Both the position numbers and the translations under genes were made by a program. From NCBI RefSeq assembly GCF_030930995.1, contig NZ_CP133217.1:3276001-3340000 (forward strand): a DNA stretch of 64,000 bases, in the 5' to 3' direction. The DNA is from Thiothrix subterranea (GTDB lineage Bacteria > Pseudomonadota > Gammaproteobacteria > Thiotrichales > Thiotrichaceae). The notes under the pieces are model-generated. The model ran no database searches. It was given only the letters and a program-made list of their open reading frames with translations, and was not told where the DNA came from. Below are positions 1 to 64,000 of the stretch, one piece after another (position 1 is the stretch's first letter; the number at the start of each line of letters is the position of its first letter).

Positions 1-199
1 AGGCCACAAGCTGTATAAAACCCGTGCCAACGGCGCGACCAGTTCCGCAAGCATCCCCAACCCTTACCACAAGCCGAAAAACGCAATTGAGGCGGTATGC
101 AAAATGGCATGGAGTCAGGGCGTCACTGAAGGTGCAAAACATGCCGCCAACGGCGTGACCTTTGCCCAACTCTGCAAAATGTTGGAGGCGTGCCAATGA
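1..199 (+). CDS. C-terminal part of small conserved element protein (82-aa family)
   Basis: The reading frame is open from base 2 to the TGA at 197-199, so only the last 65 residues are in the window. They are almost identical to the C-terminus of the 82-residue protein at 40956-41204. The piece ends in a helical segment (AVCKMAWSQGVTEGAKHAA) followed by two Cys residues near the C-terminus. The stop overlaps the next start as ATGA, which points to translational coupling. I do not recognise the family. The near-identity to the copy 41 kb away, on another element, is the main evidence that this is a real gene. Confidence 0.75.
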   Translation, partial: GHKLYKTRANGATSSASIPNPYHKPKNAIEAVCKMAWSQGVTEGAKHAANGVTFAQLCKMLEACQ

Positions 200-549
200 A
201 TCCACTACTGACACCCCAAGAGCAAGCGCATGTTGCCTCTGTGAGAGCGTTCCAGCACTTTGACACCCCTACTCTATCCGATAACGCCCCGATCAACTGG
301 GAACGCCTTCACGCGCTAATTCCGTGGATTGCCTTCCTGTTTGCCGGATTCGTTTGGGCGACGTTCCTGCTGATTCCGACGGCATTCGGCCTGCATTACG
401 CGGGCATGTTCCCTGCTGCAAGCAATTGGCTGTATGTCCTGATGGGCTTGACCTTGTGTCTGGCCTGTTTCGTCGCTGCACAAGTCAAACACGGAGCGCG
501 GGCTATCCTGTTCGCGTTTGCCGTCCTCCTTTTAAGCTATTGGTTCTGA
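196..549 (+). CDS. Small three-helix membrane protein of element cassette
   Basis: A 117-residue protein. The first 20 or so residues (MNPLLTPQEQAHVA...VRA) match the N-terminus of the protein at 40576-40959, after which the two differ although both are membrane proteins. Three hydrophobic segments lie at about residues 33-58, 65-90 and 98-117. I chose the ATG at 196 because it overlaps the upstream stop (ATGA) exactly as in the homologous cassette; an in-frame GTG at 190 is the alternative. It is followed after 7 bases by the large membrane gene. Function unknown; an envelope-located partner of its two neighbours is the reasonable inference. Confidence 0.75.
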   Translation: MNPLLTPQEQAHVASVRAFQHFDTPTLSDNAPINWERLHALIPWIAFLFAGFVWATFLLIPTAFGLHYAGMFPAASNWLYVLMGLTLCLACFVAAQVKHGARAILFAFAVLLLSYWF

Positions 550-2004
550 GGTAAAAATGATGAATAACGAAAACTTCAATGCTGGCCTCGCGTACAGCGA
601 TTACAAGACCCGCCAAACGTTCTACATGCTGGCGGCGGCGGTAGCCTTCTTAATGTCCAGTTACTTTGTGGTGGGCTATCTGGCGGGCAATTTGCACGTA
701 TTAGAATGGGATGCGTCCCAGTGGGCTAATGGTATCGTAGCCGTCGGCATCACTGCCGTAATGACCGGATACCAATTTATCCTCTATGGCGCGGGCAATG
801 TCGCAGGCGGCAAAAAAGCGACCGTTTTAGCGGTCGTGGTGGCGGTGTCCTTCTCGCTCCTCTCAGAGGTCGGGCAAGGCATGGAGCGGGATACAATCCG
901 CATGGAAACCAAAAGCCAAGAATCCCCGACCTACAAGGCCATTGTAGGCGCGATTGGTGGCAGCGCCAGTGCCTCGCCCTACTCTGCCGACCTGCAAGCC
1001 GCTGAAGTGAAATTAGCGCAATGTGAGCAGCGCCTCGCACAAGGCAAGGAAAAACACTGTGAAGGTAGCAAAGCGCGTGTTGAAGCCGTCAACAAAATGA
1101 TTGCAGGCCATGCAACGGCAAGCCAATCACAAGCCCTAGCCCTCGCTGCAACCGCTAAAGCGATGGAAAAAGACGAAAAGAATTATGCTGCACTGGTGAG
1201 CGTCTTGCGTGAAACGTTCGGTGTGTCTGGCACAATCGGCTCGTTTCTCATCTCGCTAATCATCATCAGCTTTTTCGAGTACGCCTTCCATTACTTAGGC
1301 GGGCAGTTCGCGGCGGCGCGTGAATTCCTGATGGCACACGGCTATGACGTGACCCGCCATTTACGCCAACCACCGCGCAAATTTGATGGCAGCATCAGCA
1401 CCTATTCCGATAAATCCGAATCCGCACCCATGGCAGCGCTTACCGGGTCCGCGAACTCTGCCAAGCAAACCGTGAGCGAATACGCGGCAAAAATAGAGGA
1501 AGGTCTAAAAGCCTCACCTGAAATCATCGCAACCGAATATGCACGGGCGCAACATGGGCGTAATCAGCAAATGGAAGCAATGGGCAATGCAGCTAAAGCC
1601 TTGGGCGATAAGATCGAATCCGCGATTAAAAAACCTGAAGTAGCTGAACGTCATCACCTGTATTGCACACTTGCAAACGGTCGGCAAATGGATAAGGTTT
1701 TTAAAGCACATGAAGCAGATGCAGCGCTTAAAGAATGGCAGCGTTTGAATGAAACTGGCATTGGTGAAGATGGCAACCCCATTGCAAGATTAGGTTTGCA
1801 TCAAACCTATTTTGAAACCGAAAAGGACGCTGAAGCTTTTGAAAAAAAGATCGAAGCGGAAAACCTAAAATGGCAATCTGACGCGCCAGTGATTAAATCG
1901 GTAACAGGCTTTAAACAATCACCCGATCAAGCGGCGAATGTTAATAAACTGTATCAAACCGAAATGGCAAAGCATGAGGCGGGCGAAGTGTTTAACGAAT
2001 CCCC

Positions 2005-3444
2005 CATACGCGCCAACTTAAGCCCCTATCCCCTTGATTAAACACGGCTCAACGCCATTTCTCGGCATTGGTTCAACAGAGCAAGAATGGGGCTGGGCAA
2101 ACATTGCAACGTCCGCTTTCTGGGGCGTTCGCTCAAACTCTTGATGTTGTCATCCTCAAAGCGGGCATCAACAGGGAAACAGGCTTTGATGCCCGCGTTG
2201 AGGTCATTCGCGACGGTTTTCCAAAGTCGCCAATCGGTGAGTCGGCGGGGGTTATCGAGTTTACGTTTGGCATTGGCAAAGCGACTTTGCGTCATCTTTT
2301 CCAGCACGGCGGCGTACAATAATTTGCCGTGTAGATACAGTTCAGCCAGTTTTGAGCCTTTGTGCGCCCGTAGCTCATCGACATTCAGCAAACTTTTGAG
2401 ACGTTTGATCACCAATTCAACCTGCCAGCGGACACGGTAGAGTGCGGATGCGGTGGTGGTACACAGGACTTCAGGCGGTAATGACGTGAAAATCAGTACC
2501 CATTCGCTCAGGCAAAGGGCTTCCGTGCTGGGGTTGCGTCCCTTGTCTTTGGCGCGTTGTTTGGCTTTGCGCCGCGCTTGTGCGGCTTTTTCTTCGGGTA
2601 AGGGGATCGCGTGAAGGTAGCCCTGGATGCGTTTGTTGCCATGACATAACCAAACCGGCACACAACTGGGGCGTTTGCCCAGCTTGCGTAAGCGCGTGTA
2701 CCAGTCGATTTTGACTAGGCGTCCGGCATCATCTCCTTCGCCATCTTCATACAGGTTCATGCTGTGGACGTTGTAGCGTAATACCACATCACCGCCTCGG
2801 TCGATGAAAGGGACAAGCGTTTTGGGTTGGTTATAACCCCGGTCAATCAGCACCACATCGCCTGCTGCCAGCGTGTAATGGTCGAGGTTTTCGCCTTCTT
2901 TATCGGTAGTGACTTCCACTTGATGCAGGCTGAGGTTGATCAAATCAATGGCGATATGCAGGCGGTACGTCGTGGCTGTCGCACCCGGTTCTTGCACGGT
3001 CGAACCGTCAATGACAATGAAGCGGAGTTTGCCGCTATCGACAATCTCGCTTAGCCCAAATACGCCTGCCAGCAGGGATTTTACCCACGGAACACAAGCC
3101 TCCAGTCTTTTTTTACGGCTGTATCACTGAGATAGCCCTGCCTCTGGGCAACCTCCCCGGCGCAACTGCGTAGCGACAAGTCCAAGCCGCAGTACGCCAG
3201 CACTAACTGGAGCAATTGCAGCGGGCTTTTGATCTTGCGGGGACGGGCGAAGGCTTTGAAGGCATACGCTTGTTCGTGATAATCGGCAGGTAACACTTGC
3301 AGGAATTGGGCAAAACGGGTATCTAATAATGGTGGCAACTTCATGGGAACTTTCACTTTGGTCGGTAAAAGTATCCTACATGGAGTTGCCATATCTTGTT
3401 TTCAAGAGGAAACAAGGGGTTAGGGGCTTAAGTTGGCGCGTATG
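2005..3444 (-). mobile_element. IS4-family insertion sequence, 1440 bp, with 11-bp target duplication
   Basis: The ends are inverted repeats of 32 bp with one mismatch: left arm 2005-2036, right arm 3413-3444, both starting CATACGCGCC. The element is flanked by direct repeats AACGAATCCCC at 1994-2004 and 3445-3455. An 11-bp duplication fits the 9-12 bp usual for IS4-family elements. It carries one transposase gene on the minus strand in two overlapping frames. The intact ends and identical target duplications point to a recent insertion. Confidence 0.93.
2038..3392 (-). CDS. IS4-family DDE transposase in two frames joined by a -1 shift
   Basis: The first frame runs 3392-3081 (103 residues) and the second is open from upstream of 2997 to the stop at 2038-2040. 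A -1 shift at the A7 run (3108-3114, minus strand) joins them into 451 residues, the normal size for the family. The joined protein has the first catalytic Asp in IDGSTVQEPG, the second in VLIDRGYNQPK, and the IS4 signature Y-x2-R-x3-E-x6-K in YRVRWQVELVIKRLK. The join falls 35-40 codons before the first catalytic Asp, so neither half alone can be active. This could be programmed frameshifting, a real inactivating deletion, or one missing A in a homopolymer call. Confidence 0.85.
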
Positions 3445-3657
3445 AACGAATCCCCTACCCCGCCAATTCAGCGTATGTCTGTATCTGACACCATCCGTGC
3501 GTTAGTCGATGCGGTTAAAAAATCAGGTGCAAAAACTGACGCGGATATTCAGGCGCAAGTATTCGACGCTTATGCAAAACTGTTTAACCCTGCTGACTTG
3601 GATGATGGCGACTTGCTGAAAGTAGCGGCGAAGATTGCCAAGGCAATACCCGCAACC

Positions 3658-4053
3658 AATGAACGCGCTCATTCCGCGAATGAACAGATCATTGATGAAC
3701 GCAATGAACGTGGTGCTAATGAACACGCTCATTCCCCTATGTTCATTCCAACCAATGAACGCGCTCATTCGGGCAATGAACGTACCGCAGGCAATGAACC
3801 TGTTCATTCAACCAATGAACGCGCTCATTCGTATGATGCGGAAAAAGAGCTACTGGAAGCCATGAAGGACGCACAAGGCAAGATCGAAGCCGACATTCTG
3901 AAAGAGGGCTACGGGCTGTATGAACAATGGAAAGCCGCGATTCTGTCAGGTGAACTAAAAGTGACTACCAGAGAGGGACGCTCATTCGTGAACGCTCATT
4001 TGTGCCAAGGCAAAAAGCGCACGATTACACCCGAAGGAATGAACGCGCTCATT
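3658..4053 (+). repeat. Near-palindromic AATGAACGCGCTCATT repeats inside the coding sequence
   Basis: The 17-mer AATGAACGCGCTCATTC occurs at 3658-3674, 3754-3770 and 3814-3830, with a one-base variant at 3718-3734 and a 16-base copy at 4038-4053. Partial units (GAACGCTCATT) lie near 3980-4000. Each unit is a palindrome apart from one symmetric base pair. In the main cluster the frame reads NERAHS, but the 4038 copy is read in the same phase as NALI, so it is the DNA word rather than the peptide that recurs. Confidence 0.85.
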
Positions 4054-4169
4054 GTCATCTGGCAAGCGAGAGCCGCGAAAGAGGGCCTGTTGCTGCTGAA
4101 TCCAAAGTACACCGGAAAACCGCCTTTCTCTAAATACCTGTTAGCGTAACCCGCGATTCATTCACCAAG

Positions 4170-4192
4170 AGCCGGACTAGTTCCGGCTTTTT
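4170..4192 (+). terminator. Rho-independent terminator after the element membrane gene
   Basis: AGCCGGA-CTAG-TTCCGGCT followed by TTTTT, 20 bases after the stop at 4149. The stem is short but GC-rich with a proper T-tract. Confidence 0.8.
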
Positions 4193-4240
4193 GCATTTGT
4201 GGCATGATGCGCGGTTTCAATGCAAACGTAAGGTGATGCG

Positions 4241-4528
4241 ATGTATCAAGACTGGAAGCAATGGGGACGTGCAATATTCGCACTGCTAACCCTCTTATTG
4301 GTGAGTTGGCTAATCGACGCAAAGCAGCTTGTTCAATTCGCTAACTGGCAATTCATGAACGATCTTCCTGAATGGTTAGGCTGGTTGCAAGTATCGCTCT
4401 TTGCCATTGCAGCGGGTTTGATATTCCCGAAGGCGAAACACTTTGAGGAATGGTGTAGTGATTGGCAACAATTCATAATCGGTGGGTTCGTGTGGGGTAT
4501 CGCCTTGTTTATGTCACTGTGGCGATAG
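4241..4528 (+). CDS. Small membrane protein, unknown function
   Basis: A 95-residue protein with three hydrophobic stretches (about 10-25, 45-63, 76-93) and many Trp residues. The ATG at 4241 is preceded by TAAGGTG at 6-8 bases, a plausible ribosome binding site. It is the last gene before tRNA-Met and lies on the same strand as the element cassette, so it may belong to the mobile element or to the chromosome. No family recognised. 4529-4652 holds no gene I can support. Confidence 0.6.
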   Translation: MYQDWKQWGRAIFALLTLLLVSWLIDAKQLVQFANWQFMNDLPEWLGWLQVSLFAIAAGLIFPKAKHFEEWCSDWQQFIIGGFVWGIALFMSLWR

Positions 4529-4652
4529 TGGGAAGAGGGTTGTTCAATCCTAGCAAACAAATTGCGTGACTAAAGTGGTGACTAAGAAAGCCGAAAAATT
4601 TACCGAAACGAAAAAAGGTTGCACCAGCTAAGATGCAATCCTTTGAATTTCT

Positions 4653-4729
4653 TGGTGGCTACACCTAGATTCGAACTAGGGACCCCATCATTATGAGTGA
4701 TGTGCTCTAACCAACTGAGCTATGTAGCC
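4653..4729 (-). tRNA. tRNA-Met (CAT), elongator type
   Basis: A 77-nt cloverleaf on the minus strand: acceptor GGCTACA/TGTAGCC with encoded CCA, D-loop AGCTCAGTTGGTTAGAGC, anticodon loop CTCATAA (anticodon CAT) and T-arm GTTCGAATC. The sequence closely follows the enterobacterial elongator tRNA-Met. It marks the chromosome side of the accessory region at the window start. Confidence 0.97.
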
Positions 4730-4781
4730 AAGAGGCCGCGATAATAGCGATCCTCACGGGTGTTGTCAACGAATTTTGAAA

Positions 4782-5243
4782 TTATTGCACCGCCACGCCC
4801 GCTGCCACCAATAACAAGGCGACAATCACCGTCAAATGCAGACGCATTTTGCCATAACTCGATGATAACTTATCGAATAACAGCAATGCATCGACCACAT
4901 AAGCAAACACCACCAAACCCGCCAATACAAATAGCGCCCATTGAATCGGCAGCAACAACGCAAACCACGCCAACACACTCGGCACCACGCTAAACAGCAA
5001 CAACTTACCGAGTTCGCTCTCATTCAGCGTATCCTGCATTCCCAACGCCACGCCCCAATGCACCGCACCAAGGAAACTCAAAATAAGCGCCGCATACGCC
5101 GCCAGCCACCAATCCAATCGCACACTTTCCAACAGCGGCACATCCATTCCTAGCAATAACGCCACGGTCAAAGCAAAAAACGGCACTAAGCCGCCATAAC
5201 CTAACCACCACATTACTGTCGGCAAAGCACGTTTGGGCTGCAT
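4782..5243 (-). CDS. DUF3429 family inner-membrane protein
   Basis: About 153 residues with five hydrophobic helices and the DUF3429 hallmark Y-G-G-L-(I/V)-P-F in helix 1 and FLGAVHWG in helix 2. I chose the ATG at 5243 because AGGAG lies 8 bases upstream; the longer form from 5270 would overlap the lipocalin gene. It is the second gene of a minus-strand pair behind blc. Function unknown in the family. Confidence 0.85.
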   Translation of the reverse strand: MQPKRALPTVMWWLGYGGLVPFFALTVALLLGMDVPLLESVRLDWWLAAYAALILSFLGAVHWGVALGMQDTLNESELGKLLLFSVVPSVLAWFALLLPIQWALFVLAGLVVFAYVVDALLLFDKLSSSYGKMRLHLTVIVALLLVAAGVAVQ

Positions 5244-5266
5244 GAGATTCTCCTGTTTAGCTGGTA

Positions 5267-5794
5267 TCACTGTTTCACAAAAATCAGCTTGTCGGTAGCA
5301 AAACCAAGGCTTTTCGCCTTATCCACCAAGCGCTGTTGCACCGCTGCATCCAATTGCGGCGTGCGCGACAAAATCCACAAGTACTCGCGGTCATTGCCCA
5401 CAATCAGCACGTATTGGTAATTCGGATCGAGTTCCACAATATTATAACCGCCGTAAAACGGACCAAAGAACGACACCTTCAATTGCCCAACATCTTGTGC
5501 ACCGACAAATTTAGCACGGCCTTCCGCCTCTTCCTGTTTCTGCTTAGCCGTGTTGTAACCACGGTTAATGACGCGAATATCACCATCCTCACGCAAGCTG
5601 TATTCCGCCGTTACCTGTTCCAAGCCACGCTCAAAAGAATGATCCAATCGTGCCACTTCATACCATTTGCCCAAATAACGGTCAGCTTGAAAACCTGTCA
5701 CCGGCGTTATGCCATCTGGAATTCCAACGCAACCGGATAACCACAGCATCAAACCCAACAACCACGCGAAAGATAATTTTTTATAACACTTCAT
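5267..5794 (-). CDS. blc: Bacterial lipocalin, outer-membrane lipoprotein (Blc-like)
   Basis: A 175-residue protein with a lipoprotein signal (residues 1-22, lipobox LSGC) followed by the lipocalin signature GKWYEVARLDHSFERG and the second conserved block YNIVELDPNYQYVLIVGNDREYLWILSR. Blc proteins bind lysophospholipids or fatty acids and are anchored in the outer membrane. The start at 5794 has AAGGAG 8 bases upstream; the upstream extension has no signal peptide. Ends 23 bases before the DUF3429 gene. Confidence 0.93.
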   Translation of the reverse strand: MKCYKKLSFAWLLGLMLWLSGCVGIPDGITPVTGFQADRYLGKWYEVARLDHSFERGLEQVTAEYSLREDGDIRVINRGYNTAKQKQEEAEGRAKFVGAQDVGQLKVSFFGPFYGGYNIVELDPNYQYVLIVGNDREYLWILSRTPQLDAAVQQRLVDKAKSLGFATDKLIFVKQ

Positions 5795-5895
5795 GAAAAA
5801 ACTCCTTGTAAAGTGTAATGATAATAGCATCGAAGTTGTACAGTACTGATAAGCATCAAGAATCTTGCGGTTTAAGACCATCACAACAGCAAGCT

Positions 5896-6681
5896 TCACC
5901 CAATCAACACCGAACGCATCGAAATCGAGCCGTAAGCAAAACCTTCGACCGGATAACTGACGCGCTCCCCTGCATCTTTGAGCGCCAACGCATACAGTAA
6001 CGGCAAATAATGCTCAATGGTCGGAACAGCAAGCAGCGCATCCTCCCCAAACCCAGCATAATTCAGCAACGGCTGATGCCTATCATTATTGATGCAAGCA
6101 CACACCGCCTGATCAAAGCGTTGCGCCCAATCAAAAGCATGATCTTCCGGCAAAGCCATACGCCGCAAATTATGTACAATATTACCACTACATAGCACCA
6201 ACACCCCTTCAGCACGCAAAAAAGCCAGTTGCTGCGCCAAAGCGTAATGGGCGCCGGGTGGCTGAGTCGCATCCATGCTCAACTGAATCACCGGAATATC
6301 CGCCTGTGGGTACATCACGGACAGCGGACACCATGCGCCATGATCCAGCCCCCAGCGCTCATCCAACCCAATATGCGCATGGTTAACCTGCTGCGCAATC
6401 CGTTCCGCCAGCGCTGGCGCACCGGGTGCGGGGTATTGCATCTGAAACAAGCGCGCATCCATACGCCCGAAGTCGTGAATAGTGCGCGGTTGCAGCATCG
6501 CCGTTACCAGCGTTTTAGCGTGCGTCAGCCAATGCGCAGAAACCACTAGGATTGCCTGTGGGCGCGGCAAATTTTGCGCTAATTGTCGCCAAGCACGGGT
6601 ATAACGGTTATCGCTCAACACCAATGTCGGCGCACCATGCCCGATAAAAACGACCGGCATTTTGGGCAGATGCTCAACCAT
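5896..6681 (-). CDS. ygiD: DODA-type extradiol ring-opening dioxygenase (YgiD-like)
   Basis: About 261 residues. It begins MPVVFIGHGAPT within eight residues of the chosen start, has the SAHW block, and the DHGAWCPL and GNIVHNLR blocks, which carry the metal-binding His residues of the LigB superfamily. E. coli YgiD is a Zn-dependent 4,5-DOPA extradiol dioxygenase. The ATG at 6681 has AGGAG 11 bases upstream. The upstream DUF924 gene ends 17 bases before it, so the two probably form an operon. Confidence 0.9.
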   Translation of the reverse strand: MVEHLPKMPVVFIGHGAPTLVLSDNRYTRAWRQLAQNLPRPQAILVVSAHWLTHAKTLVTAMLQPRTIHDFGRMDARLFQMQYPAPGAPALAERIAQQVNHAHIGLDERWGLDHGAWCPLSVMYPQADIPVIQLSMDATQPPGAHYALAQQLAFLRAEGVLVLCSGNIVHNLRRMALPEDHAFDWAQRFDQAVCACINNDRHQPLLNYAGFGEDALLAVPTIEHYLPLLYALALKDAGERVSYPVEGFAYGSISMRSVLIG

Positions 6682-6697
6682 ATCACGGTTCACTCCT

Positions 6698-7243
6698 CTA
6701 ACCCGTAAACGCTTCTTTGGAAGCCAGATACGCCAATTCATCCGCCGTGCTCTCTCGCCCTAACACCGCATTACGGTGCGGAAAACGCCCAAACCGCCGC
6801 ACAATGTCACGATGATGGCGAGCAAATTTCGCATTCGCGTCCAAACCAGCCGCATCAAATAAGCGCACCGACTCATCTTGATCGAGCAAATGTTCGCTGT
6901 GCATCAACGGCATGTAGAGGAAACTGCGGCGTTCCAGTGGCAACACGGTATCAAGCCCACGTTGCACCGCCTGCTTGCTGACGGCAACCGCTTGCTGTTC
7001 GGTAGAAAAACTGCGGACTTCCCCCCGAAACATATTCAGCGGGAACTGATCCAGCACGATACACAAAGCCAAGCAACCTTCCGGTGTTGTTTGCCAAGCA
7101 TCTAACTCACCTGCCGCCGCTTGCTCCCAAAGTGTAGCGAAACGCTCGCGGATGTCGGCATCAATGACAGGCGTGGACGTAAACCAATGTTCTGACATCG
7201 GCGGGCTGTACCAAAAATCGAGAATGTCATCAGGGGTAATCAT
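6698..7243 (-). CDS. DUF924 family protein
   Basis: A 181-residue protein with the DUF924 blocks: ILDFWYSPP at the N-terminus, ALCIVLDQFPLNMFRG in the middle, LPLERRSFLYMPLMHSE and a C-terminal RFGRFPHRNAVLGRES. The family is all-helical and of unknown biochemical function. Starts at ATG 7243; the divergent gene at 7390 leaves a 146-base intergenic region likely holding both promoters. Confidence 0.93.
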   Translation of the reverse strand: MITPDDILDFWYSPPMSEHWFTSTPVIDADIRERFATLWEQAAAGELDAWQTTPEGCLALCIVLDQFPLNMFRGEVRSFSTEQQAVAVSKQAVQRGLDTVLPLERRSFLYMPLMHSEHLLDQDESVRLFDAAGLDANAKFARHHRDIVRRFGRFPHRNAVLGRESTADELAYLASKEAFTG

Positions 7244-7389
7244 GCGTAATTCCTCATTATCAGTGCAAACCGTGTATTCATAGCTTGTCAGCAGTCATAG
7301 TGCAAAAAGCGGAATCACACTAAGGTCTCTTGAAATATATTAGAAAAAACTTATATTTAACATTAGTAATTCAAAAGGTTAATCCGCAC

Positions 7390-7761
7390 ATGACAATATC
7401 AAAAGTAACCTGCTTCCACGACGGCGAATGCCCCATCTGCAACCTCGAAATCAACGGCATGAAAAAGCTGGATACAGCGGGCAATATCCAATGGGTCGAC
7501 ATTACCCAAGAACCCGAAGCCTTAGCAGCGGCAGGCATCACCTACAAGCAAGCAATGGAGCGTATTCACGTCATCGGCGCAGATCAGCAAATGCAAACCG
7601 GTATACGCGGTTTCATTCAAGTGTGGAAACAGCTCCCTTACTACCGACGCATCGCTGGCTTGGTCGAGCGTTTGCCGTTCTTGATTCCGTTGATGGAAGG
7701 TGGTTATCGCGTGTTCGCGTACTGGCGGTTGCCGCTCACTGGCAAAAAACGCCTGCAATAA
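7390..7761 (+). CDS. DCC-family (DUF393) thiol-disulfide oxidoreductase-like protein
   Basis: About 123 residues. The family motif is present as FHDGECPICNLE near residue 9 (DxxCPxC, compare the DCC motif), followed by IQWVDI and a C-terminal LPLTGKKR. The fold is thioredoxin-like and the Cys pair suggests redox activity. The ATG at 7390 is preceded by AAAGG; an earlier in-frame ATG at 7330 adds 20 residues unlike the family. It converges on the DUF2452 gene with a 4-base gap. Confidence 0.9.
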   Translation: MTISKVTCFHDGECPICNLEINGMKKLDTAGNIQWVDITQEPEALAAAGITYKQAMERIHVIGADQQMQTGIRGFIQVWKQLPYYRRIAGLVERLPFLIPLMEGGYRVFAYWRLPLTGKKRLQ

Positions 7762-7765
7762 ATGC

Positions 7766-8329
7766 TCAAAAACTCGCAGGCAATGCCTTAAACGCCTGCT
7801 GATAATTCAATTGCGCAATCCCCGACAAGTGCATCGACTTGCCCAATGAACTCGCCAACGCCGACGCAAACACGCGCTGATAAAACGGCAGGGATGCCAC
7901 ATACACCGGCAATGCCGCCTCCAGCGTCGGACTCGCCTGCAACGCCTGCTCCAACGTTTCGCGCCGCGTGCGAATGTACGCAATAAACGCCGCGTCTTGC
8001 GCCGTTTCCGCACTCAACTCCAATGTCCACGCCAAATCATCATGCAATTCACAGCACCCAATCACCTGATCAAACGTCGGCACACTCCATTGTTGCGGGA
8101 ACACCGGCGAAAGCTGAAACCGTTCACCGTAGCGATACAGCCAATATTTACGCCCGCGCACCGGTTTGAAACTGAAGCGGCTTTCCAACACAAACATCGA
8201 CGTAAACAAATCAGCCGTCATTTGTTCAAGGTGTTTCGGCACAATGCGCACACCGCTGCTGGCATTGCCCAACGCCGCTAATACTGGCACTAGCCCTTTG
8301 CCTTGCGGGTTCGGATTTTTCTGTTTCAC
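7766..8329 (-). CDS. DUF2452 domain protein
   Basis: About 187 residues with the N-terminal NPNPQGKGLVPVL motif of DUF2452 and a conserved FSFKPVRGRKYWLYRY block. I prefer the GTG at 8329 because TAGGAA lies about 9 bases upstream and the family usually starts only a few residues before the NPxPQGKG motif. The first 20 residues of the longer frame would overlap the upstream gene. It follows the TIGR03643 gene after 10 bases. Confidence 0.85.
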   Translation of the reverse strand: MKQKNPNPQGKGLVPVLAALGNASSGVRIVPKHLEQMTADLFTSMFVLESRFSFKPVRGRKYWLYRYGERFQLSPVFPQQWSVPTFDQVIGCCELHDDLAWTLELSAETAQDAAFIAYIRTRRETLEQALQASPTLEAALPVYVASLPFYQRVFASALASSLGKSMHLSGIAQLNYQQAFKALPASF

Positions 8330-8339
8330 GATCTCATTC

Positions 8340-8603
8340 CTAACGGGTGCGTTGTGAGGGGCAAACAAATCGCCCGACCAGAAAACCACGCTTGCCCAAA
8401 TGTTTGGTGGTGCGCCCCGCCATGCGTTTGCGCCACATCTTAAAGCTGGACGGCTGCATCTGTTGGCGCATCAAATCAATCACCGCCGTTTCGTCCAAAC
8501 CGTAGAGCGTGTTAATGGCCTCAAACGGCGTGCGGTCTTCCCACGCCATTTCCACGATGCGGCTCAAGTCGGCCTCATTGAAAGCAGTTTTGTATAACTT
8601 CAT
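8340..8603 (-). CDS. DUF2805 / TIGR03643 family protein
   Basis: An 87-residue basic protein with the family core: FNEADLSRIVEMAWEDRTPFEAI, then LMRQQMQPSSFKMWRKRMAGR and TKHLGK. It is often found next to FeS-type photolyase/cryptochrome genes and DUF2256 proteins, and that is the context here, divergently 100 bases away. Biochemical role unknown; it looks like a small nucleic-acid binding helical protein. Confidence 0.9.
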   Translation of the reverse strand: MKLYKTAFNEADLSRIVEMAWEDRTPFEAINTLYGLDETAVIDLMRQQMQPSSFKMWRKRMAGRTTKHLGKRGFLVGRFVCPSQRTR

Positions 8604-8701
8604 CTGAAAAATACCTTGTAAACTCTCCCGATAATAGCACCAGACTTATACATTACTGATAATCAGCATTAACATTGCGGTTTAAGGATTCAACAACGTA
8701 C

Positions 8702-8857
8702 ATGGCACACCACAAACCCACCCTCCCCCACAAAACCTGCCCCGTCTGCCAACGCCCCTTCGCGTGGCGCAAAAAATGGGAAAAATGCTGGGATGAGGTG
8801 AAATACTGTTCCGAACGCTGCCGCCGCAGCCGTGACACGGGCGCACCCCATGCGTAA
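8702..8857 (+). CDS. DUF2256 zinc-ribbon-like protein
   Basis: A 51-residue protein with KTCPVCQRPFAWRKKWEKCWDEVKYCSERCR, giving two CxxC-type pairs as expected for DUF2256. The ATG at 8702 gives the normal N-terminus. Its stop (8855-8857) lies inside the start of the photolyase gene (ATGCGTAA), so the two are translationally coupled. Known mostly from photolyase neighbourhoods; function unknown. Confidence 0.9.
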   Translation: MAHHKPTLPHKTCPVCQRPFAWRKKWEKCWDEVKYCSERCRRSRDTGAPHA

Positions 8858-10382
8858 ATTGTGCCTGATTCTCGGCGACCAACTCGACCGCGCCTCACCG
8901 CTATTCAAAGACTTCGACCCGCAACTTGATTGCCTGTGGATGGCGGAAGTCGCCCAAGAAGCCACGCACGTCTGGTCACACAAGCAACGCATTGCGCTGT
9001 TTCTCGCTGCGATGCGCCACTTCGCTGCCGAACTCACCGTCAAGCAATACCCCTTGCATTACCAGCAACTCGACCAGCACCACGCCACCAGTTTAGGCGA
9101 AGCACTGGCACTGACCCTGCAAACCACTTCGCCCGCCGAAGTGTGGCTGGTACGCCCCGGCGATTACCGCGTCTTGCTGGAAATTGTCGCCACCTGCAAG
9201 CACTACAACACCCCGCTGAAACTGCTCAGCGACACCCATTTCCTCTCCACTCCCGGCGAATTCCGCCGCTGGGCAGGCGAACGCAAGCAATTGCGCATGG
9301 AATATTGGTATCGGGAACTACGCAAACGCTACAATATTCTGCTCGAAGACGGCAAACAACCCATCGGTGGCAACTGGAATTACGACAGCGACAACCGCAA
9401 ATCCTTCCCAAAATCCGGCCCGACTGCCGTGCCTGCGCCCCCAAACTTCGCCACCGACACGATTACGCAAGCAGTCATTCGGCTGGTGAATGCGCGTTTT
9501 CCCGATCACCCCGGCACACTGGATAGCCTGCAATGGCCGGTCACTCCCGCACAAGCGCAACAAGCGCTCACCCGTTTTCTTGATCAAGCCCTGCCCCAAT
9601 TCGGCGATTTTCAAGATGCCATGTGGCAAAATCAGCCCTTCCTCAACCATTCCTTGCTTGCCAGCAGTCTCAACCTCAAGTTGCTGAATCCGCTGGATGT
9701 TATCCGCCAAGCCGAAGCGCGTTACTGGCAACACACCGTACCACTGGCTGCGGTAGAAGGTTTCATCCGCCAAATTCTCGGCTGGCGCGAATACGTGCGC
9801 GGCTTGTATTGGCTGCACATGCCCGACTGGTACGAATGGAACGCGCTCGATGCGCAACGCAATTTGCCCGCGTTTTACTGGACGGGTGACACCGAGATGA
9901 ATTGCCTGCGCGAGAGCATCGGGCAAACCCTGCAACACGGTTACGCCCACCACATTCAACGGCTAATGGTCACGGGGCTATTCGCGCAGCTTTACGGCGT
10001 GAAACCCATCAAAGTACACGAATGGTATCTCGCCGTTTACGTCGATGCGGTCGAATGGGTGGAATTGCCCAACACGCTGGGCATGAGCCAATACGCGGAT
10101 GGTGGGCGCATGGCGTCCAAACCGTACATTGCCAGCGGCAAATACATCCAAAAAATGAGCAATTATTGCCAGCATTGCCGTTTTAACCCTGCCAAATCGG
10201 TGGGGCAAGATGCCTGCCCGTTCACTACGCTGTTTTGGGATTTTCTGGATCGGCACGAAGCGCGGTTTGCCGCACACCCGCGCATGGGGTTTATGGTAAG
10301 CAACTTACGTAAATTATCCGCCACTGAGCGTGACGCGATTCGAGCACAAGCCCACCACTTTCGTCAACAGCATTCAACCTGA
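8850..10382 (+). CDS. phrB: FeS-type cryptochrome/(6-4) photolyase (PhrB-like)
   Basis: A 510-residue protein. The N-terminal Rossmann domain begins MRKLCLILGDQLDRASPL; the helical FAD domain includes ILGWREYVRGLYW and GYAHHIQRLMV. Four Cys residues likely ligate a [4Fe-4S] cluster: one in the NCLRES block and three in YCQHCRFNPAKSVGQDACPF. In characterised relatives (Agrobacterium PhrB, Rhodobacter CryB) these proteins bind FAD and a lumazine and repair (6-4) photoproducts. Starts at ATG 8850, overlapping the DUF2256 gene by 8 bases. HNH-like and ABC1 genes follow tightly on the same strand. Confidence 0.93.
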   Translation: MRKLCLILGDQLDRASPLFKDFDPQLDCLWMAEVAQEATHVWSHKQRIALFLAAMRHFAAELTVKQYPLHYQQLDQHHATSLGEALALTLQTTSPAEVWLVRPGDYRVLLEIVATCKHYNTPLKLLSDTHFLSTPGEFRRWAGERKQLRMEYWYRELRKRYNILLEDGKQPIGGNWNYDSDNRKSFPKSGPTAVPAPPNFATDTITQAVIRLVNARFPDHPGTLDSLQWPVTPAQAQQALTRFLDQALPQFGDFQDAMWQNQPFLNHSLLASSLNLKLLNPLDVIRQAEARYWQHTVPLAAVEGFIRQILGWREYVRGLYWLHMPDWYEWNALDAQRNLPAFYWTGDTEMNCLRESIGQTLQHGYAHHIQRLMVTGLFAQLYGVKPIKVHEWYLAVYVDAVEWVELPNTLGMSQYADGGRMASKPYIASGKYIQKMSNYCQHCRFNPAKSVGQDACPFTTLFWDFLDRHEARFAAHPRMGFMVSNLRKLSATERDAIRAQAHHFRQQHST

Positions 10383-10392
10383 AGGAATTCGC

Positions 10393-10662
10393 ATGTACCG
10401 AGCCAAACTCCAAGCCCAACTCAAATCCCTGAGCAAAGTCGATCCCGCCACGCAATGCTGGGAATGGCAGGGGCAAATTTCCAACAGCGGACGCGGGCGC
10501 ATTATGATTCAGGATGACGGAATGCCGCGCACCGTCGGGGCTGACGATGCCAGCTACATTGCTTTTTTCGGCGAAATTCCGCCCAAAACGCTGGTGCGCC
10601 AGACCTGCGGTAATCGCTTGTGCATCAACCCCGAACACCTCGAACTGATGAAACTGCCATGA
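10393..10662 (+). CDS. Small HNH-nuclease-like protein
   Basis: An 89-residue protein ending TCGNRLCINPEHLELMKLP, the zinc/HNH C-terminal half seen in HNH_3-type proteins, preceded by CWEWQGQISNSGRGRI. The start at 10393 has AAGGA 6 bases upstream. Its stop overlaps the ABC1 start (ATGA), so it belongs to the photolyase operon. The first catalytic His is not clear, so nuclease activity is only a possibility. Confidence 0.75.
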   Translation: MYRAKLQAQLKSLSKVDPATQCWEWQGQISNSGRGRIMIQDDGMPRTVGADDASYIAFFGEIPPKTLVRQTCGNRLCINPEHLELMKLP

Positions 10663-11981
10663 CCACGATTGACGAAAAACACAATGCCAGCGTTCCCGCC
10701 GGTCGCTTTGCACGCATGGCACGCCTCGGCTCACTCGCCACGGGGGTTGCAGGCGGGATGATCGCCGAAGGTGCGCGGCAACTCGCGCAAGGTAATCGCC
10801 CCAAAGTCAGCGATTTGCTGCTAACCCCCGCCAATGCCAAGCGCGTTGCCGACGAGCTGGCACGGTTGCGCGGTGCTGCGATGAAAGTCGGGCAATTGCT
10901 GTCGATGGATGCGGGCGATATGTTGCCTCCCGAATTGACCGAGATACTCTCGCGCTTGCGTTCCGATGCCAAACCCATGCCATTGAGTCAATTGGCAAAA
11001 GTATTGGATGAAAACTGGGGCAAAGGCTGGAATGCACGCTTCCAACAATTTTCGTTCCAACCACTGGCGGCGGCGTCCATCGGGCAAGTGCACTCGGCAC
11101 ACACCAAAGACGGGCGGCATTTGGCGCTGAAAATCCAATACCCCGGTGTGCGCGAAAGCATTAGCAGTGACGTGGATAATGTGGCGACTTTATTGCGCCT
11201 CTCCGGTCTGATTCCGAAAGGCGTGGACTACAAACACCTGTTGGAAGAAGCCAAGCAACAATTGCACCAAGAAGCCGATTACCTGCAAGAAGCCGCGCAC
11301 ATGCGGCATTACCAAACCTTGTTGGCAGATAGCCCCGAATTCACGCTTGCTGCCGTGCATGACGATTTCACCACCGTGAATATTCTGGCAATGACGCACA
11401 TTGGTGGCGTGCCGATTGAATCGCTGGTAAATGCGCCACAGGAAGAACGTGACCGCGTGGTGAGTTTGCTCATGGGCTTGTTGTTCCGCGAAATTTTCAG
11501 TTTCCGGCTGGTGCAAACCGACCCGAATTTTGCCAATTACCGTTATGACCGTGATACCCAGCAATTGATTTTGCTGGATTTTGGCGCAACCCGCGAATAC
11601 CCCGCTTACATTGCCGAAGGTTATCAGCAGGTAATGCAAGGTGCCGTGCAACAAGATCGCGCCATGATGGACGCGGGCGCGGCACAAATCGGTTTCTTTC
11701 AGGAATACATCAAGCCCGAACAACGCGAGGCTGTGCTGGATTTATTTGTGCAAGCCTGCGAACCGTTACGTTGGCAAGGCGCGTATGATTTTGGCACCTC
11801 GAATCTGCCCAGCCGGATTCGCGATGCGGGCATGGCGTTGAGCATGGAACAGGATTATTGGCATACCCCGCCTGCGGATGCATTGTTTTTGCACCGCAAG
11901 CTGGGTGGGTTGTATTTGCTGGCGGCGAAGCTGCGGGCGCAGGTGGATGTCGGTGGGTTGTTTGCGCAATACGCGCTATAG
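10659..11981 (+). CDS. ABC1/UbiB family atypical protein kinase
   Basis: A 440-residue ABC1 family protein. Visible motifs: KxGQ as MKVGQLLSMDAGDMLP near residue 75, the Ala-rich nucleotide loop AAASIGQVH, the Lys in LALKIQYPG, the catalytic-loop equivalent QTDPNFANYRY and metal-binding LDFGATREY. UbiB homologues act in ubiquinone biosynthesis or membrane lipid homeostasis. Starts at ATG 10659, coupled to the HNH-like gene. It ends convergently with hsdR, overlapping by 6 bases. The linkage with photolyase may only be local. Confidence 0.9.
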   Translation: MTTIDEKHNASVPAGRFARMARLGSLATGVAGGMIAEGARQLAQGNRPKVSDLLLTPANAKRVADELARLRGAAMKVGQLLSMDAGDMLPPELTEILSRLRSDAKPMPLSQLAKVLDENWGKGWNARFQQFSFQPLAAASIGQVHSAHTKDGRHLALKIQYPGVRESISSDVDNVATLLRLSGLIPKGVDYKHLLEEAKQQLHQEADYLQEAAHMRHYQTLLADSPEFTLAAVHDDFTTVNILAMTHIGGVPIESLVNAPQEERDRVVSLLMGLLFREIFSFRLVQTDPNFANYRYDRDTQQLILLDFGATREYPAYIAEGYQQVMQGAVQQDRAMMDAGAAQIGFFQEYIKPEQREAVLDLFVQACEPLRWQGAYDFGTSNLPSRIRDAGMALSMEQDYWHTPPADALFLHRKLGGLYLLAAKLRAQVDVGGLFAQYAL

Positions 11982-14333
11982 CGGCGCGTACAAGCGTTGC
12001 TGAAATTCGACGAACAGTTTTTTCACATCAGCGGCTTTGCCCAATTCTTCGGGCATATCGCGGATGCCTTGGTATTTCAGGTCAATGAAAGTTTTCAACT
12101 TGGTCGGCGCTAATTCGGTAATGCCATCATCGACGTAATGCCCCAGCACAAATTCGATGAATTCACGTTGTTTGTAGTTGTAGCCTTGGTAAATTCGCGT
12201 TTTGTGTGTAGCGATGCGCTCTTCACGTGTTTTCGGCGGCAAGGCAAACGCGATATGCGCCAGCACATCAAACAAGTCGCTGCGCTCGGCATTCACCGCA
12301 CGGCTGATCACTTGTAATTGTTGCGCGGCGTAACCTTTTGCCTGCAAGCCATCCAGCAAGCCTTGGCGGGTTTCGGGCTGACTCCACAAGGCACGTAATT
12401 CTTCCTCGTCCTTAAAAAATTCCGGCAGGGCGGTGTAAAACTGTTGCAGATAATCTTGCACGCTCATGGGTTTGCCGTCCTCGCCCAAGAATTCGGTAGA
12501 AATCAGGTTTTGAATGTTGTCGGCTTTGCCTGCTGCCAATTTTACTTTGGCGCGTTTGGGTGGTTGTAGGCAGTCGTTTGGTGCGCGTATTGATGGCGTG
12601 GGTTTGTCGCCTGCATCGCAGATACACACACGTTCATTGCAGACCTTACACACTTCCGGCTCGCCATCCCATTCGGGATCTTTGAAGTGTTCGTAGGCTT
12701 TCACGAAGTCGTAGAGGGTGAAGTAGTCTTTGAAATCGAATAGGCGCGTGCCACGCCCGACGATTTGCTTGAATTCGATCATGCTGGTGACGGGGCGCAT
12801 CAGGATGATATTGCGCATATTCCGCGCATCCACGCCAGTGGAGAGTTTGCGGGAAGTGGTCAAAATCGTGGGGATGTTTTTTTCGTTATCCTGAAACGCA
12901 CTCAGCAGGCGTTCGCCTTCTTTGCCGTCATCCGCCGCGACGCGCACGCAGTAATTGGGTTGGGTGCTGCGTTTCATCTGGTTGATGAGGTTGCGCACCG
13001 CTAAGGCGTGTTGCTGGGTGGCGCAAAATACCAAGGTTTTTTCGCTTTGGTCGATCAGGTTCATGAAGGTTTTGACCCGATGGCGTTCGCGGTCTTCGAT
13101 TTCCAGCACTCGATTCATTTCGGCTTCGGTGTAGATTCTGCCCTCTTCAACCTCACCTTCCAGCACTTCGTCGTCGGCGGCGTGGGTGTATTCGTCGAGG
13201 GTGCTGACAATGCGTTTAATCCGAAACGGGGTCAGGAAGCCGTCATTAATGCCTTCCTTGAGCGAGTAGGTGTACACCGCTTCGCCAAAATATTTGTAGG
13301 TGTCGACATTGCCGTCGCGTTTGGGCGTGGCGGTCAGGCCGATTTGTACCGCTGTGCTGAAATAATCCATGATGCCGCGCCAACTGCCTTCGTCGTTCGC
13401 GCCGCCACGGTGGCATTCGTCAATAATGATTAGGTCGAAAAAGTCGGGCGGGTAATCACCAAAGCTGGGGGTCGTGTTGCCCGCCGCATCCTTGGTGTCG
13501 GTCATGAAGGTTTGGAAAATGGTGAAAAACAGGTTGCCATTTTTGGGGACAGCTTTCTTTTTGCGGATGACATTCGGCGCAATCCGCACCATTGCATCTT
13601 CGGGGAAGGCGGAAAAAGCGTTGTAGGCTTGATTGGCGAGGATATTGCGATCCGTCAGAAACAGGATGCGCGGCTGACGGTCAACGCTGGTATCACCACG
13701 CCATGCTTTGACGTTCCAGCGGCTGTGGAACAATTTCCATGCAATTTGGAACGCTATCGCGGTTTTGCCTGTGCCGGTTGCCAGCGTGAGAAGGATGCGG
13801 TCTTTGCCGCTGATTAGGGCTTCGAGGGCAGCTTCAATGGCGTTGTGTTGGTAGTAGCGCGGTTTCCAAGTACCACTTTTGGTTTCAAAGCCAATTTGGG
13901 CAAATTTATTACGCCAGTCGCTTTCTTGCGCATAAACCATGTGCCAAAGCTCGTCGGGCGTTGGGTAACAATCGACGTAGCATTCCTGTCCGGTTTTCAT
14001 GTTGATGCGGTAGATTTCTTTGCCGTTGGTGGCGTAGGCAAAGGGTGTATTCAACAGTGTGGCGTAATCTTTGGCTTGTTGTACGCCTTCGGTGGGGTCA
14101 CGGCGTACCCGTTTGGCTTCGATGACTGCCAGCTTTTTACCTTTGTAAACGAGAACGTAATCTGCTTTGCGCGGTGTGCCGTGTTGACCACCACCAATCA
14201 ATGGCCCCGGTGTTATGACATATTCATCGTCTATATCCGACGTTGGGATTTCTTCCCATTGCGCGGTATACAATTTTTTATCTATCAGCTTGCGGCGAGT
14301 TTTGGCTTCGTTGTGGTTGAGTTCTGGAATCAT
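11976..14333 (-). CDS. hsdR: Type I restriction enzyme, R subunit (HsdR, EcoEI-like)
   Basis: A 785-residue protein. The N-terminal nuclease region has the PD-(D/E)xK elements as KADYVLVYKGKKLAVIEAKR. The SF2 motor has Walker A LATGTGKTAIA, DECH box IIIDECHRGG, motif III GLTATPKR and motif VI QIVGRGTR. A Cys cluster CKVCNERVCIC precedes the EcoEI-type C-terminal domain. It should form R2M2S with HsdM and HsdS and translocate and cleave unmodified DNA. Third gene of the minus-strand hsd locus, separated from hsdS by the toxin-antitoxin pair. Confidence 0.95.
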   Translation of the reverse strand: MIPELNHNEAKTRRKLIDKKLYTAQWEEIPTSDIDDEYVITPGPLIGGGQHGTPRKADYVLVYKGKKLAVIEAKRVRRDPTEGVQQAKDYATLLNTPFAYATNGKEIYRINMKTGQECYVDCYPTPDELWHMVYAQESDWRNKFAQIGFETKSGTWKPRYYQHNAIEAALEALISGKDRILLTLATGTGKTAIAFQIAWKLFHSRWNVKAWRGDTSVDRQPRILFLTDRNILANQAYNAFSAFPEDAMVRIAPNVIRKKKAVPKNGNLFFTIFQTFMTDTKDAAGNTTPSFGDYPPDFFDLIIIDECHRGGANDEGSWRGIMDYFSTAVQIGLTATPKRDGNVDTYKYFGEAVYTYSLKEGINDGFLTPFRIKRIVSTLDEYTHAADDEVLEGEVEEGRIYTEAEMNRVLEIEDRERHRVKTFMNLIDQSEKTLVFCATQQHALAVRNLINQMKRSTQPNYCVRVAADDGKEGERLLSAFQDNEKNIPTILTTSRKLSTGVDARNMRNIILMRPVTSMIEFKQIVGRGTRLFDFKDYFTLYDFVKAYEHFKDPEWDGEPEVCKVCNERVCICDAGDKPTPSIRAPNDCLQPPKRAKVKLAAGKADNIQNLISTEFLGEDGKPMSVQDYLQQFYTALPEFFKDEEELRALWSQPETRQGLLDGLQAKGYAAQQLQVISRAVNAERSDLFDVLAHIAFALPPKTREERIATHKTRIYQGYNYKQREFIEFVLGHYVDDGITELAPTKLKTFIDLKYQGIRDMPEELGKAADVKKLFVEFQQRLYAPL

Positions 14334-14490
14334 GAGTTAGCCCTGTTTTTGCGCCAATATCGCGCAAGATGGCTTGAATAGTAGCACTATCAAGGTTACT
14401 TATCATGGTTTTGTATAAGATTAGCTTGCTTGAAAAGACAGGGTGCGTATGACAAACTGCGAATGTTCCTACATCAAAGGAGAACTTAGA

Positions 14491-14865
14491 ATGCAAGTTG
14501 TCAATATACGCCAACTCAAGACCAATCCATCGGTTGCGTTGCGCGAAGCAAAGCGTGAACTCATGATGGTCACAAACCGTGATAAACCGGATGCACTCTT
14601 GGTTAGCATGGAGCAATTGTCTGGTATCCCCAATCTTGAGCAAGTGCGCCTAGTTCTCGGTGTCGCGATGTTTCGGGACAAATTGCTTTCGCTTGCAGCA
14701 GCGGCAAAAGTTGCGGGTAAATCATTGTCTGAAATGTTGACGCTGGTTTCTAATATGGGCATTCCGGTAGTCGATTATTCGGAAGAGGAAGCGGCAGCAG
14801 AGGCCGCTTTTGCAGAAAAATGGATTAACGAACGACAAGCACAAAAGGCTATAAAAGCGGCATGA
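14491..14865 (+). CDS. Antitoxin, Phd-like N-terminus with UPF0175 C-terminus
   Basis: A 124-residue protein. The N-terminus MQVVNIRQLKTNPSVALREA resembles Phd/YefM DNA-binding antitoxins, and the C-terminal half (KLLSLAAAAKVAGKSLSEMLTLVSNMGIPVVDY) matches UPF0175. The start at 14491 has AAAGGAG 8 bases upstream. The stop overlaps the toxin start (ATGA). UPF0175 and DUF3368 are a known toxin-antitoxin pairing. It probably represses its own promoter in 14334-14490. Confidence 0.88.
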   Translation: MQVVNIRQLKTNPSVALREAKRELMMVTNRDKPDALLVSMEQLSGIPNLEQVRLVLGVAMFRDKLLSLAAAAKVAGKSLSEMLTLVSNMGIPVVDYSEEEAAAEAAFAEKWINERQAQKAIKAA

Positions 14866-15386
14866 GTCAACAAATAGTCATTACCGATGCCAGCCCGTTG
14901 ATTGCGCTGGCACGCATTGGTCACATTCACTTGTTGCGCGAATTGTTCAGTGAAGTCTGGATCACTGAAACCGTTCGACAGGAAGTGTTGCTGGGTGGTC
15001 AGTTTAGCGATGCTGCGCCGATTGATGCCGCGATACAGGCAGGGTGGTTACAAGTTGAATTGCTGCCAGAAACCTTGCCAAGCCCTGCTGGTGTAGCGGC
15101 GTATGTTGCGGGGCTAGACCCCGGTGAAACCAGTGCGATTTTATGGGCGGCGGGGCTGCGACAAACGGGGCAACGTGTATTGTTGATCATGGATGAAATG
15201 AAAGGGCGAGCAGTAGCGCGGCGTTTATCACTAGAGATCATGGGCAGTGCGGGGATCATCGCCACAGCCAAACGATTGGGACTGATTCCACAAGCGCGTC
15301 CGTTACTGGAACAATTACAGGCTTCAGGGTATTACCTGTCACCTACAGTAGCGGAAATGGCGTTGAAAATTGCGGGAGAAGCGTGA
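14862..15386 (+). CDS. DUF3368 PIN-like toxin
   Basis: A 174-residue PIN-fold protein: the first acidic residue in VITDASPLIALARIG, GLDPGETSAILWA in the middle and LLIMDEMKGRAVARRL with the later acidic residues, then GSAGIIATAKRLG. Such proteins are presumed ribonucleases held in check by the upstream antitoxin. Start overlaps the antitoxin stop. The last 55 bases overlap the 3' end of hsdS on the other strand, so the two genes constrain one another's sequence. Confidence 0.88.
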   Translation: MSQQIVITDASPLIALARIGHIHLLRELFSEVWITETVRQEVLLGGQFSDAAPIDAAIQAGWLQVELLPETLPSPAGVAAYVAGLDPGETSAILWAAGLRQTGQRVLLIMDEMKGRAVARRLSLEIMGSAGIIATAKRLGLIPQARPLLEQLQASGYYLSPTVAEMALKIAGEA

Positions 15387-16651
15387 TTCTGGCTACTCAA
15401 TTGTGGATGCGGATGGTTAGCCGCCGTCAACTCGCCCGTAAACGCCTTCTGCAATAACGCCTGCTTCAACTCTGCCAACGCCGCCAACTTCCGCCGATAA
15501 ACACCCTCAAGCTCTTGAATAAAACTTTCGATATTAACCAAATTTTGGACTATAACTACTTGTTCTTCTAAGCTCGGAAATGGGACGGATAGGGAGCGAA
15601 AGAAACCTAAACTTAGATTTGCTCTGGCATTGTCAATCTCATTGTCATGCAAAATCTCCCTAAAGAATGGAGAGTTCAGGAGATAGGCAAGGTATTTGTT
15701 ATTCAAGTACCTTTGGTCACATCTAATTAAACAAACTGCTTGATTTATATTTGCCACATCATCTCTATCAAAAATGGCAGTCCTACCAATAGATGCGCCA
15801 ACTATATTAGTTAAAACATCGCCTTTCCTTAAAATTGATTTCTTGTCTTTTTCGTTAAAAACACTATCAACATACTTAACCTTATCAAGGAGAATTTTAT
15901 TTACTCCAACATTCTCACTCGTAACAAATAAAACCCCAGGATGGTCAATATAATTAACACCTTGCCAATTTGGAGATGAACCTTTAGTTATTTTTTCTGT
16001 TAGCTCATCTAAGATCTTTTCTTCCCATCCCTCACCCTTGCGCGTAAACACTTCATTCAAATAGCTGTCGAACAACTCGCGGGCGTTGGCAAGGTTCTTT
16101 TCAGCGTTGGCAACCGCTTGGCTGATGTTGGCAAAGGCTTCATCGAGAATCGCGACAATGCGGGTTTGTTCGGGGAGTGGGGGAAGAGAAACGACAAACT
16201 CTTCCAGTTGCAGTTTTGTAATTGCCTGTCTAGTCGAGCCTGATTCACCATGATGCAACAACAAATCTTTATATTTCTTTGAAGTCAGCAATATTGAAAG
16301 AAACTTGGAATCGACTAACTCAGGCTTCACCCTAATAATTGAAACATGCTGATTTACTCTTGCTGGTACAAGATCACTTGGCACTATGCAACAACGAGCA
16401 ACAGATGCTCCCGTAATATTCAAAAGAACATCATTTTCTTGCACAGTAACATTAGACAGCTTTTTTGCTTGTTGGTCATCTAAATAAGCCAAACCCGACG
16501 TTCTAAAGCCATCGTCATAAACATTTAAACTGCGTATTAAAGGAATGCCTTCTTCTTGATAAGATTCATGACCACCTTTCGGCGTAGCACCACTACCAAT
16601 TTTTGTCGTTATATCTTTTAGTCGATATTCTTTGTACATCTTTTTAAGCAT
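15332..16651 (-). CDS. hsdS: Type I restriction enzyme, specificity subunit (HsdS)
   Basis: A 439-residue protein with two target-recognition domains, each starting with a KIGSG- or KGSSP-type block (about residues 17-30 and 225-235), each followed by a conserved helix (LPPLPEQTRIVAILDEAF about 157-175; FPSLEEQVVIVQNL about 365-380). The recognised DNA sequence cannot be read from this. Base composition in the recognition domains is clearly more AT-rich than hsdM and hsdR, as usual for exchanged specificity genes. The C-terminus extends past QKAFTGEL by about 30 residues into the overlap with the DUF3368 gene. Confidence 0.93.
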   Translation of the reverse strand: MLKKMYKEYRLKDITTKIGSGATPKGGHESYQEEGIPLIRSLNVYDDGFRTSGLAYLDDQQAKKLSNVTVQENDVLLNITGASVARCCIVPSDLVPARVNQHVSIIRVKPELVDSKFLSILLTSKKYKDLLLHHGESGSTRQAITKLQLEEFVVSLPPLPEQTRIVAILDEAFANISQAVANAEKNLANARELFDSYLNEVFTRKGEGWEEKILDELTEKITKGSSPNWQGVNYIDHPGVLFVTSENVGVNKILLDKVKYVDSVFNEKDKKSILRKGDVLTNIVGASIGRTAIFDRDDVANINQAVCLIRCDQRYLNNKYLAYLLNSPFFREILHDNEIDNARANLSLGFFRSLSVPFPSLEEQVVIVQNLVNIESFIQELEGVYRRKLAALAELKQALLQKAFTGELTAANHPHPQLSSQNHASPAIFNAISATVGDR

Positions 16652-16698
16652 CGTCGTTGCTCCCGTTTAGCATCATCCGTTGGCGGGCGCATTCCGAA

Positions 16699-16797
16699 GA
16701 AACCCCTCCTAACCTCCCCTTATCAGGGGAGGAACAAGAGGTTGCTGCGTCTTTCTTACTCCCTTCCCTGATAAGGGGAGGGTTGGGGAGGGGTTTC
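16699..16797. repeat. 99-bp inverted repeat between hsdM and hsdS (MITE-like)
   Basis: Left arm 16699-16732 (GAAACCCCTCC...TTATCAGGGGAGG) and right arm 16761-16797 are near-perfect reverse complements, about 30 bp each, with a 28-base loop. The shape suggests a dispersed palindromic repeat, or a strong RNA hairpin in the hsdM-hsdS transcript. No coding capacity. Confidence 0.85.
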
Positions 16798-16807
16798 TTT
16801 TCTCTCA

Positions 16808-18304
16808 TCACAACAACCCCCGAATCACATCCAAAATCGCCTTACTCTCCGCATCCAACCCCGCAATCTCGTCAAGAATAGCCTGCGGTTCACGCAACGC
16901 CGCCGCTTCCTGCTTATTGGGATTCTTCACGGAAAGGTCGAAGCTGTCTTTGTCGACATCGGCAATCTTCACCGACCACGATTTTTCCGAGTCGGCAAAC
17001 GTGCTTTGCAGCGCGATAAACTCCTTCAGGTCGTTGTCGTTGAGCGGGTTGGTTTTGCCCATATTACGACCGGGATCAAGCTGGTAATACCAAACCTGTT
17101 GCGTCGGCTCGCCCTTGTCAAAAAACAGCACCACATTTTTCACGCCCGATTGATATACGCCAGCGGGGCAATCCAACACGGTATGCAAATTGCAATTTTC
17201 CAGCAATTCCTGCCGCAACGCTTTGGAAGCGTTATCCGAATTCGACAGGGTAGTGTTTTTAAGAACTATCGCAGCTCGACCCTTCGCTTTGAGGTATTTG
17301 ATGAAATGTTGCAGGAACAAAAACGCGGTTTCGCCGGTTTTGATCGGGAAATTCTGCTGGATTTCAGGGCGTTCTTTGCCACCATTAGGTACAGCAGAAA
17401 GGATGACGTGATAGCGGTCTTTTTCCTGCACATCCGCCAGATTTTCCGCCAGCGTATTGGCGTGGATAATGTTCGGCGCATCCACCCCATGCAAAATCAG
17501 GTTCATAACCGCAATCACATACGCAAGGCTCTTCTTTTCCTTGCCGTACAGCGTGCGCGTTTCCAACGCATCGAGTTCATCGGTTTTGAGCGGGCGGCTA
17601 GAACCATCCGGCGCGTAACGCAAATAGTTGAACGCCTCGCACAAAAACCCCGCCGAACCACACGCGCCGTCATACACACGTTCACCAATGCGCGGCTGCA
17701 CCACCTGAATCATCACCCGAATCAGCGGACGCGGGGTGTAATATTCGCCGCCATTGCGCCCCGCATTGCCCATGTTCTTGATCTTGGATTCATACAACGC
17801 GGAAAGCTCGTGCTTTTCCGCCTGCGAACCAAACGTGAGTTGATCCACCAACTCCAGCGCATCGCGCAAGGAATAACCGCTGGCAAACTTGTTCTTGATC
17901 TCGCTGAAAATCTCGCCGATTTTGTACTCAATCGTCTCCGGCGACGACGCGGATTCCTTGAAGCTCTGCAAATACGGAAACAGCTTGTTATCCACGAAGC
18001 GGATCAGGTCAGGCCCCGTTTTGGCATTATCACGGTCAGGTTTACCGTCTTTTTTGGGCGCTGCCCACGTCGACCAGCGATATTCCGCATCAATGATGTA
18101 TTCGTAAGGAATGTCGCCAAGCTCGGCTTCCTGCTCGTATTCCTGTTCCAAATCATCGAGGTATTTTAAAAACAGAATCCACGACGATTGTTCGGTGTAA
18201 TCGAGTTCCGAGGAGCAACCCGCCTCTTTCCACAATACGTCATCGAGATTTTTAAAGGTTTGTTCAAACATGCGTGGGGCTTTGTCAGCAGTAGGGGCTG
18301 CCAT
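16808..18304 (-). CDS. hsdM: Type I restriction enzyme, methylase subunit (HsdM) with altered motif IV
   Basis: A 498-residue protein with the HsdM N-terminal helical domain and the N6-adenine methyltransferase domain. Motif I (AdoMet binding) is DGACGSAGFL near residue 215, and GGEYYTPRPLI precedes it. The catalytic motif IV normally reads NPPF in the context LSNPPFGGKER; here it reads LSAVPNGGKER (residues 304-307, bases 17384-17395), with flanks fully conserved. The Asn and aromatic residue needed for adenine methylation are therefore missing at their usual place. The rest of the protein is full length and in frame. First gene of the hsd locus, divergent from glcD. Confidence 0.93.
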   Translation of the reverse strand: MAAPTADKAPRMFEQTFKNLDDVLWKEAGCSSELDYTEQSSWILFLKYLDDLEQEYEQEAELGDIPYEYIIDAEYRWSTWAAPKKDGKPDRDNAKTGPDLIRFVDNKLFPYLQSFKESASSPETIEYKIGEIFSEIKNKFASGYSLRDALELVDQLTFGSQAEKHELSALYESKIKNMGNAGRNGGEYYTPRPLIRVMIQVVQPRIGERVYDGACGSAGFLCEAFNYLRYAPDGSSRPLKTDELDALETRTLYGKEKKSLAYVIAVMNLILHGVDAPNIIHANTLAENLADVQEKDRYHVILSAVPNGGKERPEIQQNFPIKTGETAFLFLQHFIKYLKAKGRAAIVLKNTTLSNSDNASKALRQELLENCNLHTVLDCPAGVYQSGVKNVVLFFDKGEPTQQVWYYQLDPGRNMGKTNPLNDNDLKEFIALQSTFADSEKSWSVKIADVDKDSFDLSVKNPNKQEAAALREPQAILDEIAGLDAESKAILDVIRGLL

Positions 18305-18419
18305 GATAACTGAAAATTTACCAAGGTTTCCTACTCCTAACAGCGGATATTAATTTTCTGTTGGAAATACGCTACAGTAGTACCCACACAACAAGATTAT
18401 CCAAGGTCAGATTATTTCC

Positions 18420-19889
18420 GTGAACACTGCTACAGCCTCTTACTCAGCGTTGCTCCAGCAACTCAAAGACATTTTGCCGGAGGATGCGATTCTCACCGCG
18501 AAGGAGGATCTGCACCCCTATGAGTGTGACGGCATGAGCGCTTATCGGCGTCTGCCCCTCGCTGTGGTCTTGCCTACCACCACCGAACAAGTGCAATTGA
18601 TCCTCAAAACCTGTTCACGTTTGAAAGTGCCGGTGGTGGCACGCGGTGCGGGTACTGGGCTTTCTGGCGGGGCGCTGCCTCACGAACAAGGCATTGTATT
18701 GAGTCTGGCGCGTTTCAAACAAATCTTGGAAATTGATACCGCCAATCTACACGCCCGTGTGCAACCGGGGGTACGCAACCTCGCGATCAGCCAAGCCGTG
18801 GATCACTTGGGGCTGTTTTACGCCCCCGACCCCTCGTCACAAATTGCCTGCTCGATTGGCGGAAATGTCGCGGAAAATTCCGGCGGAGTGCATTGCCTGA
18901 AATACGGTTTAACGGTACACAATATTCTCGAAATCAAACTCGTCACCATTGATGGCGAACTCATGACCATCGGCAATGACCGCCAAGACACCCCCGGCTA
19001 CGATTTACTGGCATTGCTGACCGGTTCGGAAGGCATGTTGGGCGTGGTCGTCGAAGTATTGGTTAAACTCACCGTCAAACCCGACACGGTGCAAGTGTTA
19101 ATGGCAGATTTCGCAGCGGTGAACGATGCCGGTGATGCAGTAGCCGCGATTATCAGCAAAGGCATTATCCCCGCCGGGCTGGAGATGATGGATAACCCCG
19201 CGATTCGTGCCGCCGAAGATTTCATCCACGCAGGCTACCCGATTGATGCGAACGCCATTTTGTTGTGTGAACTCGATGGCACCGAAGATGAAGTCAGCGA
19301 ACAAGTCGCCCGCGTCAGTGCCATTCTCAAAAATCACCGCGCTGGCACGATTCACATTGCTAAAACCGCTGCCGAACGCGCCCGTTTGTGGGCAGGGCGC
19401 AAAGCCGCTTTCCCCGCTGTGGGGCGTATCTCCCCGGATTATTACTGCATGGATGGCACAATTCCACGTAAGCATCTAGCACACGTCTTAAACCAAATTA
19501 ATGAGTTTTCGCAGCAATACGGCTTAGGGGTTGCGAATGTGTTTCACGCTGGTGACGGTAATTTACACCCACTGATTCTTTATGATGCCAATCGTGCTGG
19601 TGAATTGGAAAAAGCCGAACGTTTCGGTGCGGATATTCTGGAATTATGTGTTAAAGTCGGTGGTTCTATCACGGGCGAACATGGCGTGGGGCATGAAAAG
19701 CTGGACTCGATGTGTGTGCAATTTGGCGAAGCCGAACTCGAAGTCTTCCATGCCGTCAAACGTGCATTCGACCCTGACGAACTACTAAACCCCGGAAAAG
19801 CTGTCCCTACCTTGCACCGTTGCGCAGAACTGGGTGCAATGCACGTCCATCACGGACAGCTTTCTCACCCTGAACTGCCAAGATTTTGA
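18420..19889 (+). CDS. glcD: Glycolate oxidase FAD subunit GlcD
   Basis: A 489-residue FAD-linked oxidase. FAD-binding PCMH blocks are VARGAGTGLSGGALP and SSQIACSIGGNVAENSGGVHCLKYG; C-terminal FAD oxidase blocks are FHAGDGNLHPLI and GGSITGEHGVG. With GlcE and GlcF it oxidises glycolate to glyoxylate. The likely start is GTG 18420, with AAGG about 13 bases upstream, which is rather far. It heads the plus-strand glcDEF operon; the 114 bases shared with hsdM hold the promoter. Confidence 0.95.
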   Translation: MNTATASYSALLQQLKDILPEDAILTAKEDLHPYECDGMSAYRRLPLAVVLPTTTEQVQLILKTCSRLKVPVVARGAGTGLSGGALPHEQGIVLSLARFKQILEIDTANLHARVQPGVRNLAISQAVDHLGLFYAPDPSSQIACSIGGNVAENSGGVHCLKYGLTVHNILEIKLVTIDGELMTIGNDRQDTPGYDLLALLTGSEGMLGVVVEVLVKLTVKPDTVQVLMADFAAVNDAGDAVAAIISKGIIPAGLEMMDNPAIRAAEDFIHAGYPIDANAILLCELDGTEDEVSEQVARVSAILKNHRAGTIHIAKTAAERARLWAGRKAAFPAVGRISPDYYCMDGTIPRKHLAHVLNQINEFSQQYGLGVANVFHAGDGNLHPLILYDANRAGELEKAERFGADILELCVKVGGSITGEHGVGHEKLDSMCVQFGEAELEVFHAVKRAFDPDELLNPGKAVPTLHRCAELGAMHVHHGQLSHPELPRF

Positions 19890-19901
19890 TTCGGGCCTGA
19901 T

Positions 19902-20975
19902 ATGATTGCTGATAACGATATAACCTCAACATTGCAAGAACAGGTCGTAGCAGGGATTGCTGCCAATCAACCGTTAACCATCATTGGTGGCGGCAGCAAA
20001 GCCTTTTACGGCAATGAAACCAACGGCATGGCGTTGCAAGTTTCCCCGCACACCGGCGTGATTGCTTACGAACCTTCGGAGTTGTGCATCACCGCCCGTG
20101 CGGGGACACGCTTGCAAGACATTGAAACCTTGCTTGCCGCCAATGGGCAGAAACTGGCGTTTGAACCGCCCTGCTTCAGTCCTGAATCCACCATTGGTGG
20201 GATGGTTGCAGCCGGTTTATCCGGCCCAGCCCGCCCTTGGGCAGGTTCGGTGCGTGACCATGTACTCGGCGTGAAGCTAATCACTGGCTACGGCAAAGTG
20301 GCAAGCTTTGGCGGGCAAGTCATGAAAAACGTCGCGGGTTACGACATTTCACGACTGATTACCGGCTCCATGGGAACACTCGGCGTCATTCTGGAAGTCT
20401 CGCTGAAAGTCATGCCGCGCCCCGTTACCGAGCTGACACTGGCGCTGGAAATGCCCAGCGAAGAAGCGTTTGAGTTAACCACCACCATGCGCCGTTCCAC
20501 TTTTCCCTTGAGCGCTACCTGTTATTTTGACGGTTGCCTGTATTTGCGGCTGAGTGGCGTACCCAGCCATGTGTTTGCCTCGCACCGTAAAATTGGCGGC
20601 GAAGCCATCAATAATGCCGACGAATTCTGGTTAGCCTTGCGCAACCAAACCCACGAATTTTTCCAGCAATACGATCGCCCGCTATGGCGTTTATCATTCC
20701 CGCCCGCCACCAGCGTCATCAGCCGTTTGGAAGGCAATTCCTTGGTGGAATGGGGTGGTTCACAGCGCTGGGTATACACCAATATTCCGGTCAATCTGAT
20801 CCGCAATATTGCGCACAAAGGCAGCGGTCACGCCACGGTATATCGCGGCAGTTTGCCGGGGGTTAACCCCTTCCATCCCCTGCCTGATAATTTACGCAAT
20901 GTGCAACAACGCTTGAAACAGGCGATGGATCCGCACGGTATTTTCAACCCTGGTCGAATGTACAAGGACTGGTAA
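19902..20975 (+). CDS. glcE: Glycolate oxidase FAD-binding subunit GlcE
   Basis: A 357-residue protein with the FAD PCMH domain (TIIGGGSKAFYG, EPPCFSPESTIGGMVAAGLSGP, GQVMKNVAGYDISRLITGSMGTLGVI) and a divergent C-terminal domain ending in DPHGIFNPGRMY. It starts 12 bases after glcD and its TAA overlaps the glcF ATG. Confidence 0.95.
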   Translation: MIADNDITSTLQEQVVAGIAANQPLTIIGGGSKAFYGNETNGMALQVSPHTGVIAYEPSELCITARAGTRLQDIETLLAANGQKLAFEPPCFSPESTIGGMVAAGLSGPARPWAGSVRDHVLGVKLITGYGKVASFGGQVMKNVAGYDISRLITGSMGTLGVILEVSLKVMPRPVTELTLALEMPSEEAFELTTTMRRSTFPLSATCYFDGCLYLRLSGVPSHVFASHRKIGGEAINNADEFWLALRNQTHEFFQQYDRPLWRLSFPPATSVISRLEGNSLVEWGGSQRWVYTNIPVNLIRNIAHKGSGHATVYRGSLPGVNPFHPLPDNLRNVQQRLKQAMDPHGIFNPGRMYKDW

Positions 20976-22210
20976 TGCAAACCCAGATACTCTCCGCACT
21001 GCGGCACACCTCGGCTGGCAAAGTTGCCGAAGACATTTTACGCCGCTGCGTACACTGTGGCTTTTGCAATGCCACCTGCCCCACGTATCAATTGCTTGGC
21101 GATGAAAACGACGGCCCACGCGGGCGTATTTACCTCATCAAACAACTGATGGAAGGCAATCTGGAAAACACCCCAGAGAGCGGACGCAAAACGCTGCAAC
21201 ACCTTGACCGTTGCTTGCTGTGCCGCAGTTGCGAAACCACCTGCCCTTCTGGAGTCGAATACGGCAAATTATTGGATATTGGGCGGCATCTCGCCGAAGA
21301 GCATGTCGGGCGTGACCGCGCTGACAGCACCTTGCGCAAGCGCTTACGCACGTTTTTGCCTAAAACCAACTTGTTCAGTTTGGGCTTAACGTTGGGGCGC
21401 ACCTTTAAACCCCTGTTGCCTGAAAAACTCGCCAGCAAAATTACCGCGCCACGCCCTGCGGGTGATTGGCCTAAAGCCCGCCATAATCGCTGGATTTTGG
21501 TGCTGGAAGGCTGCGTGCAACCCGCGCTTTCCCCCGACATCAATGCGGCAACCGCACGGGTACTAGACAAACTCGGCATCAGTTTAGTGGTTGCCCCCAA
21601 AGCCGGTTGCTGTGGCGCAGTCAGCCAGCACTTGGGTGCGCCAGACGATGCGTTGGAATACATGAAACGCAATATCGACGCATGGTGGCCTTACCTGTCC
21701 AAACAAGGTGGCGGTGTCGAAGCGATAGTTACCACGGCGAGTGGTTGCGGCGTGATGGTGAAAGAATACGCTCACCACCTGCGCCATGACCCGGAATACG
21801 GGATTAAAGCCGAGCGCATTTCCAACTTGTGCAAAGACATTGCCGAAATCATTGCCAAAGAAAATTACCAGCAACTCGCACCCACTCAAGCCACAAAAGT
21901 TGCATGGCATCCGCCCTGCACCTTGCAACACGGGCAAAAGATTCGCGGTGTGGTGGAAAATATCCTCACAGACTGCGGCTATGTACTCGTCCCCGTGGCG
22001 GACGAACACTTGTGTTGCGGTTCAGCGGGTACATATTCGATTTTGCAGCCGGAACTTTCCCAGCAATTGCGCCGCAATAAATTAGCCAACTTGACCGCAA
22101 ACGCGCCCGAAGCGATTGTGACCGCCAATATTGGCTGCCAAACGCATTTGCAGGAAGGCAGTGATTTGCCGGTGATGCACTGGATTCATTTGCTGGATAA
22201 ATCCGGCTAA
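20975..22210 (+). CDS. glcF: Glycolate oxidase iron-sulfur subunit GlcF
   Basis: A 411-residue protein with two [4Fe-4S] motifs, CVHCGFCNATCP (residues 23-34) and CLLCRSCETTCP (about 75-86), and two CCG domains (GCCGAVSQHLG and CCGSAGTYSILQ) typical of electron-transfer subunits. It passes electrons from GlcDE to the membrane quinone pool. Start TAATG-coupled to glcE; the end overlaps convergent ispD by 4 bases. Confidence 0.96.
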   Translation: MQTQILSALRHTSAGKVAEDILRRCVHCGFCNATCPTYQLLGDENDGPRGRIYLIKQLMEGNLENTPESGRKTLQHLDRCLLCRSCETTCPSGVEYGKLLDIGRHLAEEHVGRDRADSTLRKRLRTFLPKTNLFSLGLTLGRTFKPLLPEKLASKITAPRPAGDWPKARHNRWILVLEGCVQPALSPDINAATARVLDKLGISLVVAPKAGCCGAVSQHLGAPDDALEYMKRNIDAWWPYLSKQGGGVEAIVTTASGCGVMVKEYAHHLRHDPEYGIKAERISNLCKDIAEIIAKENYQQLAPTQATKVAWHPPCTLQHGQKIRGVVENILTDCGYVLVPVADEHLCCGSAGTYSILQPELSQQLRRNKLANLTANAPEAIVTANIGCQTHLQEGSDLPVMHWIHLLDKSG

Positions 22211-22920
22211 GGCGTTGCGCTCAGGAAAAACGTTGCTAAGGCCAAATCAGCAGGGCGGGTGATTTTCAGATTGCGGGCATCGCCTTCCACTAGTACAGGA
22301 TGCAGCCCTGCGTGTTCGAGCGCCGAGGCTTCGTCAGTCACCACAACTCCCTTTTCCCAAGCAGCCGCCAGCGCAGTGCGCAATAGCCCCACGTTTGCCA
22401 TTTGCGGGGTAAGCGCATGCCATAAACCATTGCGGTCTTCGGTGTGTGAAATTCGCGTTGCATCGACTTGAGCGCGTTTCATGGTATCACGCACCGGTGT
22501 GGCGAGAATTGCGCCAGCCGTTTGATTGCCGCCGATGGCTAACAGCTTATCCAAATCAGTGCGGCTTAAGCAGGGACGAGCCGCATCATGCACCAGCACC
22601 CCTGTTTCTGGTGCAATCTGCAAAGTATCCACCAAATAATTCAAGGCATTGAGTACCGAATCTGAACGTTCACGCCCACCGGGAGCGGTATGCAACTGCG
22701 AGTACTGGTTAAGCGTGGTTGCCATGAGTTCTGCCCAAAACGGATCGCCCCTACTCACCGCCACCACAATCCCCGTAACCGCCGGATGGCTTAGAAAACA
22801 ATCCAAGGTGTGTTCAATCACCGTTTTACCCAGCAGCGGCAGGTATTGTTTAGGTCGATCGGCTTGCATCCGCGCCCCGACTCCGGCAGCAGGAATAATT
22901 ACCCATACCTTATTCGACAT
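22207..22920 (-). CDS. ispD: 2-C-methyl-D-erythritol 4-phosphate cytidylyltransferase IspD
   Basis: A 237-residue enzyme of the MEP isoprenoid pathway. The nucleotide-binding loop is PAAGVGARMQADRPKQYLPL; later blocks are GGRERSDSVLNAL, VLVHDAARPCL and VTDEASALE. The ATG at 22920 lies within the last codons of ftsB (11-base overlap); an earlier codon at 22929 is possible. The usual partner ispF is not next to it here. Confidence 0.96.
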   Translation of the reverse strand: MSNKVWVIIPAAGVGARMQADRPKQYLPLLGKTVIEHTLDCFLSHPAVTGIVVAVSRGDPFWAELMATTLNQYSQLHTAPGGRERSDSVLNALNYLVDTLQIAPETGVLVHDAARPCLSRTDLDKLLAIGGNQTAGAILATPVRDTMKRAQVDATRISHTEDRNGLWHALTPQMANVGLLRTALAAAWEKGVVVTDEASALEHAGLHPVLVEGDARNLKITRPADLALATFFLSATP

Positions 22921-23251
22921 GCGGCGCAACCTTCACTTGCGGCACCGGCGCAGTAGCTGCTTCTGGGTCAGACTTTAGAATCACCTGATAAAACGTTTCG
23001 CCTTCACGCACCATGCCCAATTCGCTGCGGGCATGTTCTTCCACCGCGTCGTCGTCTTTGGATAAACCCACCACGTCCATTTGTAGCTTGCGCTTGATTT
23101 CAGCTTGTTGATCATTCGCCGCGTTTTGCTGCTCAATTTTTTGTTCCAAACGTCCAATGTCGGGGTAACTCGCAGGCCCTGCCCACAAACGTACAAACAG
23201 AACAAATGCCAATAAGCTGAGAATCCAAGATAAAATGCGTGTCATATTCAT
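22910..23251 (-). CDS. ftsB: Cell division protein FtsB
   Basis: A 113-residue single-pass inner-membrane protein: short cytoplasmic N-terminus, helix at about 5-22 (ILSWILSLLAFVLFVRL), then a coiled coil and the EEHARSELGMVREGETFYQV block. It forms the FtsQBL complex of the divisome. A second ATG at 23245 is the alternative start. 23252-23553 (about 300 bases) up to the divergent Gly-rich gene holds no gene I can support. Confidence 0.93.
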   Translation of the reverse strand: MNMTRILSWILSLLAFVLFVRLWAGPASYPDIGRLEQKIEQQNAANDQQAEIKRKLQMDVVGLSKDDDAVEEHARSELGMVREGETFYQVILKSDPEAATAPVPQVKVAPHVE

Positions 23252-23553
23252 AAATGCAGTGTCAACAATCGTAAAAGCTATTCATCGCAAAAGGATAGCA
23301 GATGATACCGAATCGCTGACAAAAAACATCAACGCCCCCGTAAAAACTTTCCTTTGAATCCGCAAATCATACCATTCATCAGCAAATCAGCCGCGTTAAG
23401 ATTTTACCTCCCCAGCTTTTGCCAATTATTAATTACTATAAAAATGCGTGGTGCGGAGCATTGCTGGCAGGAAGCGAAACGCTGCTCACACACCATCCAA
23501 ACAGGTTGCTGCCTAGCAGTGACATTTATTGCATAGCGACAAGGAGATTAGTC

Positions 23554-23991
23554 ATGACATTTATTAATAGTGGGTATGGGGCAAATAATTACAGTAATAG
23601 CGTCAGTAATACTGGTGCGCAAGATATTTCCAGCAGTAAACCTAACGCTAGGGCAACTGAAAGCTTTAATAAAAGTATGCAAGGTTCAGGGCAAGATGCA
23701 AGTGGAGGCATGGATCTTGCCAAGTTGCTTCCCCTGATCGAACAATTGCTGCAAATGCTGAAATCCGGTGGCATGGAAGGTGGTAGCCAAACCGAAGGTG
23801 GCCAAGGCGGTGGTTCCTCCGGTGGCAATAGCGCAGGTTGTGGATGCGATGGTAACGAAGGCAAGAAGACTGGCTCTAGTAGCAGGAATGAAGGTAGCGC
23901 AGGCGGAGCTGGTTCTCTTGGCGGCAAAGAAGGCAATGGCGGCGGCACTATCAGCAATACTGACAAAAGTAGCCACAAAGGTAAAGATTAA
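23554..23991 (+). CDS. Gly/Ser-rich low-complexity protein, unknown
   Basis: A 145-residue protein. The start at 23554 has AAGGAG 8 bases upstream. Residues 1-45 are Asn/Ser-rich, 53-68 form an amphipathic helix (MDLAKLLPLIEQLLQML), and the rest is Gly/Ser/Asn/Lys repeats with a central CGCDG. It looks somewhat like harpins or other secreted Gly-rich proteins with a short leucine helix, but I see no family match and no signal peptide. It sits on the opposite strand between eno and ftsB. The terminator at 24012-24050 closes it. Confidence 0.7.
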   Translation: MTFINSGYGANNYSNSVSNTGAQDISSSKPNARATESFNKSMQGSGQDASGGMDLAKLLPLIEQLLQMLKSGGMEGGSQTEGGQGGGSSGGNSAGCGCDGNEGKKTGSSSRNEGSAGGAGSLGGKEGNGGGTISNTDKSSHKGKD

Positions 23992-24011
23992 TACCTATTC
24001 CCCAGCCTAAC

Positions 24012-24050
24012 AAAAAAGCCCCCAGCCTATCGCTAGACTGGGGGCTTTTT
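24012..24050. terminator. Bidirectional terminator between the Gly-rich gene and eno
   Basis: AAAAAAGCCCCCAG...CTGGGGGCTTTTT: a 9-bp GC-rich stem with a run of A before and T after, so it can serve both convergent genes. Confidence 0.92.
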
Positions 24051-24075
24051 CAGCTCAGGCATTCAGCGGCTAGAA

Positions 24076-27936
<3,861 letters not shown>

Positions 27937-27975
27937 CTAAGGCAAGAAATGCGCCATTGGTTTATCATAAGGCGG

Positions 27976-29067
27976 ATGAACACAGCAAACTACTCATCGT
28001 TATCCTTGGTCATCCTGCTAATCGCCTTGTGCCTGCCGCGTATTACGCTCGCAGAGAACAGTGAAGTCCGCACCATCCCCACCACCAACACCGCGCAACC
28101 CTTCGAGCTTGCCGCCAAGCTGCAATGGAATCCGCACGACAAACAGTGGGACAAAGTGCTAGTACTCTACAACGGCAACCCCAGCCCGCCCACTAACCAC
28201 CCCGTGTGGGCATACCTCAATAGTATGCAAATCCCCGCCCGCGCCGCGACCAAAGCCGGGGAAAACCTCTACTACAAAGCCTTCCACAGCAACGCTTTCT
28301 GTGATGGCAACACCCCGCTCACCTCCGGCAAACCGCTACGCATTACTTTCGACCAAAACACCAATGGCAATTACACCGAAAAAGACTACTTCCGCGACTG
28401 GAACTGCCCCGGTTGGGGCATGGGGATAAACAACGTCAGCATCGTCGGTAAGCAAGAAGCCCGCAACGGACAAGGGCAAGCCTTACGCCTCAACATTCCC
28501 AAAGGCACATCCGGCTGCGTCAACGAAAAAGACTGCGCCAATTGGAAACCGCACATCGGCGCACAACTCGACAGCCTGTATTACTCGTACTGGGTGAAAT
28601 TCCCGGAAAACTTCGACTTCGTGCGCGGCGGCAAACTCCCCGGCATAGGCAGCTTTGAACCCCGTGTCGGCGGCGTAAAACCTAATGGCAACGACGGCTG
28701 GAGCGTGCGCGTGATGTGGGACAAAGACGGCAAACTAGGGCAATACGTCTATCACCCTGACCAACCCAAAAACTTCGGCGACTTCTTCGTGTGGGATATG
28801 CCGCCCGTGGAAAAAGGTCAGTGGTATCAAATCAAAACCTTGGTGCGCCTCAACACCCCCGGCAAACGTGACGGCATTATCACCACATGGCTCAATGGCA
28901 AACAAGTGCTGGACAAACGCGACCTACGCTTCCGTAACAGCAGCAATCTCCAGATCGAACGCCTCCTGTTTGCCGTATTCTTCGGCGGCACAGGCGCAGA
29001 ATGGGCACCCAAACGTGATATGCTGCTCTATCTCGACGACTTTACCCTCTCCGCTAACCCACACTGA
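27976..29067 (+). CDS. Secreted polysaccharide-lyase-like protein (PL14-type fold)
   Basis: A 363-residue protein with a signal peptide (residues 1-26, cleavage near TLA-EN). The second half has YYSYWVKFPENFDFVRGGKLPGIGSF, KGQWYQIKTLVRLNTPGKRDGIITTWLNGK and a C-terminal YLDDFTLS, which resemble alginate/glucuronan lyases of the PL14-like group. It is likely periplasmic or secreted and acts on a uronic-acid polymer; substrate is inference. It ends 2 bases before the MscS gene. Confidence 0.75.
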   Translation: MNTANYSSLSLVILLIALCLPRITLAENSEVRTIPTTNTAQPFELAAKLQWNPHDKQWDKVLVLYNGNPSPPTNHPVWAYLNSMQIPARAATKAGENLYYKAFHSNAFCDGNTPLTSGKPLRITFDQNTNGNYTEKDYFRDWNCPGWGMGINNVSIVGKQEARNGQGQALRLNIPKGTSGCVNEKDCANWKPHIGAQLDSLYYSYWVKFPENFDFVRGGKLPGIGSFEPRVGGVKPNGNDGWSVRVMWDKDGKLGQYVYHPDQPKNFGDFFVWDMPPVEKGQWYQIKTLVRLNTPGKRDGIITTWLNGKQVLDKRDLRFRNSSNLQIERLLFAVFFGGTGAEWAPKRDMLLYLDDFTLSANPH

Positions 29068-29069
29068 TT

Positions 29070-31415
29070 ATGCTAACAATTCAGATTCTTTTCCCGCGCC
29101 GTTGGCTTTACCTGATACTGCTAACTTGGTTGTCATTGCCACTACAGGCCGCCGATAATGAATTCCCCAGCGAGCGGTTGGAGGAAATCAGCGCTGAACT
29201 CAACACCACGGAAACGACATTCCAGCAACTTGAGAAACAAAAGCGGCTCGATCTCAACAAGCTGGATAGCCTGACCGCCACGGCAGCACGTCTGGAACAA
29301 GTCGCCAAAACCTGTGTCGCGCAACAGGAACAACAACAAACCCAAACCCAACAAGCCACGGATAGTTTGGGTGAAGCCAATACCGACGAAGACGCGGACG
29401 TCAAACGCAAACGCCAAGAACTCACAGAACAAAAACAGCAGCTTGAAAAAACCTTATCCCAATGCCGCTTACTCAGCCTGCGAGCGGCTACCTTATTGAC
29501 GGATACCCGCCAATCTCGACAGATTTTACTTAAAGATCAGCTATTTGCTTACAGTTACTCCGTAATCGACCACTTGGAAGTGATACTGCTGGAATCCGGC
29601 GTATGGAAAACTGAAATTAGTGGTTTATTGCGTGTATTAACCAACCTCCCCTTGAACAAAACCAATGTGTGGATCGCACTCGCTTACGGTATCGCCGGGT
29701 TGATTGCGGGACTGTTTTGGAGTATTCACAAACGCCGTCAATACCGTGAAACAATACCGCCGATTCACGCCACCAGCCCCACGCTGGCAGCGGTGTGGAT
29801 TAGTCTGTTACGCTTTTTACCCTACACCTTGTTTGCAGGCTTAGCGGCATTGTCGCTCTATTTTGCGCCGCCGGGCGTACCTCTTATCTTGCAATTTACG
29901 CAAGCGTTGCTGTTATTTGGCATCAGCTACGGCATTATGCATTCGCTATTGCGCCCCGCCGGACAGGTTGAAGGCGTTGTCCCCGCGACACAGCAAACAG
30001 GACACAAATTGTATTTCTGGGCGCGACTGCTGATCGTTACCACTTTAATCGGCACAATTTTTCATTCGCCACTGCTAGATTCTGCTACGCAAGCCAGCAC
30101 TGCCCCCAGCCATTTCGTGGGATTAATACGAGTTGCGCTAGGTACAGTGATTGGCTTTTCACTTGCTCGTCTCATTTGGCTCATGTCCGATCACTTTTTG
30201 TTTATCCAACACACGCGGCTGCATTGGTTGGCAGTGGGTGCGTTGCTGGTTTCTGTTAGCAGTTTATGGCTGGGCTACCGCAATTTTTCGGTATTTTTGT
30301 TTACCGGCGTCTTTGGCACGCTATTTTTGTTACTGGTGGCGTGGTTGCTACTCAAAATTCCAGCAGAAATCTTTGATGGACTGGATGTCGGGCGCACCCC
30401 TTGGCAACAACGTTTGCGGCAACAACTGGGGTTGCGCAGCAATCAAATCGTACCCGGTTTGTTGTGGCTACGCCTTGCGAATATGCTGGTAGTTTCTGGC
30501 GGATTGCTGATTTTGTCACTGCGGCTGTGGGGGATGCCAGAGCAAAACTTTACCCTGTTGCTGACGCAACTTGCCAGCGGCATCAAGATTGGCGGCTTCA
30601 CGCTGGAACCCTTGCGCATTATCGGCGGCTTGCTGATCGTCGCGCTATTGGTCAGTCTCACGCATGTGATGAAGAAAAATCTGGCAGAAAGTTGGTTACG
30701 CCGCACCACCTTGAGCCGGGGCGCACGTGAAGCGATTACTACCGTTTCGGGCTATACCGGTATTTTGCTGGCGATTTTAATGGGCTTGTCGGTAGCGGGT
30801 ATTCAGTTTGAAAATCTGGCGATTATTGCGGGAGCATTATCGGTCGGGATCGGTTTTGGCTTGCAAAACATCGTCAATAATTTCGTATCTGGGTTGATTT
30901 TGCTGTTTGAACGCCCGATCCGGCGCGGCGATTGGATCACGGTAGGCACGGCGGAAGGTTATGTGCGCGACATTAGCATTCGCTCCACGACCATCCAGAC
31001 CTTTGATCGTTCTGACATTATTGTACCGAACTCGCAAATCATTTCTGGGCAAGTCACCAATATGATGCTGAACGACAATTTCGGCAGAGTGATTATTCCC
31101 GTCAATGTGGCTTATGGTGTTGACACCGAACAGGTTATGGCAATATTACAAGAGGCTGCCAATGCACACCCATTGGTATTGAAAGATCGTAGTGATATGA
31201 AAATTAACGTATTCTTTCGATCATTTAGCGATCATGCACTCAATTTTGAATTACGTTGCTTTATTCGGGATATTGAAACAAAAGCCAGAGTCATCAGCGA
31301 TTTGAACTTAGCGATTGATAAGGAGCTACGCCAACAAGAAATACCCATGCCTTTTATTCGCAGTGAGCCGTATACGTGGTCAGGAAAAACTGTCAAATCG
31401 CAAGATTTAAGCTAG
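29070..31415 (+). CDS. Large MscS-family mechanosensitive channel
   Basis: A 781-residue protein. Signal-like N-terminus (to about residue 27), a periplasmic Gln-rich coiled coil (about 30-165), eight or so hydrophobic helices, then the MscS core: pore-helix region IIAGALSVGIGFGLQNIVNNFVSGLILLFERPIRRGD, the beta domain and a C-terminal alpha/beta domain. This is the architecture of MscK/YjeP-type or mini-MscK channels that release solutes on hypoosmotic shock. It follows the lyase-like gene closely. Confidence 0.9.
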   Translation: MLTIQILFPRRWLYLILLTWLSLPLQAADNEFPSERLEEISAELNTTETTFQQLEKQKRLDLNKLDSLTATAARLEQVAKTCVAQQEQQQTQTQQATDSLGEANTDEDADVKRKRQELTEQKQQLEKTLSQCRLLSLRAATLLTDTRQSRQILLKDQLFAYSYSVIDHLEVILLESGVWKTEISGLLRVLTNLPLNKTNVWIALAYGIAGLIAGLFWSIHKRRQYRETIPPIHATSPTLAAVWISLLRFLPYTLFAGLAALSLYFAPPGVPLILQFTQALLLFGISYGIMHSLLRPAGQVEGVVPATQQTGHKLYFWARLLIVTTLIGTIFHSPLLDSATQASTAPSHFVGLIRVALGTVIGFSLARLIWLMSDHFLFIQHTRLHWLAVGALLVSVSSLWLGYRNFSVFLFTGVFGTLFLLLVAWLLLKIPAEIFDGLDVGRTPWQQRLRQQLGLRSNQIVPGLLWLRLANMLVVSGGLLILSLRLWGMPEQNFTLLLTQLASGIKIGGFTLEPLRIIGGLLIVALLVSLTHVMKKNLAESWLRRTTLSRGAREAITTVSGYTGILLAILMGLSVAGIQFENLAIIAGALSVGIGFGLQNIVNNFVSGLILLFERPIRRGDWITVGTAEGYVRDISIRSTTIQTFDRSDIIVPNSQIISGQVTNMMLNDNFGRVIIPVNVAYGVDTEQVMAILQEAANAHPLVLKDRSDMKINVFFRSFSDHALNFELRCFIRDIETKARVISDLNLAIDKELRQQEIPMPFIRSEPYTWSGKTVKSQDLS

Positions 31416-31436
31416 AATATGCGCTTCTCACCGTTT

Positions 31437-31511
31437 GGCCCCATAGTTTAATGGATAAAACGGCCCCCTCCTAAGGGGCAGCTACAGGTTCGATTCCTGT
31501 TGGGGCCGCCA
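31437..31511 (+). tRNA. tRNA-Arg (CCT)
   Basis: A 75-nt cloverleaf: acceptor GGCCCCA/TGGGGCC, discriminator G, encoded CCA, anticodon loop CTCCTAA (anticodon CCT), T-arm GGTTCGATTCC. Just left of the integrated element. Confidence 0.96.
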
Positions 31512-31530
31512 TCACCGGGTACTGATTCAT

Positions 31531-31570
31531 AAAAAAAGCCCTTACAAATGGCAATCTGTAAGGGATTTTT
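31531..31570. terminator. Terminator after tRNA-Arg
   Basis: Seven A, then GCCCTTACA...TGTAAGGG and ATTTTT: an 8-bp stem with T-tract on the plus strand, A-tract on the other side. Confidence 0.88.
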
Positions 31571-31580
31571 CATTATGTAT

Positions 31581-31594
31581 TGGTCGGGACGAAA
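31581..31594. other. Left attachment site of the tRNA-Pro element
   Basis: TGGTCGGGACGAAA matches exactly the last 14 bases of tRNA-Pro (reverse strand) at 45935-45948. It lies 10 bases after the terminator of tRNA-Arg, with no other tRNA body attached, as expected for the displaced att copy. Confidence 0.85.
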
Positions 31595-31726
31595 CCCATT
31601 GAAAGAAGCTCATAAGCAGGTGATTAACAAAGATTACTTGCTAGGCAAAAAATAGCCATACCGTAACGATACCGCGTGAACCATTGGGGGCGTGAATGCT
31701 CTTGTTACGTGAGAAAACAAAAAAAG

Positions 31727-31852
31727 TTCCAACATTTCCAACAAAGCAAAAAAAGAGAGTATAGAAATAGTATAAGTTATTATTTTATATATACTTTTCC
31801 TTACCCTCTATCTGTTGGAAATCACTTCCAACATTTTCCAACATTTCCAACA
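31727..31852. repeat. Left cluster of TTCCAACA octamers
   Basis: Forward copies at 31727, 31736, 31826, 31836 and 31845 and one inverted copy at 31813, most spaced 9-10 bases apart. The same octamer is clustered at 44199-44389 near the other end. Between the blocks is an AT-rich stretch. Confidence 0.9.
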
Positions 31853-31865
31853 AACGCACCAGCCA

Positions 31866-31892
31866 CAAAAAAGCCGGGTATCGCTCCCGGCT
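31866..31892 (-). terminator. Terminator of the second recombinase gene
   Basis: Minus strand: AGCCGGG-AGCGATA-CCCGGCT then six T. It lies 27 bases after the recombinase stop. Confidence 0.9.
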
Positions 31893-31918
31893 CACTGGCA
31901 ATCAATCACCCAATGGAT

Positions 31919-32872
31919 TCAGAGAAACGAACTCCCGGCATGGTCTTTGAACATTTCAGCATTGCGAACATAGCCTTTCACCGTCTGCACTGACTTGTGG
32001 CGTGATACATCCATAATCTTGAACAGGTTAGCGCCCGCTTCCGCTGCACTGGTGATGAATCCCGCCCGCAAGGAATGCCCCGCGAATTGATCGGGGTCAA
32101 GCCCTGCCAGTTGTGCATATTTCTTCACGGTTTCAGCAATGCTTTTGTCGCTGATCGCTTGGGGGCGTAAGTTGCCGCCTTTGGTGATCGGTCGGAATAA
32201 CGCGCCCTCAGTAATGCCAGCCGATTGAATGTAGCCTTGCAGGATACCGACCACGTTTAAGCGCCCGTTGTAAATGGCGATGGTTTGCCCTTGCGCCTCT
32301 TGGTCGGTCTTGGATTTGCGTATAGTGATCTTCGCCCCATCGGTTACGAACTCAATATCTGACAGTTCCAGCCCTGCCAGTTCCGAGCGCCGGAATGCAC
32401 CAGCAAACCCTAACAACAAAATAGCCCGGTCACGTTTGCCCTGTAGCGTCTTTGCATCACACTGGGCAATCATGCTGTAAATCTTATCCACGGTAGCCGC
32501 TGCTTTCTTTTCAGGTTTTGCGCCGGTTGCCCTGCGAATGCCTTTCAGTGTGGCACTCACCAGCTTGTCGCCAGTCGGTGAAGTTATTCCCTCCCATTCA
32601 TGGGCGTAACGGATAGCAGCAATGCGCCGGTTCAAAGTGGAAGGCGAAACACCGACTTTAGCTTGATGTGCCAGAAAGTCGGCAATGGTAGCGGGTTGTG
32701 CTGGCATTGCCTCAAATCCGCGTTCGTTGCACCAGTCGGCAAAAATGCGTCCGTCACTGAGGTAAGCTTTCAACGTCGATTCACTAATAGACTGGCGAAT
32801 GTATTCTCTGGCTTGCGCCCCCACTTCCCCAATGGTTAAGTTTGTGTTGCTTGTAGTTGTCAAAGTACCCAT
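31919..32872 (-). CDS. Tyrosine recombinase (second site-specific recombinase of the element)
   Basis: A 317-residue XerC-like enzyme: N-terminal SAM-like core-binding domain (about 15-110), catalytic Arg in GAFRRSELAGL, Lys in KSKTDQEAQGQ, H-x-x-R in HSLRAGF, His in SRHKSV and Tyr in VKGYVRNAE. All catalytic residues are there. It is much shorter than the P4-type integrase at the other end and of a different subgroup. It could act in resolution, inversion or a separate mobility event. Confidence 0.92.
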   Translation of the reverse strand: MGTLTTTSNTNLTIGEVGAQAREYIRQSISESTLKAYLSDGRIFADWCNERGFEAMPAQPATIADFLAHQAKVGVSPSTLNRRIAAIRYAHEWEGITSPTGDKLVSATLKGIRRATGAKPEKKAAATVDKIYSMIAQCDAKTLQGKRDRAILLLGFAGAFRRSELAGLELSDIEFVTDGAKITIRKSKTDQEAQGQTIAIYNGRLNVVGILQGYIQSAGITEGALFRPITKGGNLRPQAISDKSIAETVKKYAQLAGLDPDQFAGHSLRAGFITSAAEAGANLFKIMDVSRHKSVQTVKGYVRNAEMFKDHAGSSFL

Positions 32873-32980
32873 GTTTCACCCTGCTTATTAGTTCCGAGAA
32901 TAACGATTATCGGAAGTAATAATATATTATCTGCCCATGCACTAGCAAGCGTTCCATGTGGTGCTGAATCTGGTACACAC

Positions 32981-33006
32981 AAAAAAGCCGGGTGATGTTC
33001 CCGGCT
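32981..33006 (-). terminator. Terminator of the replication operon, abutting the group II intron
   Basis: Minus strand: AGCCGGG-AACATCA-CCCGGCT then six T. The intron begins 3-4 bases beyond the hairpin, so it separates this terminator from the operon end at 34940. Confidence 0.88.
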
Positions 33007-33009
33007 CTT

Positions 33010-34936
33010 GTGTACGCCCGACATGGGCATGAACTCATGGGGTGCAAGTCCCCTGTAGGAGAACCCACCGTTCTGGCTTTCAGAGCGGCATAACTACTAG
33101 CCGACGGCAACTGCCACCCCGCGAGGGCTGGTGGGAAGGAAGCCGAAGCGCAAAACTGCGAGCCTACGGACAGAAACGTCATACAAGGCTGAGTCTCAGG
33201 GATGAGTGGGCACAAGGTCACGAAATCCAGTGGTTCGCGAGATACAGTAAATGACGGGGTTGTGCAGTGACAGTTCATGTTCTTATTCGGGGAGATCTGC
33301 TTAACCAGCGGTCGTCGTGAACCCGTACAGGCGCGGGTATAGAAAAGGTCTGGGCGTTCTGGCATGTCATCCGCCAGCAGCGAGCGAACCGGATGACAAA
33401 CGGCAGCGCGGCGGGAGCAATCTTCACCGTGATTAAGCAGAAGTCAGCAGACGGCATAGTAGCCCAACGCCCGGCGTAATGGCGGGGACACGGTGAAGGC
33501 CGGAACATCAGGGGAGGAGCAGCCCACCTGACCTTGGCGGCAGCGATGCCAAAGGCGGTCAACGTGGCAGCGAGCCTCCCACAACATCCATTGAGCAACC
33601 ATGAACATGGAACAAACCTTACTGAATGACATTTTGTTGCCCACCAACCTGCACCCGGCATGGAAACATGTGCGGCAGAACAAGGGCAGCGCAGGCATCG
33701 ACGGCATCACGCTGGACGCCTACCCGGACTGGGCGAAAGCCCACTGGGCAAACATCCGGCGCGGGTTGCTGGCGGGTTATTATTGCCCGCAGCCAGTCAG
33801 ACGGGTAGAGATTCCAAACCGAACGGCGGTGTCCGTTTGCTGGGTATTCCCACCGTCAACGACCGGCTGATCCAGCAAGCCATCGTACAACGCCTGCAAC
33901 CGTTGGTTGACCCCAGCTTCTCGGAACACAGCTACGGCTTCCGTCCGCACCGTTCAGCCCACCACGCCATCAGGGCGGTACAAGGCTTCATCCGGCGCGG
34001 CGACCGTTACGCCGTGGACATCGACCTGTCGAAATTCTTCGACAACGTAGACCACGACCTGCTGATGCACCGGCTGGGCAAACGGGTCAACGACCCGCAT
34101 GTTCTTACCCTGATCGGCAAATACCTGCGGGCAGGTGTCAGCCACCACGGCAACATCGAAGCCACCCACGGGGTGTCCCCCAAGGTGGTCCACTGTCGCC
34201 ACTGTTGGCAAACATCCTGCTCGACGACCTTGACCGGTTTCTGGAACGTAAAGGCTACCGGTTCGCCCGTTACGCCGACGACTTCGTGATTGGCGCAAAA
34301 ACCCTTGCAGAAGGGCAGCGCATCAAAACTGAAGTCGAAACCTTTCTGCAAACCCTCAAGTTGCCGGTCAACGCCGACAAAAGCAGCGTCCTGCCGATGA
34401 ACGAACTCTGCTTCCTCGGCTGCCAGTTCCGGGGACTCCACCTTATCTGGAGTCCTGCGAGTCTGGCAGCCTTCAAGCACCGTATTCGCCAACTGACCAA
34501 CCGCTCGTGGGGCGTCAGTTGGGAATACCGCTACCGGAAGCTGAAGGAATACCTCACCGGCTGGATGAACTACTTTGCTCTGGTCATCTTTGACCCGGTG
34601 GAACGGCTGGACTACTGGATACGGCGCAGAATCCGCATGTGCTACCTCAAGCAATGGCGGAAACCGCGCACCCGCATCCGCAACCTGATCAAGCTGGGCG
34701 TCCCGGAACGGTTGGCGGTCAGCATCGGGTTGAGTTCCAAAGGCTACTACCGGCTGGCAAAGACCAAGGCCATGCAAATGGGGCTGTCGAATCGCTGGCT
34801 GAAGGAACAAGGGTTAGTGTCGCTCAAGGATCAATGGGTCAAGTGCCGTTATCCCAACGGCTGATGAACCGCCCTGTGCGGAGCCGCACGCAGGGTGGTG
34901 TGGGGGCTGGGGGTTAGAAACCTCCGGCTACCCGAT
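33010..34936 (+). mobile_element. Group II intron, bacterial type, with decayed maturase gene
   Basis: 5' end near 33010 (GTGTACGCCCGACATGGGC, GUGYG-like), about 590 bases of structured RNA, then a reverse transcriptase reading region, then a domain V hairpin at about 34864-34900 and a domain VI helix ending CTACCCGAT at 34936. It sits directly 3' of a terminator hairpin, as is usual for class IIC introns; class assignment is inference. End positions are good to a few bases. Confidence 0.85.
33601..34864 (+). pseudogene. ltrA: Group II intron reverse transcriptase/maturase with two frameshifts
   Basis: Conceptual protein of about 421 residues with RT blocks: GSAGIDGIT, RLLGIPTVNDRLIQQAI, SYGFRPHRSAHHAI, DIDLSKFFDNVDHD, GGPLSPLLANILLDDLD and catalytic FARYADDF, then a maturase domain ending VKCRYPNG. 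No HNH endonuclease domain. One base appears lost near 33813-33818 (IPKPNGGV block) and one in the G run at 34170-34173 (GVPQGGPLSP block), so three frames are needed to read it. Either real decay or two homopolymer errors. Confidence 0.88.
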
Positions 34937-34939
34937 TTG

Positions 34940-35218
34940 TTATGCGGCTCTTCCCCCGCTGGGTGAGTAAAACGGTTTCGGTGCTGATTGCTGTCTAAGT
35001 TGGTCAAGCTCCTTAAAAAGCGTGTTGATTGTTCGCCGCCTGTCCCCTGTCGCCGGTATCTTCCATGAACTCACCACGCGCCCATAGCGACGCAACTCCA
35101 AAACATCAGCGTTAATCCGCATCACCTGAATGTCATCACCTGCCCAAACATGCCAGACACCGCCCACACTCTTGGAAACCTGCATTTCACGAACGGTAGC
35201 AATAGGAATATTTTTCAC
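34940..35218 (-). CDS. Small element protein, unknown
   Basis: A 92-residue soluble protein (SVGGVWHVWAGDDIQVMRINADVLELRRYGRVVSSWKIP) with a beta-rich middle and a helical C-terminus. It follows the DUF3987 gene by 10 bases and is the last gene of the replication operon. The stop is 3 bases from the intron end. No family recognised. Confidence 0.7.
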   Translation of the reverse strand: MKNIPIATVREMQVSKSVGGVWHVWAGDDIQVMRINADVLELRRYGRVVSSWKIPATGDRRRTINTLFKELDQLRQQSAPKPFYSPSGGRAA

Positions 35219-35228
35219 TGCCCTACCC

Positions 35229-36665
35229 TCACGCTATCAGTTTCAAAATGGCGGCTCTCTTGCCGCTTGCGTCGAACTCCTCAAACTCACCCACGATACC
35301 CTTGTCTATCAATCCGTCGATGGTATCGCGCATGGCTTGCCCCGCCGCTGCTTTGGGTAATTCTGACCACGGCTTTGCTTTGTGTTTGGCCTGATGGAAT
35401 TGCCGACGTGTTGCCGTGCGTTTTTCGGATAGGTAGGCAATAACGGAATCTTCAAGGGCATTCGTGCCGATCACATCAAGCTCTATCAACAGACGATAGG
35501 TGTACTCCAACATATCCCGAACAATGCCTATAGCCGAATCTACCCACTGACTAGGGATTAATCCCGGTGGGCATTCATCCAATACAGCAAGGTTTGCGGC
35601 GATTTTCATGATTTGAATATCGACCTTGCCGACAATGCTTTTTAGGGTTTGACTGCTGTATTTGCCGCCGCTGATCGTGTGCGGCTCTACCTCATTTTGT
35701 AGTGTATAAACCTTGTCCCAGTCCTCACGGGATAGCCGATAGCCGGGCAGTTGTTCAACGGGTTGGTTTTGGGTTGCCAGTACCGTTAAGCCCTGCATGA
35801 TGCGATTGTATGCGCCTTGGTCGCCCTCATTGGGAAAGTGGCGATATTCGCGCCCATGCTTGCGTGTGCCTAATAGGGATTCTTCGGAAATCATCAGGCA
35901 ACGTTCCGCCGCGCCTGAATGGTCGCTTTGGGTGAGGATGGTTTGCACTAAGCCGGGTTGCGCAATGTTCACGACTGCGCCCACAACATCACCAGTATAC
36001 CCGCCGCGCCCTTTCCGCTTGCTGCCGTGATGTTCAGCATTGCAACCTTTCAGCCATAAATCATTATTGGTTTTGCCAGCGCCATAACTTGCGCCGCTGA
36101 TTGAGTTAGCCAGCCCTTTTTCAGCACTGGCAAGCGCAAAATATCCATTTGTTGCTGATAGCGTTTGGTCTAACCCTTCCGGCGTCACATCGGTGTCATA
36201 CGAAAAGTTAGGGAATGGCTCATAAAAATCTTCTTTTGCCGCTTCCGCTGCCTGTTTGCGGCTCTTCCAGTCGGATACAAGCGCCTTCACGCTGGAAAAA
36301 ACAGGCGATTGATACGTTTTAAGCATCCAGCTTTTACCCGTACCACTGTCATGTTCTGCGAGAATGTATAAGCCTAAAGGCAAGTATCCGCGCTCCTCAT
36401 AGCTCACCACAAAGCACCGTGCCGTTACAGTCGACACAATGCCAAGCCCTACCAAAAAGCTGGTATTCGCGGGTATACGGGTCATTTTCGCCACGTCTAT
36501 GACGTATCGCTTAAACATGCAATCGGGGATGTGTTTCAACAAATCCAGCTTATGCACTGGTGCTGCTTTCGGCTCTGGTGCGGATTGTTGACGTTTAGCG
36601 CCCGCTGGATACTCAATTACTGTCGAGCCTAAGCCGGGTGAAGATGGTTTTAATGGTGCGGTCAT
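35229..36665 (-). CDS. DUF3987 family replication-associated protein
   Basis: A 478-residue protein with a helicase-like N-terminal part: CFVVSYEERGYLPLGLYILAEHDSGTGKSW (Walker A as SGTGKSW near residue 109), then a long helical region and DHSGAAERCLMISE, as in DUF3987 (YfjI-like) proteins of phages and islands. It follows the Toprim gene by 38 bases. The two together look like the split primase-helicase of P4-type elements. Confidence 0.82.
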   Translation of the reverse strand: MTAPLKPSSPGLGSTVIEYPAGAKRQQSAPEPKAAPVHKLDLLKHIPDCMFKRYVIDVAKMTRIPANTSFLVGLGIVSTVTARCFVVSYEERGYLPLGLYILAEHDSGTGKSWMLKTYQSPVFSSVKALVSDWKSRKQAAEAAKEDFYEPFPNFSYDTDVTPEGLDQTLSATNGYFALASAEKGLANSISGASYGAGKTNNDLWLKGCNAEHHGSKRKGRGGYTGDVVGAVVNIAQPGLVQTILTQSDHSGAAERCLMISEESLLGTRKHGREYRHFPNEGDQGAYNRIMQGLTVLATQNQPVEQLPGYRLSREDWDKVYTLQNEVEPHTISGGKYSSQTLKSIVGKVDIQIMKIAANLAVLDECPPGLIPSQWVDSAIGIVRDMLEYTYRLLIELDVIGTNALEDSVIAYLSEKRTATRRQFHQAKHKAKPWSELPKAAAGQAMRDTIDGLIDKGIVGEFEEFDASGKRAAILKLIA

Positions 36666-36703
36666 GATACTATTTTCCTGTTCAAATGATTTTCAAAGCC
36701 CGA

Positions 36704-37843
36704 TTAAGCCGCCTGCTTGTCGGGTTTTTTTTCGCCTTGAATTTGTGCTGTGTGCCAGTCGTTCCAGTCGCCCGCCGTTGGGGGGGTGATGACCGCCGCG
36801 TTTGTGGCTGTTGCTGCTTTGGTGGCGTAATACTTGCCGGGGTTGTTGACCGTCTGCCCTGCTACCTTGATATTGCTTTCGAGGTCGTTATCGACTGCAA
36901 AAATGATTTCACTATCGGGATACCGATCACGCGCCCACTTTCCCGCGCTCATTAAATTGCTGGTAGCAAATGCCAAGATGACCGGGTTACGGGTGCGTAT
37001 GTGTACCGCTACGCCGGTAGCCCATCCTTCAGCGATATACAGCCGGTTTGGTGTTTCGCCAGTCGTTAAGCCGCCGCCAATCCACAAAAGCCCATCCTTG
37101 AACGTTCCGCGCATCAACTTGAACCCGCTTTCGGTAATTTGCTGGATGCCCTGCAATGCGCCTGTGTGGTCATATGCGGGTATCAGCAAATCAGAGGGCG
37201 TGATGTATTGCGCCCGACTCTCTGCCGTTTCTGGTGCAATCTGATAGCGTTTGGTGGCTTGTCTTGCCCCAATGGATAGAATCAGCTTCTTTGCTGTGTA
37301 GGGGTGATCGTGTGACGCTGGCACTGACTCAGTAATGACCGTTTGCAAGATTGCCAGCAATGCCGCCCGGTCACGTTCCGCCTGTTGCGCCGCTGCATCC
37401 GCCTTGGCTTGCGCCTCTTCCCGCTTGCGCCGGTATTCCTCTGGTTCAAGGTATTCGCCATGCCCTTCGGCAAGCCATGCAGGTACGGATAACGTGACAG
37501 AATCACCCTTGCTTAGATTCCCGGTCAATACTTCGATTTTAGCCAGTGGAAACCAATTACCAGCCCCTTCCAGAATGACGGCTTTCTCAGTAATCGCCCC
37601 CACAATGCCGCTGATACGCACCAGTTCCGCGCCTTCTTGATAGGTGTAGATGTCATCACCTTGTTTGTGATCGAGATAACGCACAAGTAACCTACCTGTC
37701 GGCAAGATTTGCCCTGTATATCTGATTTTATCCGCGCCCTTGCCGTCACAAGACGGCTTGCCGGAATGCCACATACCATTAATCAGAGGATTTGCAATCA
37801 CCCTCCCAATGGTTTGCATCATGTGTTGCTGTAGGGTCATCAT
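36704..37843 (-). CDS. Toprim-domain primase-like protein
   Basis: A 379-residue protein. The N-terminal part is beta-rich, then a Lys/Ala coiled coil (about 130-165), then a Toprim domain: LYIAEGWATGVAVH (the conserved Glu), ILAFATSNLMSAGKW, and EIIFAVDNDLE (DxD). The end GDWNDWHT is typical of the D5/primase-associated Toprim group. The start overlaps the upstream stop (ATGA). Confidence 0.85.
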   Translation of the reverse strand: MMTLQQHMMQTIGRVIANPLINGMWHSGKPSCDGKGADKIRYTGQILPTGRLLVRYLDHKQGDDIYTYQEGAELVRISGIVGAITEKAVILEGAGNWFPLAKIEVLTGNLSKGDSVTLSVPAWLAEGHGEYLEPEEYRRKREEAQAKADAAAQQAERDRAALLAILQTVITESVPASHDHPYTAKKLILSIGARQATKRYQIAPETAESRAQYITPSDLLIPAYDHTGALQGIQQITESGFKLMRGTFKDGLLWIGGGLTTGETPNRLYIAEGWATGVAVHIRTRNPVILAFATSNLMSAGKWARDRYPDSEIIFAVDNDLESNIKVAGQTVNNPGKYYATKAATATNAAVITPPTAGDWNDWHTAQIQGEKKPDKQAA

Positions 37844-38175
37844 TTTTCGCCCCCTTGCAATGAGTCGATAAGCGCACGGTGAAGGATGATGTTTAAGGCA
37901 ACCTCACAATCCTTCTGGTGATACGTTGAACCAAAGGCAAGCGCCACGATTGTTCTAAGCATGGTTCGCCCTTCGCCCTGCCCGTTCGTGCTGCAATAAC
38001 CACTATCCAGAGAAACCGTTCCAATCCTGATTTTTGAATGGGTTGTGCTGAATGGCGGATTTAAAAAGAATTCAATGTGCTTCATTGAAAAGCTTTGTTC
38101 AATTGATTTGCCAATATGCCCGGATTCTTCCAGCCAGTTAGCAAGTTCGATAGGCTTGGGTAATTGTTCGATCAT
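37840..38175 (-). CDS. Small protein between alpA and the Toprim gene, unknown
   Basis: A 111-residue soluble protein (FFLNPPFSTTHSKIRIGTVSLDSGYC...). I start it at ATG 38175, which overlaps the AlpA stop as ATGA; the stop overlaps the Toprim start the same way. No family recognised. The position suggests a replication accessory role. Confidence 0.72.
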   Translation of the reverse strand: MIEQLPKPIELANWLEESGHIGKSIEQSFSMKHIEFFLNPPFSTTHSKIRIGTVSLDSGYCSTNGQGEGRTMLRTIVALAFGSTYHQKDCEVALNIILHRALIDSLQGGEK

Positions 38176-38372
38176 GCCGCTACCCTCCGAGATTGAATCC
38201 ACGCATCAACCTCAGATTCACGCCAGCCTACAGCCGCTTGTGACAGTCGAACCGCTGCCGGGAAGTCGCTGTTCTGGTCATTTGATAAACGGTAAACGCT
38301 GGATTTTGATAAGCCGGTTTTGTGCATGACGGCTTGCAGTCTGATAATGCGGTCTGGGTTTGGTTGGTTCAT
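38172..38372 (-). CDS. AlpA-family DNA-binding regulator
   Basis: A 66-residue MerR-like winged helix protein: IIRLQAVMHKTGLSKSSVYRLSN, then FPAAVRLSQAAVGWRESEVDAWIQSR, the typical AlpA core. Such proteins regulate excision and replication of integrated elements. It is the first gene of the replication operon, right after a 337-base region with strong hairpins. Confidence 0.92.
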   Translation of the reverse strand: MNQPNPDRIIRLQAVMHKTGLSKSSVYRLSNDQNSDFPAAVRLSQAAVGWRESEVDAWIQSRRVAA

Positions 38373-38390
38373 GGTCTTGCGTCCTAATTT

Positions 38391-38462
38391 GCACGACCAT
38401 AAAAAAAGGTCGTGCGGATAACGTATGCAGTATTAATACTGCGGTTATCTGCTACGACCTTT
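38391..38462. repeat. Nested inverted repeats upstream of alpA
   Basis: Two alternative hairpins share sequence. Hairpin A: GCACGACC (38391) with GGTCGTGC (ending 38415), loop AT plus seven A. Hairpin B: from about 38406 (AAGGTCGT) to 38462 (ACGACCTT), arms about 28 bases, with the perfect palindrome GCAGTATTAATACTGC at its centre. A and B cannot form together. The rest of 38373-38709 has no gene; it may hold the alpA promoter or an origin. Confidence 0.85.
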
Positions 38463-38709
38463 TCAGAATCCCGAATGGGTTTGCTCTGTGTTAGATGTTT
38501 GGCAGGTTACAGCCGGTTCAGCGCGTCTCAGAGTTCCGGTTACGGATTGTTCTGAGAGTTGCTTTGTCGGTTGCCTATGCAGTAAATACTAAGTTCGGTT
38601 CTTTGTAGCGTCAAGCGTTTTATGTGTGCTTATGTTCATCGGTCATGTTTTCAGTCCCCAATGGGGTTAAATATGGGCAGTTTGATATTATCGCCCTGCC
38701 CTGTTTCGA

Positions 38710-38895
38710 TTATTGCGCCAGTAGCGCCGCTATTTCCTTATCAATCCTTTCAGGTGGCAAATCAGCGGGAAAATAAACCGTTCCATGTGTCGAGCCGAAA
38801 GCGTTTATTTCATCCATCAAATCAGCTTCCGCTTTGTCGTAAATCCAATAGCCGTCTAACCAGTAATAAACGGGTTTCATGTTTTGGTCTTGCAT
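38710..38895 (-). CDS. Small protein downstream of the large membrane gene, unknown
   Basis: A 61-residue acidic protein (MKPVYYWLDGYWIYDKAEADLMDEI..., C-terminal helix). It lies 47 bases after the large membrane gene, preceded by GAGGAT at 8-10 bases. The composition looks like a real protein. No family recognised. Confidence 0.6.
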   Translation of the reverse strand: MQDQNMKPVYYWLDGYWIYDKAEADLMDEINAFGSTHGTVYFPADLPPERIDKEIAALLAQ

Positions 38896-38942
38896 AGTCG
38901 TATCCTCTTTAAGTGGGGGCGATATTTCACGCCCCCGATTAA

Positions 38943-40562
38943 TTAGCCAATCCAGATGTATTTCTTTCCGCCGTTGGTGTAGTTGGGGTTAACCTGCATT
39001 AGCCCCTCCTTCATTGCACGGGTGAAAAACCCTTTGCGCATTTGATCTATGCGTTTCAGGTCATTTGTTTTACTGCCAGTCATTACCGGTGCAATCCGTT
39101 TCTGAATCCATGAACGGGTACTGTCTATGGATGGTTTGCACTCACCAGAATGAACCGCTGCTACCCATGCAGGATAGATACTATCCATCCCCTCTTGTTG
39201 CGCTTGCCGTGCGGTCACTGGTTCACCTGTAACCCCGTGCACGGGGTTTTCATCAGGTTCTAACAAACCCCGTGCACGGGGTTCTACATGGGGTTTTAGA
39301 GCGGTTTCCTGAAGTGGTTTTGAAGTGGCTGAAGTGGGGGCGTTACCCGTGCGATTTTCCCGCGTTTTCCGGTCTTCAGAACCGTGCGCTAGGTTCAGCG
39401 AGTCGAGCGCCGCCTGCTTTTTTGCGTCCTTGAAACCGTAAAATGGTCGGTCATCAGTAGCAGGCTTTTTGCCATCGGTATTCACAAAGCCAACAAACCC
39501 GCCTTGTTTTGTTTCAGCCGATTGCTGGTATTTGAAAACAGGCTTTTCGTAATCCGGGGTAAGGGTTTCGTATTTACCCACTGGGGCAGTAAATCCAATA
39601 CTTGACCGCTTAAACCCGCCGTCGTTCTTCGGAATTACGCTCTCAGGCTTTTCAGGCATTGCGCCGCCGTCATGCTTGGCAAGTTCTAATTCAAGCCCGT
39701 ACACGGCATTTTGTGCGCGTTCCTTGGCATGGCTTAAGAAGTGGTGAAGGATTTCAAAAGCCGTCGCCACTAATAACATGGTCAACACCGTTGCGGTTTT
39801 AATGTTGTCCTTGTAATCACTGCCACTGATTGAGCCAATAAACTTGGCAATGGAAACAATAACCGCGTTATACGAATCCGCCTTTAGTTTGTCTTGGCGG
39901 TCGTAATTCATCTTCGTGGTCGCTGTATTCGTCTGTACGGCAATTTCTTTGACCGCTTGCAGGGTTGCCGCGTCCGAGGCTTTCAGGCTGTTTAAGGTGG
40001 CTTTATCGCCGTCACAATGCTTATAACCCGGCTTGCCCAGATTCGCCACGCAACGAGCATAAGTCTGTTCAGCCTTGGCAATTGCAGACGCATTGCCGCC
40101 GGATAGGGAAGGGGCAACGCTTGCCACTGGTGCAATGGTTGCCTGATACGCCTTATCATTTTCCAGTAATACCCGGCTCTTTGTGTCTTGGCTTGCGCTG
40201 GAACTGAAGAACTCAGCAAACAGGGCAAACCCTATGACGGTGAACAGCACCAATGCAACCGAGCCATATAGCCCAAAATGCAAATAGGCGTGATGTTTTA
40301 CCCATGCCAGAAATACCGCGCTCATAATCACGATAACGAACATGAGGATAAAATCGAGTGCTGAATGCCACTCTGTGAAATACGCCGCCCATGTAACCGC
40401 ATCACCTAAATACAGGTGCTTCATGAACATGAAATAGAGTAAGCCGGTCAACACCATTGCGAACTTCAGCAATAATCCCGCCCGTTTGTCTTGTTCCTTG
40501 TGAACCTTCAATTGTTCTTTCAGGATTTCCAGTTTTTTGGATTCGAGTTTGTTGTTATCCAT
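38943..40562 (-). CDS. Large element membrane protein with C-x11-C loop
   Basis: A 539-residue protein. Hydrophobic helices at about 28-50, 65-88, 93-120 and 255-275; between the third and fourth is a helical loop with C-x11-C in YARCVANLGKPGYKHCDG. The cytoplasmic tail is charged, and its last 80 residues (about 460-539) resemble the end of the split gene at 557-4149. The linker before them holds two perfect 18-bp DNA palindromes. No Walker motif, so not a Zot-type ATPase. Function unknown; this is the largest gene of a cassette found in two elements. Confidence 0.85.
   Translation of the reverse strand: MDNNKLESKKLEILKEQLKVHKEQDKRAGLLLKFAMVLTGLLYFMFMKHLYLGDAVTWAAYFTEWHSALDFILMFVIVIMSAVFLAWVKHHAYLHFGLYGSVALVLFTVIGFALFAEFFSSSASQDTKSRVLLENDKAYQATIAPVASVAPSLSGGNASAIAKAEQTYARCVANLGKPGYKHCDGDKATLNSLKASDAATLQAVKEIAVQTNTATTKMNYDRQDKLKADSYNAVIVSIAKFIGSISGSDYKDNIKTATVLTMLLVATAFEILHHFLSHAKERAQNAVYGLELELAKHDGGAMPEKPESVIPKNDGGFKRSSIGFTAPVGKYETLTPDYEKPVFKYQQSAETKQGGFVGFVNTDGKKPATDDRPFYGFKDAKKQAALDSLNLAHGSEDRKTRENRTGNAPTSATSKPLQETALKPHVEPRARGLLEPDENPVHGVTGEPVTARQAQQEGMDSIYPAWVAAVHSGECKPSIDSTRSWIQKRIAPVMTGSKTNDLKRIDQMRKGFFTRAMKEGLMQVNPNYTNGGKKYIWIG
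39231..39283. repeat. Two perfect 18-bp palindromes inside the large membrane gene
   Basis: AACCCCGTGCACGGGGTT at 39231-39248 and again at 39266-39283, 35 bases centre to centre; a decayed half (CATGGGGTTTT) follows at 39287. They lie in the linker before the conserved C-terminal region, as do the different repeats in the homologue at 3658-3830. Confidence 0.92.
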
Positions 40563-40575
40563 GATGATTTTCCCC

Positions 40576-40959
40576 TTAAACCAGTAATGAATTCAGCATG
40601 GTGGAAAGCAGGGCGATAATAGCCACGCCTTCAGAATCCCGGTGCTGGATGTAATTTGCCGTGAATAAGCCGCTGAAAAGCATTAGCGGGTAGTGCATGT
40701 CGAGGAATGGCAGAAACGCCACGCCGGGGTATTGCTGCCAGATTGCCACCAGCTTGTAACTGGCATAAGCAATACTCAGCAGTACCAGCAATTGAACCGC
40801 CCTGATGAATGCCTTGTGGTAGTCGATACGTGCTAACCAGTGGGCAAGGTCGGCAATGGTGGCTTTTGTCGGGTTGCGGTCAAGGTCATCAGGTGAGTGC
40901 TGAACCGCTCTCACATGGGCAACGTGCGCTTGTTCTTGGGGTGTCAGTAGTGGATTCAT
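40576..40959 (-). CDS. Small three-helix membrane protein of element cassette
   Basis: A 127-residue protein; N-terminus MNPLLTPQEQAHVAHVRAVQH nearly identical to the gene at 196-549, then a different body with three hydrophobic stretches (about 48-68, 78-98, 105-127). ATG 40959 overlaps the upstream stop (ATGA). 13 bases from the large membrane gene. Confidence 0.82.
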   Translation of the reverse strand: MNPLLTPQEQAHVAHVRAVQHSPDDLDRNPTKATIADLAHWLARIDYHKAFIRAVQLLVLLSIAYASYKLVAIWQQYPGVAFLPFLDMHYPLMLFSGLFTANYIQHRDSEGVAIIALLSTMLNSLLV

Positions 40960-41204
40960 TGGCACGCCTCCAACATTTTGCAGAGTTGGGCAAAGGTCAC
41001 GCCGTTGGCGGCATGTTTTGCACCTTCAGTGACGCCCTGACTCCATGCCATTTTGCATACCGCTTCAATGGCGTTTTTCGGCTTGTGGTAAGGGTTGGGG
41101 ATGTTTGCGGAACTGATCGCGCCGTTGGCACGGGTTTTATACAGCTTGTGGCCTGCAATCATGCCAGCAGCCGCCGCTGCTTTTGCGGGTAGTGGCTTGC
41201 TCAT
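40956..41204 (-). CDS. 82-residue conserved element protein
   Basis: Starts MSKPLPAKAAAAAGMIAGHKLYKTRANGA and ends LCKMLEACQ. Starts at ATG 41204, which overlaps the previous stop (ATGA); a longer frame to 41435 is only the shadow of the genes above it. An Ala-rich helix near the N-terminus may enter the membrane. Almost identical to the fragment at 1-199. No family recognised. Confidence 0.8.
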   Translation of the reverse strand: MSKPLPAKAAAAAGMIAGHKLYKTRANGAISSANIPNPYHKPKNAIEAVCKMAWSQGVTEGAKHAANGVTFAQLCKMLEACQ

Positions 41205-41392
41205 GACATTGCCCCCCATGCCCATAGCGCCGTCACTGCCAGCAACATTACCCACGCTAAGCCATCCATGACAGGTGGCTTTTGTGGCTTGGGTTGTTGC
41301 GCTGGTGCGGGTTGCTTGTGTTTTGGTTGGGGTTTTGCCTGCGGTGGCACTTGTCCGGGTTGCAGGTAGACGTACTTGATTCGCTTGCTCAT
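41201..41392 (-). CDS. Small Pro/Lys/Gln-rich single-pass membrane protein
   Basis: A 63-residue protein: a proline, lysine and glutamine rich region (about 10-40) followed by a transmembrane helix (about 44-60, WVMLLAVTALWAWGA). Start overlaps the upstream stop and stop overlaps the downstream start, both ATGA. Small size and layout recall minor virion or secretion proteins, but no family is recognised. Confidence 0.75.
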   Translation of the reverse strand: MSKRIKYVYLQPGQVPPQAKPQPKHKQPAPAQQPKPQKPPVMDGLAWVMLLAVTALWAWGAMS

Positions 41393-41589
41393 TGCTGCAC
41401 CCTCCGAACTTTTTTAGCGCAAGCGTCAAGGCCATGTTCTGCCACGCAAGCGGTGAAAGCTGGAATGCTTACCGGCCTGATTACCGCTGCCAGTGTCAAA
41501 ACAGACACCACGCAAAGCATGAAGGCCAGAAAAAGGGGTGGGTTTTTTTGGTTGCCCTTTGTGGGGGCGTTTTTGGTATGATTTGACAT
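41389..41589 (-). CDS. Small single-pass membrane protein with two Cys
   Basis: A 66-residue protein with a hydrophobic helix at about 18-40 (FLAFMLCVVSVLTLAAVI) and a periplasmic-looking tail with two Cys (TACVAEHGLDACAKK). ATG 41589 has GAGAG about 9 bases upstream; the longer form from 41643 lacks a clear site. First gene of the small membrane set. Confidence 0.72.
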   Translation of the reverse strand: MSNHTKNAPTKGNQKNPPLFLAFMLCVVSVLTLAAVIRPVSIPAFTACVAEHGLDACAKKVRRVQQ

Positions 41590-41692
41590 ACTGGTTACTC
41601 TCAAATGGTTGTCAGTAAATGGCTGTTTTGGTGCTGGTAACACCTCACAGCCCGGTAATGCCCCATCGGTTCAAACCTTTGGGGCGTTTTCG

Positions 41693-42007
41693 TTAAGCCT
41701 CTTCGGGCCGTAAATCTTCCGGCAGTTGGTCGGGGTCAATTTGCCGCCGTTCTGCCCATTCAATTGCTTCATCACGGGTGAGCGCTGCCAGCTTTCCGCC
41801 GCCAGTACGCCCGCCGCCGTCAAAGCTCTCAGAATATTGGCTCATTGCACCGCCTTCACAGTGCAGGAAGTAAGCGCCCTTGGCGGTCTTGTATAAGGTT
41901 TCCTGCCACCACTGGAAATCTGAAACGGTGCAACCACTCGCTGATACATGGTAAAGGCGGGTAGCGGTTTGGGTGTTGTATGTCTTGCCGTTAATAATCT
42001 GTTTCAT
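41693..42007 (-). CDS. Conserved small element protein, unknown
   Basis: A 104-residue protein beginning MKQIINGKTYNTQTATRLYHV, with two Trp-rich strands (DFQWWQETLYKTAKGAYFLHCEGGAMSQYS) and a C-terminal helix. Similar small proteins (MKxIINGKxYDTxTA) are common on plasmids and phages; function unknown. It lies 3 bases after the ADP-ribosyltransferase-like gene. Confidence 0.75.
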   Translation of the reverse strand: MKQIINGKTYNTQTATRLYHVSASGCTVSDFQWWQETLYKTAKGAYFLHCEGGAMSQYSESFDGGGRTGGGKLAALTRDEAIEWAERRQIDPDQLPEDLRPEEA

Positions 42008-42010
42008 GGG

Positions 42011-42616
42011 TTATTTCTCCATTGGTTTATGGGTTGCGTGAGCTGCACACAAAGCTTTATCGAACGTATCAGGATTTTTCAGGTGCGAGGTTGAAATGTG
42101 CTTGGGGTTGTAGGTGATGATTTCCTGTTCATTTCTGCCTAGGCATACCGCCATAATGTTTTCTTTACGGACACGCGCCTTCACTAACAGGGCTTGTTCA
42201 TCACGTCGGCAGTAACGCCCTAAGAAGGGAAATTTAGCCGCTACATCACGGCTTAAGCTCCAACTGAAACCCCATTTATTGACGGCATAACAGCCGCGAT
42301 AAATCACAACAGTGTCAGGCAGTGCGTCATAAGCTGCTTGTTCTTCGTCATTCATCATTTCAGGGCATGGCGTGTTAAGTCTGCCAGTCCAATCCAAGGT
42401 TTCCTCTAACTCTTCGGTGAACATGCCGATGTTGTCGCAAACGCTCCAGTTCTCACCCAAGACTTTTAGCCAAGCTGTGTGGTCGTAGTTTCCTTCATCA
42501 TCAACAATTTCATCAGCCATACTTAGCAATGTTGGGAAACGTGAATAGCTGTTGCAGTGCCTCAGTAGGTAGCTTGATGCTGATTCAAGATTCCATGTTC
42601 TGGTTAGTGTTTCCAT
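42011..42616 (-). CDS. ADP-ribosyltransferase-like element protein
   Basis: A 201-residue protein. The C-terminal half has an R-S-E pattern: Arg107 in VVIYRGCY, the STS-like GFSWSLSRDVAAKF (118-122), and the ExE in RNEQEII (Glu163 and Glu165). This order and spacing fit phage-type mono-ADP-ribosyltransferases. The N-terminal half is helical and unknown. The fold and activity are inferred from motifs only. Confidence 0.65.
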   Translation of the reverse strand: METLTRTWNLESASSYLLRHCNSYSRFPTLLSMADEIVDDEGNYDHTAWLKVLGENWSVCDNIGMFTEELEETLDWTGRLNTPCPEMMNDEEQAAYDALPDTVVIYRGCYAVNKWGFSWSLSRDVAAKFPFLGRYCRRDEQALLVKARVRKENIMAVCLGRNEQEIITYNPKHISTSHLKNPDTFDKALCAAHATHKPMEK

Positions 42617-42634
42617 AGGTTTATTTCTCTGTGT

Positions 42635-42835
42635 TTATGGGTTGCTTGCCAGTTCAAAGCCGTCACGCTTGCCGCGTTCGTAGGCTGTTTTTTCTATCGT
42701 GCCGTCTTTCACCTCCTTCAGGATGCGGACTAATTCCGCGTTCATGCTTCGATCATTGGTCTTTGCCCGATCTGTTAACCACTGGTGAACGTCTGCGGGG
42801 ATTCGTGCTTGTGTGCGTTTGTCTGCTTCTGTCAT
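42635..42835 (-). CDS. Arc-type ribbon-helix-helix DNA-binding protein
   Basis: A 66-residue protein: strand TQARIPADVHQWLTDRAKTNDRSMNAELVRILKEV is a standard Arc/MetJ fold, followed by an acidic/basic tail. It heads the minus-strand operon and faces a second RHH gene at 42948. The gap of 112 bases has operator-like repeats. Confidence 0.88.
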   Translation of the reverse strand: MTEADKRTQARIPADVHQWLTDRAKTNDRSMNAELVRILKEVKDGTIEKTAYERGKRDGFELASNP

Positions 42836-42865
42836 GATTTGCTTCCTAGTGTCTTAATGGTGACT

Positions 42866-42927
42866 TTTGGTGTCATTCGTTCATGTTATTCATGACACCA
42901 AATAGTGTCAACTGCTTTTTAGTGTCA
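42866..42927. promoter_or_regulatory. Operator-like repeats between the two RHH genes
   Basis: Perfect 11-bp inverted repeat TTTGGTGTCAT (42866-42876) / ATGACACCAAA (42892-42902), plus direct TAGTGTCA at 42903-42910 and 42920-42927 and TAGTGTC near 42848. These lie between the divergent ribbon-helix-helix genes and are likely bound by one or both. Confidence 0.8.
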
Positions 42928-42947
42928 AAGTGGTGTAATATCTCTGC

Positions 42948-43208
42948 ATGGAAAAAAGCAGCATTAGAATTACCTTGCGGATACCTGAGCAACTTCATGA
43001 AAAGTTGACGGATTCAGCGAACACGGGAACAAGAAGCCTTAACTCTGAAATAGTTAAACGGCTTGAAGAATCCTATTGTGTGGAATTGGTTAATCAGCCG
43101 CTTACTGTTGAAGATGTAAGGCGCATATCTGCACAAGTTCTGCATGAAAAGCTGAAAAGCCTAGATGTTGAATTACTGGAGAACACCGAAGACAAGCGCC
43201 GCCCATAG
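42948..43208 (+). CDS. Arc-type ribbon-helix-helix regulator, divergent
   Basis: An 86-residue protein with the RHH core SIRITLRIPEQLHEKLTDSANTGTRSLNSEIVKRLEE (about 4-40) and a helical tail. It is the only plus-strand gene of the element apart from the intron, so it is the probable repressor of a bistable switch with 42635-42835. 43209-43646 after it has no gene I can support. Confidence 0.85.
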   Translation: MEKSSIRITLRIPEQLHEKLTDSANTGTRSLNSEIVKRLEESYCVELVNQPLTVEDVRRISAQVLHEKLKSLDVELLENTEDKRRP

Positions 43209-43472
43209 CCCACTGGGTGAGAAAAGCCCCATTTCCCACATTCTCTCCTTCTTAGGGACTCGAACAAGCGCCTCAAACCCGCATCACAGCTAGGCTAATG
43301 CAGATTGTCGGGATTTCTTACCCGCTTTTTAACCCGCTTTGGGGTGAGTATTAGCGCCAGCTTATGCAGTTCCTGGACTGCATGAAGGTCGTGTTAGCCG
43401 CTACTTCATCCGCAAACAGCCGACCATGGGTATACCTGCACTAATTACCCCAAATAGTGAAAGTACACTGGC

Positions 43473-43504
43473 ACACTAAACCCGACCAATGCCGGGTTTA
43501 GTGT
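43473..43504. terminator. 12-bp hairpin, possible terminator
   Basis: ACACTAAACCCG-ACCAATGC-CGGGTTTAGTGT, a perfect 12-bp stem. The plus-strand tail is CGTTTC, so the T-tract is weak. Could terminate transcription or be a protein site. Confidence 0.6.
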
Positions 43505-43646
43505 CGTTTCAAGGGTTCGCAAAGAAACCACTAAATTCACGTCATAAGTGCATGATATTAAGCGGCTTTTATCGAATTGATTTGACGCGATACCCCACAG
43601 AATACCCCTTTTTGTGGGTGTCTCAGTCTGTTTTTGTCAGTCCGGC

Positions 43647-43925
43647 TCAATCGCTAAAGTGTCGAATCAGGATTTCCAAAGGCTCTGCCGTATTGCCAGC
43701 GTGTTCGAGTTCCTGCCGTGGTTTACCAACAGCACGGTCAAGCAACGCATTAGCCGCGCTTACCCTCGCTGAATGTGGTGCTGTGCCGTCCTGCATGATT
43801 TCTGCCAGCGTTTCAAGCGCCGCCGTTGTGTAGCTACCTGCTACCGCCTTAACGTCTGCCGTCGCCTTGTTGGGTGTTCCAGCGACGCGCCCGCCTGTCT
43901 TGGGTGTTCCGGGTTGTCTTGGCAT
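43647..43925 (-). CDS. Small helical protein, DUF5681-like
   Basis: A 92-residue protein: GTPKTGGRVAGTPNKATADVKAVAGSYTTAALETLAEIMQDGTAPHSARVSAANALLDRAVGKPRQ resembles the DUF5681/terminase-small-like N-terminal region (KxxGRxKGTPNK). Function unknown; it may be the only packaging-related remnant. 43926-44503 has no other gene. Confidence 0.7.
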   Translation of the reverse strand: MPRQPGTPKTGGRVAGTPNKATADVKAVAGSYTTAALETLAEIMQDGTAPHSARVSAANALLDRAVGKPRQELEHAGNTAEPLEILIRHFSD

Positions 43926-44198
43926 GGTGCTAACTCCTTCAAAGTAGAAATGATTTGAAACACATCATATAGGGTTTTTATGGGTTTGTTGACACAAGAT
44001 ATGGTGCTTTGGTTTCTTGATCGGGTTTTGACTCTGGAAAGTATGGCCCGGTGTGTAAGGTTGTGTTTGTGGGGTTCACCGTTGGGGTGTTGGATGCCTG
44101 CTTTTCCTCGCAATTACCGACAAACAAAAAGCAGCATTAACCCGCATCATCACAATTTAAAATAAAGCCTTCGATTGCCTGCATACTTGCGCGAACAC

Positions 44199-44389
44199 TT
44201 CCAACACGGTGAAAAACTTCCAACACTTCCAACAAGGCATATTTAGCAAAATCAGTAACTTGAATATCTGGCGTGTTGGAAATGTTGGAAATTTGTTGGA
44301 AAAAATTCCAACATTATAAAAATCAACAACTTAGCATGTAAGAATCAATGACTTACAAGCGTTTTTTTGCCGTGTTGGAAATGTTGGAA
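44199..44389. repeat. Right cluster of TTCCAACA octamers
   Basis: Forward copies at 44199, 44218, 44227, 44306 and inverted copies (TGTTGGAA) at 44274, 44283, 44294, 44373, 44382, mostly 9-bp phased. Mirrors the left cluster at 31727-31852. They lie between the DUF5681-like gene and the integrase. Confidence 0.9.
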
Positions 44390-44442
44390 GTGTAGAGGGA
44401 GGGAGGGGGGAGAGGGAGGAATCAGAGGGGATAATTTGAGGG

Positions 44443-44467
44443 AAAAAACCGGGTAAATCATCCCGGC
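44443..44467 (-). terminator. Terminator of the P4-type integrase gene
   Basis: Minus strand: CCGGGATGATTTACCCGG then six T, 37 bases after the integrase stop. Confidence 0.82.
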
Positions 44468-44503
44468 TTAATGGGTTATTTTAACGTCATTAAATAGCGC
44501 GTT

Positions 44504-45778
44504 TTATTTATTATCGTTAATTTCTGGATTACGCAAGCCGTCGAGGTAATCCGCCCACGCTTGCAGCATTTCGCGCCGTTGCCGGATAGCGTCTGGACTA
44601 TCCGCCCGATTGTATGCGCCCCTGACTGTTCCATCAGTGTGGGCAAGTTGTTGCTCTATCAAGTCATCATCCCACAGCCGCTTACCCATTGGGTCGGTCA
44701 TGCGATTAAGCAGCGTTGATGCCATGCCCCTAAAGCCGTGCGGCGTCATCTTGTCGTTGTCGTAGCCCATCGTGCGCAGTGCGGTACGAATGCCATTATC
44801 TGAGAGTGGTCTGCTTGCGCCGCGCTCTGAAGGGAACACGTAGCGGAATCGCCCGGAATACGGTTGTATCTCCCGGAATACTTCCACGGCTTGACGGGGT
44901 AGCGGCACGGTGTGGCTTGATCGGTTCTCTTGCTTGATGTGCGTTTTTGCCTTCATTTTGGCAATCGGGATACGCCACACAGCCGCGTCTAGGTCTATGT
45001 CTGCCCATTCCGCCGCCCGAACATTGCCGGGGCGTAACATCACCAGAGGGGACAATTTCAAGGCGCATCGAACGACAAACGTACCTTGATAGCCGTCAAT
45101 ATCGCGTAACAGTTGCCCGACCTGCACCGGGTCGGTAATCGCTGCATAGTGCTTTTTACTGCGAGGTTTCAGAATCACTGAGGTGTCAATATCCGCCGCC
45201 GGGTTACGGTCTGCCAGTTCCAGCGTGACCGCGTAACGGTAGACCTGCTGAATGTATTGCTTAACCCGCCGTGCAGCATCACCAGCGCCGCGCTCTTCCA
45301 CGCGCATAATCACCCTGATTATGTTTGTGGGCGTAATCGCGTTGATGTTTAGCGCCCCCATGAAGGGGAATACATCCCGCTCTAAGTAGCTGATCGTGCG
45401 GGTTGTGTGGCTTTCCGACCATTGCGGTTTCATCCTCAGAAACCATTCACGCGCTATGGATTCAAAGCTATTCGTTTCAATATCGGCTTGTGCTGCCTTC
45501 ACAGACTTTCGATGTTCTGAGGGGTCAACATCACGCGCAAGCAATGCCCGCGCGTCTCTGTGGCGTTCCCGTGCCTCTGCCAGCTTGATTTCTGGATACG
45601 TGCCGATCACTAGCGTATTGCGTTTGCCGGTAGCAGGTCGGGTGTAATCATATCGCCAGCCTTTCGCCTCTTTGCTCACCCAAAGGTATAAACCGCCGCC
45701 GTCGGTGTACTTGGCAGTCTTACCGTCTGGTTTCGGTTTGGCGTTGCGTACTGCGGTATCGGTCAAGCGGGTTTTCAC
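44504..45778 (-). CDS. P4-type tyrosine integrase of the tRNA-Pro element
   Basis: A 424-residue integrase: N-terminal DUF4102 domain (MKTRLTDTAVRNAKP...LYLWVSKEAKGWRYDYTRP), core-binding domain, and catalytic domain with Arg in LMLRPGNVR, HxxR in HGFRG, His in LAHTDG and Tyr in RGAYNRA. It lies 156 bases from tRNA-Pro, the usual place for the enzyme that carries out integration at the tRNA 3' end. Confidence 0.95.
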   Translation of the reverse strand: MKTRLTDTAVRNAKPKPDGKTAKYTDGGGLYLWVSKEAKGWRYDYTRPATGKRNTLVIGTYPEIKLAEARERHRDARALLARDVDPSEHRKSVKAAQADIETNSFESIAREWFLRMKPQWSESHTTRTISYLERDVFPFMGALNINAITPTNIIRVIMRVEERGAGDAARRVKQYIQQVYRYAVTLELADRNPAADIDTSVILKPRSKKHYAAITDPVQVGQLLRDIDGYQGTFVVRCALKLSPLVMLRPGNVRAAEWADIDLDAAVWRIPIAKMKAKTHIKQENRSSHTVPLPRQAVEVFREIQPYSGRFRYVFPSERGASRPLSDNGIRTALRTMGYDNDKMTPHGFRGMASTLLNRMTDPMGKRLWDDDLIEQQLAHTDGTVRGAYNRADSPDAIRQRREMLQAWADYLDGLRNPEINDNK

Positions 45779-45934
45779 GGTATCGACTCCATTGGGGTTG
45801 CAAATACCGTGAAGGATACCGAAAAAAATCTAGGCTGGTATGGTTCTAGTGGTACTGCATGGGAAAGTAAGGGCAGTTAATACCGTTACTTTTCATGGAT
45901 TTAAGCACCGTATGGTACTCATGGAACTAATGAA

Positions 45935-45948
45935 TGGTCGGGACGAAA
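45935..45948. other. Right attachment site inside tRNA-Pro
   Basis: TGGTCGGGACGAAA: 3' acceptor strand plus CCA of tRNA-Pro; matches 31581-31594 exactly. Confidence 0.87.
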
Positions 45949-46011
45949 GGATTCGAACCTTCGACCCCCACACCCCCAGTGTGGTGCGCTACCAGGCTGC
46001 GCTACGCCCCG
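45935..46011 (-). tRNA. tRNA-Pro (GGG), element insertion target
   Basis: A 77-nt cloverleaf: acceptor CGGGGCG/CGTCCCG, discriminator A, encoded CCA, anticodon loop CTGGGGG (anticodon GGG), T-arm GGTTCGAATCC. It is still intact because the element restores its 3' end. Confidence 0.97.
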
Positions 46012-46062
46012 ACGTGAAGGGGACAGAGCTTACCGTAATCACAGCGTAAGCTCAAGTTGAAA

Positions 46063-46446
46063 TCAGTGATTGAGGACAAACAAAATGCGTTCCAACTCCT
46101 CAACCAGCGGCGCAACGTCGTTACCATTCACCATAATCGACTCCAACGGCAAAGCAGCAGGCGGCGGCGTATGTACATCATCCAGCAATTTCTGCCGCGC
46201 TCCGCTAATCGTATAACCTTGCTCATACAATAAGCCGCGAATCTGGCGAATCAGCAACACATCTTCGCGCTGATAATAACGGCGATTTCCGCGCCGTTTC
46301 ATCGGTTTGAGCGAAGGGAACTCGCCCTCCCAATAGCGCAACACGTGCGTTTTTACACCACACAAATCACTCACTTCACCAATAGTGAAATAGCGTTTAC
46401 CGGGAATAGGCGGCAATTGACTGCTAAGCGGCGTCGCTGCTTCCAT
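46063..46446 (-). CDS. MerR family regulator (downstream of ihfA)
   Basis: A 127-residue protein with the MerR winged helix: [48 protein letters not shown], and a short C-terminal helix. This group is usually directly after ihfA, as here (overlap of 23 bases). Confidence 0.93.
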
Positions 46447-46732
46447 ATTCCTCTACCCGCTGCTTGAGTTTTTGCCCCGGACGGAACGTCACCACGCGGC
46501 GTGCTGTTACCGGAATTTCTTCCCCTGTTTTCGGGTTACGTCCTGGACGCTGGGTTTTATCGCGCAACATAAAATTGCCAAAGCCCGACAATTTCACGTG
46601 TTTGCCGGTTTCCAACGCATCGCGGATTTCTTCAAAAAACATTTCCACCAAATCCTTGGCTTCGCGTTTGTTTAAACCCAACTCTTCAAAAAGGTGTTCA
46701 ACCATGTCTGCTTTGGTTAATGTTATTGTCAT
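46424..46732 (-). CDS. ihfA: Integration host factor alpha subunit
   Basis: A 102-residue HU/IHF protein: [32 protein letters not shown] and [30 protein letters not shown] bends DNA and helps tyrosine recombinases work, which is relevant to the element next door. Follows pheT by 15 bases. Confidence 0.97.
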
Positions 46733-46747
46733 GCATTTTCTCCCTGT

Positions 46748-49135
46748 TTAACGCAATACCGCACCGACTTCATCCCGAAGTGAAGTGACGACTACATCGA
46801 CGATTTGATTGATTTCCGCATCCTCAAGAGTGCGTGAAAAATCCTGTAAAATCAAGCTCAAAGCAACGCTTTTTTGACCTTCTGGTATTCCTTTTCCAGC
46901 ATAGACGTCGAATAAATAATAGGACATCAATTGCGGAATTGCTGCTTTTTCTACAGCATTTTCCAACGCAACAGCCAAAGCATCCTCCCTAACCAATAAA
47001 GCCAAGTCACGCCGGATTGCCGGAAACTTAGAAACTGCCTGATACTTCGGTAATACCCGCTGCATCAATAAGCCCATATCCAATTCAAACACATACACAG
47101 GTTGTTCCAAACCCAACTGTGCTTCAATTTTAGGGTGCAACATCCCCATCCAACCAACCACCGCCGTATCGGTCATGATCTGAGCAGACTGACCGGGGTG
47201 TAAAGCAGCATGGGCAACGGGCGCAAAGTGGAAGCGAGTACCCGCCACCTGCCCCAGTAAGGCTTCTACATCCCCTTTTAGGTCGTAAAAATCCACCGGA
47301 CGGTTCACCTGTCCCCACTGTTCCGGGTAAAGATTGCCGGTTAGCACACCTGACAACATGGTTTGTTGCTGGGGTTTGCCATCTTCGCCTATCGAAAAAG
47401 CGGGACCAATTTCAAACAAACGCACACGGTTTTGTTGACGGTTCACATTATAAGCAACCGCACGCAATAAACCCGACCACAAAGTACTACGCATCACCCC
47501 CAAATCGGCAGAAATGGGGTTAGCCAAGGCAATGTTCTCTACCGCAGGCGCTAAGATTTGCTCCATTTTGGAATCAACAAAGCTGAAGGTAACAGCCTCC
47601 TGATACCCACGTGCTACCAATGTGTAACGCAGGTTTTCACGCTTTACGGCAGTTTCACTCGGTTGGGTAATGCGCGGCGCACGCGGGCGCAATTCGGCTG
47701 GAATCGAATCGTAACCCCGTACCCGTGCCAGCTCTTCGATCAAATCTTCTTCGATGTTCAAATCGAAACGTGCCAATGGTGTTTGTACTTGCCAGCCCGC
47801 ATCGCTGCTGGTGAACGTGCAATTCAACCGTGCCAACACGCCTTCAACCGTCGCCGCATCCATCGTCACGCCTAACACGCGGTGGATGCGTTCAGGACGC
47901 AACACGATCGTTTTGCGTTGCAATACGCCAGCATCCGCTACCGTATCCACCAACCTGCCAACTTCACCGCCGCAAATGCTCACGATCAACTGTGTCGCAC
48001 GTTCCATTGCCTTAACCGGCATATCAGGGTCAACGCCGCGCTCAAAACGCGCGGAAGAATCGGTTTGCAAGCCGTAGCTACGCGCCTTACCCATAATGTT
48101 CGCTGGACGAAAATGCGCACTTTCCAAGAACACGTTGCAAGTAGCATCCGTCACTGAGGTGGGTTCGCCACCCATAATGCCCGCCATTGCCACCGGCTGG
48201 GTCGCATCGGCAATCACCAGCGTGTCATCGCGCAAGGTAGCCGTTTGCCCGTCCAGCATTTTCAGGGTTTCACCCGCCTTGGCATAACGCACCACTATCC
48301 CGCCCTGCAACGTATCAAGGTCGAAAGCGTGCATCGGCTGACCGAGTTCCAGCAACACATAATTGGTCACATCAACCGTGGCTGAAATGCTGCGGATACC
48401 CGCACGGCGCAATTTTTCTTGCATCCACATCGGCGTAGCGGCTTGCGGGTTGATATTGCGGATAATGCGACCGACATAACGCGGGCAAGCATCAGACGCT
48501 TGCAAATCAACCGGGAATGTATCGGTATGCTGGGCAGTTTGCGCAGGAATTTCCGGCACGTTGAGGGGCACATCCATCACCAAGGCGGTTTCACGCGCCA
48601 CGCCAATCATGCTCATGCAATCGCCACGGTTGGCAGTAATTGCCAGCTCAATCACCTCATCGTCGAGTTTCAAATACTCGCGAATATCCATGCCAACGGG
48701 CGCATCATCCGGCAATTCCAGCAAACCATCGGACTTGTCGGACATGCCCAATTCCGTGGATGAACACAACATGCCGAACGATTCCACGCCACGCAACTTG
48801 CCTTTTTTGATCTTTAAATCCGTACCATCGGGTAATGGCAATACCGCGCCGATTAGTGCCAATGGCACTTTGATGCCCGAACGAACATTGCTCGCACCGC
48901 AAACGATTTGCAGGATTTCGCCACGCCCGTTGTCCACTTTGCAGACGCTGAGTTTATCGGCATCAGGGTGTTTTTCGCGTTCCAAGACATGACCCACCAC
49001 GATGCTGGTGAAAGCGGTGGCTACAGCGTCACGCGCTTCCACTTCACAACCGGACATGGTGAGTTTGTGGGCTATTGCATCTAACGTCAGCGGGGTATCA
49101 ATCCACTCACGCAGCCATTTTTCACTGACTTTCAT
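46748..49135 (-). CDS. pheT: Phenylalanyl-tRNA synthetase beta subunit
   Basis: A 795-residue protein of normal length: tRNA-binding OB domain (about 38-150), B3/B4 domain, B5 domain and the C-terminal anticodon-binding FDX-ACB domain (YQAVSKFPAIRRDLALLV...). Follows pheS by 18 bases. Confidence 0.98.
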   Translation of the reverse strand: MKVSEKWLREWIDTPLTLDAIAHKLTMSGCEVEARDAVATAFTSIVVGHVLEREKHPDADKLSVCKVDNGRGEILQIVCGASNVRSGIKVPLALIGAVLPLPDGTDLKIKKGKLRGVESFGMLCSSTELGMSDKSDGLLELPDDAPVGMDIREYLKLDDEVIELAITANRGDCMSMIGVARETALVMDVPLNVPEIPAQTAQHTDTFPVDLQASDACPRYVGRIIRNINPQAATPMWMQEKLRRAGIRSISATVDVTNYVLLELGQPMHAFDLDTLQGGIVVRYAKAGETLKMLDGQTATLRDDTLVIADATQPVAMAGIMGGEPTSVTDATCNVFLESAHFRPANIMGKARSYGLQTDSSARFERGVDPDMPVKAMERATQLIVSICGGEVGRLVDTVADAGVLQRKTIVLRPERIHRVLGVTMDAATVEGVLARLNCTFTSSDAGWQVQTPLARFDLNIEEDLIEELARVRGYDSIPAELRPRAPRITQPSETAVKRENLRYTLVARGYQEAVTFSFVDSKMEQILAPAVENIALANPISADLGVMRSTLWSGLLRAVAYNVNRQQNRVRLFEIGPAFSIGEDGKPQQQTMLSGVLTGNLYPEQWGQVNRPVDFYDLKGDVEALLGQVAGTRFHFAPVAHAALHPGQSAQIMTDTAVVGWMGMLHPKIEAQLGLEQPVYVFELDMGLLMQRVLPKYQAVSKFPAIRRDLALLVREDALAVALENAVEKAAIPQLMSYYLFDVYAGKGIPEGQKSVALSLILQDFSRTLEDAEINQIVDVVVTSLRDEVGAVLR

Positions 49136-49153
49136 AAGGTTACTCCGCCTTGT

Positions 49154-50247
<1,094 letters not shown>

Positions 50248-50289
50248 GCTCACCCGCTTACGGGTATTTTCAGCGCATCTTAATGCAGC

Positions 50290-50649
50290 TTAAGCAGCTA
50301 GGGCAGCTTTTGCCTTCTCTGCGACTGCACCGAACGCCGTGATGTCGTGGACTGCCAAATCCGCCAGAACCTTACGGTCAAGGCTAATGTTAGCTTTCTT
50401 CAAACCATTCATCATGCGGCTGTAAGACAGACCGAACAGACGTGCACCGGCATTAATACGCACGATCCACAAAGCGCGGAATTGGCGTTTTTTCTGACGG
50501 CGGTCGCGGAATGCGTATTGACCAGCCTTGATAACTGCTTGATGCGCAACCCGGTAGACCCGGCTTCTAGCACCGTAGTAACCTTTAGCCAGCTTGAGGA
50601 TTTTCTTGTGACGGGCATGTGCCGTTACACCACGTTTAACTCTTGCCAT
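50290..50649 (-). CDS. rplT: Ribosomal protein L20
   Basis: A 119-residue protein starting [30 protein letters not shown], ending in an Ala/Lys helix. 50S subunit assembly protein; in many bacteria it represses its own operon. Confidence 0.98.
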
Positions 50650-50666
50650 GTTTTAAATCCTCCTGA

Positions 50667-50867
50667 TTACGCGTAGGGCAGCATTTTTTGCACATTGCCG
50701 TGATCGGCTGCAACAACAAAGTTGTCGCCTGAACGCAAATGACGCTTACGCTTGGTGGATTTCTTGGTCAAGATATGACGCAGGTGTGACTGCTTGCGTT
50801 TGAACAAGCCACTGCCTGTCTTCTTGAAACGTTTAGCCGCAGCACGGCTACTTTTCATTTTAGGCAT
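50667..50867 (-). CDS. rpmI: Ribosomal protein L35
   Basis: A 66-residue basic protein: [20 protein letters not shown]..., [20 protein letters not shown] start at 50867 to give the family N-terminus; a purine-rich site AAGGAGACCAAG precedes it. Confidence 0.96.
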
Positions 50868-50941
50868 CTTGGTCTCCTTTTCATAAGGTAGATAAAACAT
50901 CCTGCAAGAGTGCCTTGCCTTAACAGGATGGTGTTCCGATG

Positions 50942-51472
50942 TTAAGCCATCGGTTTCTTTTTCGCGCCGAGCATCATGACCATTTGCCGACCTTCCAGAC
51001 GTGGGAATTGCTCAACAACAGCGATGTCTTCCAGCTCTTTTTCAACGCGCTTGAGGACATCCATCCCCAGCTCTTTGTGAGCCATTTCACGACCCTTAAA
51101 GCGCAGGGTGACTTTAACTTTATCGCCCTCTTCCAGAAACTCTTTCAGTTTGCGCAATTTGATCTGGTAATCGCCTTCATCCGTTGCCGGACGCATCTTG
51201 ATTTCCTTGACCTGCACTTGCTTCTGATTTTTGCGGGCTATCGCAGCTTTCTTACTTTCATCGAAACGGAATTTGCCATAATCCATGATGCGGCAAACCG
51301 GTGGTTTCGCATTGGGTACGATTTCCACCAGATCGAGTTCGGCATCGTAGGCCATTTCCATTGCGTCCCGTAAGGAGACAACACCTTGATTTTCACCTTC
51401 CGCATCAATCAGACGAATTTTCGGAACGTTAATATCGTCATTAATACGGTGTTCTTTTTCGAGAGCGATAAG
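50942..51472 (-). CDS. infC: Translation initiation factor IF-3
   Basis: About 177 residues: N-domain [33 protein letters not shown], linker, C-domain [17 protein letters not shown]. No ATG or GTG lies near the expected start. Possible codons are ATC at 51472 (GAGG 9 bases upstream) and ATT at 51478 (no room for an SD); a TTG at 51508 would overlap thrS by 35 bases. IF-3 genes often use ATT or ATC for autoregulation. The reading overlaps or abuts the thrS stop at 51474-51476. Confidence 0.93.
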
Positions 51473-51473
51473 T

Positions 51474-53402
51474 TTAATCCTCAGATAGTGATAAGCGACG
51501 CGCAGCAATTTCCGCGTTCAGACGTTGCAGGACTTCCGCCAGTGGGAAAGTCCCTAAGTCTTTACCGGAACGGGTACGCATGGCTACAGATTGTGTTTCC
51601 ACTTCGCGGTCTCCGACTACCAGCAGGTAGGGGACACGTTGCATCGTGTGTTCACGGATTTTAAAGCCAATTTTTTCATTTCTCAAGTCTGATACAGCGC
51701 GAATACCTGCATCAAGCAATTGCTTGGTAGCATTTTGCACGAAATCGGCTTGTTTGTCCGTGATATTCATCACGACCGCTTGCGTTGGTGCTAACCAGAG
51801 TGGGAATCGCCCTTCGTAATGCTCGATCAGAATGCCGGTGAAACGTTCCAATGAACCGAACAAGGCGCGATGCAACATAACCGGACGTTTGCGGGTATTA
51901 TCTTCCGCCACGTAAGTCAAATCAAAGCGTTCGGGCAAGCTCATATCGACTTGCAATGTACCGCACTGCCAATCACGCCCGATGGCATCACGCAAGACGA
52001 ATTCCAGTTTAGGGCCGTAGAATGCACCTTCGCCGGGGAACAGCGTGTACGGCAAATTCATGCTATCGAGTGCGTTGCCTAGGGCGTGCTCCAGCAAATC
52101 CCAGCTCTCATCCGAACCGATGCGGTTTTCTGGACGAGTGGACAATTTGATATGCACATTTTCAAAGCCAAATTCTTTGTAAATGTCGAGCACCAACGCT
52201 ACCACGTCTTTGCACTCTTGCGCCATCTGGTCTTCAGTACAGAAGATATGCGCATCATCCTGAGTGAAGTGACGCACACGCATCAAGCCATGCAATGCAC
52301 CGGAAGGTTCGTAGCGGTGTACTTTGCCGAATTCCGCCATACGCAACGGCAGGTCACGGTAGCTCTTCAAACCCTGTGAAAACATCAACATACCACCGGG
52401 GCAGTTCATGGGTTTCAGGGCGAAAACGCGCTCGTCTTCCGTGGTAGTGGTGAACATATTGTCACGGTAGTTGAACCAGTGACCGGAGGTTTCCCACAGG
52501 CTACGATCCATGACATCGGGGGTATTCACTTCAACATAGCCCGCACGCTGTTGGCGCTGACGCATGTAGCCAATCAAGGCTTGAAATACTGTCCAACCTT
52601 TAGGATGCCAGAAGACTGCACCGGGGGCTTGTTCGTCGAAATGGAACAAGTCCAATTGGCGACCGAGCTTACGGTGATCGCGCTTTTCAGCCTCTTCCAA
52701 CATAGTCAGGTAGGCTTGCAAATCTTTTTTGTTTGCCCATGCCGTGCCATAAATGCGTTGCAGCATTTCGTTATTGGAATTGCCACGCCAGTATGCACCC
52801 GCGACCTTCATCACTTTGACAGAGGGGATTTTGCCCGTACTAGGAACGTGGGGACCACGGCACAAGTCGATAAAATCGCCTTGGCGGTAGAGTGACAGCG
52901 TTTGGTCAGCAGGAATACTTTCGATGATTTCCGCTTTATACTTTTCACCCATGTTCAGGAAGAAGCTCACGGCTTCATCGCGTGACAGGGTACTACGTTC
53001 GACCGGAATATCTTGCTTGATGAGATCCTGCATCCGCGCATCAATCGCCTGCAAATCTTCGGGGGTGAACGGGCGTGGGGAGGCAAAATCGTAGTAAAAG
53101 CCGTTTTCGACCGTAGGGCCAATGGTGACTTGTACATCTGGAAATAATTGTTTGACCGCTTGAGCCATCAAATGCGCGGCGGAATGGCGGATAATATCCA
53201 AGCCTTCGGCGTCTTTCGCGGTGATAATACTCAGGGAAACGTCTTGATCAATGACATAGCTGGCATCGACCAATTGATCGTTGACTTTGCCTGCCAGAGT
53301 AGCTTTAGCCAGACCTGCGCCAATATCGGCAGCAACGGCAAGTACAGAAAGGGGGGCATCATAAGAACGTTGACTTGCGTCGGGGAGAGTAATAATAGGC
53401 AT
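51474..53402 (-). CDS. thrS: Threonyl-tRNA synthetase
   Basis: A 642-residue class II synthetase: TGS domain (1-60), editing domain with [11 protein letters not shown], catalytic core with [27 protein letters not shown] and the C-terminal anticodon domain. First gene of the thrS-infC-rpmI-rplT-pheST operon. Confidence 0.98.
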
Positions 53403-53463
53403 ATTGTGCTCCAGTGGTGGCCTATACGAGGGGTCACGTGGTTATAGTGGTTGTGTACCAAAA

Positions 53464-53540
53464 TGGTAGGCGTAATTGGACTCGAACCAACGACCCCCAC
53501 CATGTCAAGGTGGTGCTCTAACCAACTGAGCTATACGCCT
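53464..53540 (-). tRNA. tRNA-Val (GAC)
   Basis: 77 nt on the minus strand: acceptor AGGCGTA/TACGCCT with A and CCA, anticodon loop TTGACAT (anticodon GAC), T-arm GGTTCGAGTCC. Between thrS and htpG, upstream of thrS. Confidence 0.96.
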
Positions 53541-53635
53541 GTCGCTGAAGGAGGCAAAGTATAGCGTTATTAAAATCAAACGCAAGATTTTTTTGTACTG
53601 GCGTGACGGGTACACTGCAAAAATCATCAATACCC

Positions 53636-53661
53636 CTTGAAATTCTCCTGCCATCCCCCAT
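53636..53661 (+). promoter_or_regulatory. Sigma-32 heat-shock promoter of htpG
   Basis: CTTGAAA (53636-53642), 13 bases, CCCCAT (53656-53661, then CTT). This matches the sigma-32 consensus CTTGAAA-N11-16-CCCCATNT in every core position, 44 bases before the htpG ATG. Confidence 0.9.
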
Positions 53662-53704
53662 CTTGCCGACATCGAAATATACAAGATATGAGGACGCATA
53701 CCCC

Positions 53705-55594
53705 ATGACAGCAACAAGCAACAAAGAAAACCTGCAATTTCAAACCGAAGTGAACCAACTGTTACACCTAATGATTCACTCGCTGTATTCCAACAAGGAA
53801 ATTTTCCTGCGCGAACTCATTTCCAACGGTTCGGATGCGTGCGACAAGCTGCGTTTTGAAGCCATCGGCAACGATAGCCTCTACGAAACCGACAGCGAAT
53901 TGCGCGTAGAAGTCGAATTCGACGCGGCAGCAGGCACGATCACCGTGCGCGACAACGGCATCGGCATGAACCGCGATGAAGTCGTGACCAATATCGGTAC
54001 GATTGCCAAATCCGGCACCAAAGAATTCTTGAGCAAACTGACTGGCGACGAGAAAAAAGACTCGCACATGATCGGGCAGTTCGGGGTAGGTTTCTACGCC
54101 TCCTTCATCGTCGCTGACAAAGTAACGCTGACCACGCGCCGCGCAGGCGATGCAGCTTCCGAAGGTGTGCGCTGGGAATCCGATGCGCAATCCGGTTACT
54201 CACTGGAACAGGTCGAGAAAGCCACCCGTGGTACCGAAATCGTCCTGCACCTCAAAGAAGACGAAAAGCTGCTGGCTGACGGCTGGCGTTTGCGCAATAT
54301 CATCCGCCAATATTCCGACCACATCCCACTGCCGGTGAACATGCGTAAAACCGAAGCCGGTGAAATCAAGGATGAGTGGGAAACCGTCAACAAAGCCAAC
54401 GCACTGTGGACACGTGCCAAATCCGAAGTGACGGACGAGGAATACCAAGAATTCTACAAGCACGTTTCGCACGACTGGGAAGACGCGCTGGCATGGTCAC
54501 ACAACCGCGTTGAAGGTAAGTACGAATACACGTCCTTGCTGTACCTGCCTTCCAAAGCCCCGTTCGACATGTTCGACCGCGACAATACCCACGGCTTGAA
54601 GCTGTATGTACAGCGCGTTTTCATCATGGAAGACAAAGAATTCAAGCTGATGCCACGCTATTTGCGTTTCGTGCGCGGTGTACTGGACTCCAACGACCTG
54701 CCGTTGAACGTGTCGCGTGAAATCCTGCAAGGCAATAAAATCATCGAGAACATGAAAAATGCCTCGGTGAAAAAAGTCATTGGTTTGTTGGAAAACATGA
54801 TTGCCAACGAGCCAGACAAATACCAAAAATTCTGGAAAGAATTCGGCAAAGTCCTCAAAGAAGGCCCCGGCGAAGACTTCAGCAACCGCGAACAAATCGC
54901 CAAATTGCTGCGCTTCTCCTCCACGCTGGATGACAGTGCTGAACAAACCGTCTCCTTGCCAGACTACATGGCTCGCATGAAGGAAGGTCAGGACAAAATC
55001 TACTACATCACTGCTGACAGCCACACTGCTGCAAAAAACAGCCCGCATCTGGAAGTGTTCCGCAAGAAAGGCATCGAAGTGCTGTTACTGTCTGACCGCG
55101 TAGACGAATGGCTGGTACAGCATTTGATGGAGTTTGAAGGCAAATCGCTGCAATCGGTCGCCAAAGGTCAGCTCGACCTGTCCGCCCTCGAAAGCGAAGA
55201 AGACAAACAAGCACAGGAAAAAGTCGAAGCTGAAGCCAAGAACATGGTTGAGCACATCAAAACGGCGTTAGGCGAGAAAGTCGGCGACGTGCGTGTATCT
55301 CACCGTTTGACCACTTCACCGTCTTGCATCGTGTTGAACGACCACGACATGGCGTTGTACATGCAGCAATTGATGAAACAAGCGGGTCACGAAATGCCCG
55401 ATACCAAACCAGCGCTGGAAATCAACCCAACGCACCCCTTGCTGAAGCGCATGGAAGCCGAAACCGATGACGAGCGTTTTGGCGAATGGTCAAGCATTTT
55501 GCTGGATCAGGCGATTCTGGCAGAAGGCGGCCAACTCGACGATCCGGCAGGCTTTGTTAACCGCTTGAATAAGCTGATGTTGGCAATGGGTTAA
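53705..55594 (+). CDS. htpG: Chaperone HtpG (Hsp90)
   Basis: A 629-residue Hsp90: GHKL ATPase with [35 protein letters not shown], middle-domain [18 protein letters not shown] and [19 protein letters not shown]. The ATG at 53705 has GAGG 10 bases upstream. Cytosolic chaperone under heat-shock control. Confidence 0.98.
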
Positions 55595-55610
55595 GAACCC
55601 ACTTAGAAAA

Positions 55611-55635
55611 AAGCCTCGGAAACGGGGCTTTTTTT
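55611..55635 (+). terminator. Terminator of htpG
   Basis: AAGCCTCG-GAAA-CGGGGCTT then seven T, 16 bases after the stop. Confidence 0.88.
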
Positions 55636-55744
55636 GCGCAAACGTTATTCAATAAGAAAATTTAATGAATGTTAGCTTAAGCTATTCCCATCCTTCTGCA
55701 AGTTTGTTCTAATAGAAAAATCAAAATTACATACAAAAAAACTA

Positions 55745-56176
55745 ATGAATACTTGCAAACATCAGCTATGGATAGCACTGGGTCTATGCCTGAGCTTAAC
55801 GGGCTGTAACGCCCCCAGCACTAGCGAGAACGAGTGCCCGCCTGTTCCACCTGTCGCGGAAAACGCCGCCGTAGACCCATTACCTGCACAACTCCAACAA
55901 CAGCAACTGGCATTAGAAACGTTGCAAGCCAAACTGAACGATGCCGAACAACGTTTACAGCAAAATCAGCAACAGCTTGCCGAAAAAACCCAGCAATTGG
56001 ATGCGCTGACCCAAGACAGCAATGCCAAGCAAGTTGCCACGACCACCAATACCCTCACCGACTTAGAAGAGCAGTTAGCGCAACAACAACAAGAAATCGA
56101 ACGCTTAAACACCGCGCTGCGCCAAGCGGACGATGCCAAAGCAGCATCAACCCCCACCCCTGTCCCATCTTACTAA
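55745..56176 (+). CDS. Coiled-coil lipoprotein
   Basis: A 143-residue protein: lipoprotein signal (1-21, lipobox LTGC), a Pro-rich segment, a Gln/Leu coiled coil at about 45-130 and a Pro-rich end. It begins the locus with the DUF1800 and DUF1501 genes and ends 14 bases before the DUF1800 gene. No family recognised. Confidence 0.8.
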   Translation: MNTCKHQLWIALGLCLSLTGCNAPSTSENECPPVPPVAENAAVDPLPAQLQQQQLALETLQAKLNDAEQRLQQNQQQLAEKTQQLDALTQDSNAKQVATTTNTLTDLEEQLAQQQQEIERLNTALRQADDAKAASTPTPVPSY

Positions 56177-56190
56177 CGCGAGGGTAAGCC

Positions 56191-59100
56191 ATGACCAACC
56201 GCCATTACTTGCACAGGGGATTATTGCTACTCCTGATGCTGCTGACGTGTTTACTGCCTGCGGCTCATGCAGCAGTTGCCCCCAATCTCACCGTACAAGT
56301 TGTCGATGGCACCAACGCTGATGCTCCCCTAATCAATCATGAAATCAATGTGCGTGAAATTTTGGCTGACGGTAGCAACGTATGGCGTACCAAAGCCAAA
56401 ACCGACACCAATGGGCAAGTTACTTTCAGCTTGGATGGTTTAGGCTCAGGTAAGCGCTATGTCTTACAAGCAAAAAGCTCGCGTGCTAACAAAACCCGCC
56501 AAAGTGCCGTGATCGACACCGCCGGGGCAGTGACATTCCGGGTCGGCTTCCCATTACTAAACGTAACCCTATTGGATGCGTTGACCCAACAACCGCTGCC
56601 TGACATCAGCGTCACGGCTTACAAGCAAGAAAACGGCAAAGCCATCTGGCTAGACAATCTCAAAACCAACAGCAGCGGGCTAGTCATATTTGAACTCGAA
56701 GCACTCAGCCAAGGCATCCCCGTCACCTTAAATGCCAAAGTATTCAACGGCTTTACCGCCACACAAACGTATACCCAAGCAGGCAATGCAAACTTCATCT
56801 TAGGTGATACGGTTGCAACCCTTGTTGATGGTATTCAAGCCGCATTACCCCCCCTAGCCAACTACGGCGTACAAGTCCGAGAATTACTCAGTGACGGTAA
56901 AACAGCATGGTTTGCCAGTGTTACCACGGATGCGAAAGGGCAATTACGCCTGAATCTGCCTGCCAACCGTCAGTTCCGCCTCGAAGCGAAAAGCACGTTC
57001 AACAACGCTTACAAAGTCAGTCAACCGTTGCAAGCGGGACAGCAACAGACCTTCCAGGTTGGCACGCCTTTGCTGCAAGCCACCCTAAAAGACGCCGTTT
57101 CTGGCGCGGTGATTCCAGCAGTAAAAGTCACGGCTTACCGCATTAAAGCAGACGGCACGAGTGTTTGGCGCACCGAAACCAGCACAGATGTTAACGGTCA
57201 AGTGCGTTTCGACCTTCCCGAACTGCTGGACGGTGACAAAGCACAATTATTTGCCGCTCCTTACAACGCCCACCGCGCTGCCAGCCCCATTGTAAGTCAA
57301 CTCGGCAATATGGAATTCAAGGTCGGTGAAACCCACATAAAGGTAATGGACAACACACAAGTACCAGCCAAACCCTTTGCCAACCAGAAAGTTACCATCG
57401 CTGAAAAAATGGCGGATGGCAAAGAAGTATGGCGCAGCGAAGCCACCACCGATGCCACGGGTCTATTACGCCTGAGCCTATTTGCACAGAATGACAACCG
57501 CACCTATGTTCTCAAAGCCAAAAGCCCGTTTAATCAAACATGGAAAACCAGTCAACCTCTGCAACAAGCAGGCGAATATACGTTTACCGTAGGTAGCCAA
57601 CCCTTGCCCGTCACTCTCAAGGATCTCAGTAACGGCAATACATTAGCCAATATCCCAATCACTGCCTACCGCGTGGTTGCAGGCGACAAACTGGAATATA
57701 TCACCCGCCAAACCACGGATACCAACGGACGCACCAGCTTTGACCTACCCGAATTAAGCAATGGCGGCACAATCCGCCTGCAAGCCACCGCCTTCAACAA
57801 CTTTGGCGCGTGGAGCAACGACATCACCAGCAGCACCGCGTTTGAATTCGGCGTGGGCAGTTTGCAAGTCACGGTCAAAGATGGCACGCAAGCAGATGGC
57901 GCATTGCTACCCAATCTGGATGTGCATATCCGTGAAAACATGGCAGACGGCACGACCGTTTGGTTCAACAAAGCCATTACCGACGCACAAGGCAACCTGA
58001 AAATCGACCTGCCCGGATTGGATAAAGGTCGCAAGTTTTTCCTGCAAGCCACGCATCCCGTGACCAAGCGTTACAAGAGCAGCCAAACTATCGACAAAGC
58101 AGGCGCGTATACCTTCATGGTCGGCACACGCCTCATGGCAGTAACACTCTACAATGCCATCACCGCAGCTCCGTTAGCCGACAAAGACGTTACGCTGCAA
58201 GAAATACAAGCGGGCAATACAACCACTTGGCCTTACATTTGGCGCAGTTCTGCCAAGACCGATGCCAAGGGCGTTGCAGTCATTGATTCCGCATTACTGT
58301 CCCAAGCAGGCTTGAACTTTGTCCTGAGTGTCACACCTTACAACACGGGCAGAATCATGACTGCACCTTTCCCAGCCCAAACCTATAGCGTTGATTTTCC
58401 AGTGGGTACAACTCCCGTTACCCTCGTTGATCGCGATAACGGCAATGCCATCATGCCCAATCAGCGTATTGATGCTTATGAAATTTCCACCGACGGCAAG
58501 CTCACTTGGCTCAAAAACGGCACGACCGATGCCAACGGGCAAGCCATTTTTGACCTAGAAACCTTACGCAAAGGTACGCGCCATGTATTCAAAGCCTACA
58601 ACCCGTTTGCCAACAAACAGTATCCCTACAGCCGTATTATCACCAGCGCAGGCGCAGTAACGTTTGCGGTTGGTCGCACCGACAAAGGTGAATTGGATCT
58701 CAAACCACCCGCGCTTGAAATCCTCTCCCCCAGCAAAACCAATGTCGGCAATCTTGGCTTTGAACTCAGTGGCAAAGCCAGCGACGACAAAGCGCTGGAT
58801 AAAATTGACATTAACCTCGTGAGTGGCAGCCTCACTTCCACGCAAACCGCGACCTTGGATAAAGTCACTGGCAACTGGAAACTGCCGATTAACAGCAATG
58901 CCCTGCAAATCGGACAACCCCTAAACGTCACCGCTACGGCGTTTGATGTGACCGGCAATACCACCACTATCACCCGCAGCTACCAAGTGCTCGCCGATAA
59001 AGATGCACCCAGCATTACCATCAGTTCGCACCACGCCGATGAAACGGTGTTGAAAACCGGCTTCTTGCTACAAGGCAATGTCACCGATGATACCGCTGTC

Positions 59101-60627
59101 AGCACCGTGCAACTCTCGGTTGCGCAAGAGGGCGGCAACGTATTGGTAACGCCTAAAAATCTTACGCCAACACCCGCCGGTAACTGGGCGTATGCCCTGC
59201 CTAACGGCATTCTCAGCCAAGACAGCAAAATTACTGTCACCCTAACGGCTACCGACACCAGCGGCAAACAAAGTACCAGCACGCTGGCCCTCAACGTCGC
59301 AGGCGCACACGAAGAAAACCGCCAACTCCTCAGTCGCACCACGTTTGGCATTACCGATGCGTTGCTACAGGAAGTCACGCAATTAGGCACGACCGCGTTC
59401 CTAGAGCAACAACTCAACCCGACCACACTGGATGACAGCGTGTTTGCGGCGCGGATGGCAAATTCCAACCCCGCCACGTTAGCGGAATTCCAAACTGCCA
59501 CTTTGCAACGCATGATCGGCAGCCGCCGCCAGTTACAGGAAGTCATGACGTGGTTCTGGGATAACCATTTCAACACCGATTTCCGCAAAACTGGCAATAA
59601 GCTGTTGTACGAATTGGCAGAAAACGACGTGTTTCGCGCCAATGCACTTGGCAACTTCCGCAACCTACTCGGTGCAAGTGCCAAAAGCCCGGCGATGTTG
59701 TATTACCTCGACAGCGTGAAAAACGTCAAAGCCAATGCCAACGAAAACTATGCGCGTGAAATACTGGAATTGCATACCGTGGGCGTGGATGGTGGCTACA
59801 CCCAAAAAGAAGTCGACACGCTCGCGGAAGTGTTCACTGGCTGGCAAGTACAAAATGACCGATTCTTCTTCAATGCCGCGCAACACAACAGCGTTGCCAA
59901 AGTCTTCTGGGGCAATGCAATTCCAGCAGGCGGCGTGGATGAAGGCGAACGGGTGCTGGATATTCTAGCGCGTCACCCTGCCACCGCTAACTACCTGTGT
60001 TCCAAACTGGTCACGTATTTTGTGAGCGATCAACCCGTTAACAGCCTGCAAGCGCGTTGTGCCGACACATTCTTGGCGCAAGCATCAGCACCGGATCAAA
60101 TCGCGCAGGTGTTGCGGGTAATCCTGACTTCGCCAGAGTTTTACGCGACAGAAAACATTAATAGCAAAGTCAAAACACCGCTGGAATTTGTCACCGCCAG
60201 CGTGCGCGCAACCCACGCCCAAGGCACTTACGCCGATTTGCCCGCAGCAGTGAAACGCATGGGGATGGATTTGTACCAATACCCTTTGCCGACTGGCTAC
60301 TCCGATACCGGCGATGACTGGGTGAGTTCAGCCGCGCTGCAAGAACGGGTGCGTTTCGTCAACTTATTAGCGAATGCCCGTAGCGGTGCAACCTATCTGA
60401 ATACCGCCACCCTCTTCAGTCTGCAACAGGCTGTCACCGCCGAAAGCATTGCCAGCGATTTGCTCAACTGGACAATCGGTGGTTATTACGCCGAACTGGA
60501 ATGGCAAACCGCGCTGGAAGTGCTGAATGCCGAAGGTGCTTTCAACCCGAATGCCAGCAATGCCGAGGCGCGTATTCGCGAAACCGTGGGCACTGTCTTG
60601 AGTTACCCGGAATTCAATTACCAATAA
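56191..60627 (+). CDS. Giant exported DUF1800 protein with nine beta repeats
   Basis: A 1478-residue protein with a signal peptide (1-28). Residues about 30-830 hold nine repeats of about 85-95 residues (core: DG...W...TDANGQ...FDL...G, ending F-x-VG), like carboxypeptidase-regulatory domains. They alternate between two subtypes, one with the DGTxAD/VRExxADG blocks and one with TLxDA/VTAYR. Two Ig-like domains follow (about 835-1035), then the DUF1800 domain (about 1040-1478; LLSRTTFGITD, MLYYLDSVKNVKANANENYAREILELHTVG). DUF1800 and DUF1501 genes are normally paired and believed to act in an export or surface system; the chemistry is unknown. Confidence 0.92.
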   Translation: MTNRHYLHRGLLLLLMLLTCLLPAAHAAVAPNLTVQVVDGTNADAPLINHEINVREILADGSNVWRTKAKTDTNGQVTFSLDGLGSGKRYVLQAKSSRANKTRQSAVIDTAGAVTFRVGFPLLNVTLLDALTQQPLPDISVTAYKQENGKAIWLDNLKTNSSGLVIFELEALSQGIPVTLNAKVFNGFTATQTYTQAGNANFILGDTVATLVDGIQAALPPLANYGVQVRELLSDGKTAWFASVTTDAKGQLRLNLPANRQFRLEAKSTFNNAYKVSQPLQAGQQQTFQVGTPLLQATLKDAVSGAVIPAVKVTAYRIKADGTSVWRTETSTDVNGQVRFDLPELLDGDKAQLFAAPYNAHRAASPIVSQLGNMEFKVGETHIKVMDNTQVPAKPFANQKVTIAEKMADGKEVWRSEATTDATGLLRLSLFAQNDNRTYVLKAKSPFNQTWKTSQPLQQAGEYTFTVGSQPLPVTLKDLSNGNTLANIPITAYRVVAGDKLEYITRQTTDTNGRTSFDLPELSNGGTIRLQATAFNNFGAWSNDITSSTAFEFGVGSLQVTVKDGTQADGALLPNLDVHIRENMADGTTVWFNKAITDAQGNLKIDLPGLDKGRKFFLQATHPVTKRYKSSQTIDKAGAYTFMVGTRLMAVTLYNAITAAPLADKDVTLQEIQAGNTTTWPYIWRSSAKTDAKGVAVIDSALLSQAGLNFVLSVTPYNTGRIMTAPFPAQTYSVDFPVGTTPVTLVDRDNGNAIMPNQRIDAYEISTDGKLTWLKNGTTDANGQAIFDLETLRKGTRHVFKAYNPFANKQYPYSRIITSAGAVTFAVGRTDKGELDLKPPALEILSPSKTNVGNLGFELSGKASDDKALDKIDINLVSGSLTSTQTATLDKVTGNWKLPINSNALQIGQPLNVTATAFDVTGNTTTITRSYQVLADKDAPSITISSHHADETVLKTGFLLQGNVTDDTAVSTVQLSVAQEGGNVLVTPKNLTPTPAGNWAYALPNGILSQDSKITVTLTATDTSGKQSTSTLALNVAGAHEENRQLLSRTTFGITDALLQEVTQLGTTAFLEQQLNPTTLDDSVFAARMANSNPATLAEFQTATLQRMIGSRRQLQEVMTWFWDNHFNTDFRKTGNKLLYELAENDVFRANALGNFRNLLGASAKSPAMLYYLDSVKNVKANANENYAREILELHTVGVDGGYTQKEVDTLAEVFTGWQVQNDRFFFNAAQHNSVAKVFWGNAIPAGGVDEGERVLDILARHPATANYLCSKLVTYFVSDQPVNSLQARCADTFLAQASAPDQIAQVLRVILTSPEFYATENINSKVKTPLEFVTASVRATHAQGTYADLPAAVKRMGMDLYQYPLPTGYSDTGDDWVSSAALQERVRFVNLLANARSGATYLNTATLFSLQQAVTAESIASDLLNWTIGGYYAELEWQTALEVLNAEGAFNPNASNAEARIRETVGTVLSYPEFNYQ

Positions 60628-60641
60628 GGCGGGGAAACACT

Positions 60642-61880
60642 ATGCAACGTCGTGATTTTTTAAAGTACATGCTGTCATCCACCGTCGCGGGGAGTGCGTG
60701 GTTCGCCAATGGAGTGTCGGGGATTGCCACCGCTCACGCAGCGGCAGCAGCGAAAAGCCTGATCGTGATTTTCCAGCGCGGCGGCTGCGATGGCTTGAAT
60801 GTTGCCGTGCCTTATGGGGATGCGGCGTATTACAGCCTGCGCCCCACCATTGCGATTCCACGCGCGGGGCAAAACGGTGGCGCGTTGGATTTAAACGGCT
60901 TTTTTGGGCTGCACCCCGCGATGAGTGCGTTACACAAGCTGTATCAGCAAGGCAATGTGGCGGTCTTTCCAGCAACGCATTACCCCAACGCCAGCCTCTC
61001 GCATTTCGACAGCGAGCACTTTATCGAAAGCGGTGTCATCAGCAAAACCAGCAACGGCTGGCTGAACCGCCACTTAGAAGCTTCCAGCAATAGCAGCGGA
61101 ATGCGCGGGGTGAGTTTCGGCACAGAGATTGCGCAAGCCTTGCGTGGCAAAGTACCCGTCTCGTCATTCAATGATCTCGCCGCATTCGATCTGGATATGA
61201 CCGCCAGCGCCGAGCCACGCATGACCGCCCGCTTACAAAAGATTTACGCGCAAAACCCGCATCTGGGCGGCAATAATGGCGTGCGCATCCAAAATGCAGG
61301 GCGTACCTTGTTCGCCGACCTTGGGCTGGTGCAACAGCTTGACGTGAAAGGCTATCAGCCTGCGAATGGCGCAATTTACCCCAACAATAGCTACGGCACA
61401 CAATTACGCCAAGCCGCACAATTGATCAAAGCGGGTGTTGGGCTAGAACTGGCGACCGTGAATATCGGCGGTTGGGATACGCACCAAACCCAAGGCAATC
61501 AAGCGGGCTATCAAGCCGATATGCTGAAGATTTTCGCGGATGGCATCGCCGCCTTGTATGCCGATTTAGGCACTGCCATGCAGGATGTACTGATTCTAAC
61601 CATGACCGAATTCGGACGGACGGCGGAAGAAAACGGCAGCCAAGGCACTGACCACGGCAACGCGGGATGCTGGTTCGCGCTTGGTGGTGGGGTACATAGC
61701 GGTGTGTACGGGCAATGGCCGGGTTTGGAGAAAGCGCAACTCTACAAAGGGCGTTATTTAGCGCATTCGGTCGATTTTCGCGATATTTTCGGGGAAATTG
61801 CCAGCAAGCATTTGGGTAATAATGCGCTGGCTAGTTTGTTGCCGGGGCATAACCACACCCCCCTGAATTTTCTGGGATGA
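60642..61880 (+). CDS. Tat-exported DUF1501 protein
   Basis: A 412-residue protein with a twin-arginine signal (MQRRDFLKYMLSS...ATAHA) and the DUF1501 blocks FQRGGCDGLNVAVPYGD, GLHPAMSALHKLY, HFDSEHFIESG, NIGGWDTHQTQG and TMTEFGRTAEENGSQGTDHGN (alkaline-phosphatase-like metal site). It starts 14 bases after the DUF1800 gene and should work with it. Confidence 0.94.
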   Translation: MQRRDFLKYMLSSTVAGSAWFANGVSGIATAHAAAAAKSLIVIFQRGGCDGLNVAVPYGDAAYYSLRPTIAIPRAGQNGGALDLNGFFGLHPAMSALHKLYQQGNVAVFPATHYPNASLSHFDSEHFIESGVISKTSNGWLNRHLEASSNSSGMRGVSFGTEIAQALRGKVPVSSFNDLAAFDLDMTASAEPRMTARLQKIYAQNPHLGGNNGVRIQNAGRTLFADLGLVQQLDVKGYQPANGAIYPNNSYGTQLRQAAQLIKAGVGLELATVNIGGWDTHQTQGNQAGYQADMLKIFADGIAALYADLGTAMQDVLILTMTEFGRTAEENGSQGTDHGNAGCWFALGGGVHSGVYGQWPGLEKAQLYKGRYLAHSVDFRDIFGEIASKHLGNNALASLLPGHNHTPLNFLG

Positions 61881-61886
61881 ACACAA

Positions 61887-62333
61887 TCATCCACCCAAAG
61901 CCGCTAAACGCGCCTTGACGTCTGCCAGCTCAGTCTGCAAGGCGACCAACTCGGTCACATCTTTCTGCACCCCGATGTAATACATCACGCCTTCTTCCTC
62001 GTCGAAAAATGGGCTGATGCTTAAATCGTTCCAGAACAAACTGCCATCTTTGCGGTAATTGCGTAAGATCACTCTGACAGGCTGTTCAGATTCAATGGCG
62101 CTCCGAATCCTACTTAACTCTGCTTGGTCACGGTCGTCGCTTTGCAAGAAACGGCAATCCTGATACAAGCAATCTTCCGCGTTGTAACCTGTCATTTGTT
62201 CAAACGCCCGATTAACGTACAACAAAATCGTGTCATTGCCTTCGCGTTCCGCAATCGTAATACCATGCTCAGCGTAGTCGATCAGGGATTGCAGCAATGC
62301 CGGGCGAATGGCAGAATTTGTAACGGTTTCCAT
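61887..62333 (-). CDS. Short LOV-domain blue-light photoreceptor
   Basis: A 148-residue protein that is one LOV domain with helical caps. The flavin-adduct Cys is Cys60 in YQDCRFLQSDDRDQ, with flavin-binding RNYRKDGSLFWNDLSISP and the IGVQKDVTE end. This is the architecture of the short LOV proteins of Pseudomonas putida (PpSB1/PpSB2-LOV), which bind FMN. No output domain. The longer frame from 62390 lacks a good start. Confidence 0.9.
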   Translation of the reverse strand: METVTNSAIRPALLQSLIDYAEHGITIAEREGNDTILLYVNRAFEQMTGYNAEDCLYQDCRFLQSDDRDQAELSRIRSAIESEQPVRVILRNYRKDGSLFWNDLSISPFFDEEEGVMYYIGVQKDVTELVALQTELADVKARLAALGG

Positions 62334-62417
62334 AGCGCGTATCCAATCATGAGTTATGCAAAATGATAACATTAATCCACGATAAGACACCTATTCCAGA
62401 CCTATTTAACAGGGAAA

Positions 62418-62621
62418 ATGATCATGATGAGTTTACTGGCGGCGATTGGATTCATGCTAGTGTTGGCGGGTGTTACGGCACTGATTATTGGTAGCGTGCG
62501 CTACTTTTTTCCGTTTGTGGATGAGTACATTCCAGAAGAATTCAAAAAGCCGCTCACCATCCAGTTTGCGGCGTATTATTTGCTGGCAGGGCTGTTATTA
62601 CTGCTGATTCAACCCGCCTGA
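62418..62621 (+). CDS. Small two-helix membrane protein
   Basis: A 67-residue protein, hydrophobic at 5-27 and 48-66 with an FPFVDEYIPEEFKKP loop. AGGGA precedes ATG 62418. No family recognised. Confidence 0.7.
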   Translation: MIMMSLLAAIGFMLVLAGVTALIIGSVRYFFPFVDEYIPEEFKKPLTIQFAAYYLLAGLLLLLIQPA

Positions 62622-62631
62622 GGCTTCACGT

Positions 62632-62880
62632 TCAATGCACGACCGTATGCAACACCGTATGCCGCTCGAAATACACCGAGAACGTGCCATATTGCCATAC
62701 CGTAATCCGAGGCCAGCGCTTTTTAACGGGATCAGCAGATTGACGTACCGACTGCGGTTCGCCGTATTGCGCCCTAACACCGTTCATGCTCATGCCACGG
62801 CTGGGATAGTCCGCAAACGCAGTATTGGCGAAAAAAGCCATCGCCAGCAACACAGCACTAAACCATTTCGACAAACGCAT
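62632..62880 (-). CDS. Small exported protein (BamE/SmpA-like fold)
   Basis: An 82-residue protein: signal peptide (1-23), then PSRGMSMNGVRAQYGEPQSVRQ, WPRITVWQYGTFSVYFERHTVLHTVVH. The pattern of one helix-turn followed by strands is that of small BamE/SmpA-like periplasmic proteins common in Gammaproteobacteria. Confidence 0.78.
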   Translation of the reverse strand: MRLSKWFSAVLLAMAFFANTAFADYPSRGMSMNGVRAQYGEPQSVRQSADPVKKRWPRITVWQYGTFSVYFERHTVLHTVVH

Positions 62881-62939
62881 GTCTGATCTCCCGATACTTC
62901 ACTATTAAACGACACTCATCACCTGTACAATCGCCACCC

Positions 62940-64000
62940 ATGTTTACACCACTCGAATTATTCATCGGACAGCGCTACACGCATTCACAGCGGCGTAACC
63001 GTTTCATCTCGTTCATCTCGTTTGCCTCCATGCTCGGCATCCTGCTGGGGGTCATGGTGCTGATCACGGTATTGTCGATCATGAACGGGTTTGAAAAGGA
63101 ACTCAGGGACAAGATACTGGGAGTGGTTTCCCATGTCACGGTTTCGGGGACAAATGGGCAACTCGCGGATTGGACGGCAAAAATTGACGGACTAAAGGCA
63201 CAGCAACACGTCATTGGTGCGGCTCCTTATGTGCAAAAGCAAGTCATGCTGACCAATGGCAATCTCATGCGTGGCATTGTGCTGCAAGGCATTGATCCCA
63301 AACTGCAAAACCAAGTCAGTGATGTCAATTTCAAAATGCTGGAAGGCAGTTTCAACAGCCTCGCCCCGCGTGATTACGGCATCGTTTTAGGTGTCGAAGT
63401 CGCGACCGCACTCGGCGTCATGCCCGGCGATAAAGTCACGGTCATTGTGCCGCAAGTGCAAGTGACCCCAGCGGGCATTTTACCGCGCTTAAAACGTTTT
63501 ACCGTGACCGGCATCTACCAAATCGGACACCCCGAATACGACGGCATGACCGGCTTTATTGAACTCAGCGATGCCTCGCGGCTGTTTCGCTTGGGTGACA
63601 ATATCGGCGGGATACGGCTGAAGCTGGATGATTTATTCGCCGCCCCCGCCATCGGGCATGAGTTGCAAACCCAGTTAGGCAAGGAATTTGAGGTCGTGGA
63701 TTGGAGCGAAGAACACGGCAGTTTCTTCCGTGCCGTCAAAACCGAGCGCATTGCGATGACCTTGATTCTGTTTTTGGTGGTATGCGTGGCGCTATTCAAT
63801 CTGGTTGCCTCGCTGATGATGGCGGTGAATGATAAAGAATCGGATATTGCCATCCTACGCACTTTTGGCATGTCTGGTCAGCGCATTATGCGAATCTTTA
63901 TGATTCAAGGCAGCATCATTGGCATCTTCGGCACACTGGTTGGCGTGGGCTTGGGGGTGTGGCTATCGCTCAATATTGATACCGTGATTCCGTTTTTGGA
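62940..64000 (+). CDS. lolC: Lipoprotein-releasing ABC transporter permease (LolC/LolE), runs off the window
   Basis: 353 residues are visible from ATG 62940. N-terminus FIGQRYTHSQRRNRFISFISFASMLGILLGVMVLITVLSIMNGFEKELRDKILGV is the classical LolC/E start (family FtsX-like), followed by the periplasmic domain and the FtsX-type C-terminal helices (ILFLVVCVALFNLVASLMMAVNDKESDIAILRTFGMS). It extracts lipoproteins from the inner membrane for LolA. LolC versus LolE cannot be decided here. Confidence 0.93.
   Translation, partial: MFTPLELFIGQRYTHSQRRNRFISFISFASMLGILLGVMVLITVLSIMNGFEKELRDKILGVVSHVTVSGTNGQLADWTAKIDGLKAQQHVIGAAPYVQKQVMLTNGNLMRGIVLQGIDPKLQNQVSDVNFKMLEGSFNSLAPRDYGIVLGVEVATALGVMPGDKVTVIVPQVQVTPAGILPRLKRFTVTGIYQIGHPEYDGMTGFIELSDASRLFRLGDNIGGIRLKLDDLFAAPAIGHELQTQLGKEFEVVDWSEEHGSFFRAVKTERIAMTLILFLVVCVALFNLVASLMMAVNDKESDIAILRTFGMSGQRIMRIFMIQGSIIGIFGTLVGVGLGVWLSLNIDTVIPFL

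Follow-up and report, generated by a model that had tools for sequence, protein, structure and literature searches.

A possibly modification-deficient type I restriction-modification operon in Thiothrix subterranea, with three rewritten blocks in the HsdM target-base pocket

The window, a 64,000 nt stretch of the Thiothrix subterranea genome, carries a type I restriction-modification operon in which hsdM differs from its closest orthologues in three short blocks of codons, and all three blocks are parts of the target-base pocket of the methyltransferase: motif IV, a strand next to it, and the loop of motif VIII. The reading preferred here, for and against which the chances appear evenly balanced, is that the target pocket has been replaced and that the type I operon is deficient in modification. 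If so, N6 (m6A) methylation would most likely have been lost through the missing catalytic Asn and the missing stacking aromatic, with the complex still assembling, and HsdM can probably no longer mark the cell's own DNA. A sequence-only reading of this DNA had reported a change in motif IV alone; that change is real, but two further blocks had been overlooked, and it was comparison with close orthologues that turned a motif-level oddity into the replacement of a pocket in three blocks.

In motif IV, HsdM reads SAVPN where ANPPF stands in relatives. The sequence-only reading had placed the motif correctly, in position and in frame, within an open hsdM on the minus strand, but its statement that all four motif residues are changed applies to three of them, with A, V, and N in place of N, P, and F, the second proline (P306) being kept. 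Nor are the flanks intact, as it had supposed, since Ala303 is replaced by Ser and every codon from 303 to 310 differs from the three closest orthologues. These orthologues, the closest among the loci compared, are in G010, G003, and G011, with 95, 93, and 91% protein identity.

By tblastn, an HsdM could be aligned at 95 loci; AVPN is confined to that of the window, and the other 94 read NPPF. The genome-contig loci of this set are the best 80 of 568 relatives. Among the 94 are seven distant type I HsdMs, of which two come from the genome of the window, and one genome is present twice (L009 and L093). Motif IV is covered in eight of ten relatives on viral contigs (L117 and L118 lack coverage) and reads NPPF in all eight. 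A degenerate DNA pattern for AVPNGGKE, applied to 369 genomes sampled from the class, is matched in one, the window's own. The suggestion that AVPN might be a lineage variant, for which an alignment of homologues had been proposed, is therefore rejected, as the three closest orthologues and the other aligned relatives read NPPF. NPP(Y/F/W) is the motif IV criterion of the gamma-class N6-adenine methyltransferases (PMC3874165); of the features expected in an active member of that class, this HsdM has the SAM-binding motif I, but AVPN does not agree with the motif IV pattern.

Table 1. Features of the operon and of hsdM (positions in the window)
Feature	Position	Strand	Remarks
Island	11970..18325		Absent from G001; flanks join at L148 3700|3701, equivalent to window 11969|18326
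hsdR	11976..14333	-	785 aa, open; EcoAI/EcoEI-like; Pfam ResIII, EcoEI_R_C, HSDR_N
Antitoxin-like gene	14443..14865	+	Inside operon; Pfam UPF0175, and a weak Phd/YefM match under the Pfam cut-off
DUF3368 partner gene	14862..15386	+	Pfam; 3' end overlaps the hsdS 3' end
hsdS	15332..16651	-	439 aa, open; Pfam Methylase_S; TRDs of low GC3, TRD bounds set by eye
hsdM	16808..18304	-	498 aa, open frame; Pfam N6_Mtase (189.1 bits) and HsdM_N; PADLOC MTase_I (509.7 bits)
Block 3, motif VIII region	17135..17167	-	Codons 380–390, PAGVYQSGVKN; 10/12 aligned codons differ (3 synonymous, 1 deleted)
Block 2	17249..17281	-	Codons 342–352, GRAAIVLKNTT versus GRAAVVIKNTF in orthologues; 8/11 codons differ (5 synonymous)
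Block 1	17375..17398	-	Codons 303–310, SAVPNGGK; 8/8 codons differ from three orthologues (4 synonymous)
Motif IV	17384..17395	-	A304-V305-P306-N307 in place of N-P-P-F, from alignment to relatives
Motif I, SAM-binding region	17642..17677	-	VYDGACGSAGFL (residues 210–221); normal for the clade
GGEYYTPR loop	17729..17752	-	Residues 185–192, unchanged; by eye at the place of the PacII AGEF/AAEF pocket motif (PMC9613975)

Across the three blocks (Table 1) there are 26 changed codons, of which 12 are synonymous, 13 are non-synonymous, and one is deleted, leaving block 3 one residue shorter than in the orthologues (PSGTFIGAGVKT to PAGVYQ-SGVKN) with the frame preserved. That 12 of the 26 are synonymous argues for block replacement rather than point decay, and point changes under selection would be no explanation. 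There are 57 private base changes in hsdM among the 1342 positions at which G010, G003, and G011 agree; they are concentrated in the three blocks, and none of them is in codons 311–341 or 353–376. The densest 36 comparable bases hold 16 private changes, a density reached in none of 2000 shuffles, while the densest stretches of the same size in G010 and G003 hold 3 and 4 (reached in 1718 and 118 of 2000 shuffles, respectively). DNA identity to G010 is 95.7% outside the blocks and 53.3% inside, and to G003 it is 94.2% outside and 55.6% inside.

The hsdM of G011 also has a private cluster, of 11 changes in 36 nt (0 of 2000 shuffles), at about codons 60–80 and outside the pocket, a result that tells against the preferred reading. 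Blocks of differences as dense as those in the window, and somewhat longer, are seen in hsdM among the genus relatives, at about codons 60–80 (G011) and at codons 229–250 (G003/G011), in each case outside the active site.

Conservation across the family gives the same distribution. The relatives used were of a minimum length and had an identity of 58% or more for HsdM and of 40% or more for HsdR, with identical rows collapsed and the window's own loci excluded, and for HsdM a column was considered near-invariant when conserved in at least 97% of the 94 distinct relatives so obtained. The window HsdM departs at 10 of 196 such columns and all ten are within the three blocks; as controls, the orthologues of G010 and G003 each deviate at 0 of 197. 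Six of these near-invariant columns lie beyond motif IV, in the clade-conserved pocket elements IKNTFLS and GTFxGAGVKT. A coarser test of private changes, restricted to window genes with three to five relatives matching over 80% of the length (12 genes, with phr dropped for its single relative), gave a maximum for hsdM of 5 in 12 residues. The nine testable genes other than hsd, from ten chosen, had at most 2 in 12 residues, which supports block replacement in hsdM.

The role of the blocks can be seen by comparison with the type I methyltransferase PacII, where the flipped base is caged by F180, P287, Y288, and F373, while N285 and P286 hold its amino group, such that N285-P286-P287-Y288 is the NPPY motif (PMC9613975). 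Block 1 is the NPP(F/Y) motif of this pocket. Pocket mutants of PacII are described in the same paper, those in M1 affecting both methylations and those in M2 lowering m4C. The earlier expectation that changing the Asn and the aromatic usually abolishes N6 methylation agrees with this structure and these mutants, and loss of methylation here is likely. Tyr384, in block 3, is aligned with Phe in 5ybb and 3ufb, and not clearly so in 2okc; we take it, by position only, as the probable equivalent of PacII F373. Block 2 is on the strand that leads into a helix in the AlphaFold2 model (residues 338–353). This strand we presume to be at motif VI/VII. PacII M1M2S, a non-canonical type I methyltransferase, is similar in fold to the window HsdM (TM 0.6–0.7), but its two M subunits retain NPPF and NPPY, whereas the window locus has a single hsdM with AVPN. 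The known NPPF and NPPY motifs are recounted in PMC11073494. No description of a replaced HsdM pocket of this kind was found in the literature searched, though the print record may still hold one.

The remainder of HsdM is ordinary. The AlphaFold2 model has a mean pLDDT of 87.8, from an alignment of 42 relatives and the query (L015, L027, and L054, 3 of 45, having been dropped for a stop in the translated stretch), and its best PDB matches, 3ufb and 5ybb, are both type I M subunits. Residues 381–390 have a mean pLDDT of only 76 and the model therefore says little on block 3. The motif I form YDGACGSAG, considered as a clade-wide oddity, was rejected as such, since no other form is as common in the clade (42 of 95 loci, that of the window among them). 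The true start of hsdM may, judging from the relatives, be Met12, where the stretches of relatives G017 and G030 start; position 1 is ATA in three closer relatives. In one HsdM relative, from a Thiobacillaceae MAG (L054:253-1704), the aligned stretch is interrupted by a stop at its residue 69; this copy may be broken, or the assembly may be in error.

With hsdR, hsdM, and hsdS together and the expected domains in each by Pfam and PADLOC, this is a type I restriction-modification locus. Its HsdM, HsdS, and HsdR families match those of the EcoAI/EcoEI-like (type IB) systems, with an HsdR of the EcoEI_R_C or EcoAI-FtnUII kind, and several of the plasmid homologues listed are annotated as of the EcoAI/FtnUII family; at the bench, membership of the EcoAI family is defined by complementation and by cross-reactivity of antibodies (PMC3874165). 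It differs from these systems in having three parts of the HsdM pocket replaced (motif IV, the strand next to it, and the loop of motif VIII), and in the presence of the antitoxin-like and DUF3368 pair between hsdS and hsdR, on the strand opposite to that of the hsd genes. The earlier remark that HsdR and HsdS look intact is supported, both being open with their domains present and the HsdR motifs recognized. Nuclease and helicase motifs are found in HsdR, where those we take to be D..ExK, Walker A, and the helicase motifs were picked out by eye on the alignment.

Over its first half, HsdS is almost the same as its G003 counterpart. HsdR is, from the comparison of relatives, a mosaic, with diverged residues 1–165 and a remainder that is mostly like G003. 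Residues 1–165, the nuclease domain, have only 64–65% identity to the genus relatives, while beyond residue 165 most 25-codon windows are 88–100% identical to G003 DNA, with a few at 83–85%; against G010 and G011, one 25-codon window in this part is at 48%. In the coarser test described above, 484 HsdR columns are conserved in five relatives and the window HsdR deviates at 28 of them, the densest being 5 in 12 residues near the N-terminus, equal to the hsdM maximum by that measure; this makes the locus mosaic beyond HsdM and tells against the preferred reading. This divergence appears hardly to touch the positions that are invariant in the family, as deviations at near-invariant HsdR columns number 3 of 230 under one length filter and 2 of 229 under another.

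It is suggested, then, that a type I operon of the EcoAI/EcoEI kind, sitting in the genome as an island, had the HsdM pocket for the flipped target adenine swapped at three short stretches, recombination with foreign, AT-richer sequence being the most likely route. Such a source is favoured because the GC3 of the blocks is low and like that of TRDs, because the exchange of TRDs by recombination is established (PMC3874165), and because dense blocks occur elsewhere in the hsdM of relatives. Block GC3 is 0.30 against 0.58 in the window genes, a value as low being obtained in 1.6% of 5000 random draws, and it resembles that of the HsdS TRDs (0.29 and 0.30). Recombination tracts are usually longer than three tracts of 24–33 nt with DNA free of private changes between them, which counts against recombination. 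The HsdM so altered would still fold and bind SAM and HsdS, and the complex would still bind DNA, without methylation. HsdR would then face unmethylated host sites, its activity being restrained by ClpXP restriction alleviation, unless the locus is silent, with the net result of a modification-deficient and probably restriction-attenuated system.

The collections searched yielded no donor, which also counts against recombination. Within the genome, the block 1 pattern with up to 3 mismatches matches only itself, and the block 3 pattern is found in 398 sampled genomes of the phylum only in that of the window. On viral contigs there is no match to the block 3 pattern, and the lone match to block 1 (L108) is a chance one in a frame that is not HsdM, so this candidate was rejected. 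Among plasmids, the 25 aa block 3 peptide matches 66 records at no more than 73% identity, most of the 30 listed being annotated as type I or N-6 methylases and some having no annotation. The 24 aa block 1 peptide has no match among phages, a weak test that also missed all 92 records with distant whole-HsdM matches. Local template switching was rejected, since the blocks match other parts of the window over 11–12 nt at most, as is usual for random 33-mers. No repeat that would explain the blocks was found by repeat search, and nothing in 11800–18500 scored above the Rfam gathering score.

The strongest rival to pocket replacement, unlikely but deserving of weight, is that the blocks are not natural and that the record was edited, mis-built, or altered, or the strain engineered, with the pocket codons rewritten. 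The replacement of 8/8, 8/11, and 10/12 codons, synonymous ones included, beside codons 311–341 and 353–376 that are free of private changes, would fit this, as would the fact that all three blocks strike the target-base pocket. Block DNA is not found elsewhere in the collections searched, one chance match aside, and the window and G000 are the sole readable copy, where the collections may omit near copies. Ordinary sequencing or assembly errors are, however, not expected to give in-frame blocks and a clean deletion of one codon, the nine other testable window genes are without such blocks, and dense differences in blocks are seen in the hsdM of relatives too. Ordinary decay, in which the motif of a dying locus is lost by accumulated point mutations, is already disfavoured by the clustering and is improbable: while the loss of a catalytic motif can come early in decay, the ten deviating near-invariant columns are all in the blocks and none elsewhere, synonymous and non-synonymous changes cluster together, and hsdM, hsdS, and hsdR are open over their full length.

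It is similarly doubtful that the pocket has been remodelled, so that HsdM is active on another or a modified base or serves as a methylation-independent sensor licensing HsdR. Three pocket elements have changed in concert, position 384 is still aromatic (Tyr for Phe), P306 and the GGEYYTPR loop are retained, one residue is lost without loss of frame, and no near-invariant column outside the blocks deviates, all of which would be in keeping with a pocket that still functions. Against this, Ala304 lacks the Asn side chain, Asn307 cannot stack as Phe or Tyr does, and the pocket motif is seen in 0 of 94 other aligned loci. Least probable is protection in trans, by another methyltransferase of the cell acting at the same sites. 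At least five other N6-methyltransferase-like genes in the genome have motif IV intact, these being the five that cover it (L002, L003, L005, L006, and L008) among eight other methyltransferase matches, where L004 and L007 have no coverage of motif IV and one more match has no locus. Apart from HsdS itself, the genome has four matches to it, all weak, the best having 33% identity over residues 18–174, and a shared bipartite site, and thus rescue by another system, is therefore unlikely.

The sequence-only reading had argued that a cell with active restriction and no methylation would die, which is not general for type I systems, and a clpX gene is present in the window's genome. Types IA and IB share the degradation of HsdR by ClpXP (PMC12707154), and control of the window system by ClpXP may be proposed by analogy with E. 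coli enzymes. The state expected for the window locus is that of the E. coli type I R+M- mutants, with restriction subunits but no modification and with restriction alleviation (PMC4231737); those mutants were made in the laboratory, whereas the several replaced pocket blocks of the window locus stand in a genome record. A caution in favour of the lethality argument comes from the type IB system EcoAI, where pre-expressed hsdR kills the recipient once the other genes enter and ClpX counters this (PMC12707154).

If the replacement is real, this is a natural type I system in which the self-marking pocket has been replaced and the remaining machinery kept, from which it can be tested whether such operons persist modification-free under restriction alleviation, and whether a second pocket chemistry exists. 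It is rather improbable, though worth stating, that the locus belongs to an unsampled lineage of type I M subunits with a non-canonical pocket (AVPN / KNTT / GVYQ-SGVKN), acquired piecewise and serving a target other than adenine or a methylation-free HsdR sensor.

The whole operon is absent from G001, a close sister species and the closest of the five genus genomes by enolase (99% identical); the flanks join directly there, so the operon is either there in full or missing altogether. The flanking genes, which we take to be an aarF/UbiB-type gene and glcD, lie on either side of the island, and in G003 and G010 the operon adjoins the same aarF-type gene as in the window. Between hsdM and hsdS there is an inverted repeat (16703–16791) with 30 nt arms that are 83% complementary and a REP-like look. 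Elsewhere in the window, about 14.3 kb (31594–45935) is missing from G001 at the same place, with genes that we presume to be recombinase-like near both ends (31919–32872 and 44504–45778), and this region is probably an integrated element.
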